This document shows positions 1 through 64,000 of a stretch of 64,000 nucleotides of DNA, one piece after another. The position numbers were made by a program, and so were the translations under genes. The stretch's first letter is position 1, and every line of letters begins with the position of its first letter. The stretch is from Sycon ciliatum. Its lineage: Eukaryota; Porifera; Calcarea; Leucosolenida; Sycettidae. The notes under the pieces are model-generated. The model searched no databases. It was not told where the DNA came from and was given only the letters and a program-made list of their open reading frames with translations. The stretch is taken from NCBI RefSeq assembly GCF_964019385.1, contig NC_088645.1, forward strand, positions 4,912,904 to 4,976,903, written 5' to 3'.

Positions 1-635
1 CCCGGACCCAGACTACAACTCCGCCGCCTTGAGCATATCGGTCAAGTCGGAGGGGTAGGTGGAAGTCCAGCATGGAGGAGTCAGATAGTGAGGCTTTCTC
101 CGGAGTGAATGTAGTCTCTGTTACGATGGGGATATCAGATCTGCTTCGTGCAACAGCATGCTGGAAGGCTCCAAACTTTGACAGCAGCCCAAAAGCAGTT
201 GTCAGCAGTAGCTTCATTACTGGTATGTCCTTGCGCAGCTGGTGTTCATTGGCGTTTGTGTGGCTGAATCGCTCCAGCTGAGGCAGCCTCTGCCTCACTG
301 TCCCTATCACCTCTGCTGCCCACGTTGCCGGCGCCAGATTCACCACATGAGGTGTCACCCTGTGGCTATTTGCGGTGTCGCCAGGCTCGAGCGTAAGTGG
401 CCATGGCCAGCAGTTCGCAGCAGTGACTGTTTCTAAGCCTCTGGCGTCGAGCCTCAATCGGGCGGAGACTTTCCCGTCTTCCGTGGTGTGCATGCTGCAC
501 TCGTGGACCTTGACAGATTTCACCATGGCCACAGATCGCTGCTGAGTGAACTCTGTCACTCGCTCCACTGTGCAATAAGCGTTCAGATTTCCCACATACA
601 CGACTGCCTTCCTTGTTTGGTGGGTTTCTTTAGAC
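1..635 (-). pseudogene. Non-LTR retrotransposon ORF, downstream part with start of endonuclease domain (runs off window)
   Basis: Reading the minus strand from 634 to 1 gives one open frame without stops. It begins with an ordered stretch (VVYVGNLNAYCTVERVTEF) that looks like a compact nucleic-acid-binding domain of an ORF1-type protein. It then runs into a segment ending in DIPIVTETTF ... PLRLDRY...GGGVVVWVR. That last part matches the N-terminal half of the apurinic/apyrimidinic-type (EEP) endonuclease of CR1/L2/Jockey-like non-LTR elements, in which the glutamate of the VTET-like motif is catalytic. The frame leaves the window at base 1. Its 5' portion is the ORF at 1461-2001, from which it is separated by an inserted DNA element. 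The assignment to non-LTR elements is fairly sure; the exact clade is not determined. Confidence 0.6.
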
Positions 636-1460
636 ACTACCTCCGACAAGCGAAACTTGGCGCGTTTTTTACTTCAAATTATTCGAAATAAATCACACTT
701 TACAATCAAAACTAATGATTGAATCACCACAATTCAACTTTGTATTGCTCAACCAGGACATTAGAGACATCTGTTAGGCTGAACAACTCTCCTCTGATTC
801 AGCGATCGCAGTTTCTTCTGGAGACGATTTGTCCCTGTTTTGAGACAAAAGTGCGACTAGAGCGGATTCAGTTGCAGCAAGTACCTTTGTTGTAATCGCT
901 TTGAAAATCTCTATGTCGAGCCACGGTGTCGAGGGTAGTCGTTTCCGCCGCCACTATCCAGATTGACGTGGTAGGAACTGTGCAACACCTCCACAAGCGC
1001 CTGCACTCCAACTGTTTTGCAGGGTATTCTCGCCAACTGTCCAAAATTGCCTGTAGCAATTACTGGCGATTTTCCTTAGCCACCAGAGACGCATCGCTCT
1101 AGTGGCTGTTGAAAGACGCTAGGACTGTTTGGCATGGACGCATGTACTCTGTGCTGGCGGAGTGACCAAGAGGAGAGAGAGAGAGAACTCCTTGGTTTTG
1201 CATTGCAACGCGAAAGCACGACAATTCTCCTTCGCAGAATGTATGCGCGCACAGTTTTCTGGTACACGAGAGACACGCTTGCCTCTGACTGATAAGTCTT
1301 AGCCATGTGCCACTCACCAGCTCGTCGCTTGGCGTCCTGCACCCGGTTGCATGGAGCTACAAGTACTAAGTAGGTCATACCTCACAGCCTTGTGAAGTAG
1401 TTTTGGTATCAACACAAAAAAATCAAAAAAACGCGCCAAGTTTCGCTTGTCGGAGGTAGT
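636..1460. mobile_element. DNA element with about 35-bp terminal inverted repeats, inserted in the non-LTR ORF
   Basis: Bases 636-670 and 1426-1460 are inverted copies of a sequence starting ACTACCTCCGACAAGCG and ending in a T-run. Taking CCTCC as the terminus, each end is flanked by TA, compatible with a TA target duplication of the Tc1/mariner/pogo type. The roughly 0.8-kb interior has no convincing transposase frame, so it looks non-autonomous. The insertion separates two compatible minus-strand frames of a non-LTR element and is therefore younger than that element. Confidence 0.7.
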
Positions 1461-2001
1461 AGTTTCCACAATTTGTCAGCGATTGGGTGGAACGATGTTT
1501 TCTGGGGCTTGACTGGGAGGGGGGGGGGGGGGAGGAGGGGGGGGGGGGGCGCCCAACAGTCTGAAAACTTTCTTCTTCCTCACTCGAGATCTCACGATCA
1601 CTGCCAGTGTCATCCACGTGTACGCGTTTGAAAGCGCTACAGTATTCTCCTGCTGATGCACCAGTGCACTTGGTGACCTGGTCTTTTCGCGTACGGGTAC
1701 GGCTACGAGATCCCTTCCGCCTCGTCGTACTCTGGGGCTGCTGTTCAGCCGGAGGTAAGGTAACACTTGCCCTTGCAATGCCGGACTCCTTAATGGTGAC
1801 AACCTCCTCTTTCAGTCCTGTTATCTGCACGACCAGTTTGTCAATCCAGTTTTGGAGTTGGACCTCCCGGGTTGCAGATTCCGACACGAGCAATGACAGC
1901 GTCTTGACAATTTCAAGGACGGAAGTTTCTATTTCAGGGATGGAGCTCAAAAGTTTTATTTCCGATTCCGTCATGCTGCGAGTGGCAGTTTTGGTCGGCA
2001 T
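1423..2001 (-). pseudogene. Non-LTR retrotransposon ORF, 5' part (coiled coil and basic/acidic linker)
   Basis: This is an ATG-started 192-codon frame. Residues about 12-75 are heptad-like and predicted coiled coil. A basic SR/TR-rich stretch follows (about residues 90-110), then an acidic EEEE patch and a proline/serine-rich linker encoded by the poly-G tract at 1508-1548. The last dozen residues are encoded by the terminal inverted repeat of the inserted DNA element (636-1460), so the native frame ends near 1461. The frame order (coiled coil, linker, then the binding domain and endonuclease at 1-635) is that of an ORF1/ORF2-type non-LTR element read on the minus strand. The 5' end of the element is not defined; 2002-2320 holds no recognisable gene. 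Confidence 0.55.
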
Positions 2002-2319
2002 AGCTACCTGTGTCTACCAATTGCTACTAGTACTACCTAGACTATCTACTAACTGTTCCTCACCACTCTTCTCTTCTACCCTGTAACTACCTCCAGACCG
2101 GCCTGGTGCCGGCTGGGCTGAGAAATCGCGCGAAAAAGTATGGAGCTCGAAAAATTCCAACCGTACTCTTCAGCTACTTTTTCTTGCATCTAGTACTAAG
2201 TATTTCCCTAATCTACTCTTCTTAGTTCTAATGCCGAGAACTACAGAAAACAAAAGTACAGATAGATGAAGGAGGGAAACCGACTTGCTTTTACAACAAA
2301 AACTTGTCTGTGTGTGCGG

Positions 2320-2830
2320 GGAGAGGCGGGGGGGGGGGTGTTGGCAAGTCATTTGTGTGTGGGGGAGGGGGGGGGGTATTGGCGATTACTCTGTGTGTGT
2401 GGGAAGGGGGGGGGGGGAGGGGATGGGGGAATGGCCGAGTCATCTCGGTTGTGGAAGGGGGGGGGGATTATTGGCAAGTCATCTGTGTGTGGGGAAAGGG
2501 GTTGGGGGGGGGGGGGATATTGGCAAGTCGTCTGTGTGTGGGACTGAGGGTGTTGGCAAGTCATCTGTGTGTGGGGGGGGGAGGGTGGGGAGGGGATGGG
2601 GGGAGGGCGGGAGGGGGGGGGGGGTGTGGTTGTAAAGTAATGTGTGTGTTGGGGGAGGGGGGACGGAAGGGCAATGTTCGGAAGTGATGTGTGCTTGGGG
2701 CGGGGGTTATTGCCTCGGTTAGTGTTTGTGGGGAGGAGTGTGTGTGTCGGGGGAGGGAAGGGGGGGGGTATTGGCAAGTCATCTGTGGGCGGGGCAGGGG
2801 GTGGAGGGGGAAGGGGGGGGGGCAGGAAAA
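2320..2830. repeat. G-rich degenerate minisatellite (unit around TTGGCAAGTCATCTGTGTG plus G-runs)
   Basis: The phrase TATTGGCAAGTCATCTGTGTGTG recurs in variant form near 2338, 2380, 2469, 2518, 2551 and 2769. Copies are separated by uninterrupted G runs of 7-12. The unit length is irregular (about 40-70 bp). Long frames across it on either strand are artefacts of the repeat. The G-strand is strongly G-quadruplex prone. Confidence 0.8.
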
Positions 2831-2866
2831 GTGTTGGCCAGTGATGCAAGGGTGGGTGCAGGTAGC

Positions 2867-2867
<1 letters not shown>

Positions 2868-2930
<63 letters not shown>
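2868..2930. repeat. (TG)n microsatellite
   Basis: About 31 uninterrupted TG units directly abut the 5' end of the SINE that starts at 2931. Confidence 0.95.
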
Positions 2931-2931
<1 letters not shown>

Positions 2932-3347
2932 CCATATGGTGCAGTGGTATGTGCAGTCGATTTCCAATCGAGAGATTGCGGGTTCAATTCCCGACGATTA
3001 TGGTCGCACACGTCTTTCTTCTCTTTCTCATTCTCCTAGTTTTTCTTTCATTCTCCTGGGTGGTTACCAACAGCCAGTGCATGCCAGAGTATGTGCTGTG
3101 GTGTGTATGTCGAAAAAAATAAATAAAAATAAAAAAATAAAAAATGGAAAAATGAAAAATAGGGATTCACTGTCCAGAAAAAGTAACTTCAATCAGCTGT
3201 GTGGTGGATACCAGGCTAACGAATTAAAAGTGGCGGTCAATTCATCAGCCTTGCAAGCTGTTGAATGGTGCAATCCCAGCACAAGTTGCTATGTCTAACA
3301 TAGCTGTTCGCTGTCATCGCTTCCACGATGGGCAGGTCTGAGGTCTG

Positions 3348-3350
<3 letters not shown>
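2931..3350 (+). mobile_element. tRNA-Gly(TCC)-like SINE, copy 1
   Basis: Bases 2931-3003 carry an RNA polymerase III promoter of tRNA type: an A box (TGGTGCAGTGGTA) and a B box (GGTTCAATTCC). Between them is a stem with a TTTCCAA loop, giving anticodon TCC as in tRNA-Gly. The acceptor arms pair imperfectly, so this is a derived SINE head and not a functional tRNA. The tRNA-unrelated body, an A-rich stretch near 3110-3150 and a second block to 3350 are shared with the copy at 4393-4794. A (TG)n tract follows at 3351-3385. Confidence 0.75.

Positions 3351-3385
<35 letters not shown>
3351..3385. repeat. (TG)n tract at SINE 3' end
   Basis: About 17 TG units directly follow the SINE body. The same arrangement is seen after the second copy at 4795. 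Confidence 0.9.
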
Positions 3386-3388
<3 letters not shown>

Positions 3389-3474
3389 AGAAGTTATAGA
3401 TATTATAACATTGTTCTATGACCATATCTACTTACTTCCTAGCTTGCATTTGCTATTGTGTTGCATTGTATTAG

Positions 3475-3603
3475 ATTTCCCGTCACTACAAGCAACATGC
3501 ACTCCTTCACCAGGACTTACAAACACCTGAACAACAAACCGGGGTCATTGATCAACTGAAGACGGAAGTAGAGAAGGTTCAGCATGATGTGGATGCAATG
3601 CAG
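3475..3603 (+). CDS. Putative internal exon of a TRIM-NHL-like gene (B-box end / coiled-coil start)
   Basis: The 129-bp segment lies between an acceptor (TTGTATTAG) and a donor (CAG|GTTAGT) and is open for exactly 43 codons in phase 0. It reads RHYKQHALLHQDLQT... followed by DQLKTEVEKVQHDVDAMQ. The first part resembles the His-rich end of a B-box2 zinc finger. The second is a clear heptad pattern, as at the start of a TRIM coiled coil. Two NHL-blade exons in the same phase and strand lie at 22009 and 52088. It is known that TRIM-NHL proteins carry RING, B-box, coiled coil and NHL in this order. Membership of one gene is inferred; RING and first B-box exons would lie upstream of the window. 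Confidence 0.55.
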
Positions 3604-4392
3604 GTTAGTTGAAAGTGTGTTGATTTGATTTGCTTATACTCCATCTCTGTATACCTGTATGTATGTATACTTCAGAGGTGTATGTACACTAGTGCTGAAA
3701 CGATTATATCGAATACTCGTTACTTACTCCATAAGAAATAGATCGAGCGGTTATTTCGATTTTATCGGCTAAGCAAGTAGAATGGTACTTGCGCTCGGTA
3801 CGGGATTTCCCCCCTTTTGGGGTGGCACAAAGCTTTTTTTTAAGCGTACATTCACCGAAACTGTTGCAAGTACGACACGGATTTGTACATGAATGTACAC
3901 TTGCAACATCGATGAACGTGTAAAAGTACAAGCGCGATCTGAGAAACATCGACGCAATCACCGCCGCCGTTTTTTCAGGTGACTACTTTTCTCACATACA
4001 GCATGCAGGATTGGCAGGCTCAGTATGTGTCTACACTAGCTGCAGGGGCTGGAGTTCCCTCCAAGTGCGAGTAGTCTTGAGCTAAAGACAGTAATGTGGT
4101 CTTCAGTTTCGTGTTTTCAGTTCCGTTGATGGTTCCCGAGCCAGTTTGCTCGACGATGAGCTAGTCCTGGCGTCTGGGCCTATTTTTGAACATAGACAGA
4201 AATAAATCAACTAGTTACTTGTCAGTGCGCCTCCAGTCAGCTCATCCGTCGGAATCCGCCCATCTACACCACAGGCCGACTTCTCTGACTTCATCGTCGG
4301 AGTCAGCGAATTCACAGGCGAAGGGCACCATCAGCTCTTGGGTTGCGTGCGTGCGTGGGTGGGTGGTTGGGTGCGCGCGTGCGTGCGTGCGT
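3604..4392. other. Intronic stretch, no gene seen
   Basis: The sequence near 3690 (TAGTGCTGAAACGATTA) resembles a hAT-type element end, but no matching right end was found. A possible acceptor at 3971-3978 is followed by only 32 codons before a stop, so no exon is called. A GT/GC-rich run at about 4345-4392 precedes the second SINE. Confidence 0.4.
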
Positions 4393-4789
4393 CCCATATG
4401 GTGCAGTGGTATGTGCAGAGATTTCCAATCGATAGGTTACGTGTTCGATTCCCGACGATTATGGTCACACACATCTTTCTTCTCTTTCTCAGACTCTTCC
4501 TGACTTTTCTTTCATTCTCCTGGGTGGTTACCAAAAGCCAGTGCATGCCGGAGTATGTGGTGGGATGTGTATGCGGGAAAAAATAAGAAAGACCAAAAAT
4601 TAGGGATTCACTGGCCGGAAAAAGCCCCTTCATAGCTGTGTGGTGTAGACCAGGCTGAATAGTGGCGGTCAATTCTTCAGCCTTGCAAGCTGTTGAAAAT
4701 GGTGCAATCCCAGAACAAGCTGCTATGGCTTCTGCTGTAGCATCGCTATCATCGCCTCCGGCAATGGGCGTCCAATGATCCAATGGTGG

Positions 4790-4794
<5 letters not shown>
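4393..4794 (+). mobile_element. tRNA-Gly(TCC)-like SINE, copy 2
   Basis: This copy has the same head as the one at 2931: A box TGGTGCAGTGGTA, TTTCCAA anticodon-like loop, B box GTTCGATTCCC. The pyrimidine-rich body, the A-rich middle and the closing block (GGTCAATTCTTCAGCCTTGC) are also shared. It is followed by a (TG)n tract from 4795. The two copies differ by many substitutions and small gaps, so they are independent insertions. Confidence 0.75.
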
Positions 4795-4871
<77 letters not shown>

Positions 4872-4923
4872 ACATGTAACCTATCAAGGCAAAGTGTATC
4901 AAGGTCAAGGTCAAGGTGCGCGT

Positions 4924-4984
<61 letters not shown>
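4795..4984. repeat. Two long (TG)n tracts
   Basis: TG repeats span about 4795-4864 and 4925-4983, separated by 60 bp that include a short AAGGTC triplication. All long frames here are repeat artefacts. Confidence 0.95.
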
Positions 4985-4985
<1 letters not shown>

Positions 4986-5146
4986 ACGTGCGTGTGTGCG
5001 TGTGTGCATGCCTGTGTATGCATATGGGCCGCGGTCAGCTAAACATATCTGAGTTTTCGGAATGAAAAACATTTTTCACTCACATAGCAACCGGGTTGTA
5101 CATGGGGTAGTGGTCTACCAGAATGTACTCACGAAGCAAAGGATAG

Positions 5147-6184
5147 TCAGGCAGAGGCAATGGCAGTGGAGACAGAAAGCAAGTGGTGCTGTGAATCCGC
5201 GATGTACTTATCCTTGGAGGACGCGGACCTCCAGCCGCCGTGTCGTTGCAGTAGTCTGTCCACAATGTCCGAGTTCGCTGGGGCCATCGCTCCACCTGAT
5301 CGGATGCTGTGGAGACCATATGATGTTCTGTCAGTTTGGGTGTGGCCCTCCGCTACTTTCAGGAGTTCCGTGGCTCTGCTGTAGCTCATGGTGCCGCGCA
5401 CGCCTGGCCCAGAGCGGGCGGAGGTTACCTTGCCCAGTACGTGTTGGTCGGGTGAATGTCCTGCTTGCCGGAGAAATCTCTCTGTTATGCGAACCGGGCA
5501 TGGCATGGAGCCGGTGAATTGGCGAGTGACCAGAATTACGTCCCCCTGGCTCAGTTGGTCGTTCTTGTGGCTTGGCAGGTGCACGGACATATGTGTCGGG
5601 GTAAAGTCCAGCGAGGACACCACGAGGCGCTGCAAGTCGTCCCAGGGCAGTAGGGCGAAGAACCCAAGACAAATCATGGTGGCACATTGCAGGTCCCCCA
5701 GTGGTGCCTCCGGTTGGGCCATGGTGGACATCACTTGGTGGAACAGGGACGGTGAGATCGGAGTGCGGCGGGAGATGGGACGTGCACAGATACGGCGAGC
5801 GGCAACTTGCAGTTGCGTGATGACCGGTGCCGCGATCGGATCTGGGTGACCGGCCTTACGGTGCAGCCAACGTAGAGCCGCGCAGCCTTGTGCGACAGGG
5901 GCAAACGTCGTGCCTTGTTGGATCAAACTCGTTAGGTATAGCGCCACGTGGACTGCGCGAGCTGAGGAAAGGGGTGAATCCGGCCCCAGAAGCCCATGTA
6001 CGCCAGCGACCGAATGCTTGCAGATATGCCCTACCTGTAGAAGGCGCCACATCACTGAGCAGGGCGACCGGTAGCGTGTCGACCAGGTGTGGAACGGCTG
6101 GATTCCGTATGGATGCCAGTTCCGTTCAAAAGGGGGAGGATGCTGAATAAGGCACATGCAAAACGCACGCACGCACACACCCAC
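5147..6184 (-). pseudogene. Tyrosine recombinase of a DIRS/Crypton-like element, catalytic Arg lost
   Basis: This 345-codon frame has the layout of eukaryotic transposon-borne tyrosine recombinases: a helical core-binding part (about residues 60-130) then the catalytic domain. Visible landmarks are a beta-hairpin lysine in SHKND (205-209), HSIR (292-295), HGGW (315-318) and the nucleophile tyrosine in DKYI (Y327). The first catalytic arginine normally sits in a motif like FLRWDDL, but here residues 178-183 read LLPWDD, so the arginine position is proline. The frame is otherwise open. The N-terminal 30 codons are probably not native. No RT partner lies next to it, and a second, more damaged recombinase follows at 7065. 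It is probably inactive as drawn. Confidence 0.7.
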
Positions 6185-6460
6185 AGACAGGAAAAAGACA
6201 CACGGGGGATCAGATCTGGACAGACTGTGTGTTGTTCCTGTGAGTTTTATCGGTGTTCAGTCCCGGTATTGTGGGTTTCCAGACTCCCCCACCCGGTGCA
6301 CCCCCCAGGGGTCTAACCCTCCTCTGCCTCCAACGTCATCGTTACCCCGTGTGAGATGTATGTCGTGTAAATTATGAACAGAGTGAATTGGGTGGGGGAC
6401 CAGGGGTGACAACCGCTGCTCGGAACGAGCCGGGCCTCATGTCGCCGCAGCTTCACGCCT
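6185..6460. other. Spacer, no feature recognised
   Basis: There is no frame or motif of note. The stretch contains a CA-rich start near 6165 and a C-rich stretch near 6285. Confidence 0.4.
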
Positions 6461-6496
6461 CATACAAGCATGCACACAGGCAACCATAGCCAACAT

Positions 6497-6850
6497 CACT
6501 GTCCATCGGGCTTCTACCTCCCTCATCATCACTGCCCATCATCAGGCTTCTCCCTCCCCCATCATCACTGCCCATCGGGCTTCTCCCTCCCTCATCATCA
6601 CTGCCCATCAGGCTTCTCCCTCCCTCATCATCACTGCCCATCATCGGGCTTCTCCCTCCCTCATCATCACTGCCCATCATCAGGCTTCTCCCTCCCTCAT
6701 CATCACTGCCCATCGGGCTTCTCCCTCCCTCACCATCACTGCCCATCGGGTTTCTCCCTCCCTCACCATCACTGCCCATCGGGCTTCTCCCTCCCTCATC
6801 ATCACCGCCCATCGGGCTTCTCCCTCCCTCGTCGTCTCTGCCCCTCGGGT
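6497..6850. repeat. 33/36-bp minisatellite
   Basis: About ten units of CTCCCTCATCATCACTGCCC plus CATCGGGCTT occur; some units carry an extra ATC triplet (36 bp). Both strands are open because the unit is a multiple of three, giving repetitive frames that are not taken as genes. Confidence 0.9.
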
Positions 6851-7064
6851 GTCTCAATCCACATGGGTAAGTGTAAGTTCATTGAATAGGCAATTCACGC
6901 AGAAAAAATGCCCTATACTAAAAAACGGCAGGAACAGAACAGCATAGGCAGCAAGCGCAAGAAAAAACACTAAGAGACAACAATAAAGGCAACCCCGTGG
7001 GGGGCGATGGACAGCACATGGGAGGGGGGGGGCACATGAACCCCATGAAGCTTCGAACTGCTCT

Positions 7065-7970
7065 CTACGCTAGCTCTGTCTGCTGATAAGCTGGCATGCC
7101 TGACGCGACACGGACGTACGCCTTGTACGCAGAGCTTGACCAGCGCCCTGCAGCTTGAATTTGCCACTCTGGGGCCTGTCGTTCGGCCATGGCCGTAGCA
7201 CCACTGATCTGCAGAGAATGGCTTGAACGCCTGGGCCGAGAGCCCTCTTGAGAATGTCGTTCACGACGCTGGGGGGTAGGTGGCGCCCCTCGCGGAAGGC
7301 AAAGAATGGGGCACCTGTATCCACCCACTCCCTGGCACTTATGTAGGCAGCGACTGAACGTACAGGGCAGGTTGTGGGATAGCTGCTTGTGTGCAGTAAG
7401 ACCAGCGCCACCAGCGCCCGACTGTGCCGGCTTCGTTACCCCTAGGGTAATCGTGACCTTCTCCTCCGAGAGGGCGACATGGCTCCTCTGAAGAGTCCTG
7501 TGAGTATCCACCGTTGTTGGTGATGGCGCCGTGTACTCGCTCACAAGCATGAGCCCGTGAAAAGCTGTGAATACTGCTGCCCAGAGCATGGCCTTGTCTT
7601 GCGGTGCATAATGCGAGAACTCCAGAAATTCGCGGATAGCCTTGATGTCGTTGGGTGTCACCGCACGTCTGGATGACGGAGGCACAGGCATTGGCCTGGA
7701 CGTCAGCTTGTCACGGTCGATGCCCTTCAGCAAGGCCAGTATCCTGGGTGCTCTGAGCAGATCCACCGGACCATCATTCAATACGAAGTGGTGGCGGACG
7801 GCTGGTAGGTATACCCTGATTGTCTTACCAGACAGTGACGCGGACAGTGACGTCATGAAAAGAACTATATCATTGACCGTCGGTGCCAGATGCCTGAAGC
7901 GGAGCTGCTGGGCAAACTGAATGTAGGACCTGACTCCAGGGCTGTAGGTCTGGTGTGTCTGGGGCGCCAC
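7065..7970 (-). pseudogene. Second tyrosine-recombinase gene, frameshifted
   Basis: The frame starts with a core-binding region (VRSYIQFAQQLRFRHL ... YLPAVRHHF) and continues into AAVFTAFHGLMLVSEYTAPS at about residues 131-150. In relatives of DIRS/Crypton type this reads GFLRVSE, so the catalytic arginine position is leucine here. The middle of the catalytic domain continues in another frame (about 7411-7200: CPVRSVAAYISARE ... GAPFFAFREG). The end returns to the first frame with HSLQISGA, where HxxR is expected, and then GRWSSSAYKAYVR with the tyrosine. Two frameshifts and two lost arginines mark it as dead. It differs from the gene at 5147, so it comes from another element family. Confidence 0.65.
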
Positions 7971-9420
7971 CGATTGGGCCAGGAGCCAGCTGGCTTGAGG
8001 GTCGAGTATCTCCCACCTGGTGGTGGCTGGAGGTTAATGATGTCGACCCCACCCATCTGCAATGTGGGGACACGGCAGCAGCACCAAACGCAGTGCATAA
8101 TAAGCAAGCAGTTAAGCCAGTACGAAGAGCAAAACATGACCAACCATCGCATCGCTGTGCCCAGCTACAATGACTTTGAAGGCAAACTAACTGGCTGCTT
8201 GCGATACATATTTATTTGCCGAAGCATCCCGTTATTAATGCGCCGGTTTGGACGCGTTTGAGCATCCATCCCGGCGCTCGCCTTACAATCATCAGCGTCC
8301 GTCGCCAGTTTGCGGATTTAGAGCATCCTGGTGCCAGCTATCCTAAATGTTGGAACGTTCTCCATTTGTTAGTGTTTGTCTTCGTGTATTACATGTATAT
8401 TACTCAGTATGTCGTAATTGGACACTGCTCGGTTATTCTCACCTTGTGCGTTACACTATTTGTAACGTGGCTCCTCTGCTTCAGTTTTCGTTTTATCTCT
8501 CTGGCAGGGACAGCCACCACCCGCCTGGTGAGTGCCAGCATCCTCCGGCAGTTGCGCTGGGACTCTACGATACATTCTTGTTCTCCGATAATTAGAAATC
8601 TGCCTTTCTAGTTCTTCGCTGTTTGAATTATTAATAAATTTTATTTGTGCTGTTTCTTGCGGCACTCGCTTTTGTGTAGATTTGACCTTTTTTGCATGTC
8701 CGCGTGAGTACAGATGACATCATGCATTATTTTCTGTCACGTGTTTTGCTTTGCGATTGTCGTTCAAGATGTTTGAACTGCGCCCGCTGGCCGATTTTCT
8801 TTGCTTGCTGTTTTCTTTGCCAGTCAAGCGTGGGGACGCTACGGTGTAGTCCTCCTTGGCTGTGGGTCCGGTACGGGGCTGGGTACGTGCGTCCCCAGCT
8901 CTCCGTTCTTTGTTCGTTTTGAGTTGGATTCTTCAATGGTGTTTTGAGAACATTTTTGGTAATACCGTCTCCTAAAAAGATCGATGCATCCAATGGTTGT
9001 GTCTGATTTTAGTGTGGGTTTGCGAGGGAGCCGGTATACGATCAAAAGTACTTCCTCCGTTAATATAATTTCTTTGATATTTTGCAGTTCAGTCCAAAGA
9101 AATCTATGGCTACAAAGCAGCATATGGGAGATAGATATTTGCTGATGTCACACAGCTCATTTCAAAGTAGTCCAGCCTCACTCTTCGTCAGAATCTGATG
9201 ACGACTCACTCCCTGATGACATCGAGTCTGCATCCTGCTGACTTTCACCTCCAGCGCTGCCAGCTTTTATTCCGTAGCCTTTACAAACTGCCGAGACATG
9301 ATTTGATCGTGGAGACCGCCAAGTTCTTTGCTCCAGCTGTGAGCTTCATGACCTTTGCTGTGGTGTGGTAGTTGTGGTCTCCGTGATGAGTACCAGCGTC
9401 ACCGCCGTCTCCCCCTAGAT
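7971..9420. other. 1.45-kb stretch with no recognised gene
   Basis: Frames here are short and do not resemble known families. A minus-strand frame at about 8839-9123 has a phrase (VYRLPRKPT) reminiscent of the RT thumb of Penelope-like elements, but the rest does not support it. An LTR-like AT-rich segment near 8340-8480 was not paired with a second copy. Confidence 0.35.
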
Positions 9421-9469
9421 TTTTATTTATTTAATTACTGTTTGCACTTCATGACACACTAGATTTTTA

Positions 9470-10160
9470 TTTCCGTAGCTATGCAGAAGACGTTACTTCA
9501 TTAACGTCTGGCGCTAGCCAGGGTCCACACAGCTTTAACTTGGTGTTTGTTTGTTTGTTTGTGTGTTTGTGTCACGCCTGGTGCTATCCCGTATCTGTCC
9601 CGTACCGTACCATCAAACACAGCTGGCCACATACAGCTGGCCGCAATATTCACATAGAGCTTTCAAACGCAAGATCATAACGTGAAGTAACTTGGAAGAA
9701 TGAGTATGAATGCGAAGTGTATGGGGGGAATGCATGTGGGGCGATAGTGCGGGTTCGAATCCCAGGTAATGCCTGAAAAAATAGGAGAATTGAAAAATTT
9801 ATAACATTCCTTTTCTTTTTTGCCATCATCAAGGCGGTAGACGGTGTCGTATTACCCTCGACCGTACCTGTCCCGTACCTGTCCCGTACCGTACCGTACA
9901 TTCAAAGACGGCTGGCCACAATGCATATTCAAATAGGGCTTTCAAATACAAGATCATAACGGGAAGCAATTTGCAAGAATTAGTATGTATGCGAAGTGTA
10001 TCGTGGGATGCATGCAGGGCGATAGTGCGGGTTCGAATCCCAGGTTATGTCTAAAAACAAAAAGTAGAAACTGATAAGAATTTATAACATCCGTAAATTA
10101 AAATAATAAACGAGAGAGCTTGGAAGCTCAGGGCCCTACGATATGCTTTTTTGCCTTGAT
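9470..10160 (+). repeat. Composite tRNA-like repeat family, copy A
   Basis: The unit starts near GCAGAAGACGTTACTTCA and has a TTTG/GTTT-rich part, then a CCGTACC-rich part. It then has two similar modules, each with an A-box-like TGAAGCAACTTGG and a B box GGTTCGAATCCC bordered by short complementary ends (ATAAC ... GTTAT). That is a tRNA-like arrangement with a long variable arm. The same unit recurs at 10170, 15064, 18184 and 18935, in both orientations. A dimeric tRNA-derived SINE or a composite of two SINEs is likely. Confidence 0.6.
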
Positions 10161-10169
10161 GACCTAGAC

Positions 10170-10560
10170 AAAAAAGCATAGAGATGTTATAAATTCTTAT
10201 AAATTTCTCCTTTTTTTGTAAAGACATAATCTGGGATTCGAACCTGCACTATCGCCCTGGATGCATCTCCCGATACACTTCGCATACATACTAATTCTTC
10301 CAAGTTGCTTCACGTTGGTATTGGTATTGATTTATTTGAATTCGGTATCTCAACAGTACATTGTACAACTTGGGAAGATCCGAATGACATAGATACATAT
10401 CGTTATGATCTTGCATTTGAAAGCCCTATTTGAATATGTATTGTGACTAGCCGTCTTTGATGGTACGGTACGGGACAGGTACGGGTCAGGTATTGTCGAG
10501 GACAATACGACACAGTGTACCGCCTTGATGACCTAGGCAAAAAATGCATAAGGATGTTAT
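10170..10560 (-). repeat. Composite tRNA-like repeat, copy B left half (split by PLE)
   Basis: This inverted copy of the family shows the reverse complement of the B box near 10237. It ends at 10550-10560 with AAGGATGTTAT, the target duplicated by the Penelope-like element. The other half resumes at 15053. Confidence 0.7.
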
Positions 10561-10583
10561 ACAAGAGAGAGTTTGGAAGCTTT

Positions 10584-10629
10584 GTCACAACTCCGAGTTT
10601 CACGTATCTCTACGATCATCAGGCAACTG
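10584..10629 (-). ncRNA. Hammerhead ribozyme motif, PLE 3' copy
   Basis: The minus strand folds as a type I hammerhead. Stem I pairs the G-U-U-G-C side with GUGAC (with two G-U wobbles). The core is CUGAUGA, stem II is CGUA/UACG with a GAGA loop, then GAAA, and stem III is ACU/AGU with a three-base loop. Cleavage would follow a GUU triplet. The pair closing stem II next to the core is U/U instead of the usual G-C, so activity may be reduced. Confidence 0.6.
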
Positions 10630-10809
10630 ATGGATCCAAAACGGGCAGCCAGAACATAAGGGAGAGCAAGGTGGGAAATCCCGAGGGGTGTCATAGGCGA
10701 CGCGTATCATAGCGCAAGAGTCAGGTGCAGGCGTGAAGTTGCCAAGTCTTCAGACTTGGGGCTATGCAGCAGTAGTTCCGGCATGAATGATATAGAATAG
10801 AGCTGGGGG

Positions 10810-10922
10810 CAAATGCCAAATCCACACATGCCCACACCACAACACAAACATACACCCACACTCTCTCCCTTTTCTCACATACACATACACTCACACGCGC
10901 GTCCGCACACACATTCTCTAAA

Positions 10923-10960
<38 letters not shown>

Positions 10961-11114
10961 ACATTCATTCTCTATATCTCACACATGCACACGCACACAC
11001 ACATTCATTCTCTATATCACACACACACACACACGCATTCTCCAAATCTCACACACACATTCTCTAAATCTTACATACACACACACACACATTCTCCAAA
11101 TCTCACACAAACAT

Positions 11115-11180
<66 letters not shown>

Positions 11181-11329
11181 CCACAATACTCATCCTTTCA
11201 TTCTCACACCTACCGCACACATACTTGCACCCGCACTTATCCAATCACCTACACGCACTCTCTTTCTCACGAATGCACACAAACACACACACACACACAC
11301 ACATGCGCGCTCACACTCACACACACACA

Positions 11330-11369
<40 letters not shown>

Positions 11370-11370
11370 G
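10810..11370. repeat. (CA)n/(CT)n low-complexity region in PLE 3' part
   Basis: This block has irregular CA, CACG and CT runs with recurring CATTCTC(T/C)AAATCTCACA spacers. His/Thr/Ser-rich frames across it are artefacts. Confidence 0.9.
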
Positions 11371-11391
11371 CAGCAGGACTACCAGCTAGAT

Positions 11392-13536
11392 TCACTTGAC
11401 CTTGCGCGCAAAGTTACAGAGGTAGAACTTGTTTTCATGACGGCACTTGGACACAAGCTCTGACCTCTTGTTGAGGGAACGGGTCTTGTTGGCCCAGGCA
11501 ATCTCCAGCTTCTCGGCCAGACACAGGTTGCAGCGCTTCGAGATGTTAGAGTATGGTGCGGCTCTCCTCACAACGGACCACCTGATACTGTAAGGTTTGT
11601 TTTCATCCTTCAGTCTCCAGATGTGTCTGGACAGTCTCGTTGAGGTCTCGTGCTTCTTGTGGCGAATAGTATGTTGATGACCATTGAATCGTGTCTTGAA
11701 TGTCCCTTCCGTTAATCCAGTGTACTCCTTCATGTCGCTGCCGGTTACATGTGCCCTGTACACAATGCTCGATGCTAGACAGTTTCCTTCCAAGGGGCAA
11801 TCATTTTTGACACGGCAGTTGCAGGTTCTCACGTCCTTGGTCTTATTCTGGTGGTCGCTGCGGAGGATACTATTGTTGTGTTGCTTGATGATGGTGGCGA
11901 CATTTGGCATGCAACTGTAACTGAACTTTAGCGTGTTCCGGTTAAATATCTTGTATAATTTGCAACCCTTGTGGAAGTGCTTGCTGACGAGTTGCAGGAA
12001 TCGCTGACCAATGTTCGTGGACACATTCTTACTGAACGGTGGGTTAAACCATGTGATATTCCGGTGTCTCTTCCTTTGTCTCTTCCTTTTCCCACTCTTC
12101 CGTTCCTCCAAGAACTGGACGGTCTCATTGTACCCGCTGTCTCTGAGCGCATTGTTGTACATTTGAGATGCGTCCTGGAATGTCTCCTCATCCGTTGATA
12201 TGTCCGTTAGTCGTCGGCTGATGGAAGAGGGCAAGTTCTGGATGATGATTGGTGGGTGGTTGGATTTGTGATGGACATACAGTGGCCGGTCGTTGGGTTT
12301 CCGATATGGACGGTATTTGCCAGTGCGTAGGTCCAGCGTGATGTCTAGGAAGTCGACTGATTTCAGGTTTGCCTGGATGGTAATTTTTAGTCCTAGGCTG
12401 TTGAAAACTTTGGTCATGTCCTTTCTGATCTTGTCCACTTCCGGTCCCGATACGTTCCGGAACACTGCCAGCCCATCGTCGCGGTATAGTCCTATGTCAC
12501 TGCCGTTGTACACCTCGGATAGTTTGGCCAGGGCCAGCGTGCCGACCAACTCACAGACTTCAGCACCGTCATAGCACCCCATCGTCACATCGAATACTCC
12601 GCTTCCCTTCTTCAACCACTCTTTCCCGAGGCCGAATAGCAGGGATTTCCGTGCATGGAGGATAGCTTCCTGGTCCTCCGAAGACACCGACGTGAAGCCT
12701 CTGGCAAACTCCAACGACGTTAATAATAGTTCTTCCGAGATAGACGGGTAGAACTCCACGACATCAAAACATACAAAAACGCAGTTTTGCTTTTCCTCCA
12801 GCCCCTCGAACCAGTCGATCACGGCGGATGTGTTCTTCCAGGCATTTGTTGGCAGTTGGCGCCGGATATCCTGGACTATCCTTTCCAGGATCGCCTTTGA
12901 TACTTTTCCGACCTCGCTTTTCGCCGGATTGATGAGGCGGCATGGGAGGTTGTCGTTAAAGTTGTCTTTGTGGTCTTTTAGAGTCACGTACGCGTCCTTT
13001 TTTGCCATACAATCCATTCTCTCGTCCAATCCACGCGCATTGGCTATATTCCTAGCCTCCACATTTATGTCGTCGTATGTCTCTTCCGGTGCTTGCTTGT
13101 AGTTCTTGGTTACATTGTCATGCATCATTTTCTCGTAGCGGTCCTTGTTGACGGCATACATGTTCCTTGTCTTGTCCGCCGCCACGAAGATGTCGCTTGA
13201 CTCCCGGATGTGAGCGATGTCATCCTCGAGCCGCCGCTGGAAACTGTCCGTTGTCCTTTTAAAATCTACACTCTCCACCATCCTCAGCAGATCATTCTCG
13301 AAAGGCTCAAGTTCCTCGACCTGCGGTGGACATTTCCGGGACTTGAACCCGAAGTTGTCCTGCTGTTGTTGTTCAGCCTCGTCGCCTTGCCCTTTCATAA
13401 AGAATATCGCCCGCCAACGCATCCGCTTGATGAGGCTTTCCACCATTTCGATAAGCCTGGTTGTGTACTGGGCTGGCGACGGAAGGGGGATGTTCTTTAT
13501 CGAGTAGTTCAAGTCCACCCGTTTTGGCGCCTCCAT
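11392..13536 (-). CDS. Penelope-like reverse transcriptase with C-terminal GIY-YIG endonuclease
   Basis: The 714-aa frame is intact and starts at an ATG. RT landmarks include CRLINPAKSEVGKVSK (199-214), the first catalytic aspartate in CFDVVEFYPS (D258) and the catalytic YRDDG box (351-355). A thumb-like part ends with DFLDITLDL (396-403). A basic run KRKRQRKR (483-490) could be a nuclear signal. Residues 572-586 hold a Cys cluster (CNC ... DCPLEGNC). The GIY-YIG nuclease follows, with VYRA (592-595), YTG (605-607), a conserved arginine near 616 and a downstream AEKLEI glutamate. PLEs use this nuclease and RT for target-primed integration. No stop or frameshift is present, unlike all other RT genes in the window, so this is the best candidate for an active mobile enzyme. 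Confidence 0.93.
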   Translation of the reverse strand: MEAPKRVDLNYSIKNIPLPSPAQYTTRLIEMVESLIKRMRWRAIFFMKGQGDEAEQQQQDNFGFKSRKCPPQVEELEPFENDLLRMVESVDFKRTTDSFQRRLEDDIAHIRESSDIFVAADKTRNMYAVNKDRYEKMMHDNVTKNYKQAPEETYDDINVEARNIANARGLDERMDCMAKKDAYVTLKDHKDNFNDNLPCRLINPAKSEVGKVSKAILERIVQDIRRQLPTNAWKNTSAVIDWFEGLEEKQNCVFVCFDVVEFYPSISEELLLTSLEFARGFTSVSSEDQEAILHARKSLLFGLGKEWLKKGSGVFDVTMGCYDGAEVCELVGTLALAKLSEVYNGSDIGLYRDDGLAVFRNVSGPEVDKIRKDMTKVFNSLGLKITIQANLKSVDFLDITLDLRTGKYRPYRKPNDRPLYVHHKSNHPPIIIQNLPSSISRRLTDISTDEETFQDASQMYNNALRDSGYNETVQFLEERKSGKRKRQRKRHRNITWFNPPFSKNVSTNIGQRFLQLVSKHFHKGCKLYKIFNRNTLKFSYSCMPNVATIIKQHNNSILRSDHQNKTKDVRTCNCRVKNDCPLEGNCLASSIVYRAHVTGSDMKEYTGLTEGTFKTRFNGHQHTIRHKKHETSTRLSRHIWRLKDENKPYSIRWSVVRRAAPYSNISKRCNLCLAEKLEIAWANKTRSLNKRSELVSKCRHENKFYLCNFARKVK

Positions 13537-13678
13537 CCTCCGACACGAACAGTAAAGCGAGAGTGCTCTACCAATAGGGAGCCCTTGACGTAGTCAAGTG
13601 GTGTGCTTCACTGTCCGAAGAGTGCTCAATGCCCATGTAGGGCAGAGCCTTGTACACAAGAGAGAGTTTGGAAGCTTT

Positions 13679-13724
13679 GTCACAACTCCGAGTTTCACGT
13701 ATCTCTACGATCATCAGGCAACTG
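13679..13724 (-). ncRNA. Hammerhead motif, PLE unit 1 (directly upstream of ORF)
   Basis: It has the same fold as at 10584, with CUGAUGA, a CGUA/UACG stem II, GAAA, a three-pair stem III and a GUU cleavage triplet. In this copy the leader continues into the full-length ORF. Confidence 0.6.
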
Positions 13725-13969
13725 ATGGATCCAAAACGGGCAGCCAGAACATAAGGGGGAGCAAGGTGGGAAATCCCGAGGGGTGTCATAGGCGACGCGT
13801 ATCATCAGCCTCGTCGCCTTGCCCTTTCATAAAGAATATCGCCCGCCAACGCATCACCATTTCGATAAGCCTGGTTGTGTACTGGGCTGGCGACGGAAGG
13901 GGGATGTTCTTCATCGAGTAGTTCAAGTCCACCCGTTTTGGCGCCTACAAGAGAGAGTTTGGAAGCTTT

Positions 13970-14015
13970 GTCACAACTCCGAGTTTCACGTATCTCTACG
14001 ATCATCAGGCAACTG
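13970..14015 (-). ncRNA. Hammerhead motif, PLE unit 2
   Basis: The core and stems are identical to unit 1, displaced by exactly 291 bp. Confidence 0.6.
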
Positions 14016-14260
14016 ATGGATCCAAAACGGGCAGCCAGAACATAAGGGGGAGCAAGGTGGGAAATCCCGAGGGGTGTCATAGGCGACGCGTATCATCAGC
14101 CTCGTCGCCTTGCCCTTTCATAAAGAATATCGCCCGCCAACGCATCACCATTTCGATAAGCCTGGTTGTGTACTGGGCTGGCGACGGAAGGGGGATGTTC
14201 TTCATCGAGTAGTTCAAGTCCACCCGTTTTGGCGCCTACAAGAGAGAGTTTGGAAGCTTT

Positions 14261-14306
14261 GTCACAACTCCGAGTTTCACGTATCTCTACGATCATCAGG
14301 CAACTG
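14261..14306 (-). ncRNA. Hammerhead motif, PLE unit 3
   Basis: The core and stems are identical. The unit carries one base change outside the ribozyme (GATCATAAG instead of GAACATAAG near 14330). Confidence 0.6.
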
Positions 14307-14551
14307 ATGGATCCAAAACGGGCAGCCAGATCATAAGGGGGAGCAAGGTGGGAAATCCCGAGGGGTGTCATAGGCGACGCGTATCATCAGCCTCGTCGCC
14401 TTGCCCTTTCATAAAGAATATCGCCCGCCAACGCATCACCATTTCGATAAGCCTGGTTGTGTACTGGGCTGGCGACGGAAGGGGGATGTTCTTCATCGAG
14501 TAGTTCAAGTCCACCCGTTTTGGCGCCTACAAGAGAGAGTTTGGAAGCTTT

Positions 14552-14597
14552 GTCACAACTCCGAGTTTCACGTATCTCTACGATCATCAGGCAACTG
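14552..14597 (-). ncRNA. Hammerhead motif, PLE unit 4
   Basis: The core and stems are identical, displaced by 291 bp. Confidence 0.6.
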
Positions 14598-14842
14598 ATG
14601 GATCCAAAACGGGCAGCCAGAACATAAGGGGGAGCAAGGTGGGAAATCCCGAGGGGTGTCATAGGCGACGCGTATCATCAGCCTCGTCGCCTTGCCCTTT
14701 CATAAAGAATATCGCCCGCCAACGCATCACCATTTCGATAAGCCTGGTTGTGTACTGGGCTGGCGACGGAAGGGGGATGTTCTTCATCGAGTAGTTCAAG
14801 TCCACCCGTTTTGGCGCCTACAAGAGAGAGTTTGGAAGCTTT

Positions 14843-14888
14843 GTCACAACTCCGAGTTTCACGTATCTCTACGATCATCAGGCAACTG
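14843..14888 (-). ncRNA. Hammerhead motif, PLE unit 5 (5'-most)
   Basis: The core and stems are identical. This is the first ribozyme after the 5' end of the element. Confidence 0.6.
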
Positions 14889-15052
14889 ATGGATCCAAAA
14901 CGGGCAGCCAGAACATAAGGGGGAGCAAGGTGGGAAATCCCGAGGGGTGTCATAGGCGACGCGTATCATCAGCCTCGTCGCCTTGCCCTTTCATAAAGAA
15001 TATCGCCCGCCAACGCATCACCATTTCGATAAGCCTGGTTGTGTACTGGGCT

Positions 15053-15475
15053 AAGGATGTTATAATTTTTTCAATTCTCCTATTTTTTTAGGCATAACCT
15101 GGGATTCGATCTCGCACTATCGCCCTACATGCATTCCCCCATACACTTCGCATTAATACTCATTCTTCCAAGGTACTTCACGTTATGATCTTGCGTTTGA
15201 AAGCCCTATTTGAATAGAGCGGCCAGCTGTATGTGGCCAGCTGTATTTGATGCGTTTGAAAGCCCTATTTGAATATTGCGGCCAGCTGTTTGTGGCCAGC
15301 TGTGTTTGATGGTACGGTACGGTACGGGACAGATTACCGGATAGCGCCAGGCGTGACACAAACACACAAACAAACAAACACACAAATACCAAATTAAAGC
15401 TGCGTGGACCCTGGCTAGCGCCAGACGTTACTGAAGTAACGTCTTCTGCATAGCTACGGGAATAATTTTCCTTTC
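15053..15475 (-). repeat. Composite tRNA-like repeat, copy B right half
   Basis: The copy resumes after the PLE with the second AAGGATGTTAT. It then shows a reverse-complement B box (near 15103), the CCGTACC-type part and the GACGTTACT end near 15425. Confidence 0.7.
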
Positions 15476-15946
15476 TAAAAATAGTTAGAATCAACTCGTA
15501 AAAACTCCAAATCAATCTCGCATTGACACAATCCTCGTTTATTCAACATAATCATCCTATGCAATAAAAACAGTTCATAAAAACAGTTCATAAAAACAGC
15601 TTTTTAGGATCGGACCCAGTCCGCATAACCAAGAGAGCTAGCTCCCTTGGCTGCTGTTGGAATATGAAAGAATGGGCCTTCCAGATAAGGTCTTACAAGG
15701 AGCAGTGGCTATAGTTATGAAATGAACACCGGTAACCATGGAGACAGACCACACTCTCATTATAGATACTGGTTATAAATAGACTGAATAAGGAAAATGA
15801 TCTGATAGCCTATGAAGAGTAAAAGAAATTGAACCAATGACAACGAATACTCGTCCAGCACACGAGTTATCATAGCAACACAAATGACAGCTGTCCACTA
15901 ATTTGGTTGTTGGAGATTGAGTAGGAGTTTTTACTGGTTGATTCTA
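15476..15946. other. AT-rich spacer, no gene
   Basis: A short direct repeat ATAAAAACAGTTC lies near 15566-15590. Nothing else was recognised. Confidence 0.4.
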
Positions 15947-16088
15947 AATACAATAAATGAGGAGGCCGAGGGTTTATGACCAATACAAACTAATTATAAA
16001 AACCTCGGGGGACCTCGACCTCGGGGGAACTCGGTTTTTATAATAGTTTTTATTGGTCATAAACCCTCGGCCTCCTCATTTATTGTAT
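15947..16088. repeat. Fold-back element (about 60-bp arms)
   Basis: The arms at about 15947-16010 and 16030-16088 are inverted copies (CAATAAATGAGGAGGCCGAG ... and its complement). The short loop contains CTCGGGGGACCTCGACCTCG. The transcript would form a long hairpin. Confidence 0.8.
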
Positions 16089-16139
16089 ACATAATAATAA
16101 TAAATTAAAAATATAATAACCGACGAGGAGACAACAGTC

Positions 16140-16665
16140 GTAAAATAGCAATGAAAAATATCAATTGTGCACTCATAACCATGTATAAACAATTAAAATG
16201 AAACAATTCCAGAACGTTTTCGTGTGACCATCATCAGTGGAACATCGTCACATAGTAAGAATCACTAAAACAACCAGTTATATAGTTATATTTAAAAAGT
16301 GTGAGTGCTACAACATTTTCTATGCAAGCAAAAAGAAAATGTTGTAGCACTCACACTTTTTAAATAATACGCACTCACCAGTTTCTGTTCACACGCACTC
16401 ACAGCTGCCACATTCATCTACTGCTACCATTCTCAGATACACTGCAAAGGTTCACACTACACGCGTTATGCATAACCGCTAGCTGTGCTGCATGCTCACG
16501 CTTCTTTTCATATTACTCTAGCTATATAACTGGTTGTTTTAGTGATTCTTACTATGTGACGATGTTCCACTGATGATGGTCACACGAAAACGTTCTGGAA
16601 TTGTTTCATTTTAATTGTTTATACATGGTTATGAGTGCACAATTGATATTTTTCATTGCTAAAAA
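16140..16665. repeat. Fold-back element with nested inner palindrome and hammerhead-like remnants
   Basis: The outer arms (about 16140-16300 and 16520-16665) are inverted. An inner palindrome pairs 16297-16322 with 16337-16363. Each outer arm holds a sequence with CTGATGA, GAAA and AACGTT, flanked by TTCCA/TGGAA that could form stem I (16207-16242 minus strand, 16565-16600 plus strand). Stem II cannot form, so these are at most ribozyme relics. Confidence 0.6.
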
Positions 16666-16699
16666 TAATTATAATAAATTAAAATTTAATAAAATAATT

Positions 16700-17335
16700 A
16701 AAACAATCGACGAGGAGACAATAGTCGTAAAATGGCAATAAATAAGATAAATTGTGCACTCATAACAACAGCAAAAATGAAGAAAGTCAAGTTCCATAAC
16801 GTTTTCTTGTGACTGTCATCAGTACACAAGACTGTCATCAGTGGAACGCCGTCACATAAAAATGTAATAACTAAAACACACACTTATATACATGTAGCTA
16901 ATATGGTTTCAGGTAGAAATACAGCAGCTAACAAGTACAAAAAGCGAAGTTTGCACCTTTGCAATGTGTGACTATAGTGTATGTGAGAAAGGTAGTGGCA
17001 GATGAATGTGATACTGTGTGAATGAATGTAATGGTGCGTGTGTATTACTTGAAGAGTGTGAGTGATACAACGTTTTCTTTCTGTTTACATAGCACAGGGT
17101 CACGAGTACGAATATACACAGCTTCCAACACCTGCAATTGCTTGAAGAAACGTGCGCAACGAATAACACTAAACCAGGAATTACATTCATTCACACAGTA
17201 TCACATTCATCTGCTACTACCTTTCTCACATACACTATATTCACACATTGCAAAGGTGCAAACTTCGCTTTTTGTACTTGTTAGCTGCTGTATTTCTACC
17301 TGAAACCATATTATCACATGGCACGTGATTGTTGC
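16700..17335. repeat. Related fold-back element (about 133-bp arms)
   Basis: The arms at 16898-17033 and 17180-17312 are inverted copies. The left flank (16709 onward) repeats the beginning of the preceding element (CGACGAGGAGACAA ...) directly. Two CTGATGA-type cores lie near 16815-16845 on the minus strand but are degenerate. Confidence 0.7.
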
Positions 17336-17773
17336 CCGTACTCCAGCGAATCAGCACCTTTCGCGCCGCGGGCAATAATATGCGATATTGCCCGCAAAAA
17401 AATAGTTTATTTGCCCGCAAAAAAATAGTTTATTTCAGTGATCGCGTGACTACGACGACTCTGTAGACTGTACGACTCTACGACGAGTCGCAGTGTAGCA
17501 TTGAGACGAAGATGGAATTCTTTTTGGAGATGGACATCCCGGCAATGGACATGGCCTCGGACGTCTGCCGTGTGGTGCTTGCAGGGATCATTTGTTCAGT
17601 CAGACTCATGTTGGCAGCCTGACCGTCGGTAAGCTTGTGGATAAGATTCAGTTCTGCTCGAAGTGGTACTGTGATCACAAACAATTATTTGAAATAACAC
17701 AAATTCAACTCAGCGTCGTGCGTTTTCAAATCCTCGCAAAGTCACTGCCTGTTGACTACAAAACAAGTTGTTT

Positions 17774-17822
17774 CACACGACGTACGTTTCGCCGTATGGT
17801 TCGTGACGGCTCATCAGGTGTG
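17774..17822 (-). ncRNA. Hammerhead ribozyme, type I, single copy
   Basis: The minus strand gives stem I CACAC/GUGUG (five pairs) and core CUGAUGA. Stem II is GCCGU/ACGGC (five perfect pairs, loop CACGAACCAU), followed by GAAA. Stem III comes from the self-complementary ACGUACGU, and the cleavage triplet is GUC. Every core position is canonical, including the G-C pair closing stem II. The scissile bond lies between 17779 and 17778. The stem and loop sequences are unlike the PLE and retrozyme hammerheads in this window. No second copy was found nearby. It could be the remaining unit of a retrozyme or of another PLE end. Confidence 0.82.
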
Positions 17823-17856
17823 CAATTTGAAACTCGGATATTGAGCCAATAATAAA

Positions 17857-18107
17857 TGTAGAAAGGAAAAGGACATATGGAAACGAGTTAAGAGTAACTC
17901 TCCACCACTGTAACTAGATACTATATACAGTCAGAAAGTGCAACAACTAGGCACAAAACTGACAGAGTACTGAGACATTCGACGTCCTGACACCTAGCTT
18001 CAACACATCTCCGTGGCACTTTCTGCACTTTCTGACTGTATATAGTATCTAGTTACAGTGGTGGAGAGTTACTCTTAAATCGTTTCCATATGTCCTTTTC
18101 CTTTCTA
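17857..18107. repeat. Fold-back element (about 80-bp arms)
   Basis: The arms at 17857-17940 and 18022-18107 are inverted (GTAGAAAGGAAAAGGACATA ... ). The right arm borders an (AAT)n microsatellite and the left arm lies just after the single hammerhead. Confidence 0.8.
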
Positions 18108-18109
18108 CA

Positions 18110-18183
<74 letters not shown>
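18108..18183. repeat. (AAT)n microsatellite
   Basis: About 25 uninterrupted AAT units lie between the fold-back arm and the composite repeat. Confidence 0.95.
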
Positions 18184-18185
<2 letters not shown>

Positions 18186-18930
18186 CAGACGACGTTACTT
18201 CAGTAACGTCTGGCGCTAGCCAGGGTCCACACAGCTTTAATTCCCGTATCTATGCAGAAGACGTTACATCAGTAACGTCTGGCGCTAGCCAGGGTCCACA
18301 CAGCTTTAATTTGGTATTTGTGTGTTTGTTTCTGTGTTTGTGTCACGCCTGGCGCTATCCCGTATCTGTCCCGTACCGTACCGTACCGTCAAACACTGCT
18401 GGCCACATATAGCTGGCCGCAATATGCAAATAGGGCTTTCAAACGCAAGATCATAACGTGAAGCAACTTGGAAGAATGGGTATGAATGCGAAGTGTATGG
18501 CGGAATGCATGTAGGGCGATAGTGCGGGTTCGAATCCCAGGATATGGCTTAAAAAAAAAAATAGGAGAATTGAAAAATGTATAACATCCCTTTTTTTGAC
18601 GTCATCAAGGCGGTAGACGGTGTCGTAGTACCCTTGATCGTACCTGTCCCGTACCGTACCGTACCATCAAAGACGGCTGGCCACAATGCATATTGAAATA
18701 GGGCTTTCAAATGGAAGATCATACCGTGAAGCAACTTGGAAGAATTAGCATGTATGCGAAGTGTTTTGTAGGATGCATGCAGGGTGCGCGATAGTGCGGG
18801 TTCGAGTCCCAGGTTATGTCTTAAAAAAGGGATTTTTTTAATTTTTTAAAGAATTTATAACATCCCTATGCTTTTTTTGTCTAGGTCATCAAGGCAAAAG
18901 AGCATAGAGTAGGGCCCTGAGCTTCCAAGC
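18184..18930 (+). repeat. Composite tRNA-like repeat, copy C
   Basis: The unit starts with a partly duplicated GCAGA(A/C)GACGTTAC block. Two modules with B boxes near 18525 and 18800 follow. It ends with TTCCAAGCTCTCTCGTTT. Confidence 0.7.
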
Positions 18931-18934
18931 TCTC

Positions 18935-19570
18935 TCGTTTGGTATTTGTGTGTTTGTTTGTTTGTGTCACGCCTGGCGCTATCCCGTATCTGTCCCGTAC
19001 CGTACCGTACCATCAAACACAGCTGGCCACATGGAGCTGGCCGCAATATTCAAATAGGGCTTTCAAACGCAAGATCATAATGTGAAGTAACTTGGAAGAA
19101 TGGGTATGAATGCGAAGTGTATGGGGGAATGCATGTAGAGCGATAGTGCGGGTTCGAATCCCAGGGTATGCCTGAAAAAAAAATAGGAGAATTGAAAAAA
19201 TTATAACATCCCTATGCTTTTTTTGCCGTCATCAAGGCGGTAGACGGTGTCGTATTACCCTCGATCGTACCTGTCCTGTACCTATCCCGTACCGTACCAT
19301 CAAAGACGGCTGGCCACAATGCATATTGAAATAGGGCTTTTAAATGCAAGATCATAACGTGAAGCAACTTGGAAGAATTAGTATGTATGCGAAGTGTATC
19401 GGGGATGCATGCAGGTCGCGCGAGAGTGCGGGTTCGAATCCCAGCTTATGTCTTAAAAAAAGGGAATTTTTTAAAGAATTTGTAACATCCATATGCTTTT
19501 TTTTGTCTATGTCATTAAGGCAAAAAAGCATCGCATAGGGCCCTGAGCTTCCAAGCTCTCTCGTTTATTT
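18935..19570 (+). repeat. Composite tRNA-like repeat, copy D (direct repeat of C)
   Basis: This is the next unit in the same orientation, with B boxes near 19150 and 19432 and the same end sequence. Copies C and D form a head-to-tail pair. Confidence 0.7.
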
Positions 19571-19653
19571 ACTGTTTGCACTTCATGGCACATAATAAAA
19601 ATAGCCAATAAAAAGGAAGTAAGGGTGAAACCAACCACGGACCGAAAGCAAAA

Positions 19654-20877
19654 ATGCAAAATAAAGAGAGAAAAAGCGAAAAAGAGAATAATGAAGAAGA
19701 AAACAGAAAGCATGAACAGGCCAACAAATTTTCATTTCTAGATGTGCTTGTGGAAAAAACGAGTAGTGAAATTCTGACAACCGTTTATCGAAAGCCGACG
19801 TTTACTGGTCAGTACATTGTATATGACTCTTATTGTTCGTGACAATATAAAGTAAACTTTGTTCGTAACCTTGTAGACCGTGCCAAGCGTATTTGTTCGT
19901 CCTGCAAGCTGCAGGAGGAGCTTGATTTTCTCCGGTCAGTTTTTGTGAAGAACGGATACCCTGAGTTTTGTTGCAGAAGTTGTTGAAAGTCGAACTAACT
20001 ACGAAGGCTCCTATGATTGGTCCTGCTCGTTGTACCCGTTTTTTTATGTTTGCCGTGGAAAGGGCAGGAGTCGACTAAAGTTTGTAGTGCAGTCAAGTCT
20101 GTTGTTCGTCGAACATACTACGCAGTACACGTCGTGCCAGTCTTTACGACGATGCGTGCGTCTACGGTGCAGAAAAATGTCCTACCAGCCCATCACCTAA
20201 GTCATCTTATTTACAACTTTGAATGCTGACAATGCGCTAGTCGGTATGTTGGTAGGACTGTTCAGCACCTGAACGCACGCATCAAACAACACACACCACG
20301 TCACATACTTCCACCTTGCGCACACCAAGAAAGACCGAAACGAGGGCGACCTAGAAAACAACCACTAACCACACAGCCGTTACCTACACAACCCGCGGAT
20401 CCTAGCTCACAGACTGTGCTTGTTCCGCCGTCGCTGGTGGCGGTGGTGGAGGGGAATGGGCGTGGTGGCTCATCGGGTCGGCTTCTGTCGCCGCCTTTGC
20501 TCCTGCCGTCGGTGGTTCCTTCATCAGTGCCCCCGGCGGCTTTGGCTGAGGCGGTGCCACTTGCGATCCCGGTCCCACTGCCTCCTCCTGATCCTCCGCC
20601 ATCGGTTCTTGCGGCGGTTGAGCTTGCCAGCGGCAGACCGCGAGCAACACTGACAGCGGCATTAACACTACAAATGCCGACTCAAAAAGATCCACCTTGC
20701 ATATCAGCAGCTCCCGCACCAACACCAACAGCGCAATCTACAGCAACCTCAACTAATCCACCATCCAACCCCACAATTGAACGACCAAGACGATCAACAG
20801 CCAACTACAACAGAAGCTACGCACTCAACAGACAAGGGCGAAAGGAGGGACGTGACAGCAGGGTGACGCCGAGTTAA
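19654..20877 (+). pseudogene. 5'-truncated PLE ORF (RT end, GIY-YIG) with AT-hook and proline-rich tail
   Basis: Three successive frames give one protein order. The RT thumb comes first (FSFLDVLVEKTSSEILTTVYRK, then RICSSCKLQEELDFLRSVF). A linker follows, then a GIY-YIG part (LIYNFEC, stop, QCASRYVGRTVQHLNARIKQH). This is followed without interruption by RPKRGRPRK, an AT-hook-like motif, and a roughly 150-residue Pro/Ala/Ser-rich tail ending at a stop at 20875-20877. Stops near 19840 and 20227 and a frameshift near 19980 make it a pseudogene. The catalytic RT palm is missing. The element differs from the intact PLE at 11392 and from the one at 63686. Confidence 0.65.
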
Positions 20878-21200
20878 ATGGATAGTTCAATGGACCCGGT
20901 CAGGCGGGATGGATGAGACAGAGAGAGTGCAGAGAATGCTTAGGATGGAACGGACGGCGAAGGGAGCAGTGAGTCGGAGAGTAATGATGGGAGTGATGGT
21001 GAGAGTGCCGGTGAGAGTGTTGGTGTTGTGGGTAGGTTTTGTGGTAGCAAGTCTTCAGTGTGCAATCATCTGCTAGCTAGTCCTGATTGTTGCAATTCGT
21101 ATTCCGACTCTTCGTTCACTGTATCGTGCCCTGGTCTCCTCGCCGTTTGTTTAAAAAAGGAAAGAGCGTTACTTACATAGAAAGATGCTAGGGAAGGCAC
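20878..21200. other. Spacer rich in GAGAGTG-type simple repeats
   Basis: The purine-rich stretch near 20920-21040 may be the 3' region of the preceding PLE. No gene was seen. Confidence 0.35.
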
Positions 21201-21204
21201 ATAT

Positions 21205-21560
21205 TTAACCCTTTGAGGTGTATTTATCGGAGACCCGTGAGAAGTTCCGGTCACACACTGCGCAATGCACAGATTTGGGCATGGTGGAGCTCGACTGAGG
21301 GGCAACCCGTACTTCCCTCCACTGTTGGCGGTCCTGAGCAAGGATGAGCCACTGAGATGGCTGTTGCAGTGCAAACTTGAGGTCGGTCATCACCGTGTCT
21401 TTCCACCGTTTCCGGGGACCACAAAAGGCCGAGGCACAGGTAGCCACCCAAAGAGGAGTTGGAGGGGGTGCGATCCTCATCCATACGCGCAACGTGCCCA
21501 GTCCATTCCAGACGCCGATTGCGGAGGCGTGTAGACATCAGTACTGGGTCTCCCCAACGG
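21205..21560 (-). pseudogene. C-terminal end of a non-LTR reverse transcriptase
   Basis: Two overlapping minus-strand frames give the typical end of CR1/Jockey-like ORF2. RLRNRRLEWTGHVARMDEDR is followed, after a frameshift near 21440, by CGPRKRWKDTVMTDLK, then WLILAQDRQQWREV. A CxxC-type motif (VHCAVCDRNFSR) stands where these proteins often end in a zinc-knuckle-like sequence. Only the tail remains, and it abuts a (CA)n tract. Confidence 0.65.
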
Positions 21561-21565
21561 TTCCG

Positions 21566-21570
<5 letters not shown>

Positions 21571-21613
<43 letters not shown>

Positions 21614-21775
21614 CGGTTCTGTCCTTTGTTGCTTCATCAATACAGCACTGGGGAATGGGGCTCAGCCTGATAGCAATGAAAAGTGCAAAGCTGAAGAATT
21701 GACCAATACTACTCAGCCTGGTTTACAGCGCACAGCTTTTTGAAGTGTTTTGTTTTCCTGGGCAGTGAATTCCTA
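21571..21775 (-). mobile_element. 3' fragment of the tRNA-Gly-like SINE, copy 3
   Basis: On the minus strand, 21775-21690 matches the later half of the SINE at 2931/4393 (AATTCACTG ... ACCAGGCTGA ... GGTCAATTCTTCAGC). It ends in a (TG)n run, seen as (CA)n at 21571-21612. The tRNA head is missing. The similarity is moderate, so this is an older copy. Confidence 0.55.
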
Positions 21776-22008
21776 CACCGTTTCTTGATATGTGTTCCTT
21801 GTTAAGACAATACGTAATCAAACACCGTGCACATAGCACGGTATGTTATGAAGACCACATGGAAAACATATTCAACATTCATTAATATTTTTTCTCCCGT
21901 TATGTGAACAGATTGCATGATGAATACTGATTGGCCAACAAGCTAGTATGATTTTCACCCGGTCAGGATTGTTAACTTATCAATATGGTCTCTACTGTGT
22001 ATCTACAG

Positions 22009-22164
22009 GTTGCAACACAAAATCACTATAGGTTTATTCGTAATACCTCTACATCATTTGGTAGCGAGGGTAATGGCAGGGTGCAGTTCAGTAATCCACG
22101 TGGTATCACAATCAGCAGCGATGGAAAGGTCTTTATTGCTGATGCGAGCAATCATCGGGTGAAG
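22009..22164 (+). CDS. NHL-repeat exon of a TRIM-NHL-like gene
   Basis: The 156-bp exon (52 codons, phase 0) lies between the acceptor CTACAG at 22003-22008 and the donor AAG|GTTAGT. It encodes one beta-propeller blade with the NHL signature: FGSEGNGRVQFSNPRGITIS, then DGKVFIADASNHRVK. The pattern G.G...F..P.G......G...VAD..NHR(V/I) is that of NHL repeats. One blade per phase-0 exon agrees with the second blade exon at 52088. The propeller would bind protein or RNA in a TRIM-NHL ligase, but the function cannot be read from one blade. The next recognised exon is nearly 30 kb away. Confidence 0.8.
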
Positions 22165-22570
22165 GTTAGTTTATAGAAACCAGCACCCAGATCTATCTCA
22201 TTACACAATTGTCATCATCTTCTTGATGTATAGGAAGACATGTAAACTGCATCTGCAGTATTACTCTACAGGAAGTCATTGGTCTGGTAGATAGTTTCTC
22301 CTGTCCTAAAAGCCATCATACCATAGGAAGGTGTGAAACAATCTCTTGGATCCCCGTATTCTATTTGCATATCGGAGCTTTGGGATTCGATATAACAGTG
22401 TATACCAACCCGAAATCGGGGTTTTACTTTGCTGGAAAAAAATTCGTAAAAGAAAACTGCCCCACACGTGATCAATCAGCTCAAACGCGGAAACTTTAGC
22501 TTCTTCTTCATCTTTTTTTCTTTGCTCGAGGAAATGCTTCTTAAAATTTTTCTGTTGTCTTGAGTTTTCG
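22165..22570. other. Intron start, no gene
   Basis: Ordinary AT-rich sequence runs up to the DIRS element. The precise DIRS left end was not identified. Confidence 0.4.
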
Positions 22571-22572
22571 GT

Positions 22573-24950
22573 ATGGAATATGCACCTCAGGATGTTTTTT
22601 CGCTAGTCCAGCGGGCTCTGGCCCAAGCCTTGCACCCACTCGAGAGGCGTTTGGCTTCTTTGGAATGCCACAATAGTCGATGCGGGTGTGAAACTTGGAG
22701 TACAACTCTAGGCAAGAGCATGACTCACGGATCGTGGATGGTACATGTACCCCGGAAACTGATCCACTCCTGATCCCATTTCCTTCACAATCGGCTGAGT
22801 CCTCTTTGGCGAGGTCTACTCTGCCCGCTCATGCTTCTAGAGCCAGTCTTGAGCATACGCGTGGCGGGTTCGTTGATGGCAACCTGGTAAATAATCCCAC
22901 CCTAAAGCCACTTGCTGCTCGGTCGACCTCGAGAGAGCCACCTAGGCTACAACCTCTTCCCTCAAATCTGTGTGATCCTGAAGATCCAGCAGGTCTGGCA
23001 CAATCAAGCCACCTGCCACTTGTACGACGCTATCTGGTTTGGAAACTGATGATTTGGACTTTCAGTCTGGTAGCACACATAGTCTGGAGTCCGACTGTGT
23101 GGGTCACAATACTGACTGGCCAGCGGATGACGGGATGAGGAGGAGAAAGGGTTTACCCGATATTTTTTGTACGAAACTGCCAAGTTTCCCAAGTCATGTC
23201 TTCCCTCAGAACTCCGACGCAAATCCAGGCAGGCATTTTCCCGCTGCTACCCTCGCCCGGACACTCCCGCTGCATTAGTCCTGGCTTTGGATGCGCAAGT
23301 CACCCGCATGGTATATTCTGCTGACAGGAAGCCACCTTGTTCAGAGGCTCGGCCGGATAGGCCTCAGTACCTGATGCAGCCAAAGTTGTTGAATGTGGTG
23401 GATCCCGTTGTGCTTCATTCTGGACATACAAGCAAAACCCTGACTTCGGTGAGCAAGGTCAGCAGATCCAGGGCCGGAGGAAGGAGTTTGGGAGTGGTCC
23501 AGCCAACCTTTGAGGGGGTCCGGGGGATGTCCCTGCGGTAGAAGTATTGAAAATTTACGTGGAATAGGGCGAATTTGGGCATCTAGTGAGGCTCCAGAAA
23601 ACGCAGAAAATTATAGTAAAAGAACACAAAAACTACTTTTTTTTCCATAATATTAAGTTAAAGCCATACAGTGCCGATGATGGTAGCATACAAGAGATTG
23701 AATACTGTCTGTAAGGAATAGGTAAAAAAGCGATCTATAAAGATTTTAGTAACTATGATCTCGTGTCGACTTCTCCATGTATGCGATACGATCGACTCCC
23801 TCCATCGAAAGAGGAGTCTCTTTCGATCGAGACTCTTCTGTCTTGTGCGATGTTTTCGCTCGCTTCCAATATTGCCTAGTGTGTGCATTTCGATAGGAGT
23901 GACTGGTGGTACTTCTTTGGTGGAAGGTGAGCTCATGAGGTCGTGCTGCAGTCTGCTTGTCACGTAGTCCTGAGCTACTTCGAAACACATTACACGTCGG
24001 CAGTACAGTTGAGTCATGTACCTCTGGATTTTTTACACCGGTTTTGCACGAATCACATGGACCGTACAGGGAAAGTGGTCCATGGCCGGACCGGTTCCGC
24101 TGGCCCTGAGATCCAGGAGGCCGCTACGGCGGCACTGCGTCTCCCGGTAGATGCTAAACAGGCACTCACCATAAAACGAAGTTCCATCTGTTTATCTAAG
24201 ATCCACCGCAAGCTCTCTATCCTAGCCCAAGCAGATCTTGCTAACCCTGGTTAGTCAATATTTGGCTCTGCCAAGAACGAGCAGATAACTAAGTGAGCGA
24301 AACCGGACAAGGCCTGGGCCGATGTACGTCATACGCTGCCTGCAAGTAATGGTCATGTGGCTGGAAAAGACAGACTGCCGCCAAGCTTCGAACAAGACCA
24401 GAGGAATATCAACGCCAAATGCTGCAAGCCTTCAGAGGCTTCCCCTGTGCCGTTTTTTGAGGGAGAGGAGCCCGCAGGAATGGGTGGACCTCCGCAAGCC
24501 ATGTCCCTCATCGTCCACATTACTCCAAGAAGCCGCAGTGTCAACCCCGGTCACACCAACAGCCCGACAACAAGCAAAGCCCTCCGAAGCCAAACAGTGC
24601 CTAATACGTTTCCTTCTAGAGGTGTGCTTGCAGGCACTACCACCAGAACTGCAGTGTGGATGCACCCAGTTACCCAAGTGGGGTTTGGACTGGAGGGCGG
24701 CCGACTCGGAGGTCCAGGGACGTCCGAGCGGCCTAATTGGTGGTCAGACCAGACGCTGGCGTCAGCTGACCGAAGACTCAGAAGTCACGCAATATGTGGG
24801 AAGGTTTTGCCTGGAGTTCAGTCAGGAACCAGTCCAGTGGTGGAAGCCACTCCCCAGGATGATGTCCTAAGATTTGACAGCAGTGGTGACAGAGGAAGTG
24901 GAGGCACTGCAAGAGAACAATGCCCGGGAAAAGGTGCCCCTGGCAGACCT
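22573..24950 (+). pseudogene. DIRS gag-like region, frameshifted
   Basis: It starts with MEYAPQDVFSLVQRALAQAL and continues through several frames that are Ser/Pro/Leu-rich with no zinc knuckle. A piece at about 23100-23280 (FPSHVFPQNSDANPGR ...) and another near 24060-24250 (KVVHGRTGSAGPEIQEAATAAL) look like gag remnants. Between about 23530 and 23940 is an AT-rich insert without coding character. Assignment rests mainly on its position before the RT. Confidence 0.4.
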
Positions 24951-25869
24951 GGCTTTCTCAGCCCACTGTGTGTACCGAAAAATAACGGTAAGATGCGCCC
25001 AGTGGCCGACCTGCGGGAATTGAACCGGTTTGTGCAATACCACCATTTTATAATGGAAGGTATTGCCACCATGCGGGAGGCACTGATAAAGAACGATTTT
25101 ATGGTGAAAGTGGACCTAATCAACGCATACATGTCAATGCCAGTGCATCAAACCCTCCGTCGCGTCCTTTAGGTGCTGTGGCAGAGTCGGTAGTACCGAT
25201 TTGCGCCTTTCCTGTTTGGCCTGGTATCTGCTCCACGGCAACTCACCAAGCTCCTTTAACCGGTGATCACCTGTTTTCAACTACAGCGTGTACGTCTGGT
25301 CGTGTACCTGGACGATGTACTCATCATGGCTGGATCATTTCAAGAGGCGTTGCAGCATGCGGCCAATCTCATTCATCTGTTGCTGGCCCTGGGTTTCCAG
25401 GTAAACTTCAGCAAGTCAGAACCTCAGCTATTACAGGTGTTGGAATTTCTGGGATTCCAGATCAGTTCAATAGCCATGACGTTAGAACTACCTACGGACA
25501 AGGTCCATCGGACGTTGACAACTTGCCGGAGCTTAATTGCCCAGAGGCAGGGTACCGCTCGACGCCTTGCCAGCATCCTGGAGCTGATTTCCTCAGCAGC
25601 GCTCTCGATTCTTCCGGCTTTCCAAAGCAGCATTGGAGGATTTGTCTTGGTGGCTTCAGCACCTGGAGGGGTTCAACGGGTGCTCAATTCCTCTGCCAGT
25701 TCCAGACCTGGCCATTCAGACGGATGCAGCATCAACAGTCGGCTGGGGAGCAGTCTGTGGTCATCGCCATGCATCAGGACTTTGGACACTGGTGGAGAAG
25801 CACATTCATATCAACTGCTTGGAACTACGTGCAGCTTTCTGTGGTCTACAATCACTAGCAAAGGATCTT
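24950..25869 (+). pseudogene. DIRS reverse transcriptase and N-terminal half of RNase H
   Basis: One frame carries LCVPKNNGKMRPVADLRELN and the first catalytic aspartate in VKVDLINAYMSMPV (ends 25172). A second carries YRFAPFLFGLVSAPRQLTK and a stop. The third (25263 on) carries the catalytic box LVVYLDDVLIMAGS and the thumb GFQVNFSKSEPQLLQVLEFLGF. RNase H starts in a further frame with DLAIQTDAASTVGWGAV and HINCLELRAAF. At least two frameshifts and a stop break it. The YLDD box and the compact RT/RH order fit DIRS. Confidence 0.75.
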
Positions 25870-26084
25870 AGAACCCTCACCACAGCGGCAACTGCTCTGG
25901 CCGGTTGGCTGAAGTCTCGAGGCCTCATCTTGAACGCCGCCAAGAGCCAGGTTTTGACTATATCTCCCCAGCAGCATGTACAGGAACTAACAGTCAAAAG
26001 CGGCGATTATCTCCTCCCTTCAGCGTCTTCTGCGCGCTACCTCGACGTTCACCTTGACAATCGCCTAGATTGGGACACCCATGT

Positions 26085-26269
26085 TGGTGTGATATTGTAT
26101 GTACTTCAGAGGACAGGGATCAATTGTATCACATTATTCATACAATTGGCACGCTCATTTAGCTAGCGCTAATATGTAGTCTGTAGCACTAATACGTGTA
26201 TGTAGTCTGTACATAAGGCACTTTCCTTATGTACGTTGATTAATTCTTCCAAGTTGGTGGAACGTAACA
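26085..26269 (+). repeat. Gypsy-1 5' LTR
   Basis: It is 185 bp, TG...CA type, matching 30939-31098 except for substitutions and a duplicated ATGTAGTCTGTA-type segment that makes it about 25 bp longer. Confidence 0.9.
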
Positions 26270-26305
26270 TGGCGCAGTGACCCGAACCAACGTGCTATTG
26301 CAGCA

Positions 26306-27430
26306 ATGAACGCGGAAGGTGGAGAAGCAACCAAGATGGACGGCGACTTGGCCCACAGCGAAGGTGAACCAGTTTCAAGGCAGGACCACACCCTCGTCCG
26401 ATTGGCGCAACTGATCGCTGATCAAGCACAGCAGGCTTCTGCCCGGGATGACCGAATGGTGGCGATGCTAGACGCTGCGCTGAGCCAGGGTGCAAGAGAA
26501 CCCCAGAGGGCAAGTCAGCCCACAAAGCAGACCTCCATCAATGTTGAACGCCCAATTTTGGACGCTACCGCCACCTTGGCGGATTTCACGACGTGGAAAG
26601 AATCGTGGGAGGACTTTGTACGCTGCCAGCACCTCAGGTCCCAGGCCCGAGAAACCAGAGTGGCATCACTGAGACAGTCCTTAGATGAGGAACTCCGGCG
26701 GTACATCCGCCAAGACATAATCTGTATTTCCGAGGAGGACGATGATGGCACTATCATTGGGGCCATAGAGGGGTTTGTAAGACGTCGTCGCAACCCTTTA
26801 CTGGACAGATTGGATTTCTACAATTTGAAACAAGACAATAATGAGTTGTTCGACTCCTTCCTGACGGTGTTGAAGGAGCTTAACAAGGCTTGTGACTTCA
26901 CAGTTGGAGAGTTCTGCACTACTTGCACACGTAGCCTCCGTTGATGTGGCCAATGCTGGTCGAGCGTCCAGAGGAGAGGCCAGGAGACATTGCGCGGCAG
27001 GCTTGTGGTTGGCATTCGTGATGATGACACGAGGCATAGGCTTCTGTCCACCCCAGCCCTAACGCTGGAGGATGCCGTTCGGATATGCAGGGCTGAGGAA
27101 GCTGCCAAAGCCACCCAGCAAGATATGCCACAAGCGCAAGTCGGCCGTGCACTGGCATAGCGCAAAACTCGGTACCAGCGGAGCAAGCAGTCACAGACGA
27201 GCAGCAATGCGTCTTCTACTCGCAGTCATGAACCACAACCGAGTGGCAAACTGCCCGTTCGAAAGCAGGAGGGAGACAACCAGCCTAGAGCCAAGTGTCC
27301 TAAGTGTGGATATGACTCCCACCCGCTCTCCCGATGTCCCGCCCGAGAGAAGACCTGCAACTCGTGTGGTGAGAAGGGACATTTCCAGAGAAGATGCCCT
27401 GCGGATGCACCCCAGCTTGGTCACTTGCGG
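26306..27430 (+). pseudogene. Gypsy-1 gag with zinc knuckles
   Basis: The first frame (26306-26944) has a helical capsid-like part (LADFTTWKESWEDFVRCQHL ... RRRRNPLLDRLDFYNLKQ) and ends at a TGA after CTTCTRSLR. Downstream in the same order come GRLVVGIRDDDTRHRLLS, ALTLEDAVRICRAEEAAK and two CCHC-type knuckles (CPKCGYDSHPLSRCP, CNSCGEKGHFQRRCP). The nucleocapsid knuckles identify it as gag. The stop and at least one frameshift make it non-functional. Confidence 0.8.
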
Positions 27431-29420
27431 CTGAAAGTCGCAAACTTCAGCGACAACAATGATCGCATCGAGATACCAACGTGCCTGGACAACCATGACC
27501 CAAGGTCAGCAGCGAAGCTCAGATGGCTTCCCGATACAGGCAGTAACGCCGATGCAATAAACCTGGATGGACTTCGGAAACTGGGAGGCAAGGAATGTGA
27601 CCTTGTCCCGGACCCCAGTGTTGTTCTGAATGCCAATGGAGGTCGCCTCACGAACATAGGCATGGTCACGGCTTTGCTGTCGGTCGGTGATCGCCAGATC
27701 GCAACACAGATCCACGTGTATGAGGGGTTGCAATGCCCGCTGCTATCGAGGCAGAGTCTGAAGAAATGCGGAATACTTCCGGCAGACTTGCCAAGAAGTG
27801 CGCTATCTCTGTTGCGTCCTGCTCCCGGCCAAATGCCCAACTCCGAGGAGCGGAGTGAAATCGAACTGATCCGAGAGGATATTTTTAAGGAATACACTGA
27901 TGTGTTTAGCGACTATGCAGTGCCAACCATGACAGGTCCGCCGATGGTTATCAAGCTCAACGACGGGGCCACACCATGCATATTTAACGGAGCTTGAGCG
28001 ATTCCGTTTGCTTACCGTGATCAGGTCAAGGAACAGCTTGATCAGATGGTGAAGGAAAGAGTCTTTGAACCAGTGAGCGACCCTTGTGATTGGTGCCACC
28101 CAATCGTGCTGACTGACAAAAAGAACACTGCTGAAAAGCGCCTCACAATGGACTTGATTAAGCTCAATTCACAGGTTCAACGACCAACGCACCCCATGCG
28201 CACCCCGCGAAACGCCATTGAGAATCTTGAGAATGCCCGCTTCTTAACCACACTTGATGCCCCTCATGGGTACTGGCAAGTATCATTGGCACCTGAATCG
28301 CGTCATTTAACCACATGTATCACTCCATGGGGGCGATACCGTTTCCTTCAAAATCCGCAGGGTTTCATCGTGGCGGGGGATAAGTTTAACCAGCAAACGG
28401 ATCAAGCATTTGAGGGCATCAGCAATTTTGCAAAAGTTGTAGATGATTGTTTGGTGCATGACGCGACTTTCAATGATCATGTAAAGCGTGTCCGTTCGGT
28501 TTTGCAGTGTGCGCGAGAGAATGGCATCACATTCTCAAAGAAGAAATTCGCTTTCGCTCAGTCAGAGGTTCAGTTCTGCGGGTACTTCGTCAGCGAAGGC
28601 GGATGGCGTATGGAACCAGAGAGAGCGTCGGCATTGGGACAATTTCCGACCCTGACCACACACACTGATCTCCGCTCATTTCTGGGCTTGGTTATTCAAT
28701 TCGGTGATTTCAGCGATGAAATCGCCAAATTGACGCAGCCATTACGGAGTCTGCTGAAGGCAAATGCTGAGTTCCTTTGGAACCAGGATCATGACGCCGC
28801 AATGTTGAATATCAAATCTTCCTTGTTGCGAACACCGACCCTGGCGTACTATGAGTTTGGTGCTCCCACTCGCTTGGGACCGATGCCTCTCGAAATAACG
28901 GTCTCGGTTATGCACTCCTACTGTTGCAAGGAGGAAATTGGCGATTGATTCAATGCGGCAGCCGATTCATTTCAGATACCGAATCACGATACGCGATGAT
29001 AGAATTAGAGCTACTAGCTATTGCTTGGGCAATGAAGAAATGTCATGTCTATCTCTCCGGGACGAAATTCGAGGTGATAACTGACCATCACCCACTCATT
29101 CCCGTTATGAATAAGTACTCACTGATGGAAATCGAAAATCCCCGCATTCGGCGAATGTTGCTTAAGTTGCAGGGGTACCCGTACCTCGTTTCGTGGCGCA
29201 AGGGAAACGACCACGCTATCGCAGACGCACTGTCCCGCTCGCCGATTGGTCAGCCGACTAAGGAGGACACTGCCATTGGGGAACTGCCCTACGAGGATTG
29301 TGGTCGAGTGGCGTCGGTTACTACCCTCTGTGGCGACGATCAGCAGCCTATTCTCTCAAGCTGCAAAGAAGTGACAGCTCCAGGAAGCAGTACGGGCCGA
29401 CAATGCCTACCAACAGCTCA
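27431..29420 (+). pseudogene. Gypsy-1 pol: protease, reverse transcriptase, RNase H
   Basis: The protease active site is LPDTGSNADAI (about 27530). RT follows after a stop at 27995: ERVFEPVSDPCDWCHPIV, RLTMDLIKLNSQV, FLTTLDAPHGYWQV and the catalytic box VVDDCLVHD (usually YVDD or FVDD). RNase H starts near 28850 and continues in another frame with LIQCGSRFISDTESRYAMIELELLAI and FEVITDHHPLI. The domain order PR-RT-RH is that of Ty3/Gypsy. It carries a stop, a frameshift near 28920 and core-motif changes. Confidence 0.85.
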
Positions 29421-30693
29421 TTGAAACTGTGGAGCAGGGGTTCCCAAACGCAAAGAACCCGCTGCCGGAATGCATCCAGCTGTATTGGTCCGTGAGGCAT
29501 TCTTTGTCTGTTGAGAACGGCATCATCCTGAAGGGCTGGGAGATACTGATACCAAAGCCACTTCGCCACACTGTGCTGCAGGATCTTCACACCTCACACC
29601 AGGGCCAGGAAAGAACGAAGCAGAGGGCACGTCAAGTTGTGTACTGACCAGGACTGTCAAACGATATTGAAAATAATGGTCAAGAACTTCCCGCAATGCT
29701 GCCGCTACCGATCGTCGCAACAAAAGGAGCCCCTGCTGCACGACCCAGTGCCAACCCTGCGCTACTAACGTGCCAGTGTAGATATTTTCAGCTGCAGCGG
29801 AAACAGCTATATCCTCTTCATGGATCATTTATCCGGTTGGCTGTGTATTGATCATCTAGCACCGGGCACCAGATCAAAGGACGTGATCCGGCCGCTTCGC
29901 CAGTGGTTTTCTGACGTCGGAGTGCCGCAGGAGTTGGTCACAGATGGTGGCCCATAGTTCACCTCCAGGGAATTCAGTGTGGTTTGTAAACGATGGCAAG
30001 TACGTGATATCCGGTCAACCCCCCACTATCCGCAGGTGAATGGGACTGCAGAGGCGGCTGTTAAAGTCATGAAGTACCTGGTGTACAAGACTACCACTGG
30101 AGGAGACCTGAACGTGAACGAGTTCAGGAGGGGACTGCTAGAGTGTAGGAATACACCCCGAGGTAACGGCCGCTGCCCCTCACAGATATTGTTTGGCCGA
30201 CCACTCCTTTGTGTTCGCCAACCACCGCACGTTTGCTACGGAGTGGCAGGCCAAAGCCGACAAGGCTGACGAAACAGGTTCGGCTGTCCGAGAGCAGAGC
30301 GATGCGGGGTATAATGCCTCCCCGAGACCACTGGGCAACCTGAAGATCGGCGAGATGGTGGACATTCAGGACCCACGTTCCAAGCGGTGGACACTGCAAG
30401 GACAAGTTGTCGCTATTGGAAGGCGACGTGACTACTATGTCAAACTGACCAGTGGCCGTGTGTACTGGCGCAATAGAAGGTTTCTGCGCCCATATCAAAC
30501 CTACTGGCCAGATGTCCCCCCGCCTACAGGCGATTGTCCTGTTAGAGCGCCATCGGAGCCCAGCATCCCCAGAAGTGCGGCGGAGCTCCCACTCCCATTG
30601 ACTGAGACAACCCAGGTGCGGTGCAGTCAAAGGCAGAGAAGGCCAGCTGATAGGTTCGATATCACAACAACACGCTGGCAGTCTTATTCATAG
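29421..30693 (+). pseudogene. Gypsy-1 integrase and C-terminal domain
   Basis: Fragments in several frames include LHTSHQGQERTKQRARQVVY (zinc-binding region), a badly damaged core around 29660-29960, STPHYPQVNGTAEAAVK with the third catalytic residue, and a C-terminal region with MVDIQDPRSKRWTLQGQVVAIG and VYWRNRRFLRP. Many stops occur. The last frame ends at 30691-30693. Confidence 0.75.
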
Positions 30694-30918
30694 ATACTGA
30701 AACTTTCGGTATGATTGACTCGACCTGCATGCGATGGATAACAATAAAAGGAACATAGGACACTGCCAGAACATCCACAATTGACTACGAAGGATTGCAT
30801 TTTTAGAATTGAGCTGTTTGGGTTAGAATCCTGACATAATTTTAAAAATAATCGCGTTTTATTGAGTAAGTTCAGTTGAAATCCCATCATACTTTAGTTG
30901 CGTTTTAGGGAATTCAAC

Positions 30919-30938
30919 TGGGGGGGGGGGGGGGGGCA
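30919..30938 (+). other. Poly-G tract in polypurine-tract position
   Basis: About 17 consecutive G bases directly precede CAT and the 3' LTR. This is where Gypsy elements have the primer for plus-strand synthesis. Confidence 0.6.
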
Positions 30939-31098
30939 TGGTGTGATATTGTATGTACTTCAGAGGACAGGGATAAATTGTATCACATTATTCATACAAT
31001 TGGCACGCTCATTTAGCTAGCGCTAATATGTAGTCTGTACATAAGGCACTTTCCTTATGTACGTTGATTCATTCTATCCAACTTGGTGGAACATAACA
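30939..31098 (+). repeat. Gypsy-1 3' LTR
   Basis: It is 160 bp, matching the 5' LTR, and is followed by the target duplication CATGT. Confidence 0.9.
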
Positions 31099-31642
31099 CA
31101 TGTTAACTATGTGCTTACCAAGGTTGACAAGAAAATTGGCGCCTTGTGGCGGGCACGCCGAAGCCTATTAAGACGCTCTCGTCAGGTGTATATGAAGGCG
31201 GTCATAATGCCCGACCTGCTTATGGCTCCTACTGCTTTTCAGCCGCAAAGCGAGAGGGTCAACTGAAACGACTGCAAACCGCGCAGAACAGAGCCATCCG
31301 CTGTATCGATGGCAACCCGCCCCGGACAGCCATGCAGCCGCTGCTCACTGCTCACCCCCTGTACCGTGTCAGCGAGCTCTACAGGCAGAAAATATTGATC
31401 ACCATCTGGCGGTGCATCCACGCCCGCACCAGCCCTGTGCTCGCCCAGCTTCTAACCCCGGCACAAGGCACTCCTACCCGCCATCAGCAGTCAAATGGCC
31501 TACTAAGCTAGGCAAACCGTAGCCGCTGCGGTCAGCGGAGATTTTCTGTCGCTGATGCTCTGTTGTGGAACGCTCTCCCTGGTGAGGTCCGCACAATTAC
31601 CCGGCTACCTGAGTTTAAGCATGCATGTGTACCATACGCCTG

Positions 31643-31924
31643 TGTGGTGCACCCGTGAACATCGTACATAATTGCACTCTCATGTTTCTTTTTTTGCTAC
31701 TGCATCTCCTTGCATGGATGTGCGTACAACCTTACAGCATAGTACTTTTGATACTATGCATGCATGCATGTGTGTACTCCGTGCCCATAATCGACAGTGC
31801 ATGTCTCTTGTTGCTGTTCAGTCTTTTCCTTGGTAGTTTCCTGACGAGTCGTCCTCTCTCAGTCCTTCGTTGCATTATTCAATTTCAATATAACTAATCA
31901 TCACATAGACTTGATGATACCACA
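31643..31924 (+). repeat. Gypsy-2 5' LTR
   Basis: It is 282 bp, beginning TGTGGTGCACCC and ending ACCACA. The copy at 34893 is about 95% similar by eye. Confidence 0.9.
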
Positions 31925-32047
31925 TGGCGCAGTGAACTTGTTTTAGTAGCAGTTTCCATTAGTCTTTCTCAGGTCTGGGTCTTTAGTACCTCTGGCGCTT
32001 CGTCTCTCAAATAAAGTGAAATTATTTGAAATTATTTCCGTTTCGGC

Positions 32048-32815
32048 ATGGCGGAATCAGACCCACCGGTACTCAGCCCTGACATTGCTGACCTCACCCA
32101 GCTCATGAGACAGCAGATGGAGACCGCCGCCACCCGCGAGCAACACCTGATACAGCTCATGGAGCGAACTTTGAGGAGCATTTCGCAACCTCCACCACCG
32201 CAACGTCCACCCCCAGCCCCACCGGCAAGCGTACCTGCGGCGAGACCAGTTTCGGTCGATCGCCCTCTGTTACTTGCCTCTGCCTCTCTCGCAGAGTTTA
32301 CCGCATGGGAAGGTCTTTGGCAAGACTACGCCCGGTGCCAGCACCTGGATTCCCAGGACAATGCCACCAGAGTGGCAACGGTTCGTCAGTGCCTGGACGA
32401 GGACCTCCGGAGATTTCTTCGTGAGGGCACAATTCCTCTGGCTGACTACCACAATGACGACGATGTCATCCAGGCTGTACAGGCATACATTCGCGGCCAG
32501 CAGAACCCTCTGCTGGACTGGATCGCCTTCTATGCCCGCCAACAGCAGCATGGAGTGTCCTTCGATCACTACCTGACTTTCCTCAGGGAAATCCACAATT
32601 GCTGCGATTTCAGCGAAGCTGCACTCTGCAACTTCTGTTCAAGCAGAGTATGCCGCCAATGCCAGCAGGGACAGCGTACCAGGTACGACGAGACCATGCG
32701 TGATTGCCTGGTTACTGGCATTCAGCACTTCAACCTACCCACTAATCGTACCGACCTCCATTCCTTCCTCGGTCTGGTGAATCAGTGTGGAGAATTCACC
32801 CCACGGATATATTGA
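32048..32815 (+). pseudogene. Gypsy-2 gag joined to a pol fragment by deletion
   Basis: A 255-codon frame starts at an ATG. Capsid-like sequence (LAEFTAWEGLWQDYARCQHL ... RGQQNPLLDWIAFYARQQ) runs to RDCLVTGIQHF. It then passes directly to LPTNRTDLHSFLGLVNQCGEF, which belongs to the RT connection region. About 1.4 kb that would encode knuckles, protease and RT palm is therefore missing compared with Gypsy-1. The junction keeps the frame open. Confidence 0.8.
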
Positions 32816-33300
32816 CCTCGACGCTCCGCTACGTCCGCTATTGAAGACCACGAATGAGTTTGTGTGGGATGATGTCCACACCGCGGCTTTCAACGCCACA
32901 AAGTCTGAACTGATATCGCCGCCGACTCTCTCGTACTACCGTGCTGGTCACGACCTTCGGCTAGAGACCGACGCATCTGCCCTGAACGGACTTGGGTTCG
33001 TGTTAAGGCAACGCCAAGATACCCAGTGGCACATGCTGCAGTGTGGCAGCCGCTTTCTCACCGACGTAGAGACACGTTATGCCGTCATAGAACTGGAGTT
33101 ACTTGCTGAGGTTTGGGCTGTCCACAAGTGCTCCCTCTTTCTGTCCGGCATCCGATTCGATTTGTTCACTGACCACCGTTCATTGGTCCCGATTCTAAAC
33201 AAGTACACCCTGGATCAGATAGAAAATCCACGTCTGCTACGCCTCGCACTGAAGCTCTGATCATTTCAACTCGTCGCGCACTTGCGCAAGGGCAAAGAGA
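32816..33300 (+). pseudogene. Gypsy-2 RNase H
   Basis: The frame has LRLETDASALNGLGFVL, CGSRFLTDVETRYAVIELELLAEVW and FDLFTDHRSLVPILNKYT, a standard Gypsy RNase H with its acidic residues. It ends at a TGA at 33258-33260. The following RKGKENAFADALSRNP continues in another frame. Confidence 0.8.
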
Positions 33301-34734
33301 ATGCGTTTGCGGATGCACTGTCCCGTAACCCGGTCGACAAGCCGACCAGTGAGGAAGAATTCGGTGAAAGCTCAGCGCTCTCAGCATCAGCCATCAGAGC
33401 ATGTCTCCGCCAGGACGAGGATGGCCGAATTGCAGACCTCCGGCACTGCGAGCTCCTGGACGCTGCCCGTGCCGATGTTGACTATCAGGCCCTTCTCCAA
33501 GCCGTTCGTGAAGGTTTCCCTGATGATCAGCGCACTGTCGACTCAGCTGTGAAACCGTACTTCACTATCCGCGAGCATCTTTCAGTCGACGGTGATCTTG
33601 TCCTGAAAGGCAAATGTGGTCTCGCGTACCCTCCGCCCACGTGTCCTCCAGAATCTACATGCCTCCCACCAAGGCCTCAACCGCACACAGCGTCGAGATC
33701 GACAAGTCGTACACTGGCCACACTTGTCGAATGACATCGCCCAAGTCGTTTGCAGTTGCGAACAGTGTCGCTTGCACGCTCCGTTTCAGTGTAAGGAACC
33801 GATGCGTGTCAACGCTGACCGCCGTCTCACCCTGCCATTCCAGTCAACCTGTGCCGACTTATTTTCTTGTCAAGGGTGGGAATACCTGGTTTACGTCGAC
33901 CGTCACACTGGCTGGCCTTGCATCGCCAAGATCGGCCGCACTGCATCTTCTGCTGATGTGATCTGTGTGTTCCGTGGCTGGTTTGCCGACGTCGGTGTCC
34001 CCAGCATCCTCACTACTGATGGTGGGCCGCAGTTTTCATCACGTCGCTTCGCTGAATTTTGCACCCGATGGCAAGTTTAGCACTCCACGCCTTCACCTCA
34101 TTATCCTCAGTCTAACGGCTATGCCGAAGCCGCCGTGAAAGCGATGAAGTCCCTTGTGTTGAAGACCACGTCCGACGGTAACTTTGACGTCGATGAGTTC
34201 AGACGCGCATTGTTAGAATGGCGCAACACCCCCCGAGAAAATGGTCAGAGACCAGCCCAAGCACTGTTTGGTCGACCATCGTCCTCCTTCGTGACAGCTC
34301 ATCATCTCAGCTTTGCTCCTGATTGGCAAGCCAAAGCCACCGATGTTGACAAGCGCTCTGCCGCTCAGTCTGCCACCCAAGAACAGCATTATGATGAGTT
34401 TGCCAGATCACTGTCCCCACTTCGCATTGGCATGCGGGTTGACATCCAAGATCCGCGCACCAAACTCTGGCGCACCACCGGCGTGGTCGCCGCCATTGGT
34501 TGCAACCGGGACTATATGGTGGAGTTACCCAGCGGCCGTGTTTACTGGCGCAACCGTCGCTTTCTCAAGCCTGCCCCTGCCGTAGCCCGTCCTGCTCCAC
34601 CTGCAGACACCTCCCTGGCTGAGCCCGCAGCACCGCAGCAGCCTTGTGTGCAGCAGCCTCGTTATAGCCAACGGTCTCGCCAAGCACCAGAGCGTTTGAA
34701 CATTTCGTCCACAGCATCTAAGTCCTATGCTTGA
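33282..34734 (+). pseudogene. Gypsy-2 integrase
   Basis: Frame one (33282-33615) holds the linker. After a frameshift, 33616-34080 holds LHASHQGLNRTQRRDRQVVH, a CxxC pair (SCEQCRLHAP) and catalytic aspartates in CADLF and LTTDGGPQFSS, ending at a TAG. The rest (34081-34734) has SPHYPQSNGYAEAAVK with the glutamate and the C-terminal GVVAAIG and VYWRNRRFLKP. The DDE triad is visible but the gene is broken by one frameshift and one stop. Confidence 0.8.
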
Positions 34735-34892
34735 CTCTACCTACCTGTACCTCACACTCTTGCTACAAGTAGTTGGTATTGGTATCACGCTTCATTAGTG
34801 TTTACTTTCTTTTCTCTCACTTCTGTTTTTTCCTTCTCGTTAATGGGAGATAAACAGCCCCGATTTTCCGCTTGTTTATCTCAGAAGGGGCG

Positions 34893-35166
34893 GGTGGTGT
34901 ACCCGTGTTCATCGTACATATTTGCACTCTCATGTTTCTTATTATGCTACTGCATCTCCTTGCATGGACGTGCGTACAACCTTCCAGCATACTACTCATA
35001 CTATGCATGCATGTGTGTACTCCGTGCCCATAATCGACAGTGCATGTCTCTTGTTGCTGTTCAGTCTTTCCTTGGTAGTTTCCTGACGAGTCGTCCTCTC
35101 TCAGTCCTTCGTTGCATTATTCTATTTCAATATAACTAATCATCACATAGTCTTGATGATACCACA
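34893..35166 (+). repeat. Gypsy-2 3' LTR
   Basis: It is 274 bp and aligned with the 5' LTR. Its first base is G instead of T, and it is followed by the duplication GCCTG. Confidence 0.9.
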
Positions 35167-35442
35167 GCCTGTTGGGAGTAGTTCGAGTTACTGCTGATAG
35201 CTCTGCTCTCCCTCCCCGTGAAGTTCAGTAATCCTCACGTAGTATCACAGATACATCCTCTCCCCCCCCCCCCCCCGTTTACTCGCAGTTATTAGTATCC
35301 TATCCTCTTACTATGTGCTTCCATAGCTTTTACTATGTTCTTCCATAGTCACTTCTACGCTAAGCCTTCGCCGTCATTTTATTGGGTCGTCATCCCGTTT
35401 GTATGTGCGAAGTGAAATAAAACCAACCAACCAACCAATCTT

Positions 35443-37062
35443 CAGTCTGCTCAAGTATTCATCGACATCGAAAACGAGGCGGCTGTATGGTGCATCAACA
35501 AAATGCGATGAACCACCAGCCCGGAGCTGAACAGCGAAGTCCAACAACTGTGGCAATGGTGCCTGGAGACGGACATCACCATCAGAGCCCAGCACCGGCC
35601 AGGCGAATTGAATGTGGAAGCCGACTTTTGGTAACAGCAAAAGGGAGCAGCACAGTAGATGCTCCACCGGGGAGTCTTTCAGAGGCTAGCCAATCAACTT
35701 GCTTTTCCTCTGGAAGTGGATCTATTACCTTCATGCACGGCTGCCCAGCTACCCCGATTTATGAGCTGAAAACCAGATCCCATCGTGGAGGACCAATGCT
35801 CTCAGCTTCACATGGCCCGACCTGCGTACCTGCTTCCTCCGCTCTGCCTCCTAACGAGGTGTCTGAGGAAGATTCAGAGGGAGGAGGTAACTCAGTGTGT
35901 GTTAGCTGCCCCAATGTGGAGAGGAGTCCTATGGTTTCTCCTCCTACTGAGCCTCTGTGTCGAACAACCAATAATGCTGCTTCATCACTCTGGGCTACTC
36001 ATGAACGAGCAGGGAAATGTCCACCCCTCATGGAAGCAAGACAGCTGCGCCTAGTTTCTTGGCAGCTGTCCGGCATACATGGCAGCATCAACAACTTTCA
36101 GCAGATGTGTCGTCGCCCCTCAGTTCTTCTTGGCTGAGGAAACATTACAAATCAGCTTGGTCACTGTGGTGCTAGTGGTGATGTCAAATGGACATTAATC
36201 CCGCTTCGAATCTTCCGGCAAATCAACTGGCATGCAGTACCTTACGGACCAAGTGACGGTAGGGAAGTCATACCAGACCATTGGAGTGTACCACTCTGCA
36301 CTATTCAATACCCTGCAGCCGATGGGGGGCCAAGTGACCGGCCAACACTCGCTTGTCTCCCGGTTGATGTGTGGAATTTATCAAAAACATCTACCTATGC
36401 CTCGCAATTCGGTTACTTGGGAACCGGCAATCCCGCTAGGCACTCTCCAGTCTCGGCCCCGGTGAAGGATCTGTCGCTGGGAGAATCACATCCTAAGCAT
36501 GTGCTTTCGACTGTCTATAACGGCTGATTTCAGGGCATATGAGCTCCGGCATCTGTCAGCCGACTCCATTGGTTTCTCTTCGGAAGGTGTCTCACTGCAA
36601 TTGTGGACATTAACTAAGATAGAGCACTCTTGCAGATTTAAAAGAGTCTTCGTAGCCATATATCAGTTGGAGGCAGCTTGCCCTGTAGTTTACTTGGAAG
36701 CATACGTGGAACACACAAAGTCTTTAAGACCCTCTGGTACTCAGCAGTACTTCAGCTTAGCTCGTAAGCCACATCGTGCGGTATCAGCTGCTACAATTTC
36801 TCGCTGGCTGGTGTCCGTGTTATCCACCGCTGGCATTGACACGTTGGTGTTCAAAGGGCATTCAATCCGAGCCGCTGCATCGTCGACGGATGCAGCTGCT
36901 GGTCTGTCAGCTGAGTTCCTGTGCGTCGTTGGCTGGAAACAAGAGTCTATGCTCCAGTGCGTCTATCTCAGAGATCCCATGCCTGCTGCGTCAGTCCACA
37001 TTCGGCAGGAGCTCGCAACTGGAGTATTAACTGCTGCTGTGCCAGCATCTACACAGCCCTGA
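35443..37062 (+). pseudogene. DIRS RNase H end and tyrosine recombinase
   Basis: The sequence resumes with AQVFIDIENEAAVWCINKM (RNase H) and reaches IRAQHRPGELNVEAD before stops. A linker runs to about 36200. The recombinase N-terminal core-binding part is at 36232-36465 (GKSYQTIGVYHSALFNTL). After a stop, the catalytic part is at 36499-37062, with arginine in RAYELRHL, GHSIRAAASS (HxxR), GWKQE and the nucleophile region CVYLRDP. All recombinase catalytic residues that can be recognised are kept, but stops separate the domains. Confidence 0.75.
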
Positions 37063-38429
37063 AACAATGCTGACATTGTGCTTGTTCATCTACGTCATGA
37101 TGGTGTGGATGTGTGCAAACATATACAGTGACTATGCTATACAAATCCATTATTTGTTTTACAAGTATCTGCATGGTGTATGCATTACAAGTAATCACAG
37201 GACAGCCAGTGCTGGAGTCTCGCTGTACTAGATTTATGAATATTTTTTCCTGAATTTGCTTCGTGTGGCCACACCATTGGTTGGTGTTAGGCCATTGTGT
37301 TATTTTCCAGCCAGGGTGTTCTGGTTTTCCGAGTCATAAATATTATCACTGACACTCGTACTTCCTCCGGAAACAAAACCTTCGTGACCTTTTCACATGG
37401 CTTTTCAAGGAGTTACTGTGCTCAACAGAAGTGTTCTTTTCGAAGAGAAACACTTCAACATATCTACAATATCTACAGAATAGATTAGTGGGAGTAGAAT
37501 TTCAGTCTGGGTCACCATCGCTCGACTCATCACCGCTGAAACCGTTCTAAGTGGCAGGTCGATCAACGCAATGTTGTATGTCGCGGAGAAGCTTCTCGGT
37601 GTCCCTGATCATCTTCGCTGTTATCTGAAAGCCTTCTCCAACACTCGGCGGAGACCACGGTAGCACTGCAGCGGTGGTACTCATTACCGCCTCCGCTCTC
37701 GCTCCAGGATGCCCCGGACCAACAAACACAGGCAAAGCCAAACATTTCAAATTTCTCTCTCTGCATTTTGGAGTTTTGACATCTTGCCGACCTGTTGGCA
37801 TGCCGACAGATGTTTTGGGGATGGCGAAGATTTCAAAACGCTAGCTGCTATTGCTATTCATTTTCCACTCTTCTTGCTCCTGGATGCCATTGTCCTGATT
37901 TTTCAAGTTCTGAACTAAAAAATAGCAGCGACGAGCAGTGAGCACATTGCTTTTCTTCGCATTGCGTCAGGTGGACGAAAATGAAAAACATGTTCGCTTT
38001 GCTTTGATTACAGCGTCGCCACCCTTGCTCTTTGACGACTGTCGGCTCTCCAGAACATGAATCATGCTTTCCTACAATTACGAAATGTCATGTCAGTGTT
38101 TCAGGCTGACATAACCAGAGAAAAAGAGCGAAATAACAGCAGAGTAGTAGTGTACCAGTGAAAAAAGTCACGAAGTTTTTGTTTCCGAAAGAAGAAGTAG
38201 CCATTAGTGCATAAGATAACTGCTGCCATGGAGGCCGGTTGATATGAAAATTTAAAAAGATCACGGCTCGCGAGAGACTCGCCTGGAAGCCGAGTTTTCC
38301 GCATCCGCCGTGGGAACGCCACCACCCTCTAGAATCAAGGCGCAGATGCAGCGCCTAAACGGTGGGAGCTGAGTAGATCAGACCCACCACAATGTGGTCA
38401 AAACCGAAATCCCATTAGCTGCATCCATG
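37063..38429. other. 1.4 kb without a recognised gene
   Basis: This probably includes the DIRS 3' region and host intron. A minus frame at 37547-37801 (84 codons) has no recognised family. No exon borders could be supported. Confidence 0.35.
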
Positions 38430-38910
38430 TTATAGGGGATTCACACACACACGGGTAAACCTGAGGTCACGGGACAAGGTAAAAGTTCAGACCTTCGGTC
38501 AAAGGAGTGGGGCTGTTCACACCCGTTGTCAGTTTTCCCTTGGCCGCACGTTTGGCCATGAACTTGTGGCGGGGCCACTAAAAAAATAATCTGTACTGCA
38601 TTTTTGTAGTACATTCTGTACTGTATCTTGCATTCACCATGCACGATTTTCCTATGGGCACTGTCTGAAAATGCAAGTTGCGATGCACTCGTACTTCAAG
38701 TGCAACTAAGGTTCAGAGTTCTCGCCAAATATAAGATCTACGCATGCGCGTCTTATAGCCATGGGATTTTTCCCTTGACAAACGCCCTGAGGCCCACGGC
38801 CACGGCTTTGCCAATGTTTTCCCGAGAGGTTCTTCCTTTCCCCAGTACCATAGTTTCCATACCAATTTTCCCATAACCGTGGTTTTACCCATGTGTGTGA
38901 ATCCCCTATA
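38430..38910. mobile_element. MITE with about 40-bp terminal inverted repeats (complete copy)
   Basis: Both ends read TATAGGGGATTCACACACA inward, with matching GGGTAAA(A)CC beyond. It is about 480 bp with no coding capacity. The left inverted repeat contains the breakpoint of the 5.95-kb duplication: the second copy (44397 on) begins inside it, with CACACGGG. Confidence 0.75.
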
Positions 38911-38917
38911 ACCCTCT

Positions 38918-38987
38918 GCAGGCAGGCATAGTGGGATGGTCTAAGACCATGATTGAGAAACAGAGGGTACCAGGTTCAAGTCCTGCA
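38918..38987 (+). mobile_element. tRNA-Leu/Ser-like SINE head (in duplication copy 1)
   Basis: The ends TGCAGG and CCTGCA pair. An A-box-like TAGTGGGATGGTCTAAG and a B box GGTTCAAGTCC are present, with a TTGAGAA loop between. It lies eight bases after the MITE. The stem bases are poor, so it is a tRNA-derived SINE and not a tRNA gene. The element body probably extends to about 39140. It has an identical copy at 44867-44937. Confidence 0.5.
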
Positions 38988-39855
38988 TGGAAGCGGAAGG
39001 AATTTTTCCAGCCGTGCTGCGACCCACAGTTGATTGGGATCTCGTGGCCTGGCCGGTTGACATGCACTGTGAAATATACACTGTTATAATTATTGAAGTT
39101 CGAAGCTCCGACATGCAATTGCACATTTCACAGGCAATGATGCATTTTGATGTGAAGTGAAAATTGTATGAGGGGCAGAGAGCGGATATGAAACAGTCCC
39201 ACTCGGGTACCCTCCCTAGTAAGACCTCTATAGCGCTGAAAAAAGAGTGAAGACGAAGCCAGAGTTTCCGTGTTTGAGCTGATGGATCACTTGTGGGGTA
39301 GTTTTCTTTTACGAGATTTTTCTTTTCAAATTTCAAAATCTAGAGCAAAGGAAAACCCGGTTCAGGGTTGGTATACACTGTTTTATATCCGTACTTTGCT
39401 CCTCATACCATGCCCACTTCACATCAATTGCTGTGAAATGGGCAATTATTTTCAAAAGTAAAATTAATGCAAGGGCGCGCTAGCTTGTACCTAGAGCTTG
39501 TCCAGGTCCACCACGTCTCGTCATGCAGGTCAGCTACCTTTCTCTCTTTCTTTTTTGTATGCGTTCCTTTTTCGTCAAATTTATTTTCGGTGTATTTATT
39601 TCGTGAAGTTTTTTGTAGTGTGTGCGCGCGTGTGTTCATAAAATATTACTAAATTAGAGATCCGATCATGGTGAGCCACGCTCTAATTTTTGATGTTTAG
39701 CAGAAGTGCAACTACGCTATTTTTAGCCATGCAAGCAGTATCAGTAGGTTCCTGGTCACGTCTAGTTTCTTATCTTTAGACTTAGAGAAGTACAGGAACA
39801 ATAACTGTAATGCATGATACTAGTAAACACTTTTGTGAGATCCGTGCGTACGTGC

Positions 39856-39896
<41 letters not shown>
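39856..39896. repeat. (TG)n microsatellite, duplication copy 1
   Basis: About 20 TG units. The copy-2 tract (45806-45850) is 4 bp longer. Confidence 0.9.
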
Positions 39897-39899
<3 letters not shown>

Positions 39900-40001
39900 T
39901 CTGTTTTTTCTCCCTCAGTCATTTTTTATCTTTTTCTCTCTTTTTTCTTTCTTTTTTTTCTCAGCGAGGACGCGGCATTCTTTTTTCATGGAGGGGTGGT
40001 A

Positions 40002-40337
40002 TGTTAGGCCCACAAGTAACTACAGTATATTAATTCATATAATTCATTAGTTCATGCATTATTCATTTGGCCTGGGTAGCTACTTGCGCGTGGATGTTTG
40101 CCATGGCTACCCAGACCCTTTATATTGCGTTGCTTCTCTCTTCAACTCTCTCTCTCCTCAATAAGCTCTCTTCAACTCTCTCTCTCTCTCTTCAGTAAGC
40201 CCTCTAAAATAATCTCCCTCTTCAATAATCACCATGTAGTCGTTTCGTTCGTCCTGGTCTTAGTCGTCCCGTATATAATAAAAGTCGTTCGAGCAACATA
40301 CCTGTTCCCGTTGTCAGTCTCTTGTTCGCACTCAACA
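40002..40337 (+). repeat. Possible solo LTR (duplication copy 1)
   Basis: It starts TGTTAGGCCC and ends CTCAACA. It has a TATA-like TTTATATTG, CTCTCT-rich middle and AATAAAA near 40278, an arrangement typical of LTRs. No target duplication was seen and no partner LTR is present, so the call is tentative. Confidence 0.35.
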
Positions 40338-40992
40338 GTCGTTTAAAAAAAACACCCTGGCTGGCTGCTCCGCTACTCTAGTCAATCGCACAGAATCAGT
40401 GCACGAATCGGCTATGCAGCTTCAAAAGCGTCCATACTCCCACAGTAGCGAGGGAAGGTTGCAGCTCACACTCCACATTCCTTTTGCTGAAAGCTCTGTT
40501 GTGTTTTTGAGTGTTGCATTTTTTGAAGAAGAGTGTACTTCTATGGTGTAGCTTTCACAGTTCTGCTCCGTCTACTTCAAGTAGCTTTCTCTTCACAGTG
40601 AAAGGCGAGTTTGTAGCGTTGAAACCACTCGCGCCAGAGCGGCTAAGTGATTTTGTTCCACACCTAGAATCGAAGTCATTTGAGCTCCGTACTCCCTATC
40701 AGTCGCCAAGTAAAATGGCGAGTGCTCAACATGGCTACCTAGTTGGAGGGCTTGACTTTGCACATGGGTGTTGTCTGCACCCACGCATCACACATTCTGC
40801 ATAATTCACTGGCCTGTCAATCAATTATATTGAAAGCTTTCGGTCCGGATCTCGCCACTGCATGACTCAGTTACAACCAGTTATGACCAGTAGCTTTAGA
40901 CGTCATCTTCGCTTTGGACGTCAACATCGCTCCAGCAAAGCCGCAGTGTCTTGAAAGTATTGCTAAAACATGTATGGCAGCTATCTGTCATG

Positions 40993-41392
40993 TTCAAAGC
41001 AAGACCAGCATGTCCAGTAGTTCAAAGCTAGACCAACATGTCCAGTAGTTCAAAGCTAGACCAACATGTCCAGTAGTTCAAAGCTATACCAACATGTCCA
41101 GTAGTTCAAAGCTAGACCAACATGTCCAGTAGTTCAAAGCTAGACCAACATGTCCAGTAGTTCAAAGCTAGACCAACATGTCCAGTAGTTCAAAGCTAGA
41201 CCAACATGTCCAGTAGTTCATAGCTAGACCAGCATGTCCAGTAGTTCAAAGCTAGACCAACATGTCCAGTAGTTCATAGATAGACCAACATGTCCAGTAG
41301 TTCAAAGCTAGTCTAACATGTCCAGTAGTTCAAAGCTAGACCAACATGTCCAGTAGTTGATAGCTAGTCCAGCATGTCCAGTAGTTCATACT
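40993..41392. repeat. 28-bp satellite array (duplication copy 1)
   Basis: About 14 head-to-tail units of AGTTCAAAGCTAGACCAACA plus TGTCCAGT occur, with scattered substitutions. There are no spacers, so it is not CRISPR-like. Confidence 0.95.
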
Positions 41393-41929
41393 ATACACCC
41401 TCCTTCAGGTCAGCGTCCTTTTTCTCCCAGCCAACGCCCTTACCAGTATTAGTATGGAGTCATGCTCACACACTCGGATTGCGCCCAAATTATCTGCCAG
41501 AACTACAACTTTGGCCCCAGTATAAGTCCTGCCGCTTCCACTATAACCACTCTCGATAACTGTGCTCCAAGACTGGTACAAAAGCCTTTAACACTTCCCA
41601 GTAAGATCACTAACTCCTTTGTTTACCCTCAGAAATAACCTTGCACACTTCCACTTTTCGCTCACCTTTGAATGTTGCCCGTTTTTTGTCCTTCCTATGT
41701 ATCGAATTAGACTCATATTTTCGTGAATTATTCTGCATGGCTTGAATCATGGGTTTATTGTCAGCTTCTAATTAATTTTACCTTTCCAGCAAATGTCACT
41801 TCTCTGAATCTCTCTTCTGCTGCCACACACGCTTAGCTATATCTGACCATTTCACTACCTCATTTAATCACAGGGGAGACTAAGTCTTCCTTACTTCACC
41901 CCTATTATTTTTACGCAATGTAATGTTCA

Positions 41930-42640
41930 GGCATTGGTGCAGTGCCAAAGAAAAATGGAAAGATGCACGTGATTCACCTCACGTCCAGGCCACTTGGGAA
42001 TAGTTTCAATGACGGTATGCTTATCATAGTATGGCTGGTATATGGTACCATTCAGCACACTGACTTACTTCGGATATCAACATTACTTCCACCATCCAGT
42101 GCGACTCTTTTTCTCAGCACAGCCTCGAGTCCCTTATGGTGAAGCTCTCCTCTGCAGCACGTTGGGTTGTGCCGGGCCGTAAGTTTCCACAATGTCTCTG
42201 GTCTTGTTGCAGCAGGTATCAAAAGCCTCTCAACAAGATACAGTAAAACCGGACCTAACCGGACACCCTTGCTGCAGCGAAAACCGTCATGATATATCAG
42301 AATTCCGCTTGGTCCAAGGATGCATGTTTGATCCACAGTACTTTGGTGCAGAAACATCCGGTCAATACAAGATTCTGCTTCGGACAAGGTTGGGCAAACA
42401 CAGGTTGTACTGTAGCTCTTAACTCTGATGCTATGGAAGATATCAGGTTGTGGCAGCATCTACTGCAACACTGGATTGGTAAATCATTTTTCCTGCATTC
42501 CGACTGGCCTCCATTGCCGAATCTACAACTATAATAATATTTGGATGCAAGTGGTTCTCGTGTCTGGGAAGTCTACAGGAATGTCTGCCTGGTGTATCAA
42601 TGGCACCTGGACAAGTGAAGAAGTAGAAAGAGAGACATCA
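41930..42640 (+). pseudogene. Decayed DIRS-like RT/RNase H fragment (duplication copy 1)
   Basis: The first part reads GAVPKKNGKMHVIHLTSRPLG and NSFNDGM, an RT finger motif of DIRS-like enzymes. After an inserted MITE (42241-42412), the sequence continues DIRLWQHLLQHWIGKSFFL and, in a shifted frame, LDASGSRVWEVY and VYQWHLD, matching RNase H (DASG box). The palm with its catalytic aspartates is absent. Several stops occur. Confidence 0.55.
42241..42412. mobile_element. pogo/Tigger-like MITE inside the RT fragment (copy 1)
   Basis: The ends CAGTAAAACC and GGTTGTACTG are inverted and flanked by TA on both sides. It is 172 bp and splits the RT/RNase H pseudogene. It has an identical copy at 48195-48366. 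Confidence 0.65.
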
Positions 42641-42849
42641 TGTGGCATGTGCCTTATGCCTTGCCAATTGTTTGCACCACCTGGTACGATGATGAGGCAA
42701 AGCTATGTACAGTGCATCCTCGTTCACTGCACTAATGAAGTAGTTGTAGATTATGTAAAGTCGGACTGTAGCAAATCATTCCCAGCGATGCAACTACTCC
42801 TCATTGGCAGACAGGAGACCTTTATGAGAACGAAGAGAAATTAAAATAC

Positions 42850-43380
42850 AGTTGAAACGGTAGGAATGAACATTTGTCTCTGCCAAACACAACTTTACTA
42901 TTCAGCCACCCAAATGTCACGGAGAAGAAACTTGACTGCCGAGTCTTTGTCACGTTTCTTTAGAAGGGCATCTTGGTAGCTCACTCCGGTGCGAAGAACC
43001 TACCGGACGATGTGATCTTGCCCCGATACATGGGGAAGTAAGCTAGTATGCTGGATGTGTTATATCTTCTAATGCAGGACACACCTATTCGACTGGCGAT
43101 ATACACACGCTCCCCCGCGCACACCTGGGCATACCAAATTTTTCCAACGCACATGCACTCACAAGCAATTGATATGTTGTGTTGGGGGTTACAATCATTT
43201 CCTTTTGGATATGGATGTTAGAAGAATATGCTCAGTGCAGTTTCCAAGTTCGAGGGAAGTTGTGAACGGAAAAGCAGTTAGCAGTTTAATGTTTTGGACA
43301 TAATAGTATTAATTTTGATTATAGACTGGCTCTAAGGAAGCAATCGATAACTGTTGCACCATGATATCATCACATATTTT
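42850..43380. other. No recognised gene (duplication copy 1)
   Basis: There are no frames or motifs of note. The stretch leads into the 48-bp minisatellite. Confidence 0.4.
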
Positions 43381-43389
43381 GATCTTCAG

Positions 43390-44065
43390 TGATTCCCACC
43401 GCCCACCGAGAGCCGACACACAAATGGCCCCAAAGGGCTAGCCCACAGCTGTCCACCATGGTCCAATCACACGAGCGGCCATATAGGCCGACAGGCAGCC
43501 CACCAAGAACTAAATGATCCTGTGAGCACCAGGCTGCTAGCATACTGCCCACCTAGGGTGCACAAATGGCCGGCGCTGCCAGCAACCTGCCCACCAAGGG
43601 TGCATGGATGGCCTTTGAGGCCAACAACCTGCCCACCGACAGCTAAAGCCACCTGCTCACCGGATACTAATACATTATTATACCCCACCGAGGACTGAAG
43701 AAAACTGCCTACCTTGAGCTAAAACATTCACATCACCGAGGGCTGAAGTAAACTGCTCACCTTGAGCTAAAACATTCACCCCACCGAGGGCTGAAGAAAA
43801 CTGCCCACCTTGAGCTAAAACCTTCACATCACCGAGGGCTGAAGTAAACTGCCCACCTTGAGCTAAAAAAATCACCCCACCGAGGGCTGAAGCAAACTGC
43901 CCACCTTGAGCTAAAACATTCACCCCACCGAGGGCTAAAGCAAACTGCCCACCAGGAGTTAACACATACACCCCACCGAGGCCTGAAGTAAACTGCCTAC
44001 GGGAGCTCACATGTACACCCCATTGAGGGCTAAAGCAACCTGCTCACCGGAGGCTAACACATACT
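43390..44065. repeat. 48-bp minisatellite (duplication copy 1)
   Basis: The units, such as CCCACCGAGGGCTGAAG plus CAAACTGCCCACCTTGAGCT, are regular at 43680-43990 and degenerate on both sides. The unit is 16 codons, which creates a repetitive minus-strand frame (GGVNVLAQGGQF) that is not considered a gene. Confidence 0.85.
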
Positions 44066-44396
44066 TCCTCCGCGTCATTAAAATTGTCGCTTCGCACATC
44101 ACAATGTTTGTGGCTTGCTCGTCTTAGTCGAACTTTCGGAATCGATGTTTTCTGTGTTCGAACATTGGAGCCACCCTTCCTGAGCAATGTCTACTTGTCA
44201 TTGAAGCCATGGTGGTCTCGGACTTTGTCAGAGCTCTCTTCAGCACTAAATATATTCATTGCGCTCCGCACTATTCTGCTCCAGAGCACGTATCTTTTTT
44301 CTGGAGTTCTTGCCCTTCCACATAGTTTGCGTGGGCATTTATCAAGACTGCAAGCTCGGGTATAAGAATCATGGTATCTCTCCTGAATTCGAAATG

Positions 44397-45805
44397 CACA
44401 CGGGTAAACCTGAGGTCACGGGACAAGGTAAAAGTTCAGACCTTCGGTCAAAGGAGTGGGGCTGTTCACACCCGTTGTCAGTTTTCCCTTGGCCGCACGT
44501 TTGGCCATGAACTTGTGGCGGGGCCACTAAAAAAATAATCTGTACTGCATTTTTGTAGTACATTCTGTACTGTATCTTGCATTCACCATGCACGATTTTC
44601 CTATGGGCACTGTCTGAAAATGCAAGTTGCGATGCACTCGTACTTCAAGTGCAACTAAGGTTCAGAGTTCTCGCCAAATATAAGATCTACGCATGCGCGT
44701 CTTATAGCCATGGGATTTTTCCCTTGACAAACGCCCTGAGGCCCACGGCCACGGCTTTGCCAATGTTTTCCCGAGAGGTTCTTCCTTTCCCCCAGTACCA
44801 TAGTTTCCATACCAATTTTCCCATAACCGTGGTTTTACCCATGTGTGTGAATCCCCTATAACCCTCTGCAGGCAGGCATAGTGGGATGGTCTAAGACCAT
44901 GATTGAGAAACAGAGGGTACCAGGTTCAAGTCCTGCATGGAAGCGGAAGGAATTTTTCCAGCCGTGCTGCGACCCACAGTTGATTGGGATCTCGTGGCCT
45001 GGCCGGTTGACATGCACTGTGAAATATACACTGTTATAATTATTGAAGTTCGAAGCTCCGACATGCAATTGCACATTTCACAGGCAATGATGCATTTTGA
45101 TGTGAAGTGAAAATTGTATGAGGGGCAGAGAGCGGATATGAAACAGTCCCACTCGGGTACCCTCCCTAGTAAGACCTCTATAGCGCTGAAAAAAGAGTGA
45201 AGACGAAGCCAGAGTTTCCGTGTTTGAGCTGATGGATCACTTGTGGGGTAGTTTTCTTTTACGAGATTTTTCTTTTCAAATTTCAAAATCTAGAGCAAAG
45301 GAAAACCCGGTTCAGGGTTGGTATACACTGTTTTATATCCGTACTTTGCTCCTCATACCATGCCCACTTCACATCAATTGCTGTGAAATGGGCAATTATT
45401 TTCAAAAGTAAAATTAATGCAAGGGCGCGCTAGCTTGTACCTAGAGCTTGTCCAGGTCCACCACGTCTCGTCATGCAGGTCAGCTACCTTTCTCTCTTTC
45501 TTTTTTGTATGCGTTCCTTTTTCGTCAAATTTATTTTCGGTGTATTTATTTCGTGAAGTTTTTTGTAGTGTGTGCGCGCGTGTGTTCATAAAATATTACT
45601 AAATTAGAGATCCGATCATGGTGAGCCACGCTCTAATTTTTGATGTTTAGCAGAAGTGCAACTACGCTATTTTTAGCCATGCAAGCAGTATCAGTAGGTT
45701 CCTGGTCACGTCTAGTTTCTTATCTTTAGACTTAGAGAAGTACAGGAACAATAACTGTAATGCATGATACTAGTAAACACTTTTGTGAGATCCGTGCGTA
45801 CGTGC

Positions 45806-45853
<48 letters not shown>

Positions 45854-48800
45854 TCTGTTTTTTCTCCCTCAGTCATTTTTTATCTTTTTCTCTCTTTTTT
45901 CTTTCTTTTTTTTCTCAGCGAGGACGCGGCATTCTTTTTTCATGGAGGGGTGGTATGTTAGGCCCACAAGTAACTACAGTATATTAATTCATATAATTCA
46001 TTAGTTCATGCATTATTCATTTGGCCTGGGTAGCTACTTGCGCGTGGATGTTTGCCATGGCTACCCAGACCCTTTATATTGCGTTGCTTCTCTCTTCAAC
46101 TCTCTCTCTCCTCAATAAGCTCTCTTCAACTCTCTCTCTCTCTCTTCAGTAAGCCCTCTAAAATAATCTCCCTCTTCAATAATCACCATGTAGTCGTTTC
46201 GTTCGTCCTGGTCTTAGTCGTCCCGTATATAATAAAAGTCGTTCGAGCAACATACCTGTTCCCGTTGTCAGTCTCTTGTTCGCACTCAACAGTCGTTTAA
46301 AAAAAACACCCTGGCTGGCTGCTCCGCTACTCTAGTCAATCGCACAGAATCAGTGCACGAATCGGCTATGCAGCTTCAAAAGCGTCCATACTCCCACAGT
46401 AGCGAGGGAAGGTTGCAGCTCACACTCCACATTCCTTTTGCTGAAAGCTCTGTTGTGTTTTTGAGTGTTGCATTTTTTGAAGAAGAGTGTACTTCTATGG
46501 TGTAGCTTTCACAGTTCTGCTCCGTCTACTTCAAGTAGCTTTCTCTTCACAGTGAAAGGCGAGTTTGTAGCGTTGAAACCACTCGCGCCAGAGCGGCTAA
46601 GTGATTTTGTTCCACACCTAGAATCGAAGTCATTTGAGCTCCGTACTCCCTATCAGTCGCCAAGTAAAATGGCGAGTGCTCAACATGGCTACCTAGTTGG
46701 AGGGCTTGACTTTGCACATGGGTGTTGTCTGCACCCACGCATCACACATTCTGCATAATTCACTGGCCTGTCAATCAATTATATTGAAAGCTTTCGGTCC
46801 GGATCTCGCCACTGCATGACTCAGTTACAACCAGTTATGACCAGTAGCTTTAGACGTCATCTTCGCTTTGGACGTCAACATCGCTCCAGCAAAGCCGCAG
46901 TGTCTTGAAAGTATTGCTAAAACATGTATGGCAGCTATCTGTCATGTTCAAAGCAAGACCAGCATGTCCAGTAGTTCAAAGCTAGACCAACATGTCCAGT
47001 AGTTCAAAGCTAGACCAACATGTCCAGTAGTTCAAAGCTATACCAACATGTCCAGTAGTTCAAAGCTAGACCAACATGTCCAGTAGTTCAAAGCTAGACC
47101 AACATGTCCAGTAGTTCAAAGCTAGACCAACATGTCCAGTAGTTCAAAGCTAGACCAACATGTCCAGTAGTTCATAGCTAGACCAGCATGTCCAGTAGTT
47201 CAAAGCTAGACCAACATGTCCAGTAGTTCATAGATAGACCAACATGTCCAGTAGTTCAAAGCTAGTCTAACATGTCCAGTAGTTCAAAGCTAGACCAACA
47301 TGTCCAGTAGTTGATAGCTAGTCCAGCATGTCCAGTAGTTCATACTATACACCCTCCTTCAGGTCAGCGTCCTTTTTCTCCCAGCCAACGCCCTTACCAG
47401 TATTAGTATGGAGTCATGCTCACACACTCGGATTGCGCCCAAATTATCTGCCAGAACTACAACTTTGGCCCCAGTATAAGTCCTGCCGCTTCCACTATAA
47501 CCACTCTCGATAACTGTGCTCCAAGACTGGTACAAAAGCCTTTAACACTTCCCAGTAAGATCACTAACTCCTTTGTTTACCCTCAGAAATAACCTTGCAC
47601 ACTTCCACTTTTCGCTCACCTTTGAATGTTGCCCGTTTTTTGTCCTTCCTATGTATCGAATTAGACTCATATTTTCGTGAATTATTCTGCATGGCTTGAA
47701 TCATGGGTTTATTGTCAGCTTCTAATTAATTTTACCTTTCCAGCAAATGTCACTTCTCTGAATCTCTCTTCTGCTGCCACACACGCTTAGCTATATCTGA
47801 CCATTTCACTACCTCATTTAATCACAGGGGAGACTAAGTCTTCCTTACTTCACCCCTATTATTTTTACGCAATGTAATGTTCAGGCATTGGTGCAGTGCC
47901 AAAGAAAAATGGAAAGATGCACGTGATTCACCTCACGTCCAGGCCACTTGGGAATAGTTTCAATGACGGTATGCTTATCATAGTATGGCTGGTATATGGT
48001 ACCATTCAGCACACTGACTTACTTCGGATATCAACATTACTTCCACCATCCAGTGCGACTCTTTTTCTCAGCACAGCCTCGAGTCCCTTATGGTGAAGCT
48101 CTCCTCTGCAGCACGTTGGGTTGTGCCGGGCCGTAAGTTTCCACAATGTCTCTGGTCTTGTTGCAGCAGGTATCAAAAGCCTCTCAACAAGATACAGTAA
48201 AACCGGACCTAACCGGACACCCTTGCTGCAGCGAAAACCGTCATGATATATCAGAATTCCGCTTGGTCCAAGGATGCATGTTTGATCCACAGTACTTTGG
48301 TGCAGAAACATCCGGTCAATACAAGATTCTGCTTCGGACAAGGTTGGGCAAACACAGGTTGTACTGTAGCTCTTAACTCTGATGCTATGGAAGATATCAG
48401 GTTGTGGCAGCATCTACTGCAACACTGGATTGGTAAATCATTTTTCCTGCATTCCGACTGGCCTCCATTGCCGAATCTACAACTATAATAATATTTGGAT
48501 GCAAGTGGTTCTCGTGTCTGGGAAGTCTACAGGAATGTCTGCCTGGTGTATCAATGGCACCTGGACAAGTGAAGAAGTAGAAAGAGAGACATCATGTGGC
48601 ATGTGCCTTATGCCTTGCCAATTGTTTGCACCACCTGGTACGATGATGAGGCAAAGCTATGTACAGTGCATCCTCGTTCACTGCACTAATGAAGTAGTTG
48701 TAGATTATGTAAAGTCGGACTGTAGCAAATCATTCCCAGCGATGCAACTACTCCTCATTGGCAGACAGGAGACCTTTATGAGAACGAAGAGAAATTAAAA

Positions 48801-50350
48801 TACAGTTGAAACGGTAGGAATGAACATTTGTCTCTGCCAAACACAACTTTACTATTCAGCCACCCAAATGTCACGGAGAAGAAACTTGACTGCCGAGTCT
48901 TTGTCACGTTTCTTTAGAAGGGCATCTTGGTAGCTCACTCCGGTGCGAAGAACCTACCGGACGATGTGATCTTGCCCCGATACATGGGGAAGTAAGCTAG
49001 TATGCTGGATGTGTTATATCTTCTAATGCAGGACACACCTATTCGACTGGCGATATACACACGCTCCCCCGCGCACACCTGGGCATACCAAATTTTTCCA
49101 ACGCACATGCACTCACAAGCAATTGATATGTTGTGTTGGGGGTTACAATCATTTCCTTTTGGATATGGATGTTAGAAGAATATGCTCAGTGCAGTTTCCA
49201 AGTTCGAGGGAAGTTGTGAACGGAAAAGCAGTTAGCAGTTTAATGTTTTGGACATAATAGTATTAATTTTGATTATAGACTGGCTCTAAGGAAGCAATCG
49301 ATAACTGTTGCACCATGATATCATCACATATTTTGATCTTCAGTGATTCCCACCGCCCACCGAGAGCCGACACACAAATGGCCCCAAAGGGCTAGCCCAC
49401 AGCTGTCCACCATGGTCCAATCACACGAGCGGCCATATAGGCCGACAGGCAGCCCACCAAGAACTAAATGATCCTGTGAGCACCAGGCTGCTAGCATACT
49501 GCCCACCTAGGGTGCACAAATGGCCGGCGCTGCCAGCAACCTGCCCACCAAGGGTGCATGGATGGCCTTTGAGGCCAACAACCTGCCCACCGACAGCTAA
49601 AGCCACCTGCTCACCGGATACTAATACATTATTATACCCCACCGAGGACTGAAGAAAACTGCCTACCTTGAGCTAAAACATTCACATCACCGAGGGCTGA
49701 AGTAAACTGCTCACCTTGAGCTAAAACATTCACCCCACCGAGGGCTGAAGAAAACTGCCCACCTTGAGCTAAAACCTTCACATCACCGAGGGCTGAAGTA
49801 AACTGCCCACCTTGAGCTAAAAAAATCACCCCACCGAGGGCTGAAGCAAACTGCCCACCTTGAGCTAAAACATTCACCCCACCGAGGGCTAAAGCAAACT
49901 GCCCACCAGGAGTTAACACATACACCCCACCGAGGCCTGAAGTAAACTGCCTACGGGAGCTCACATGTACACCCCATTGAGGGCTAAAGCAACCTGCTCA
50001 CCGGAGGCTAACACATACTTCCTCCGCGTCATTAAAATTGTCGCTTCGCACATCACAATGTTTGTGGCTTGCTCGTCTTAGTCGAACTTTCGGAATCGAT
50101 GTTTTCTGTGTTCGAACATTGGAGCCACCCTTCCTGAGCAATGTCTACTTGTCATTGAAGCCATGGTGGTCTCGGACTTTGTCAGAGCTCTCTTCAGCAC
50201 TAAATATATTCATTGCGCTCCGCACTATTCTGCTCCAGAGCACGTATCTTTTTTCTGGAGTTCTTGCCCTTCCACATAGTTTGCGTGGGCATTTATCAAG
50301 ACTGCAAGCTCGGGTATAAGAATCATGGTATCTGTCCTGAATTCGAAATG
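44397..50350. repeat. 5.95-kb tandem duplication, copy 2
   Basis: This is the second copy of 38447-44396 at 5,954 bp. It carries the same items: a MITE lacking its left end (to 44859), a SINE head (44867-44937), (TG)n at 45806, possible LTR 45956-46291, 28-bp satellite 46947-47346, RT/RNase H pseudogene 47884-48594 with MITE 48195-48366, and the 48-bp minisatellite 49344-50019. Confidence 0.95.
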
Positions 50351-50835
50351 CTGAAGTTGACGATGGCAAGAACAAATTGTTCTCAATTTCCTAAAAAAAT
50401 GTGCCGCGTGTTGCTGTGAAGGTAGCATATCTGAAAACACCAACAAAATCAGCGAAGCACTTGCCAAGAAAAGAAGGTGCGGAACTGCTTACCCAATCCC
50501 GCTGGAAGGTCGTTACAGTGTTCTTGAAAAATGCTAGTTTGCCGTCATCAACTGCCAGCTGGAGTCATGGATGGTTTGAAAACGAAGTCTCATGACCTGA
50601 ATTTGAACGTGTGTCTTGTTCAGTGTATCGCTGAGTGCTGAAGGGTCTGCCTCAAACTCTGATGAAGATATCGACCTCATCTGTAAGTGCAGCAAAGACG
50701 GGAGGCCAAAACTAAAGCTTGGTCTGTCGACAATGCTCTGCCTCATTTTCTAGCTGATTTCTTTTCACGTTGAGTGGAAAAAATAAATTTGAAAAATCGC
50801 TCTGGGAAGCAACAATTTTAATGACGTGGAGGAAG
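50351..50835. other. Unique flank of the duplication, no gene
   Basis: The sequence directly after copy 2 is where copy 1 joins copy 2 instead. A short frame near 50401-50595 is unassigned. Confidence 0.4.
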
Positions 50836-51200
50836 TACATTCCATTGAGGGCTGAAGCAACCAGCTCACCAAAAGCTATCCCATACATCCCATTGAGGGA
50901 TGAAGTATACTCCCCCCCCCCCCCCCCCGGTGTAACACCCACACCCACCAAGAGCTGAAGCATACTGCTTGCTGGGAGACGATCATGTACCGCCTACCAA
51001 CGGCTGATGTGTACTGCCTGTACGGACTATTGAGAGCCAAGGAATAGCTGCTGACACCCACAACCTTCCCACCAAGGGCTAAAACATACTGGCCCCAGCA
51101 CCAATCTCGTACCGCCCAGCGTGTGCAAATACACGACCAACGAGGCGAAGAATTCTCCCACCTAGGGCTCACATAACTACCTGGCATGAGGAGTCGCACC
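50836..51200. repeat. Degenerate 48-bp minisatellite outside the duplication
   Basis: Units such as CATTGAGGGCTGAAGCAACC and CCACCAAGAGCTGAAGCATA resemble those at 43390 and 49344. A C-run of 18 lies at 50911-50928. Confidence 0.75.
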
Positions 51201-51483
51201 ACACACATACAACAATCCTGATGCCCGCTTGCATTCACGCGTCCACTCGGGAAGAAAACTAAGTGGCAAATGAATGAAAGAGCCGAGACAAACAAAATAG
51301 AGACGGTGGGATGGCGGGGAAAAGTAAAACGTAATTTCAGCAAATTAAGAAAGAAACTAAAATTTAGGACAGCTCCTTCATGTCCAGACAGGTTTTGAGA
51401 AATTCAAGACATATCTGTTGAATTGAAATCATAAAATTGCGCGTACTAATTGGCCAACTTCGGTCTTCTCGACAACCGGTGGC

Positions 51484-51705
51484 ATGGCCAAGCAATCTGC
51501 CTCGCTTTACAAGCGTATTGCATCCCTCATTGCTGAGAAAGCAGCGAACCATATTCGGTTGTCATGGCATTCATCCGCTGCCGCCTTAGCTTTGCTTTGC
51601 TCAGAGCAAGTGCTATGTGCCTGCATGGTAACTGCTCTGTTTCCGCTGTGCATGCACCTGTCTCTTCTTCTGCCTCTAGTTGTTGCCGAAGCTGGCACTT
51701 CCCGT
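51484..51705 (+). pseudogene. C-terminal tail of a retrotransposon RT protein
   Basis: One frame gives AKQSASLYKRIASLIAEKAA. After a frameshift the next gives PYSVVMAFIRCRLSFALLRA and MCLHG. This pairing (YKRLA..IAEK followed by RCRLSFALLRSA) is, from memory of invertebrate predicted proteins, the end of an RT-bearing transposon protein. The clade is unknown. Confidence 0.45.
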
Positions 51706-52087
51706 CATTAATATTGTAGTCTTTAGTTCTTTAATACCAGTATTTGTCATGGCAACTCCATTACACATTTTGTAGCACAATTTCAAATTTAAAAAGTAGA
51801 AACTGTCCAACTTGTAAACTGTGCAGGGACAGCAATATGACACATAATTACAGCACAAGCACTGTGCCTATAATACCCGTGTGCCTCGGCAACTAAGCTT
51901 CCCTGTGCAAATTCCACTTCTTTTCTAATTTGTGCAATTCTTGCATGAGTAACTGAGCTTATGTATGATGCAGACATACTGTATCATTCTGTACTGGGAA
52001 ACGTTTGAAATGTTAAAATGAAGTTTTGTCCTTGCTGTTCTTTTCTGTTGGTGTATTGTGTTGTGATGTACATGTATGTACCTGTAG

Positions 52088-52228
52088 GTCACCACACTGG
52101 ATGGTACATACATACGTGATATAGGCACAAAGGGCAGTGGTAATGCTGAATTCAAGTATCCCTCTGATGTAGCTGTGGATGACGATGGTGATCTTGTGGT
52201 GGTTGACTATAGCAACAAGAGACTGCAT
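52088..52228 (+). CDS. Second NHL-repeat exon of the TRIM-NHL-like gene
   Basis: The 141-bp exon (47 codons, phase 0) lies between the acceptor CTGTAG and the donor CAT|GTAAGA. It encodes DGTYIRDIGTKGSGNAEFKYPSDVAV-type blade sequence and then GDLVVVDYSNKRLH, the NHL pattern with YSNKR in place of NHR. It begins with VTT, which joins naturally to the VK end of the exon at 22009. The remaining blades of the propeller must lie further downstream, outside the recognised sequence. Confidence 0.8.
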
Positions 52229-52322
52229 GTAAGATTCATGATTGATTATTGTGGTTCCACTTTTGTTTATTTACACAATGTTGACTGGAAGTTCAGTACA
52301 GATAGCAGTCTTCCATTGTTCA

Positions 52323-52636
52323 CATAGTACTAGAGTGTACAGTATGATCATAGTACTAGAGTGTACAGTATGATCATAGTACTAGAGTGTACAGTATGAT
52401 CATAGTACTAGAGTGTACAGTATGATCATAGTACTAGAGTGTACAGTATGATCATAGTACTAGAGTGTACAGTATGATCATAGTACTAGAGTGTACAGTA
52501 TGATCATAGTACTAGAGTGTACAGTATGATCATAGTACTAGAGTGTACAGTATGATCATAGTACTAGAGTGTACAGTATGATCATAGTACTAGAGTGTAC
52601 AGTATGATCATAGTACTAGAGTGTATAGTATGATCA
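52323..52636. repeat. 26-bp satellite array
   Basis: About 12 near-identical units of AGTACTAGAGTGTACAGTAT plus GATCAT occur, starting 95 bp after the NHL exon. The unit contains the small palindromes AGTACT, TGTACA and ATGATCAT. Confidence 0.95.
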
Positions 52637-52815
52637 AGGGTAACTAAGCTACCAAGAGTGTGCAACTCTTCATACCCTTTCTATGGGGTCATGCAATTGC
52701 AAAAACTCATATCACGTGGTTTCGGAGTCTGGGTGCTTAGTTTGAGTGCTTAGTCTGGCTTAGTCTGAGTTAATCTGAGTGGTCAGTCTGGGTACTTAGC
52801 CTGGGTGGTCAACAT

Positions 52816-55800
52816 CAGGGGCGTCGAAACCGGTTCGGCTGGTGTGGCCAAAGCCGCAGCAATAATTTTCCAAATCGAAATTCTAGGCCTGAAAAGGTAT
52901 GGGGTATCTCATGCATGTATAAAAAATGCACGGTGCGTTGCGTGAACCTTTGCACCAGAGCATGGACAGAGGTGGCAAATCTCTGTAATCATGTACCGTG
53001 GTGGCAGTTTATTGTTCTGACTTGAAGAGATGGATGGTTACCATGGTTACCCCGAAATAGGAGATTTTTCTAAATCAGGGCACATGACTAGCCAAAGCGA
53101 GCCTTCGGGGTTAGCCAAGTTGTGTTCCGTGCATTCTTGCCATCTTGGTATGACAATTATCCCTGGTTGCATTGGGATATGAAGCGTAAACGAGTATTTT
53201 GCTTCACGTGCGTAAAGGCAGCTCGAGGAAAGCTCCTCTTCAATACGAAGACCGACGCTTCGTTTATTTCAACTGGCTTTTAAAACTGGAAGTATGGTCC
53301 GGGAGGATTCTCGAAATATCAGTCCAGCGACTGTCACAAGGAAGCTGTTGAAAAGTTGGAGACAACTCCTGAGACAACTGGTCACGTTGGTGAACTTCTC
53401 AACTCACAGTTTTTGTCTGACCGTAAAGAGAATCGAGAGACTTTCCTCCTCATTCTTCGAAACATCAAGTTTCTTGCTCAACAAGGGCTGCATCTCCGAG
53501 GAGCATCTTAAGATGGAGGTGAAGTAGATAGTGAAGTAGACCTCAGCAAGTCATTGCAGTGTGCCAGTAGATAGCAATTTCCACCAGTTATCTGGCGTAA
53601 GTCTTGATCTGTCTCATTCAGATCTTGTTCGCTATCGTTGCTATAAGAGAAAATCTGTGGGTGCACATCCAGTGCATTTGCAGATTTGCGTGCTTCTCTT
53701 GCGACGGGCGTTTACATGGTACATGGTAGCAATTTCCACCAGCTCCTGACCGTCTTCAGCGAATTACAACCGTCGCTACAGAAGTGGCTAGAGAAGAAGA
53801 AGGGAAAATACACGAGTGCCGATATGCAGAACGAAATGTTGAAGGTGATGGCACTCCAGATCTTTTGTGGACGTGCACTCAGTATCGGCGAAAGTAAGTT
53901 CGCCATCATGGTGGAGGAAACAACTGACTCCAGCTGTACGGAGCAGTGTGTAATTGTCATTCGATAGGTAGATTCGGAGCTCCATTATTATCAGGAGTTC
54001 TGAGGATTTTATGCTATCGCATTGGCTAAAGCTGACACTATTTTCAGCGTTATCAAGGATGCCCTGTTGAGGATGAACCTCAAGCTGGAGTGTTGTCGAG
54101 GCCAGTGTTATGATGGTGCCTCTACCATGAACGGTAGCCGAACAGGAGTTGCCCCCCAGATCTTGGCAGAGGAGCCCAGGGCTCTTATATACTCACTGCT
54201 ATGGGCATGCCCTGAATCTCGCGTTTCAGGACATGATCCGTGATGTCAAGCATGTCAGGGATGCGATGGTCATCACATTTGAGCTCAGCGCAAGCTCCAT
54301 AAGTATTCTGCGAAACATACTGCTGAATACAAGCGCCTGAAAGCTGAGCTTGCACCAGAAGAACATGGATTCCGCACCTGGTGTCCGACCAGGTGGACAG
54401 TTTGGGCTGCATCTCTGAGGAGCATGTAGACCAACTTCAGCGTCCTGCAACAGTGCCTGGAGTTGTTTACCGAGCTTGCAAAGAACGATAAGGAGATGTC
54501 AGCAAAGTGCAATGGTGTGAGGAGTAAATTGGCGAATTTTGACTTCCTCTTCGGTGTCTCTCTCGGCGCAAAAGTTATATTTCTTGCTGATAACCTCAGC
54601 AAGTCATTGCAGTCTACCACCTTGTCTGCAAAGTGAAGGCCAAGCTATTGCAAAAGCTACTGTTGACACTCTCCTGCTTCTCCGTATTGAGGCTTTCTGG
54701 TCGAGCGTGATGGAGCTGCAGCAGTCAAATGACGTGCTTGAATCTCAACTACCGAGAAAGAGGAAGGTAACAGCAAGGCTCCAAGAAGGTACTGGTGCTC
54801 CCTCATTCCCTGCTACAGTCTAGGCCTACAATCGTCCTGTGTGCTTTGCTGCAGTTGACACAGTTGTGCAAGCCATCCGTCAGCGGTTTGACCAGGAAGG
54901 CTATTGCAAATACCGGAATTTGGAAGACCTTCTTCTCAAAGGCTGTGCTGGGCGAGACTACAGTACAGAGCTAACAGCCATTGCCTAACTGTACAAGGAT
55001 GACATCCAGACGGATCTCGTTCATGACCAGCTGCCAGTTCTTCATGCGCATTGCGTTGCTGAAGGTGATGATGCACAGACCGTGCTGAGTGTTGTGTCTT
55101 ACCTACAGTCTTTGTTCAGTCGTCAGTTATTCTTGTCAGAAGTGTGTGTCCTGCTGCAGCTGCTGCTGATATCACCAGCCACTAATGCCACCAGTGAGCG
55201 CTCTTTGTCGCTCCACATATACTGGCACACCTAGAGACAAAGACAGCAATAGCGACACTACACAAAGTGAAGGGTAGTTGGCCGCAGCCAGATGTGAACC
55301 GGATAACGAGTGAGGTATGGAAGCAAGAACTGAGCACAGAGTGTCTCAGATAGAATAGGCGTGCCAGTGGTTAGCAGAAAGAGGCCATGATGCAGAACCA
55401 CTTGGGACCGTCAAATCAATTTTTCTGGACCGAGCCAGCCGGGGAAATACCCTCGCGCCGACAGACGCAGTTGTGAGGGAAAAAAGGGTGTATATCCCCA
55501 ATGGCGATTAGGCATCATGTAGGCATGGCAAGCACTTCACGGCAAAAGTTATAAAAGAGCAATGATATTATGCCGGGTGAGAGGGCAGGGACACTGGTGA
55601 GACTGAAAACTGACTGAAGAAGTCAGGAAAAGAAGCGACAATAAAGAACTCACCAGATGCCATATTTGCAAATGAAAATATTTCCCCAGAAATCATTTCT
55701 CGCCTATCTCGGCCGGCGAGAAATACAACTTCTCGGCACTAAGGCGGCTGAAAACGTACCACTGTGCTCTTAATCATGTTCGCAAAGGAAGACTGCGATG

Positions 55801-56273
55801 CTTTGAACTTGAAGACAGTTGCGAATGACTTTGTTGGAGAGTGCGGGTATCGCAGAGGCATTTTCGGAGAGTTTGAGATGTGTTTTAGTGTTGCTTTGCA
55901 AATTTTGTCAATGCTCAGAACAGCAACGTCAATTCGCGCTTCATTGCTATAATTCTTACCTTGTATACCTCGTTTGTTGTTTCCATATATTAGTACGTGT
56001 TTCATTACTCTTTTTGATGTAGTGATTCCCTAGAAATCTTGTTGGTGGCTTGTCGGCTCTTGTACAGCTACCATGTTTTGCATCGGTAATGCGGTGTGTC
56101 ATCATTCATGCATATTCTTATTTCTCATATAACTCTGTGGCATTAAAATATGGCCTTTTAGGCCCAATTTTCAAAACATTTTCCCCGCGGGAGGACCCCG
56201 CACCCCCAGCCCCCCCCCCCCCACACACACATACTTTGGCCGCACCAATGTTAAACTGCTTCCGATGCCCCTG
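52816..56273 (+). mobile_element. hAT-type DNA transposon (decayed)
   Basis: The terminal inverted repeats start CAGGGGCGTCGAAACCGG (left) and CAGGGGCATCGGAAGCAG (right, read inward), both continuing to TGGTG(T/C)GGCCAAAG. CAGGGGCG ends and the transposase type fit the hAT superfamily. An 8-bp target duplication was not found. Both flanks are a GGTCAGTCTGGGTG-type simple repeat, so the insertion lies in that repeat. Confidence 0.75.
53135..55330 (+). pseudogene. hAT transposase (ZMYM/TTF-type, with hAT dimerisation end)
   Basis: The coding order across many frames starts with an N-terminal zinc-binding part (HWDMKRKRVFCFTCVKAARGK). It continues through NSQFLSDRKENRETFLLILR, then the RNase H-like catalytic part with IMVEETTDSS, CRGQCYDGASTMNG and HCYGHALNLAFQD. 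The C-terminal dimerisation motif is LISPATNATSERSLS near 55160-55210. These blocks are known from hAT transposases and the host ZMYM1-like proteins derived from them. More than eight stops or frameshifts occur, so it is inactive. Confidence 0.8.
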
Positions 56274-58416
56274 AGTATGACTGGTCAGTATGACTGGTCA
56301 GTCTGGGTGGTTAGTATGACTGGTCAGTTTGGATGGTTAGTCTGGGTGCTTAGTCTGGATGCTCAGGCGATGGGAGTATAACTGAACTTTATGTTGATAC
56401 TCACAGCAGTTTCACTCTTCCTGCAACATCTTCTTCCCTCTCCATTGTCAAAAATGAGTATTACCTCACCGTTTCAACATGTTCCTCTATCAAATGTTTA
56501 GCATCTGTATCCTCACAAAATATTAGCCAAGTTCGTTTCCTCGGGAGGAACTTCGGGGTTCATTGAAGGGTTCACAATGTACCAAGCACCTACCTTTTCA
56601 ATTAAAAATGCTTCAACATGTATATGATGTGGTCGACCTTTGCTCGCAAGCTAAGCACATGTGATGTCATCAGGTCTTCCTCGCTTTGGGAAATTCCAAA
56701 AAATATTTCCCACTCCACTCAATAATACTTGTGCATAGTTGTTTTTGTTGGAGAGGTCTTCTGTTACACCTACCATACCTTTGTTTAGCCATCGGAAACA
56801 TGATCTGGAGAATGAGACTGGAGTGCCTCTGTAACCCATCACTGCTGATCCCATACTATACCGGGATTCTAGATGACGACCAGGCTCTGAGCCCGTAGTA
56901 TTACGTGGTCATAATTATACATGGTGTGTTGATGAGAATTTGCAGGGCAGGTGTATGTTTAGATGATTGTTATGTGGTTAGTTCTTACTCAATTCTCACA
57001 ATCGAAATATTATGTAGGTCGAAAAGAATGCTCTCAGCTTGCGCTTGCAACAATCCTTGAGTTAATGGATTTACTATTCATTGACTTATGGCGCTCAACA
57101 GAGACGCATATCCACATGCGGTCCAATATGTTTTGCACATTGCTTGGACACTTGATATTCTTTGTTTAGCTCTTTTTCCCAGCTTGCAGTCATGACACCC
57201 TCAGTTCAAATCAAGCAATGTACTTACAGAAGTGTTAAAACATCTTTGCGCTCGATACGACCAAGGAGAGTCGAATGGGACAAAGGGGAAAAATTTTCTT
57301 GGTTCTTCACCTTGTCTCCGACATTGTTTTGAAGATTGGTGCATCAGCTCATAATTTTCCTTCTTGCAATAGCTTTCCAGGAAGACTATAATATTTCGAG
57401 GAAAGATGTCCGAGTTACCGTACTTTAAGTTTGATGTGTGTTTTCAGTAAAAATGAATCGTTTCCCCTGGTTCTTAGAGCTCTGGCAGCAGTAGAGGGGA
57501 CGGTTTTAAATAGGAAATAGGTTAAAAACCGGAATGGACTCAATATTCACTTTCTCTCTTGGTATTTTGATTAGAAAACATAATAATTATGTCACAGTGA
57601 GACTACGATGTGTTTTACTCCGAGCCAGCATTTCATGGCTCTGCGATTACCAAAAGCGCCATAACAAGCAGGTGAGTTTTTGACCTGTTGCTTCGCACTG
57701 CGACTTGAGCTTTACCTCTTTCGAAACATCAACTTCTTGTCGCACACGGCTGTTCCAGTGCAGCCACTTAACAATATGGCGTCGTTCGTTGCGATTTATG
57801 TAACATTGTAGGAATAGTGCAAATACAGAATGAGTTTGCGTTTTTGGAAGAAACTCATGTCACTCCTCGCGTGGTTTCACGATTTGGGAAGCGAATCCAA
57901 GAGGAAAGTTTTGAAAGCGTTCGAGCGAGATACTCGACGATTAGGTAATTTGAGAGAGAAAAAGGGTGGAAAGGCTTCCTGGCCTGCCCAGTTAGCTGTC
58001 TTTCCAGTTCAAACTTGCTCAAAACTGCTCCTGGTGGTCCAGAGATTGACCGCCTCTGTGATTATCGGCCTCTGCTTGGCGTTCGCGCGTGTACAATATT
58101 CAAATTGGACATTTCGTACTCGTTCAACGCACAATAGGAGAGATATCACAATTTCCAGCTGACTTGGCCAGCTGCTGTCTTCTTCCACAATATCCCGCAT
58201 GCCAACTAAGCAATTTACAGCAGGAAGCAGCCTTCTAGGCTCAACAGCAACTAAAGGGCCACGCCATTTGTCTTCCAAATCAAGAGAAAACAGGTTCCTG
58301 GCCCGCATCGCGAACTCAGAAGTTCATGCGCGAACAACAACGATACTCAGGGAAGACAACCAGAGGATAGTCCTCTACCTGGGAAATATATAAATTATAT
58401 ATTTAATATATATATA
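56274..58416. other. 2.1 kb without recognised genes
   Basis: It starts with imperfect GACTGGTCAGTCTGGGTG repeats (56274-56370), matching 52730-52812 on the other side of the hAT insertion. A plus frame at 57830-58162 and an overlapping minus frame at 58009-58308 (about 100 codons each) match no family I know. The last 35 bases before the retrozyme array are AT-only. Confidence 0.4.
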
Positions 58417-58422
58417 CCCAAT

Positions 58423-58470
58423 GCTGTAGACAGCAAGCTGTTTCGGCCATAAAGGCCTCATCAGTACAGC
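58423..58470 (-). ncRNA. Hammerhead ribozyme, retrozyme unit 1
   Basis: Stem I is GCUGUA/UACAGC (six pairs). The core CUGAUGA is followed by stem II GGCC/GGCC with a UUUAU loop and GAAA. Stem III is ACAG/CUGU with a CUUG loop, and the cleavage triplet is GUC. All conserved core positions are present. The scissile bond lies between 58429 and 58428. Confidence 0.92.
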
Positions 58471-58659
58471 TACGAGCTAAATAGGCCGAGTTACCAGCCA
58501 TGGTGCAAAGGAGGCACCACAGACATTAAGGTAGCTCGTCGCTCTAGCGCCAGAGTGCTCAAACTACAAAAAGTAGCGGGCATTGCGCGATGCAGCAGCA
58601 CTAGAGCAGCCTACTGAGAGTGCTCAACAAGGCGAAAGCCGAGGAGCGTGATACCCAAT

Positions 58660-58707
58660 GCTGTAGACAGCAAGCTGTTTCGGCCATAAAGGCCTCATCA
58701 GTACAGC
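58660..58707 (-). ncRNA. Hammerhead ribozyme, retrozyme unit 2
   Basis: The core and stems are identical to unit 1. Confidence 0.92.
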
Positions 58708-58896
58708 TACGAGCTAAATAGGCCGAGCTACCAGCCATGGTGCAAAGGAGGCACCACAGACATTAAGGTAGCTCGTCGCTCTAGCGCCAGAGTGCTCAAA
58801 CTACAAAAAGTAGCGGGCATTGCGCGATGCAGCAGCACTAGAGCAGCCTACTGAGAGTGCTCAACAAGGCGAAAGCCGAGGAGCGTGATACCCAAT

Positions 58897-58944
58897 GCTG
58901 TAGACAGCAAGCTGTTTCGGCCATAAAGGCCTCATCAGTACAGC
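58897..58944 (-). ncRNA. Hammerhead ribozyme, retrozyme unit 3
   Basis: The core and stems are identical to unit 1. The unit has one extra A in an A-run downstream (near 59043). Confidence 0.92.
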
Positions 58945-59134
58945 TACGAGCTAAATAGGCCGAGTTACCAGCCATGGTGCAAAGGAGGCACCACAGACAT
59001 TAAGGTAGCTCGTCGCTCTAGCGCCAGAGTGCTCAAACTACAAAAAAGTAGCGGGCATTGCGCGATGCAGCAGCACTAGAGCAGCCTACTGAGAGTGCTC
59101 AACAAGGCGAAAGCCGAGGAGCGTGATACCCAAT

Positions 59135-59182
59135 GCTGTAGACAGCAAGCTGTTTTGGCCATAAAGGCCTCATCAGTACAGC
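59135..59182 (-). ncRNA. Hammerhead, retrozyme unit 4, core mutated
   Basis: On the plus strand TTTCGGCC has become TTTTGGCC. The minus-strand core therefore reads AAAA in place of GAAA, changing the invariant G12 that acts in catalysis. All stems are intact. This unit should not self-cleave, so a transcript would yield a dimer here. Confidence 0.85.
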
Positions 59183-59371
59183 TACGAGCTAAATAGGCCG
59201 AGTTCCCAGCCATGGTGTAAAGGAGGCACCACAGACATTAAGGTAGCTCGTCACTCTAGCGCCAGAGTGCTCAAACTACAAAAAGTAGCGGGCATTGCGC
59301 GATGCAGCAGCACTAGAGCAGCCTACTGAGAGTGCTCAACAAGGCGAAAGCCGAGGAGCGTGATACCCAAT

Positions 59372-59419
59372 GCTGTAGACAGCAAGCTGTTTCGGCCATA
59401 AAGGCCTCATCAGTACAGC
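59372..59419 (-). ncRNA. Hammerhead ribozyme, retrozyme unit 5
   Basis: The core and stems are identical to unit 1. Confidence 0.92.
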
Positions 59420-59586
59420 TACGAGCTAAATAGGCCGAGTTACCAGCCATGGTGCAAAGGAGGCACCACAGACATTAAGGTAGCTCGTCGCTCTAGCGCC
59501 AGAGTGCTCAAACTACAAAAAGTAGCGGGCATTGCGCAATGCAGCAGCACTAGAGCAGCCTACTGAGAGTGCTCAACAAGGCGAAA

Positions 59587-60783
59587 TATATTTATATATA
59601 TTTAAATTCGAACTTCAAAGTATAACTAATAAGTGACGAGGGCGCAGAAGGAGAGGAACAGTTGAACAAAGAAGGACACCAAAGAGCTGAGAAAGGAAGA
59701 ACAAAGAACAGGCATTGATGACAGTGGGGGTGAATCATGACCAACAATCTGAGACCAATATGATTGTACAGAACACACGCCAAAAGACCAAGGCAACCGC
59801 ACCACCTACAAATCACGCCCTGACGACCCGGACTCTTGCGTGTACCACATACCATAGGTGTCACCCATCACACCAAACTCACACGTACACTAGACAATGT
59901 ATGACATCAAACAACAGACTCTACAAGACAAGAACCATGTTTAATAAAACGTGACAGTAATAAGCGATCCTGACTTGTGTTACCGCTAAAAGTCGTATTA
60001 GAGGAGTAGACTGCAAAGTACCTTACTGGTTGTGCTCCACCATGTTAATGAGAGTGTGCAAGTCACTTGCCCGCAATAATGATCTCCTACAGCTGTGAGC
60101 CCTTGGGCGCCATCGCACTCTGTGGAGAAGTCTATGGAAAAGCACAATGAATGTGTGCTGCCCAACTAGAGAATTCGCCAGACTTCAAGATGATACATGA
60201 ATCGTTTGTAGGGCTTTTGTCCTCCCCTATGCTTCAGCAATGATGTGCGGTACTATTCAGGTCTTATTGTATGTTGACGGGAATTGGACATCTTCTTTAG
60301 TTTAATGTTTTCTTCTCTATGTGCTGCATGATCTGATCCTACTTGATTGTTTACTGTAAGAGTTGAAAGTGTGACGAGTCTAAAGTTTAGCAATTTGCAA
60401 AACATTCCCACTTAGCAAGCGCAAAGTTTAGCAATCCTGCCATCACACACCTGTCTTTTACATCTCTAGTACAGAGGAGAGAAGGAATAACATGCGTACT
60501 AGTATAACGTTTATTGAGTTTAACGATGGATTCTTTCTTATTAAAACGCTAGACTTTGGGGCCCATTAGAAATTCAACTCTCACAGTATTAGAATTCTTT
60601 GGCAGTTCATCTTCATGAACACTGATGCTGCAGAGAAATTGCAAAAAATTAAGTGTGGTAGTTAAACTGTACATTCGCCGATCCACAGAGCGACTGTTCA
60701 TACTCACGTATTGCTCACGGTCTCTGGTGTTATCACGATCATAACACACACAGTCCTGTTAGTCTGAGCCTTGATATTAATAC
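59587..60783. other. 1.2 kb without recognised genes
   Basis: After the AT-rich flank, the sequence is unremarkable. Short frames on both strands (for example 59592-59864 minus) have no family resemblance. Confidence 0.4.
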
Positions 60784-60784
60784 A

Positions 60785-60966
60785 CAGTCAGACCTCGCAT
60801 AACCGCACACATCTGTTTTCCACAAAAAAATATCCGGATAGGCGAGGGAATCGAACACGCATACTGTATGTATGCATGGCATGTGCTATAAATCGGCAAC
60901 CAACCATTTTCTTCCGGATGGCGAAAGATCCGGATACAAGAGTACCGCATAAGTGAGATCTGACTG
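60785..60966. mobile_element. pogo/Tigger-like MITE
   Basis: It is 182 bp with inverted ends CAGTCAGACCTCGCATAACC and, read inward from the right, CAGTCAGATCTCACTTATGCG. An inner ATCCGGAT pair supports the symmetry. Such CAGT(C/A)..ACCTCG..TAACCG ends are typical of pogo-type elements. Confidence 0.65.
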
Positions 60967-61466
60967 TACCCAATTTATGCAATGAGATCTATGAATATGT
61001 GTCTGCATGGAGGAAGCAGACACACAAGGGCAGGCACACTCTATGCTCACAAGTGCTGCCATGCGTACATCAGTCAGTATAATTGCCTGCAAGACCTATG
61101 ATCCTATGACATACAGACTTGACTCGAGATCCACTGCGCATAGTAGCAACTTTTGGAAACGTTCCCTATTACATGAAGGGATCATGAAAAGCTGCTCATC
61201 CAAGTCTGTTATTCGTGACGTACAATTAATCATACATTGATGAACTGCTGTACTACAAGTGTCCACTGCTCATAGCAACACATGAAACAGCACTCCAACA
61301 ATAAAACATTGCCTAGCAATCCAAAAATAGAGATGATGGGTTAGCCTTGAGGCTAACAACAGTTAGTAATAAGAATGATGCACTGCTCTCTATCGCGCGC
61401 TTCAACTGAGTTTGCTTTACGTGTGCATTCAACGGCTGCGGATGTGCTCCCAAACCGCCTTAGTTA

Positions 61467-61895
61467 CAGTAGACTCGTACGCTCAAGAACGTAGCGCCCA
61501 AGAACGTCCAGGCTGGAAATCTAAGAACGCCCCAGCCTGGATTTAAGAACGAACTCCAAGATTTTTAAGAACGCAACGTTTTTTTGTATTGCACGTTTTG
61601 CAAGCGGATTAGACCTTCATGATCTTGTCCGAGTACGAAAAACAAGTCCGCAACCACAAACTCTTGTCGGGTCCTCGCGAAAACATCACCCAGTGCAGCG
61701 CTACATACTACACGTGCATGTAAAGTTAAAGTGTACAACCGGTACATGTAGCGCAAAGTGCATTGTACATGAGCGTCACGGGGCATGTTGGACGCGTAAG
61801 AACGCGAAATGAGAACGTAGCCTGGGGCGCTGAAAAATAAGAACTTTGCTAGGCTGGCCCTCTGAAACTGCGTTCTTGGGCGTACGAGTCTACTT
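61467..61895. mobile_element. pogo-like MITE, larger family
   Basis: The ends CAGTAGACTCGTACGC and, inward from the right, AAGTAGACTCGTACGCCCAAG are inverted and flanked by TA (61465-61466, 61896-61897). The recurrent AAGAACG motif fills both arms. The element is 429 bp and has no transposase frame. Confidence 0.7.
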
Positions 61896-61897
61896 TA

Positions 61898-63250
61898 GCT
61901 CTTGCTGCGTTGACTTTGGCTCACCCTTTCCTTTTTTGGGTCACTGAGCAGCCATGCATGGGACTCTATGTGCCACCACCCTCCCATTCACATTATACTT
62001 TAAGTGGGAAGAGCTTCCATTAACTGGTGCCTATGCTGCTACTATCTGTGCTTAAATTGCACACTATTGGTCAATTATTTTGTGACGTAAATAGTATAGT
62101 CATTGCATCCGATTGCAGGTTTCATTGCCGCACAAGCATGAGCGATTGATTTGGTTGTTTGCAATGCAAATTGCTTCACCCTGGTTGGCTGTTTGCAACG
62201 TGGATCAGGAGCCTTTTTATCTGGTCCAGGGCAATGTTGCAGCTCACTCATGAGCAATTGCCTATTTGCAATGCCAATTGCTGGACCAGTTAATCGAAAC
62301 CAGCACACTGGTGTAGCCAGACTATGCTTAAGCCGTGTTATGAGAATACACCGGTATGCAACAACTTCACTCTGTGGCTTTCCATTGCATGTAGTCTCTC
62401 GGCTATCTCTTATGTACCTTAGGACCTGATTTCAACTTTCATCAAAATGTGACGTTAAAGTGACTCAAAGAAAACGCGACCGCAATCGTGAAGGCAATGA
62501 AGTCAAAGACGAAGTCGATCTTGAATTTTTTTGTTTGCAGGTTTGATCGATCAATCGATCGATTGTAGGTAGTCAGAATGGCGAGTAACGATGTAGGATT
62601 GAGTTTGTCGGTGTGCCGCATGAGGACGCGTCTCTCCTAGATGAGCACGACGAGATGTTCTACTGCGATGTCTCCCCGGGTACGATGACAGTGAACGCGA
62701 TGATTGCGATGACGGAGACAACAACCCGATCGCACCTGCGGCAGAGAAGCGCCAGCTCCGTCCGTCTGACAATGACGAAGATGAGAGTTACAATGACTTG
62801 GAGCAGGAAGGTCCGCGTGTCGAGGAAACCCTAATCACCGCAGAGATAGTGGACTGGATGTCAATCGGATGCAGCTGCCCTGGTGACAATCACTTTGCTG
62901 CACTTGACAAGGACCTCTTGAAAATCTTGTCATGTTGCACCGCCAGCTGAAGCGCTGCTCTCGCCAAAGTCTCAGCCTACTCTTCAAAACGTACGGACTG
63001 GATGAACTAGCTGCCTCAGTGACTGCGAGATTCGCAAACCCGGCAACAATTATGATACTGCATACATGTACATAGCCGAATTTGACAACTATAGTGCATT
63101 CTACAATATGGAGAATTCAAGGTACTTGCAAGGCTAATATTGATTTGATAGTTTGTCACATGAAAGTCTACATACTAAAGACTTTAAGTACATTATAAAA
63201 TCTTGTAGGACGCATCACGCAGCTTCATAAGTAAAAAATTGGTTGTGAGC
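61898..63250. other. 1.35 kb with one unassigned acidic frame
   Basis: A frame at about 62670-62951 is open and acidic (DDCDDGDNNP ... DNDEDESYNDLEQE) and ends VEETLITAEIVDWM ... CSCPGDNHFAALDKDLLKI before a stop. Upstream it seems joined by a frameshift to PHEDASLLDEHDEM. No family was recognised. No splice sites were assigned. Confidence 0.3.
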
Positions 63251-63300
63251 AACACTGGCTCACACTCAAATAACTGCTTTTCACCAGAAAAATATTATAT

Positions 63301-63337
63301 TTCAACGTTTCGGTCATGAAATAACCATCATCAGGAA
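63301..63337 (-). ncRNA. Hammerhead-like motif at a PLE 3' end
   Basis: The minus strand has CUGAUGA, a possible stem II (GGUU/GACC), GAAA and the short self-complementary ACGU stem III with a GUU cleavage triplet. Stem I is only three pairs (UUC/GAA). It lies about 350 bp downstream of the GIY-YIG end of a PLE on the same strand, which is where PLE hammerheads occur. Confidence 0.45.
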
Positions 63338-63685
63338 TGAAGTGGGCACACCGGTTAGGATGGGTTAATATACGAGGAGCGCTGCAAACTGATAACAAAT
63401 CACACCTGCATGCACTATGACGAGAGAGAGAACAAAAGGACAAAACATCACCAAAAAAAAACCCAGGTATAGAAATAACGCAATACGCGACAACTCTAAA
63501 AATGGCACAGGTACAAGCAACAAACTGAATGTACATGTGCACTAGGTGCGTGCAGACATGTAATTGCAGGCGCTAGCAACAACAGTAGTAGTAACAGTGC
63601 ACTAGTTCAAGGGGTGCTAAACCACCACCATCCAGGAAGAGTGAGTATCAGGGCCAGAAATATGTACAAGGCTTCACCAGAGAAT

Positions 63686-64000
63686 TCACAGGAGGTCCCA
63701 CCCTGCGTTATTGTTTATGCTGGGGCTCGTGTCGCGAATTTGTATTGCTTCGCGTATTCTCCTCCTGGCCCGATCCGACTCAGTGGCAAGGACGCGAACC
63801 TCTGTGAATGCCGACTCGCCAAGCGGCAGTACCTCGTCGCCATGGTGAAGTCGGTAGTGCTCGCCCAGGGCTTTTCCAGACGTCTTGTTGCGTGAGTTAT
63901 CATTGTGTTCTTTTGTTCGCGTTGCTACACTGCGGCCAGTCTCTCCAACATACTTCTCCGAGCACTTGCAGGTCAGACGATAAACCACGTTGCGTCTTGT
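63686..64000 (-). CDS. GIY-YIG endonuclease end of another Penelope-like element (partial)
   Basis: The open frame enters from the right edge and ends at 63686. It reads VVYRLTCKCSEKYVGETGRSV, then ATRTKEH, GKALGEHYRLHHG, and ends NNNAGWDLL. The VYR ... YVGETGR pair with a following arginine and the later glutamate (SDRARRRIREA) is a GIY-YIG nuclease of the PLE type. The RT would lie beyond 64000. The frame is uninterrupted as far as visible. It differs clearly from the PLEs at 11392 and 19654, so at least three PLE lineages are present. Confidence 0.8.
   Translation of the reverse strand, partial: TRRNVVYRLTCKCSEKYVGETGRSVATRTKEHNDNSRNKTSGKALGEHYRLHHGDEVLPLGESAFTEVRVLATESDRARRRIREAIQIRDTSPSINNNAGWDLL

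Follow-up and report, generated by a model that had tools for sequence, protein, structure and literature searches.

Results

Organization of the array and its hammerheads

The window, i.e., the whole stretch of 64,000 nucleotides of Sycon ciliatum DNA analysed here, contains at positions 58417–59586 (minus strand) a tandem array of a repeat which we call family A. Its units lie at 58417–58653, 58654–58890, 58891–59128, 59129–59365, and 59366–59586 and are 237, 237, 238, 237, and 221 bp long, the fifth being partial. Tandem Repeats Finder, applied to the window, places the array at 58414–59586 with a period of 237, 4.9 copies, and 98% matches. The five tandem 237-bp units of the preliminary description are thus recovered, with the last one incomplete. 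The units had also been described as non-coding, which agrees with our analysis: no open reading frame of at least 120 amino acids overlaps the array, six units joined head to tail contain no stop-free run longer than 54 amino acids, and circular translation of the unit gave no endless frame. The GC content is 53.6% for family A, and 49.6% and 47.8% for the families B and B′ introduced below.

We scanned both strands with a strict motif demanding a perfect hammerhead core and all three stems. The motif was found on the minus strand in units 1 (58421–58473), 2 (58658–58710), 3 (58895–58947), and 5 (59370–59422), and within the array on this strand only; the scan returned two further matches in the 64-kb window and one in 20 mononucleotide shuffles of the window. 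The hammerhead of unit 4 (59133–59185, minus strand) reads CAAAA instead of CGAAA in the core, i.e., G12 is changed to A, at a CpG. Such a change should inactivate the ribozyme. The canonical core, previously ascribed to every unit, is therefore present in four of the five. The stems and the GUC cleavage triplet proposed for the minus strand agree with the strict scan: stem I is GCUGUA/UACAGC with 6 bp (DNA GCTGTA/TACAGC) and is followed by CUGAUGA, stem II is GGCC-UUUAU-GGCC (DNA GGCC-TTTAT-GGCC) and is followed by GAAA, and stem III can be written as CAGC-TT-GCTG, more likely being 3 bp plus an A-U pair closed by a CUUG loop. When 70 nt of context are considered, the hammerhead fold adds five pairs to stem I past a 2 × 2 internal loop; a stem I extended beyond an internal loop resembles the canonical layout of type I hammerheads. 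In ViennaRNA calculations, whose model leaves tertiary contacts outside, the hammerhead fold lies 0.6–4.2 kcal/mol above the minimum (0.6 kcal/mol in the 70-nt context) and is never the minimum itself; its probability ranges from 0.06 to 0.0004 across seven contexts, which counts against the assignment.

A match of the Rfam type I model on the minus strand had been anticipated. This was not borne out, as RF00163 (type I) gave no match to family A even below threshold; only the type III model RF00008 scored, likewise below threshold, with 25.9 bits (E 0.0088) for four units and 22.2 bits (E 0.1) for unit 4. Since Rfam at gathering thresholds gave no match of any family in the whole window, we built a covariance model, R1, from families A and B. 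It recognizes all five hammerheads, giving 76 bits for four units and 71.6 bits for unit 4, scores which have to be read with the window unit being one of the five training rows. Two further sequences, the solitary hammerhead described next and that of locus L050, were kept out of R1 because MAFFT misaligned both with A and B.

This solitary type I hammerhead (17771–17826, minus strand) has a perfect core and a palindromic GUAC stem III loop, and scores 22.1 bits (E 7.5e-5) with R1 and 26.8 bits, below gathering, with RF00163. It adjoins an interspersed repeat (17440–17752) with 1,044 first-look candidates in the genome. We considered whether the hammerhead is part of this repeat and rejected the idea, as 39/40 matches begin past the hammerhead (query position 99 or 110) and the self match alone spans it. 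Further solitary hammerheads were seen with R1 at L050 (2800–2854, 27 bits) and L051 (680–730, 40.3 bits); in the latter locus there is also, at 2207–3120, a roughly 282-bp tandem repeat in which four tRNA-like matches exceed the gathering score of Rfam. Elsewhere in the window there is a direct duplication of about 5.95 kb (38448–44000 and 44397–50000) with 28-bp and 48-bp tandem repeats in each copy, and at 28046–28948 (plus strand) a reverse-transcriptase ORF (PF00078, E 4.5e-15) among the broken frames of another retroelement.

Copies of family A in the genome

The Sycon ciliatum assembly searched comprises 538 Mb in 313 contigs. The search for other loci which the preliminary description had proposed revealed dispersed copies: the unit query gave at least 120 matches among the 40 scored of 1,327 candidates, and the 17-nt unit end occurs exactly 745 times, with no occurrence of the reversed control. 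From the 40 scored candidates we obtained 38 arrays with flanks, which together with the window array form a set of 39 that is biased to long, young copies. For counts of independent arrays we left out L027 and L028 (copies of L026), L030 (a copy of L015), L034, and L042 (composite), so that 34 remain; all five are retained in the 39-array counts.

On the RNA 3′ side the arrays have a common internal end, GUC^UACAGCAUUGGG, in all 39 cases. In the window this fixed end (GGG, then TA) lies at 58415–58417 on the minus strand, and the same junction is found in the 38 further arrays; it is the putative start of reverse transcription, 12 nt 3′ of the ribozyme cut. TA follows in 36/39 arrays. This is also the next dinucleotide of family A itself inside the arrays, and being common to template and target it is weak evidence of a target preference. 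Target duplications of 8–16 bp flank 25/39 arrays, and duplications of at least 8 nt were seen in only 87/1,482 mismatched left–right pairs. Where an exact duplication of at least 8 nt is present (25 arrays), TA is found in the left copy as well, with none lacking it among those listed. Many of the duplications are AT repeats, exceptions including TACTTTCAAAGTGA (L010) and TATCATCAAACTA (L026). For the window array itself the duplication is ambiguous, the candidate TATATATA lying within AT repeats, which counts against the reading as a retroelement.

The 5′ (left) ends are ragged. With a tolerance of 3 nt, none of the 34 independent arrays has a length that is an integer multiple of the unit. 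Clustering of these ends is not significant, the best 19-nt window holding 9/34 ends, which is equalled in 145/2,000 uniform simulations; an excess near the cleavage site (3/34 at 221–231 with 1.6 expected, and 2/20 at 225–226) is suggestive only. At L018 the target duplication and the 5′ end of the array are separated by a stretch of C residues that looks like a non-templated addition.

We also inspected 20 singly listed family A ends on contig C1, among which L126/L127 and L135/L136 each seem to be duplicates of a single insertion. The inserts are 20–250 nt long, so that among the sampled solo ends short 5′-truncated copies are the majority and long arrays a tail. Strict duplications of at least 8 nt are present in only 3/20 of these copies, which counts against the reading, vs 0/380 mismatched pairs. 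TA is next in 14/20, which counts against a target preference for this dinucleotide.

Variation among the units

Scored as departures from the majority sequence of the family, 37 variants occur throughout their array, 4 are shared by a subset of its units, and 125 are confined to a single unit. Such a pattern would follow if a single uniform template had given rise to each array in one round of copying, with later decay; at the sequence level there is one haplotype per array. The hammerhead core is intact in 105/112 hammerhead-bearing units of the 39 arrays, and the change of G12 to A is seen in 4 of these 112. Variable positions amount to 35 of 5,459 in the hammerhead span vs 229 of 18,161 elsewhere, a comparison which is descriptive only because inherited variants are counted repeatedly.

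A second family

From the flanks of A arrays and from loci found with RF00163 we obtained family B (226 bp) and B′ (228 bp), which have their own hammerhead. In an alignment fitted to the model (51 hits, 29 of them distinct, weak ones included) 11/14 pairs change on both sides, which was reached in 0/500 shuffles; judged from this alignment, the hammerhead of family B carries compensatory changes. A and B are unlike over most of their length. They have in common GTTGAGCACTC at unit position 26 (A) and 25 (B), and AGTTTGAGCACTCTGGC at 89 (A) and 90 (B), counted from the 3′ junction. The end could be read at 15 B loci, 14 of which stop at GUC^CGCAGAUUGAG; L015/L030 and L065/L066 look like copies of one insertion each. 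TA is next in 8/15 loci, which counts against a general preference for it. At L002, L014, L015, L030, and L043 (L015 and L030 being copies) A arrays adjoin family B hammerheads.

Penelope-like elements

A Penelope-like element occupies positions 10562–15051 of the window (minus strand). It has the double box described below and is our candidate for an autonomous helper. The intact ORF of 714 amino acids (11392–13536, minus strand) is assigned to a Penelope-like reverse transcriptase by BLASTP and alignment: it matches the reverse-transcriptase region of a 902-aa GIY-YIG/RT ORF of the same genome (E 2e-6, 21% identity), is 64% identical to the ORF of the element at L139, and has at least 2,898 homologues at E 1e-20 among 7,999 candidates scored, with an invariant aspartate pair in the 36 aligned rows. 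A search of Pfam gave no family at E 1, which counts against the element as the helper. For a possible GIY-YIG endonuclease there is a consensus YIGLTE motif, and PF01541 was found in 1 of 120 listed homologues.

The element is bounded by identical 13-bp target duplications TATAACATCCTTA (minus strand) on its 3′ side (10549–10561) and its 5′ side (15052–15064), and ends with CTCTCTTG|TA. At its 5′ side there is a 291-bp leader tandem with 4.8 copies (13656–15052, minus strand), every copy comprising a hammerhead-like motif and 95 bp from the beginning of the ORF, and a leader copy is also present at the 3′ side; the two may form a partial-tandem pseudo-LTR. The tandem units lack the boxes, and their junctions CTCTCTCTTG|TA equal the element's own 3′ end sequence. 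The tandem could have arisen through several insertions into the same site, or it could be an emerging element made of the leader alone. The hammerhead-like motif of the leader copy adjoining the ORF (13679–13722, minus strand) has U-U at the base of stem II, and another copy of the motif lies at 10584–10627 (minus strand); its stem II is weak and it reaches no significant score in R1.

Penelope-like elements thus coexist with the hammerhead-bearing arrays in this genome, as GIY-YIG/RT tandems and as double-box elements. The tandem 2,475-bp element at L139 is of the second kind and has a 749-aa frame and the double box. The first kind is represented by L097 and L098 (G000:C1:78524400-78539300), tandem 2,935-bp elements with an open 902-aa RT/GIY-YIG frame in near-identical copies. 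The L097 type has an internal end CTTC|TA in 20/20 fetched copies, the exact end varying by several bases within the TAATCTC of the element. We rejected it as a helper because no box was found within three mismatches in a 661-nt piece and no unusual word is shared with family A.

The double box and the putative start sites

The sequence TTGAGCACTCT is present twice in families A and B, 65–67 nt apart. In the window array (minus strand) the pair of unit 1 spans 58552–58627, with box 1 at 58617–58627 and box 2 at 58552–58562. Box 1 and box 2 follow at 58854–58864 and 58789–58799 in unit 2, at 59092–59102 and 59026–59036 in unit 3, at 59329–59339 and 59264–59274 in unit 4, and at 59566–59576 and 59501–59511 in unit 5. 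The Penelope-like element of the window has box 1 (TTGAGCACTCT) at 13619–13629 and box 2 (TAGAGCACTCT, one mismatch) at 13560–13570, both on the minus strand and in front of the 714-aa ORF. The pair TTGAGCACTCT...TTGAGCACTCT occurs at 2,637 places in the genome and its reversed control at none. Among the matches listed, all on C1, four pairs were by eye neither A- nor B-like: two lie in the tandem element of L139, one in a fragment of that kind (L140), and one is unclassified.

The distance between the last copied base and the first T of box 1 is 27 nt in A, 26 nt in B and B′, and 28 nt in the Penelope-like element of the window. For elements of the window type 37/44 matches end at query positions 228–247, 36 of them at 228–237; of the other seven, four come from the tandem units in the window and one is the self match. 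The 20 copies fetched all end at CACTTGAC, 23 nt ahead of box 2, and TA follows in 19 cases. The element in the window itself ends at the other site, before box 1, and not at CACTTGAC. Among the Penelope-like junctions L113/L114, L149/L153, L151/L155, and L156/L157 look like copies of one insertion each.

For the L139 type we predicted the ends beforehand, namely at query 149–151 (27 nt before box 2) and/or at 81–89. Of 43 matches, 22 end at 150–151, 29 at 150–152, and 31 at 150–156; ten reach the end of the query, one ends at 173 and one at 91. The predicted start is borne out in 29/43 matches, and the first site (81–89) is hardly used. All of 20 fetched copies with ends at 150–152 show the junction, TA being next in 14/20; as these copies were picked for that end, the sharpness of the end rests on the count of 43 matches.

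Two observations count against a common mechanism. The starts differ, the family A and B units beginning before box 1 and most Penelope-like copies before box 2, and outside the boxes the two kinds of element have little in common. The 11-nt word common to A and the window leader was equalled in 11/2,000 shuffles.

Discussion

A proposed cycle

The array is almost certainly a retrozyme, as the preliminary description had proposed from the hammerheads. This reading holds because of the dispersed copies, the target duplications, the fixed 3′ and ragged 5′ ends, the haplotypes, and the compensatory changes of family B, and the candidate helper supports it as well. We further consider it probable that a double-box Penelope-like element moves the array. 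As a whole, the explanation that Sycon ciliatum harbours a non-autonomous animal non-LTR retrozyme propagated by the cycle outlined here seems to us a likely one, and the arrays arose by retrotransposition, probably with rolling-circle copying of a circular RNA.

From these genomic traces we infer the following steps. Self-cleavage of minus-strand transcripts at every hammerhead would release 237-nt units, which a host ligase would close into circles. A double-box Penelope-like element, of the kind at 10562–15051, would supply the reverse transcriptase, which would recognize the two TTGAGCACTCT boxes and open AT-rich DNA at TA, the first strand beginning 26–28 nt 5′ of box 1. In the retrozyme this start point would lie 11–12 nt to the 3′ side of the ribozyme cut, at a place where UA is present in the RNA, too. 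The enzyme would then circle the template a variable number of times and stop anywhere, leaving a fixed 3′ end, a ragged 5′ end, a non-integer length, one haplotype, and a target duplication.

The Penelope-like element of Anolis starts reverse transcription internally at two adjacent sites, in AT-rich targets, needs the RNA 3′ of the start, and has a hammerhead upstream, the ribozyme being dispensable in vitro, a point against the proposed cycle (Frangieh 2024, PMC11167929, as far as the available part of that report goes). The boxes of Sycon ciliatum lie just 3′ of the start, where the Anolis element needs RNA, so that a role in docking is the simplest reading. On balance we lean towards the view that TTGAGCACTCT, present twice about 60–67 nt apart, docks a Penelope-like reverse transcriptase which starts 23–28 nt 5′ of a box. 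The retrozymes would then be stripped-down Penelope-like leaders, consisting of ribozyme and docking code, whose 226–237-nt circles hijack the enzyme.

Alternative explanations

The same retrozyme and helper could also operate on an uncleaved multimeric transcript of an existing array. In the accessible part of the Anolis study unprocessed RNA is the dominant substrate and ribozyme mutants were still inserted (PMC11167929), and the four variants common to a subset of units would fit such a template. A multimer, however, should pass on private mutations of the parental units to subsets of the progeny, and the subset variants are few compared with the 37 in all units and the 125 in single units; moreover, the hammerhead core is nonetheless intact in nearly all units. 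Judging from these patterns the circle appears to be the likelier template, and the multimer a possible, if doubtful, one. A different question is whether another enzyme, a LINE or another Penelope-like element, moves the retrozyme, with the boxes serving otherwise, e.g., in the promotion of transcription. The abundant 902-aa type also ends internally beside TA in all copies fetched, the reverse-transcriptase ORF at 28046–28948 is present in the window, and long duplications are typical of LINEs, too, according to the part of the literature at hand (PMC4918200). Against this stand the missing box and the missing common word in the 902-aa type, and the start 23–28 nt before a box in A, in B, and in two Penelope-like types, and we regard another mover as unlikely.

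Two explanations dispense with a retrozyme altogether. Integrated copies of an exogenous viroid-like RNA would account for the small self-cleaving unit, which is viroid-sized; with a hammerhead on one strand only of the array, Penelope-like signals in two families, and a high genomic copy number this is very improbable. To ordinary satellite DNA, grown by unequal crossing-over, we give practically no credence: head-to-tail units of constant length are what it would produce, and the junctions already disfavour it, since short arrays and truncated single copies lie scattered in the genome, with target duplications around them and an invariant 3′ end, and few variants are common to a subset of units.

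Relation to known systems

Retrozymes, their long duplications, and a suspected link to Penelope-like elements are already known, as the available portions of two reports state (PMC7229834, PMC4918200). Our literature search, with partial coverage and subscription journals mostly outside it, found no report of retrozymes in sponges. Within the same coverage the box and the start distance, which point to a helper, look new: in a single genome, two families of retrozymes and two types of Penelope-like elements carry the same duplicated 11-nt box, and the distance from the start to a box is nearly the same in all of them. The spread of animal retrozymes thereby becomes testable, as defined RNAs can be assayed for binding and reverse transcription, and the duplicated box together with the start site provides a signature for seeking helpers in other animals. 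If true, the docking-code reading identifies helper and parasite together.

The closest relatives are the metazoan non-LTR retrozymes, which in the accessible text have a type I hammerhead, non-coding tandem units of 170–400 nt without LTR, a GC content under 50%, long target duplications, and Penelope-like elements in the same genomes (Cervera and de la Pena 2020, PMC7229834). There the enzyme copying them was left open, autonomous Penelope-like elements being named a "strong candidate". The Sycon ciliatum elements share with them the type I hammerhead, the non-coding 237-bp tandem, the duplications, and the coexisting Penelope-like elements. They differ in the sponge host and in the 53.6% GC of family A, low GC being a described tendency and not an essential feature, and, as far as that text goes, in three features seen for family A, namely the fixed start, the single haplotype of each array, and the box in common with Penelope-like elements. 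The repeats of Nematostella are likewise tandem type I hammerheads flanked by duplications, of 15 bp, with no helper named for them in the available text (PMC4918200). Amphibian hammerhead repeats are, in the part at hand, also tandem and of type I but have larger units (330–350 bp) and a weaker stem III than family A; in one repeat type of the axolotl (PMC7229834) the base of stem II is a U-U mismatch, and likewise in the Penelope-like leader of the window. Plant LTR retrozymes are hammerhead-bearing and non-coding as well, and theirs form circular RNAs; they differ in having type III hammerheads, LTRs, PBS/PPT, and 4-bp duplications, again from the accessible part (PMC4918200), and in the units of family A no LTR, primer-binding site, or polypurine tract was noticed. 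The Anolis Penelope-like element differs in that its starts lie in an AC-rich stem loop inside the ORF, and in the available part of the report no duplicated box is described; it resembles the Sycon elements in its two adjacent internal starts, its AT-rich targets, its upstream hammerhead, and the importance of the RNA 3′ of the start, where the Sycon elements have their boxes.
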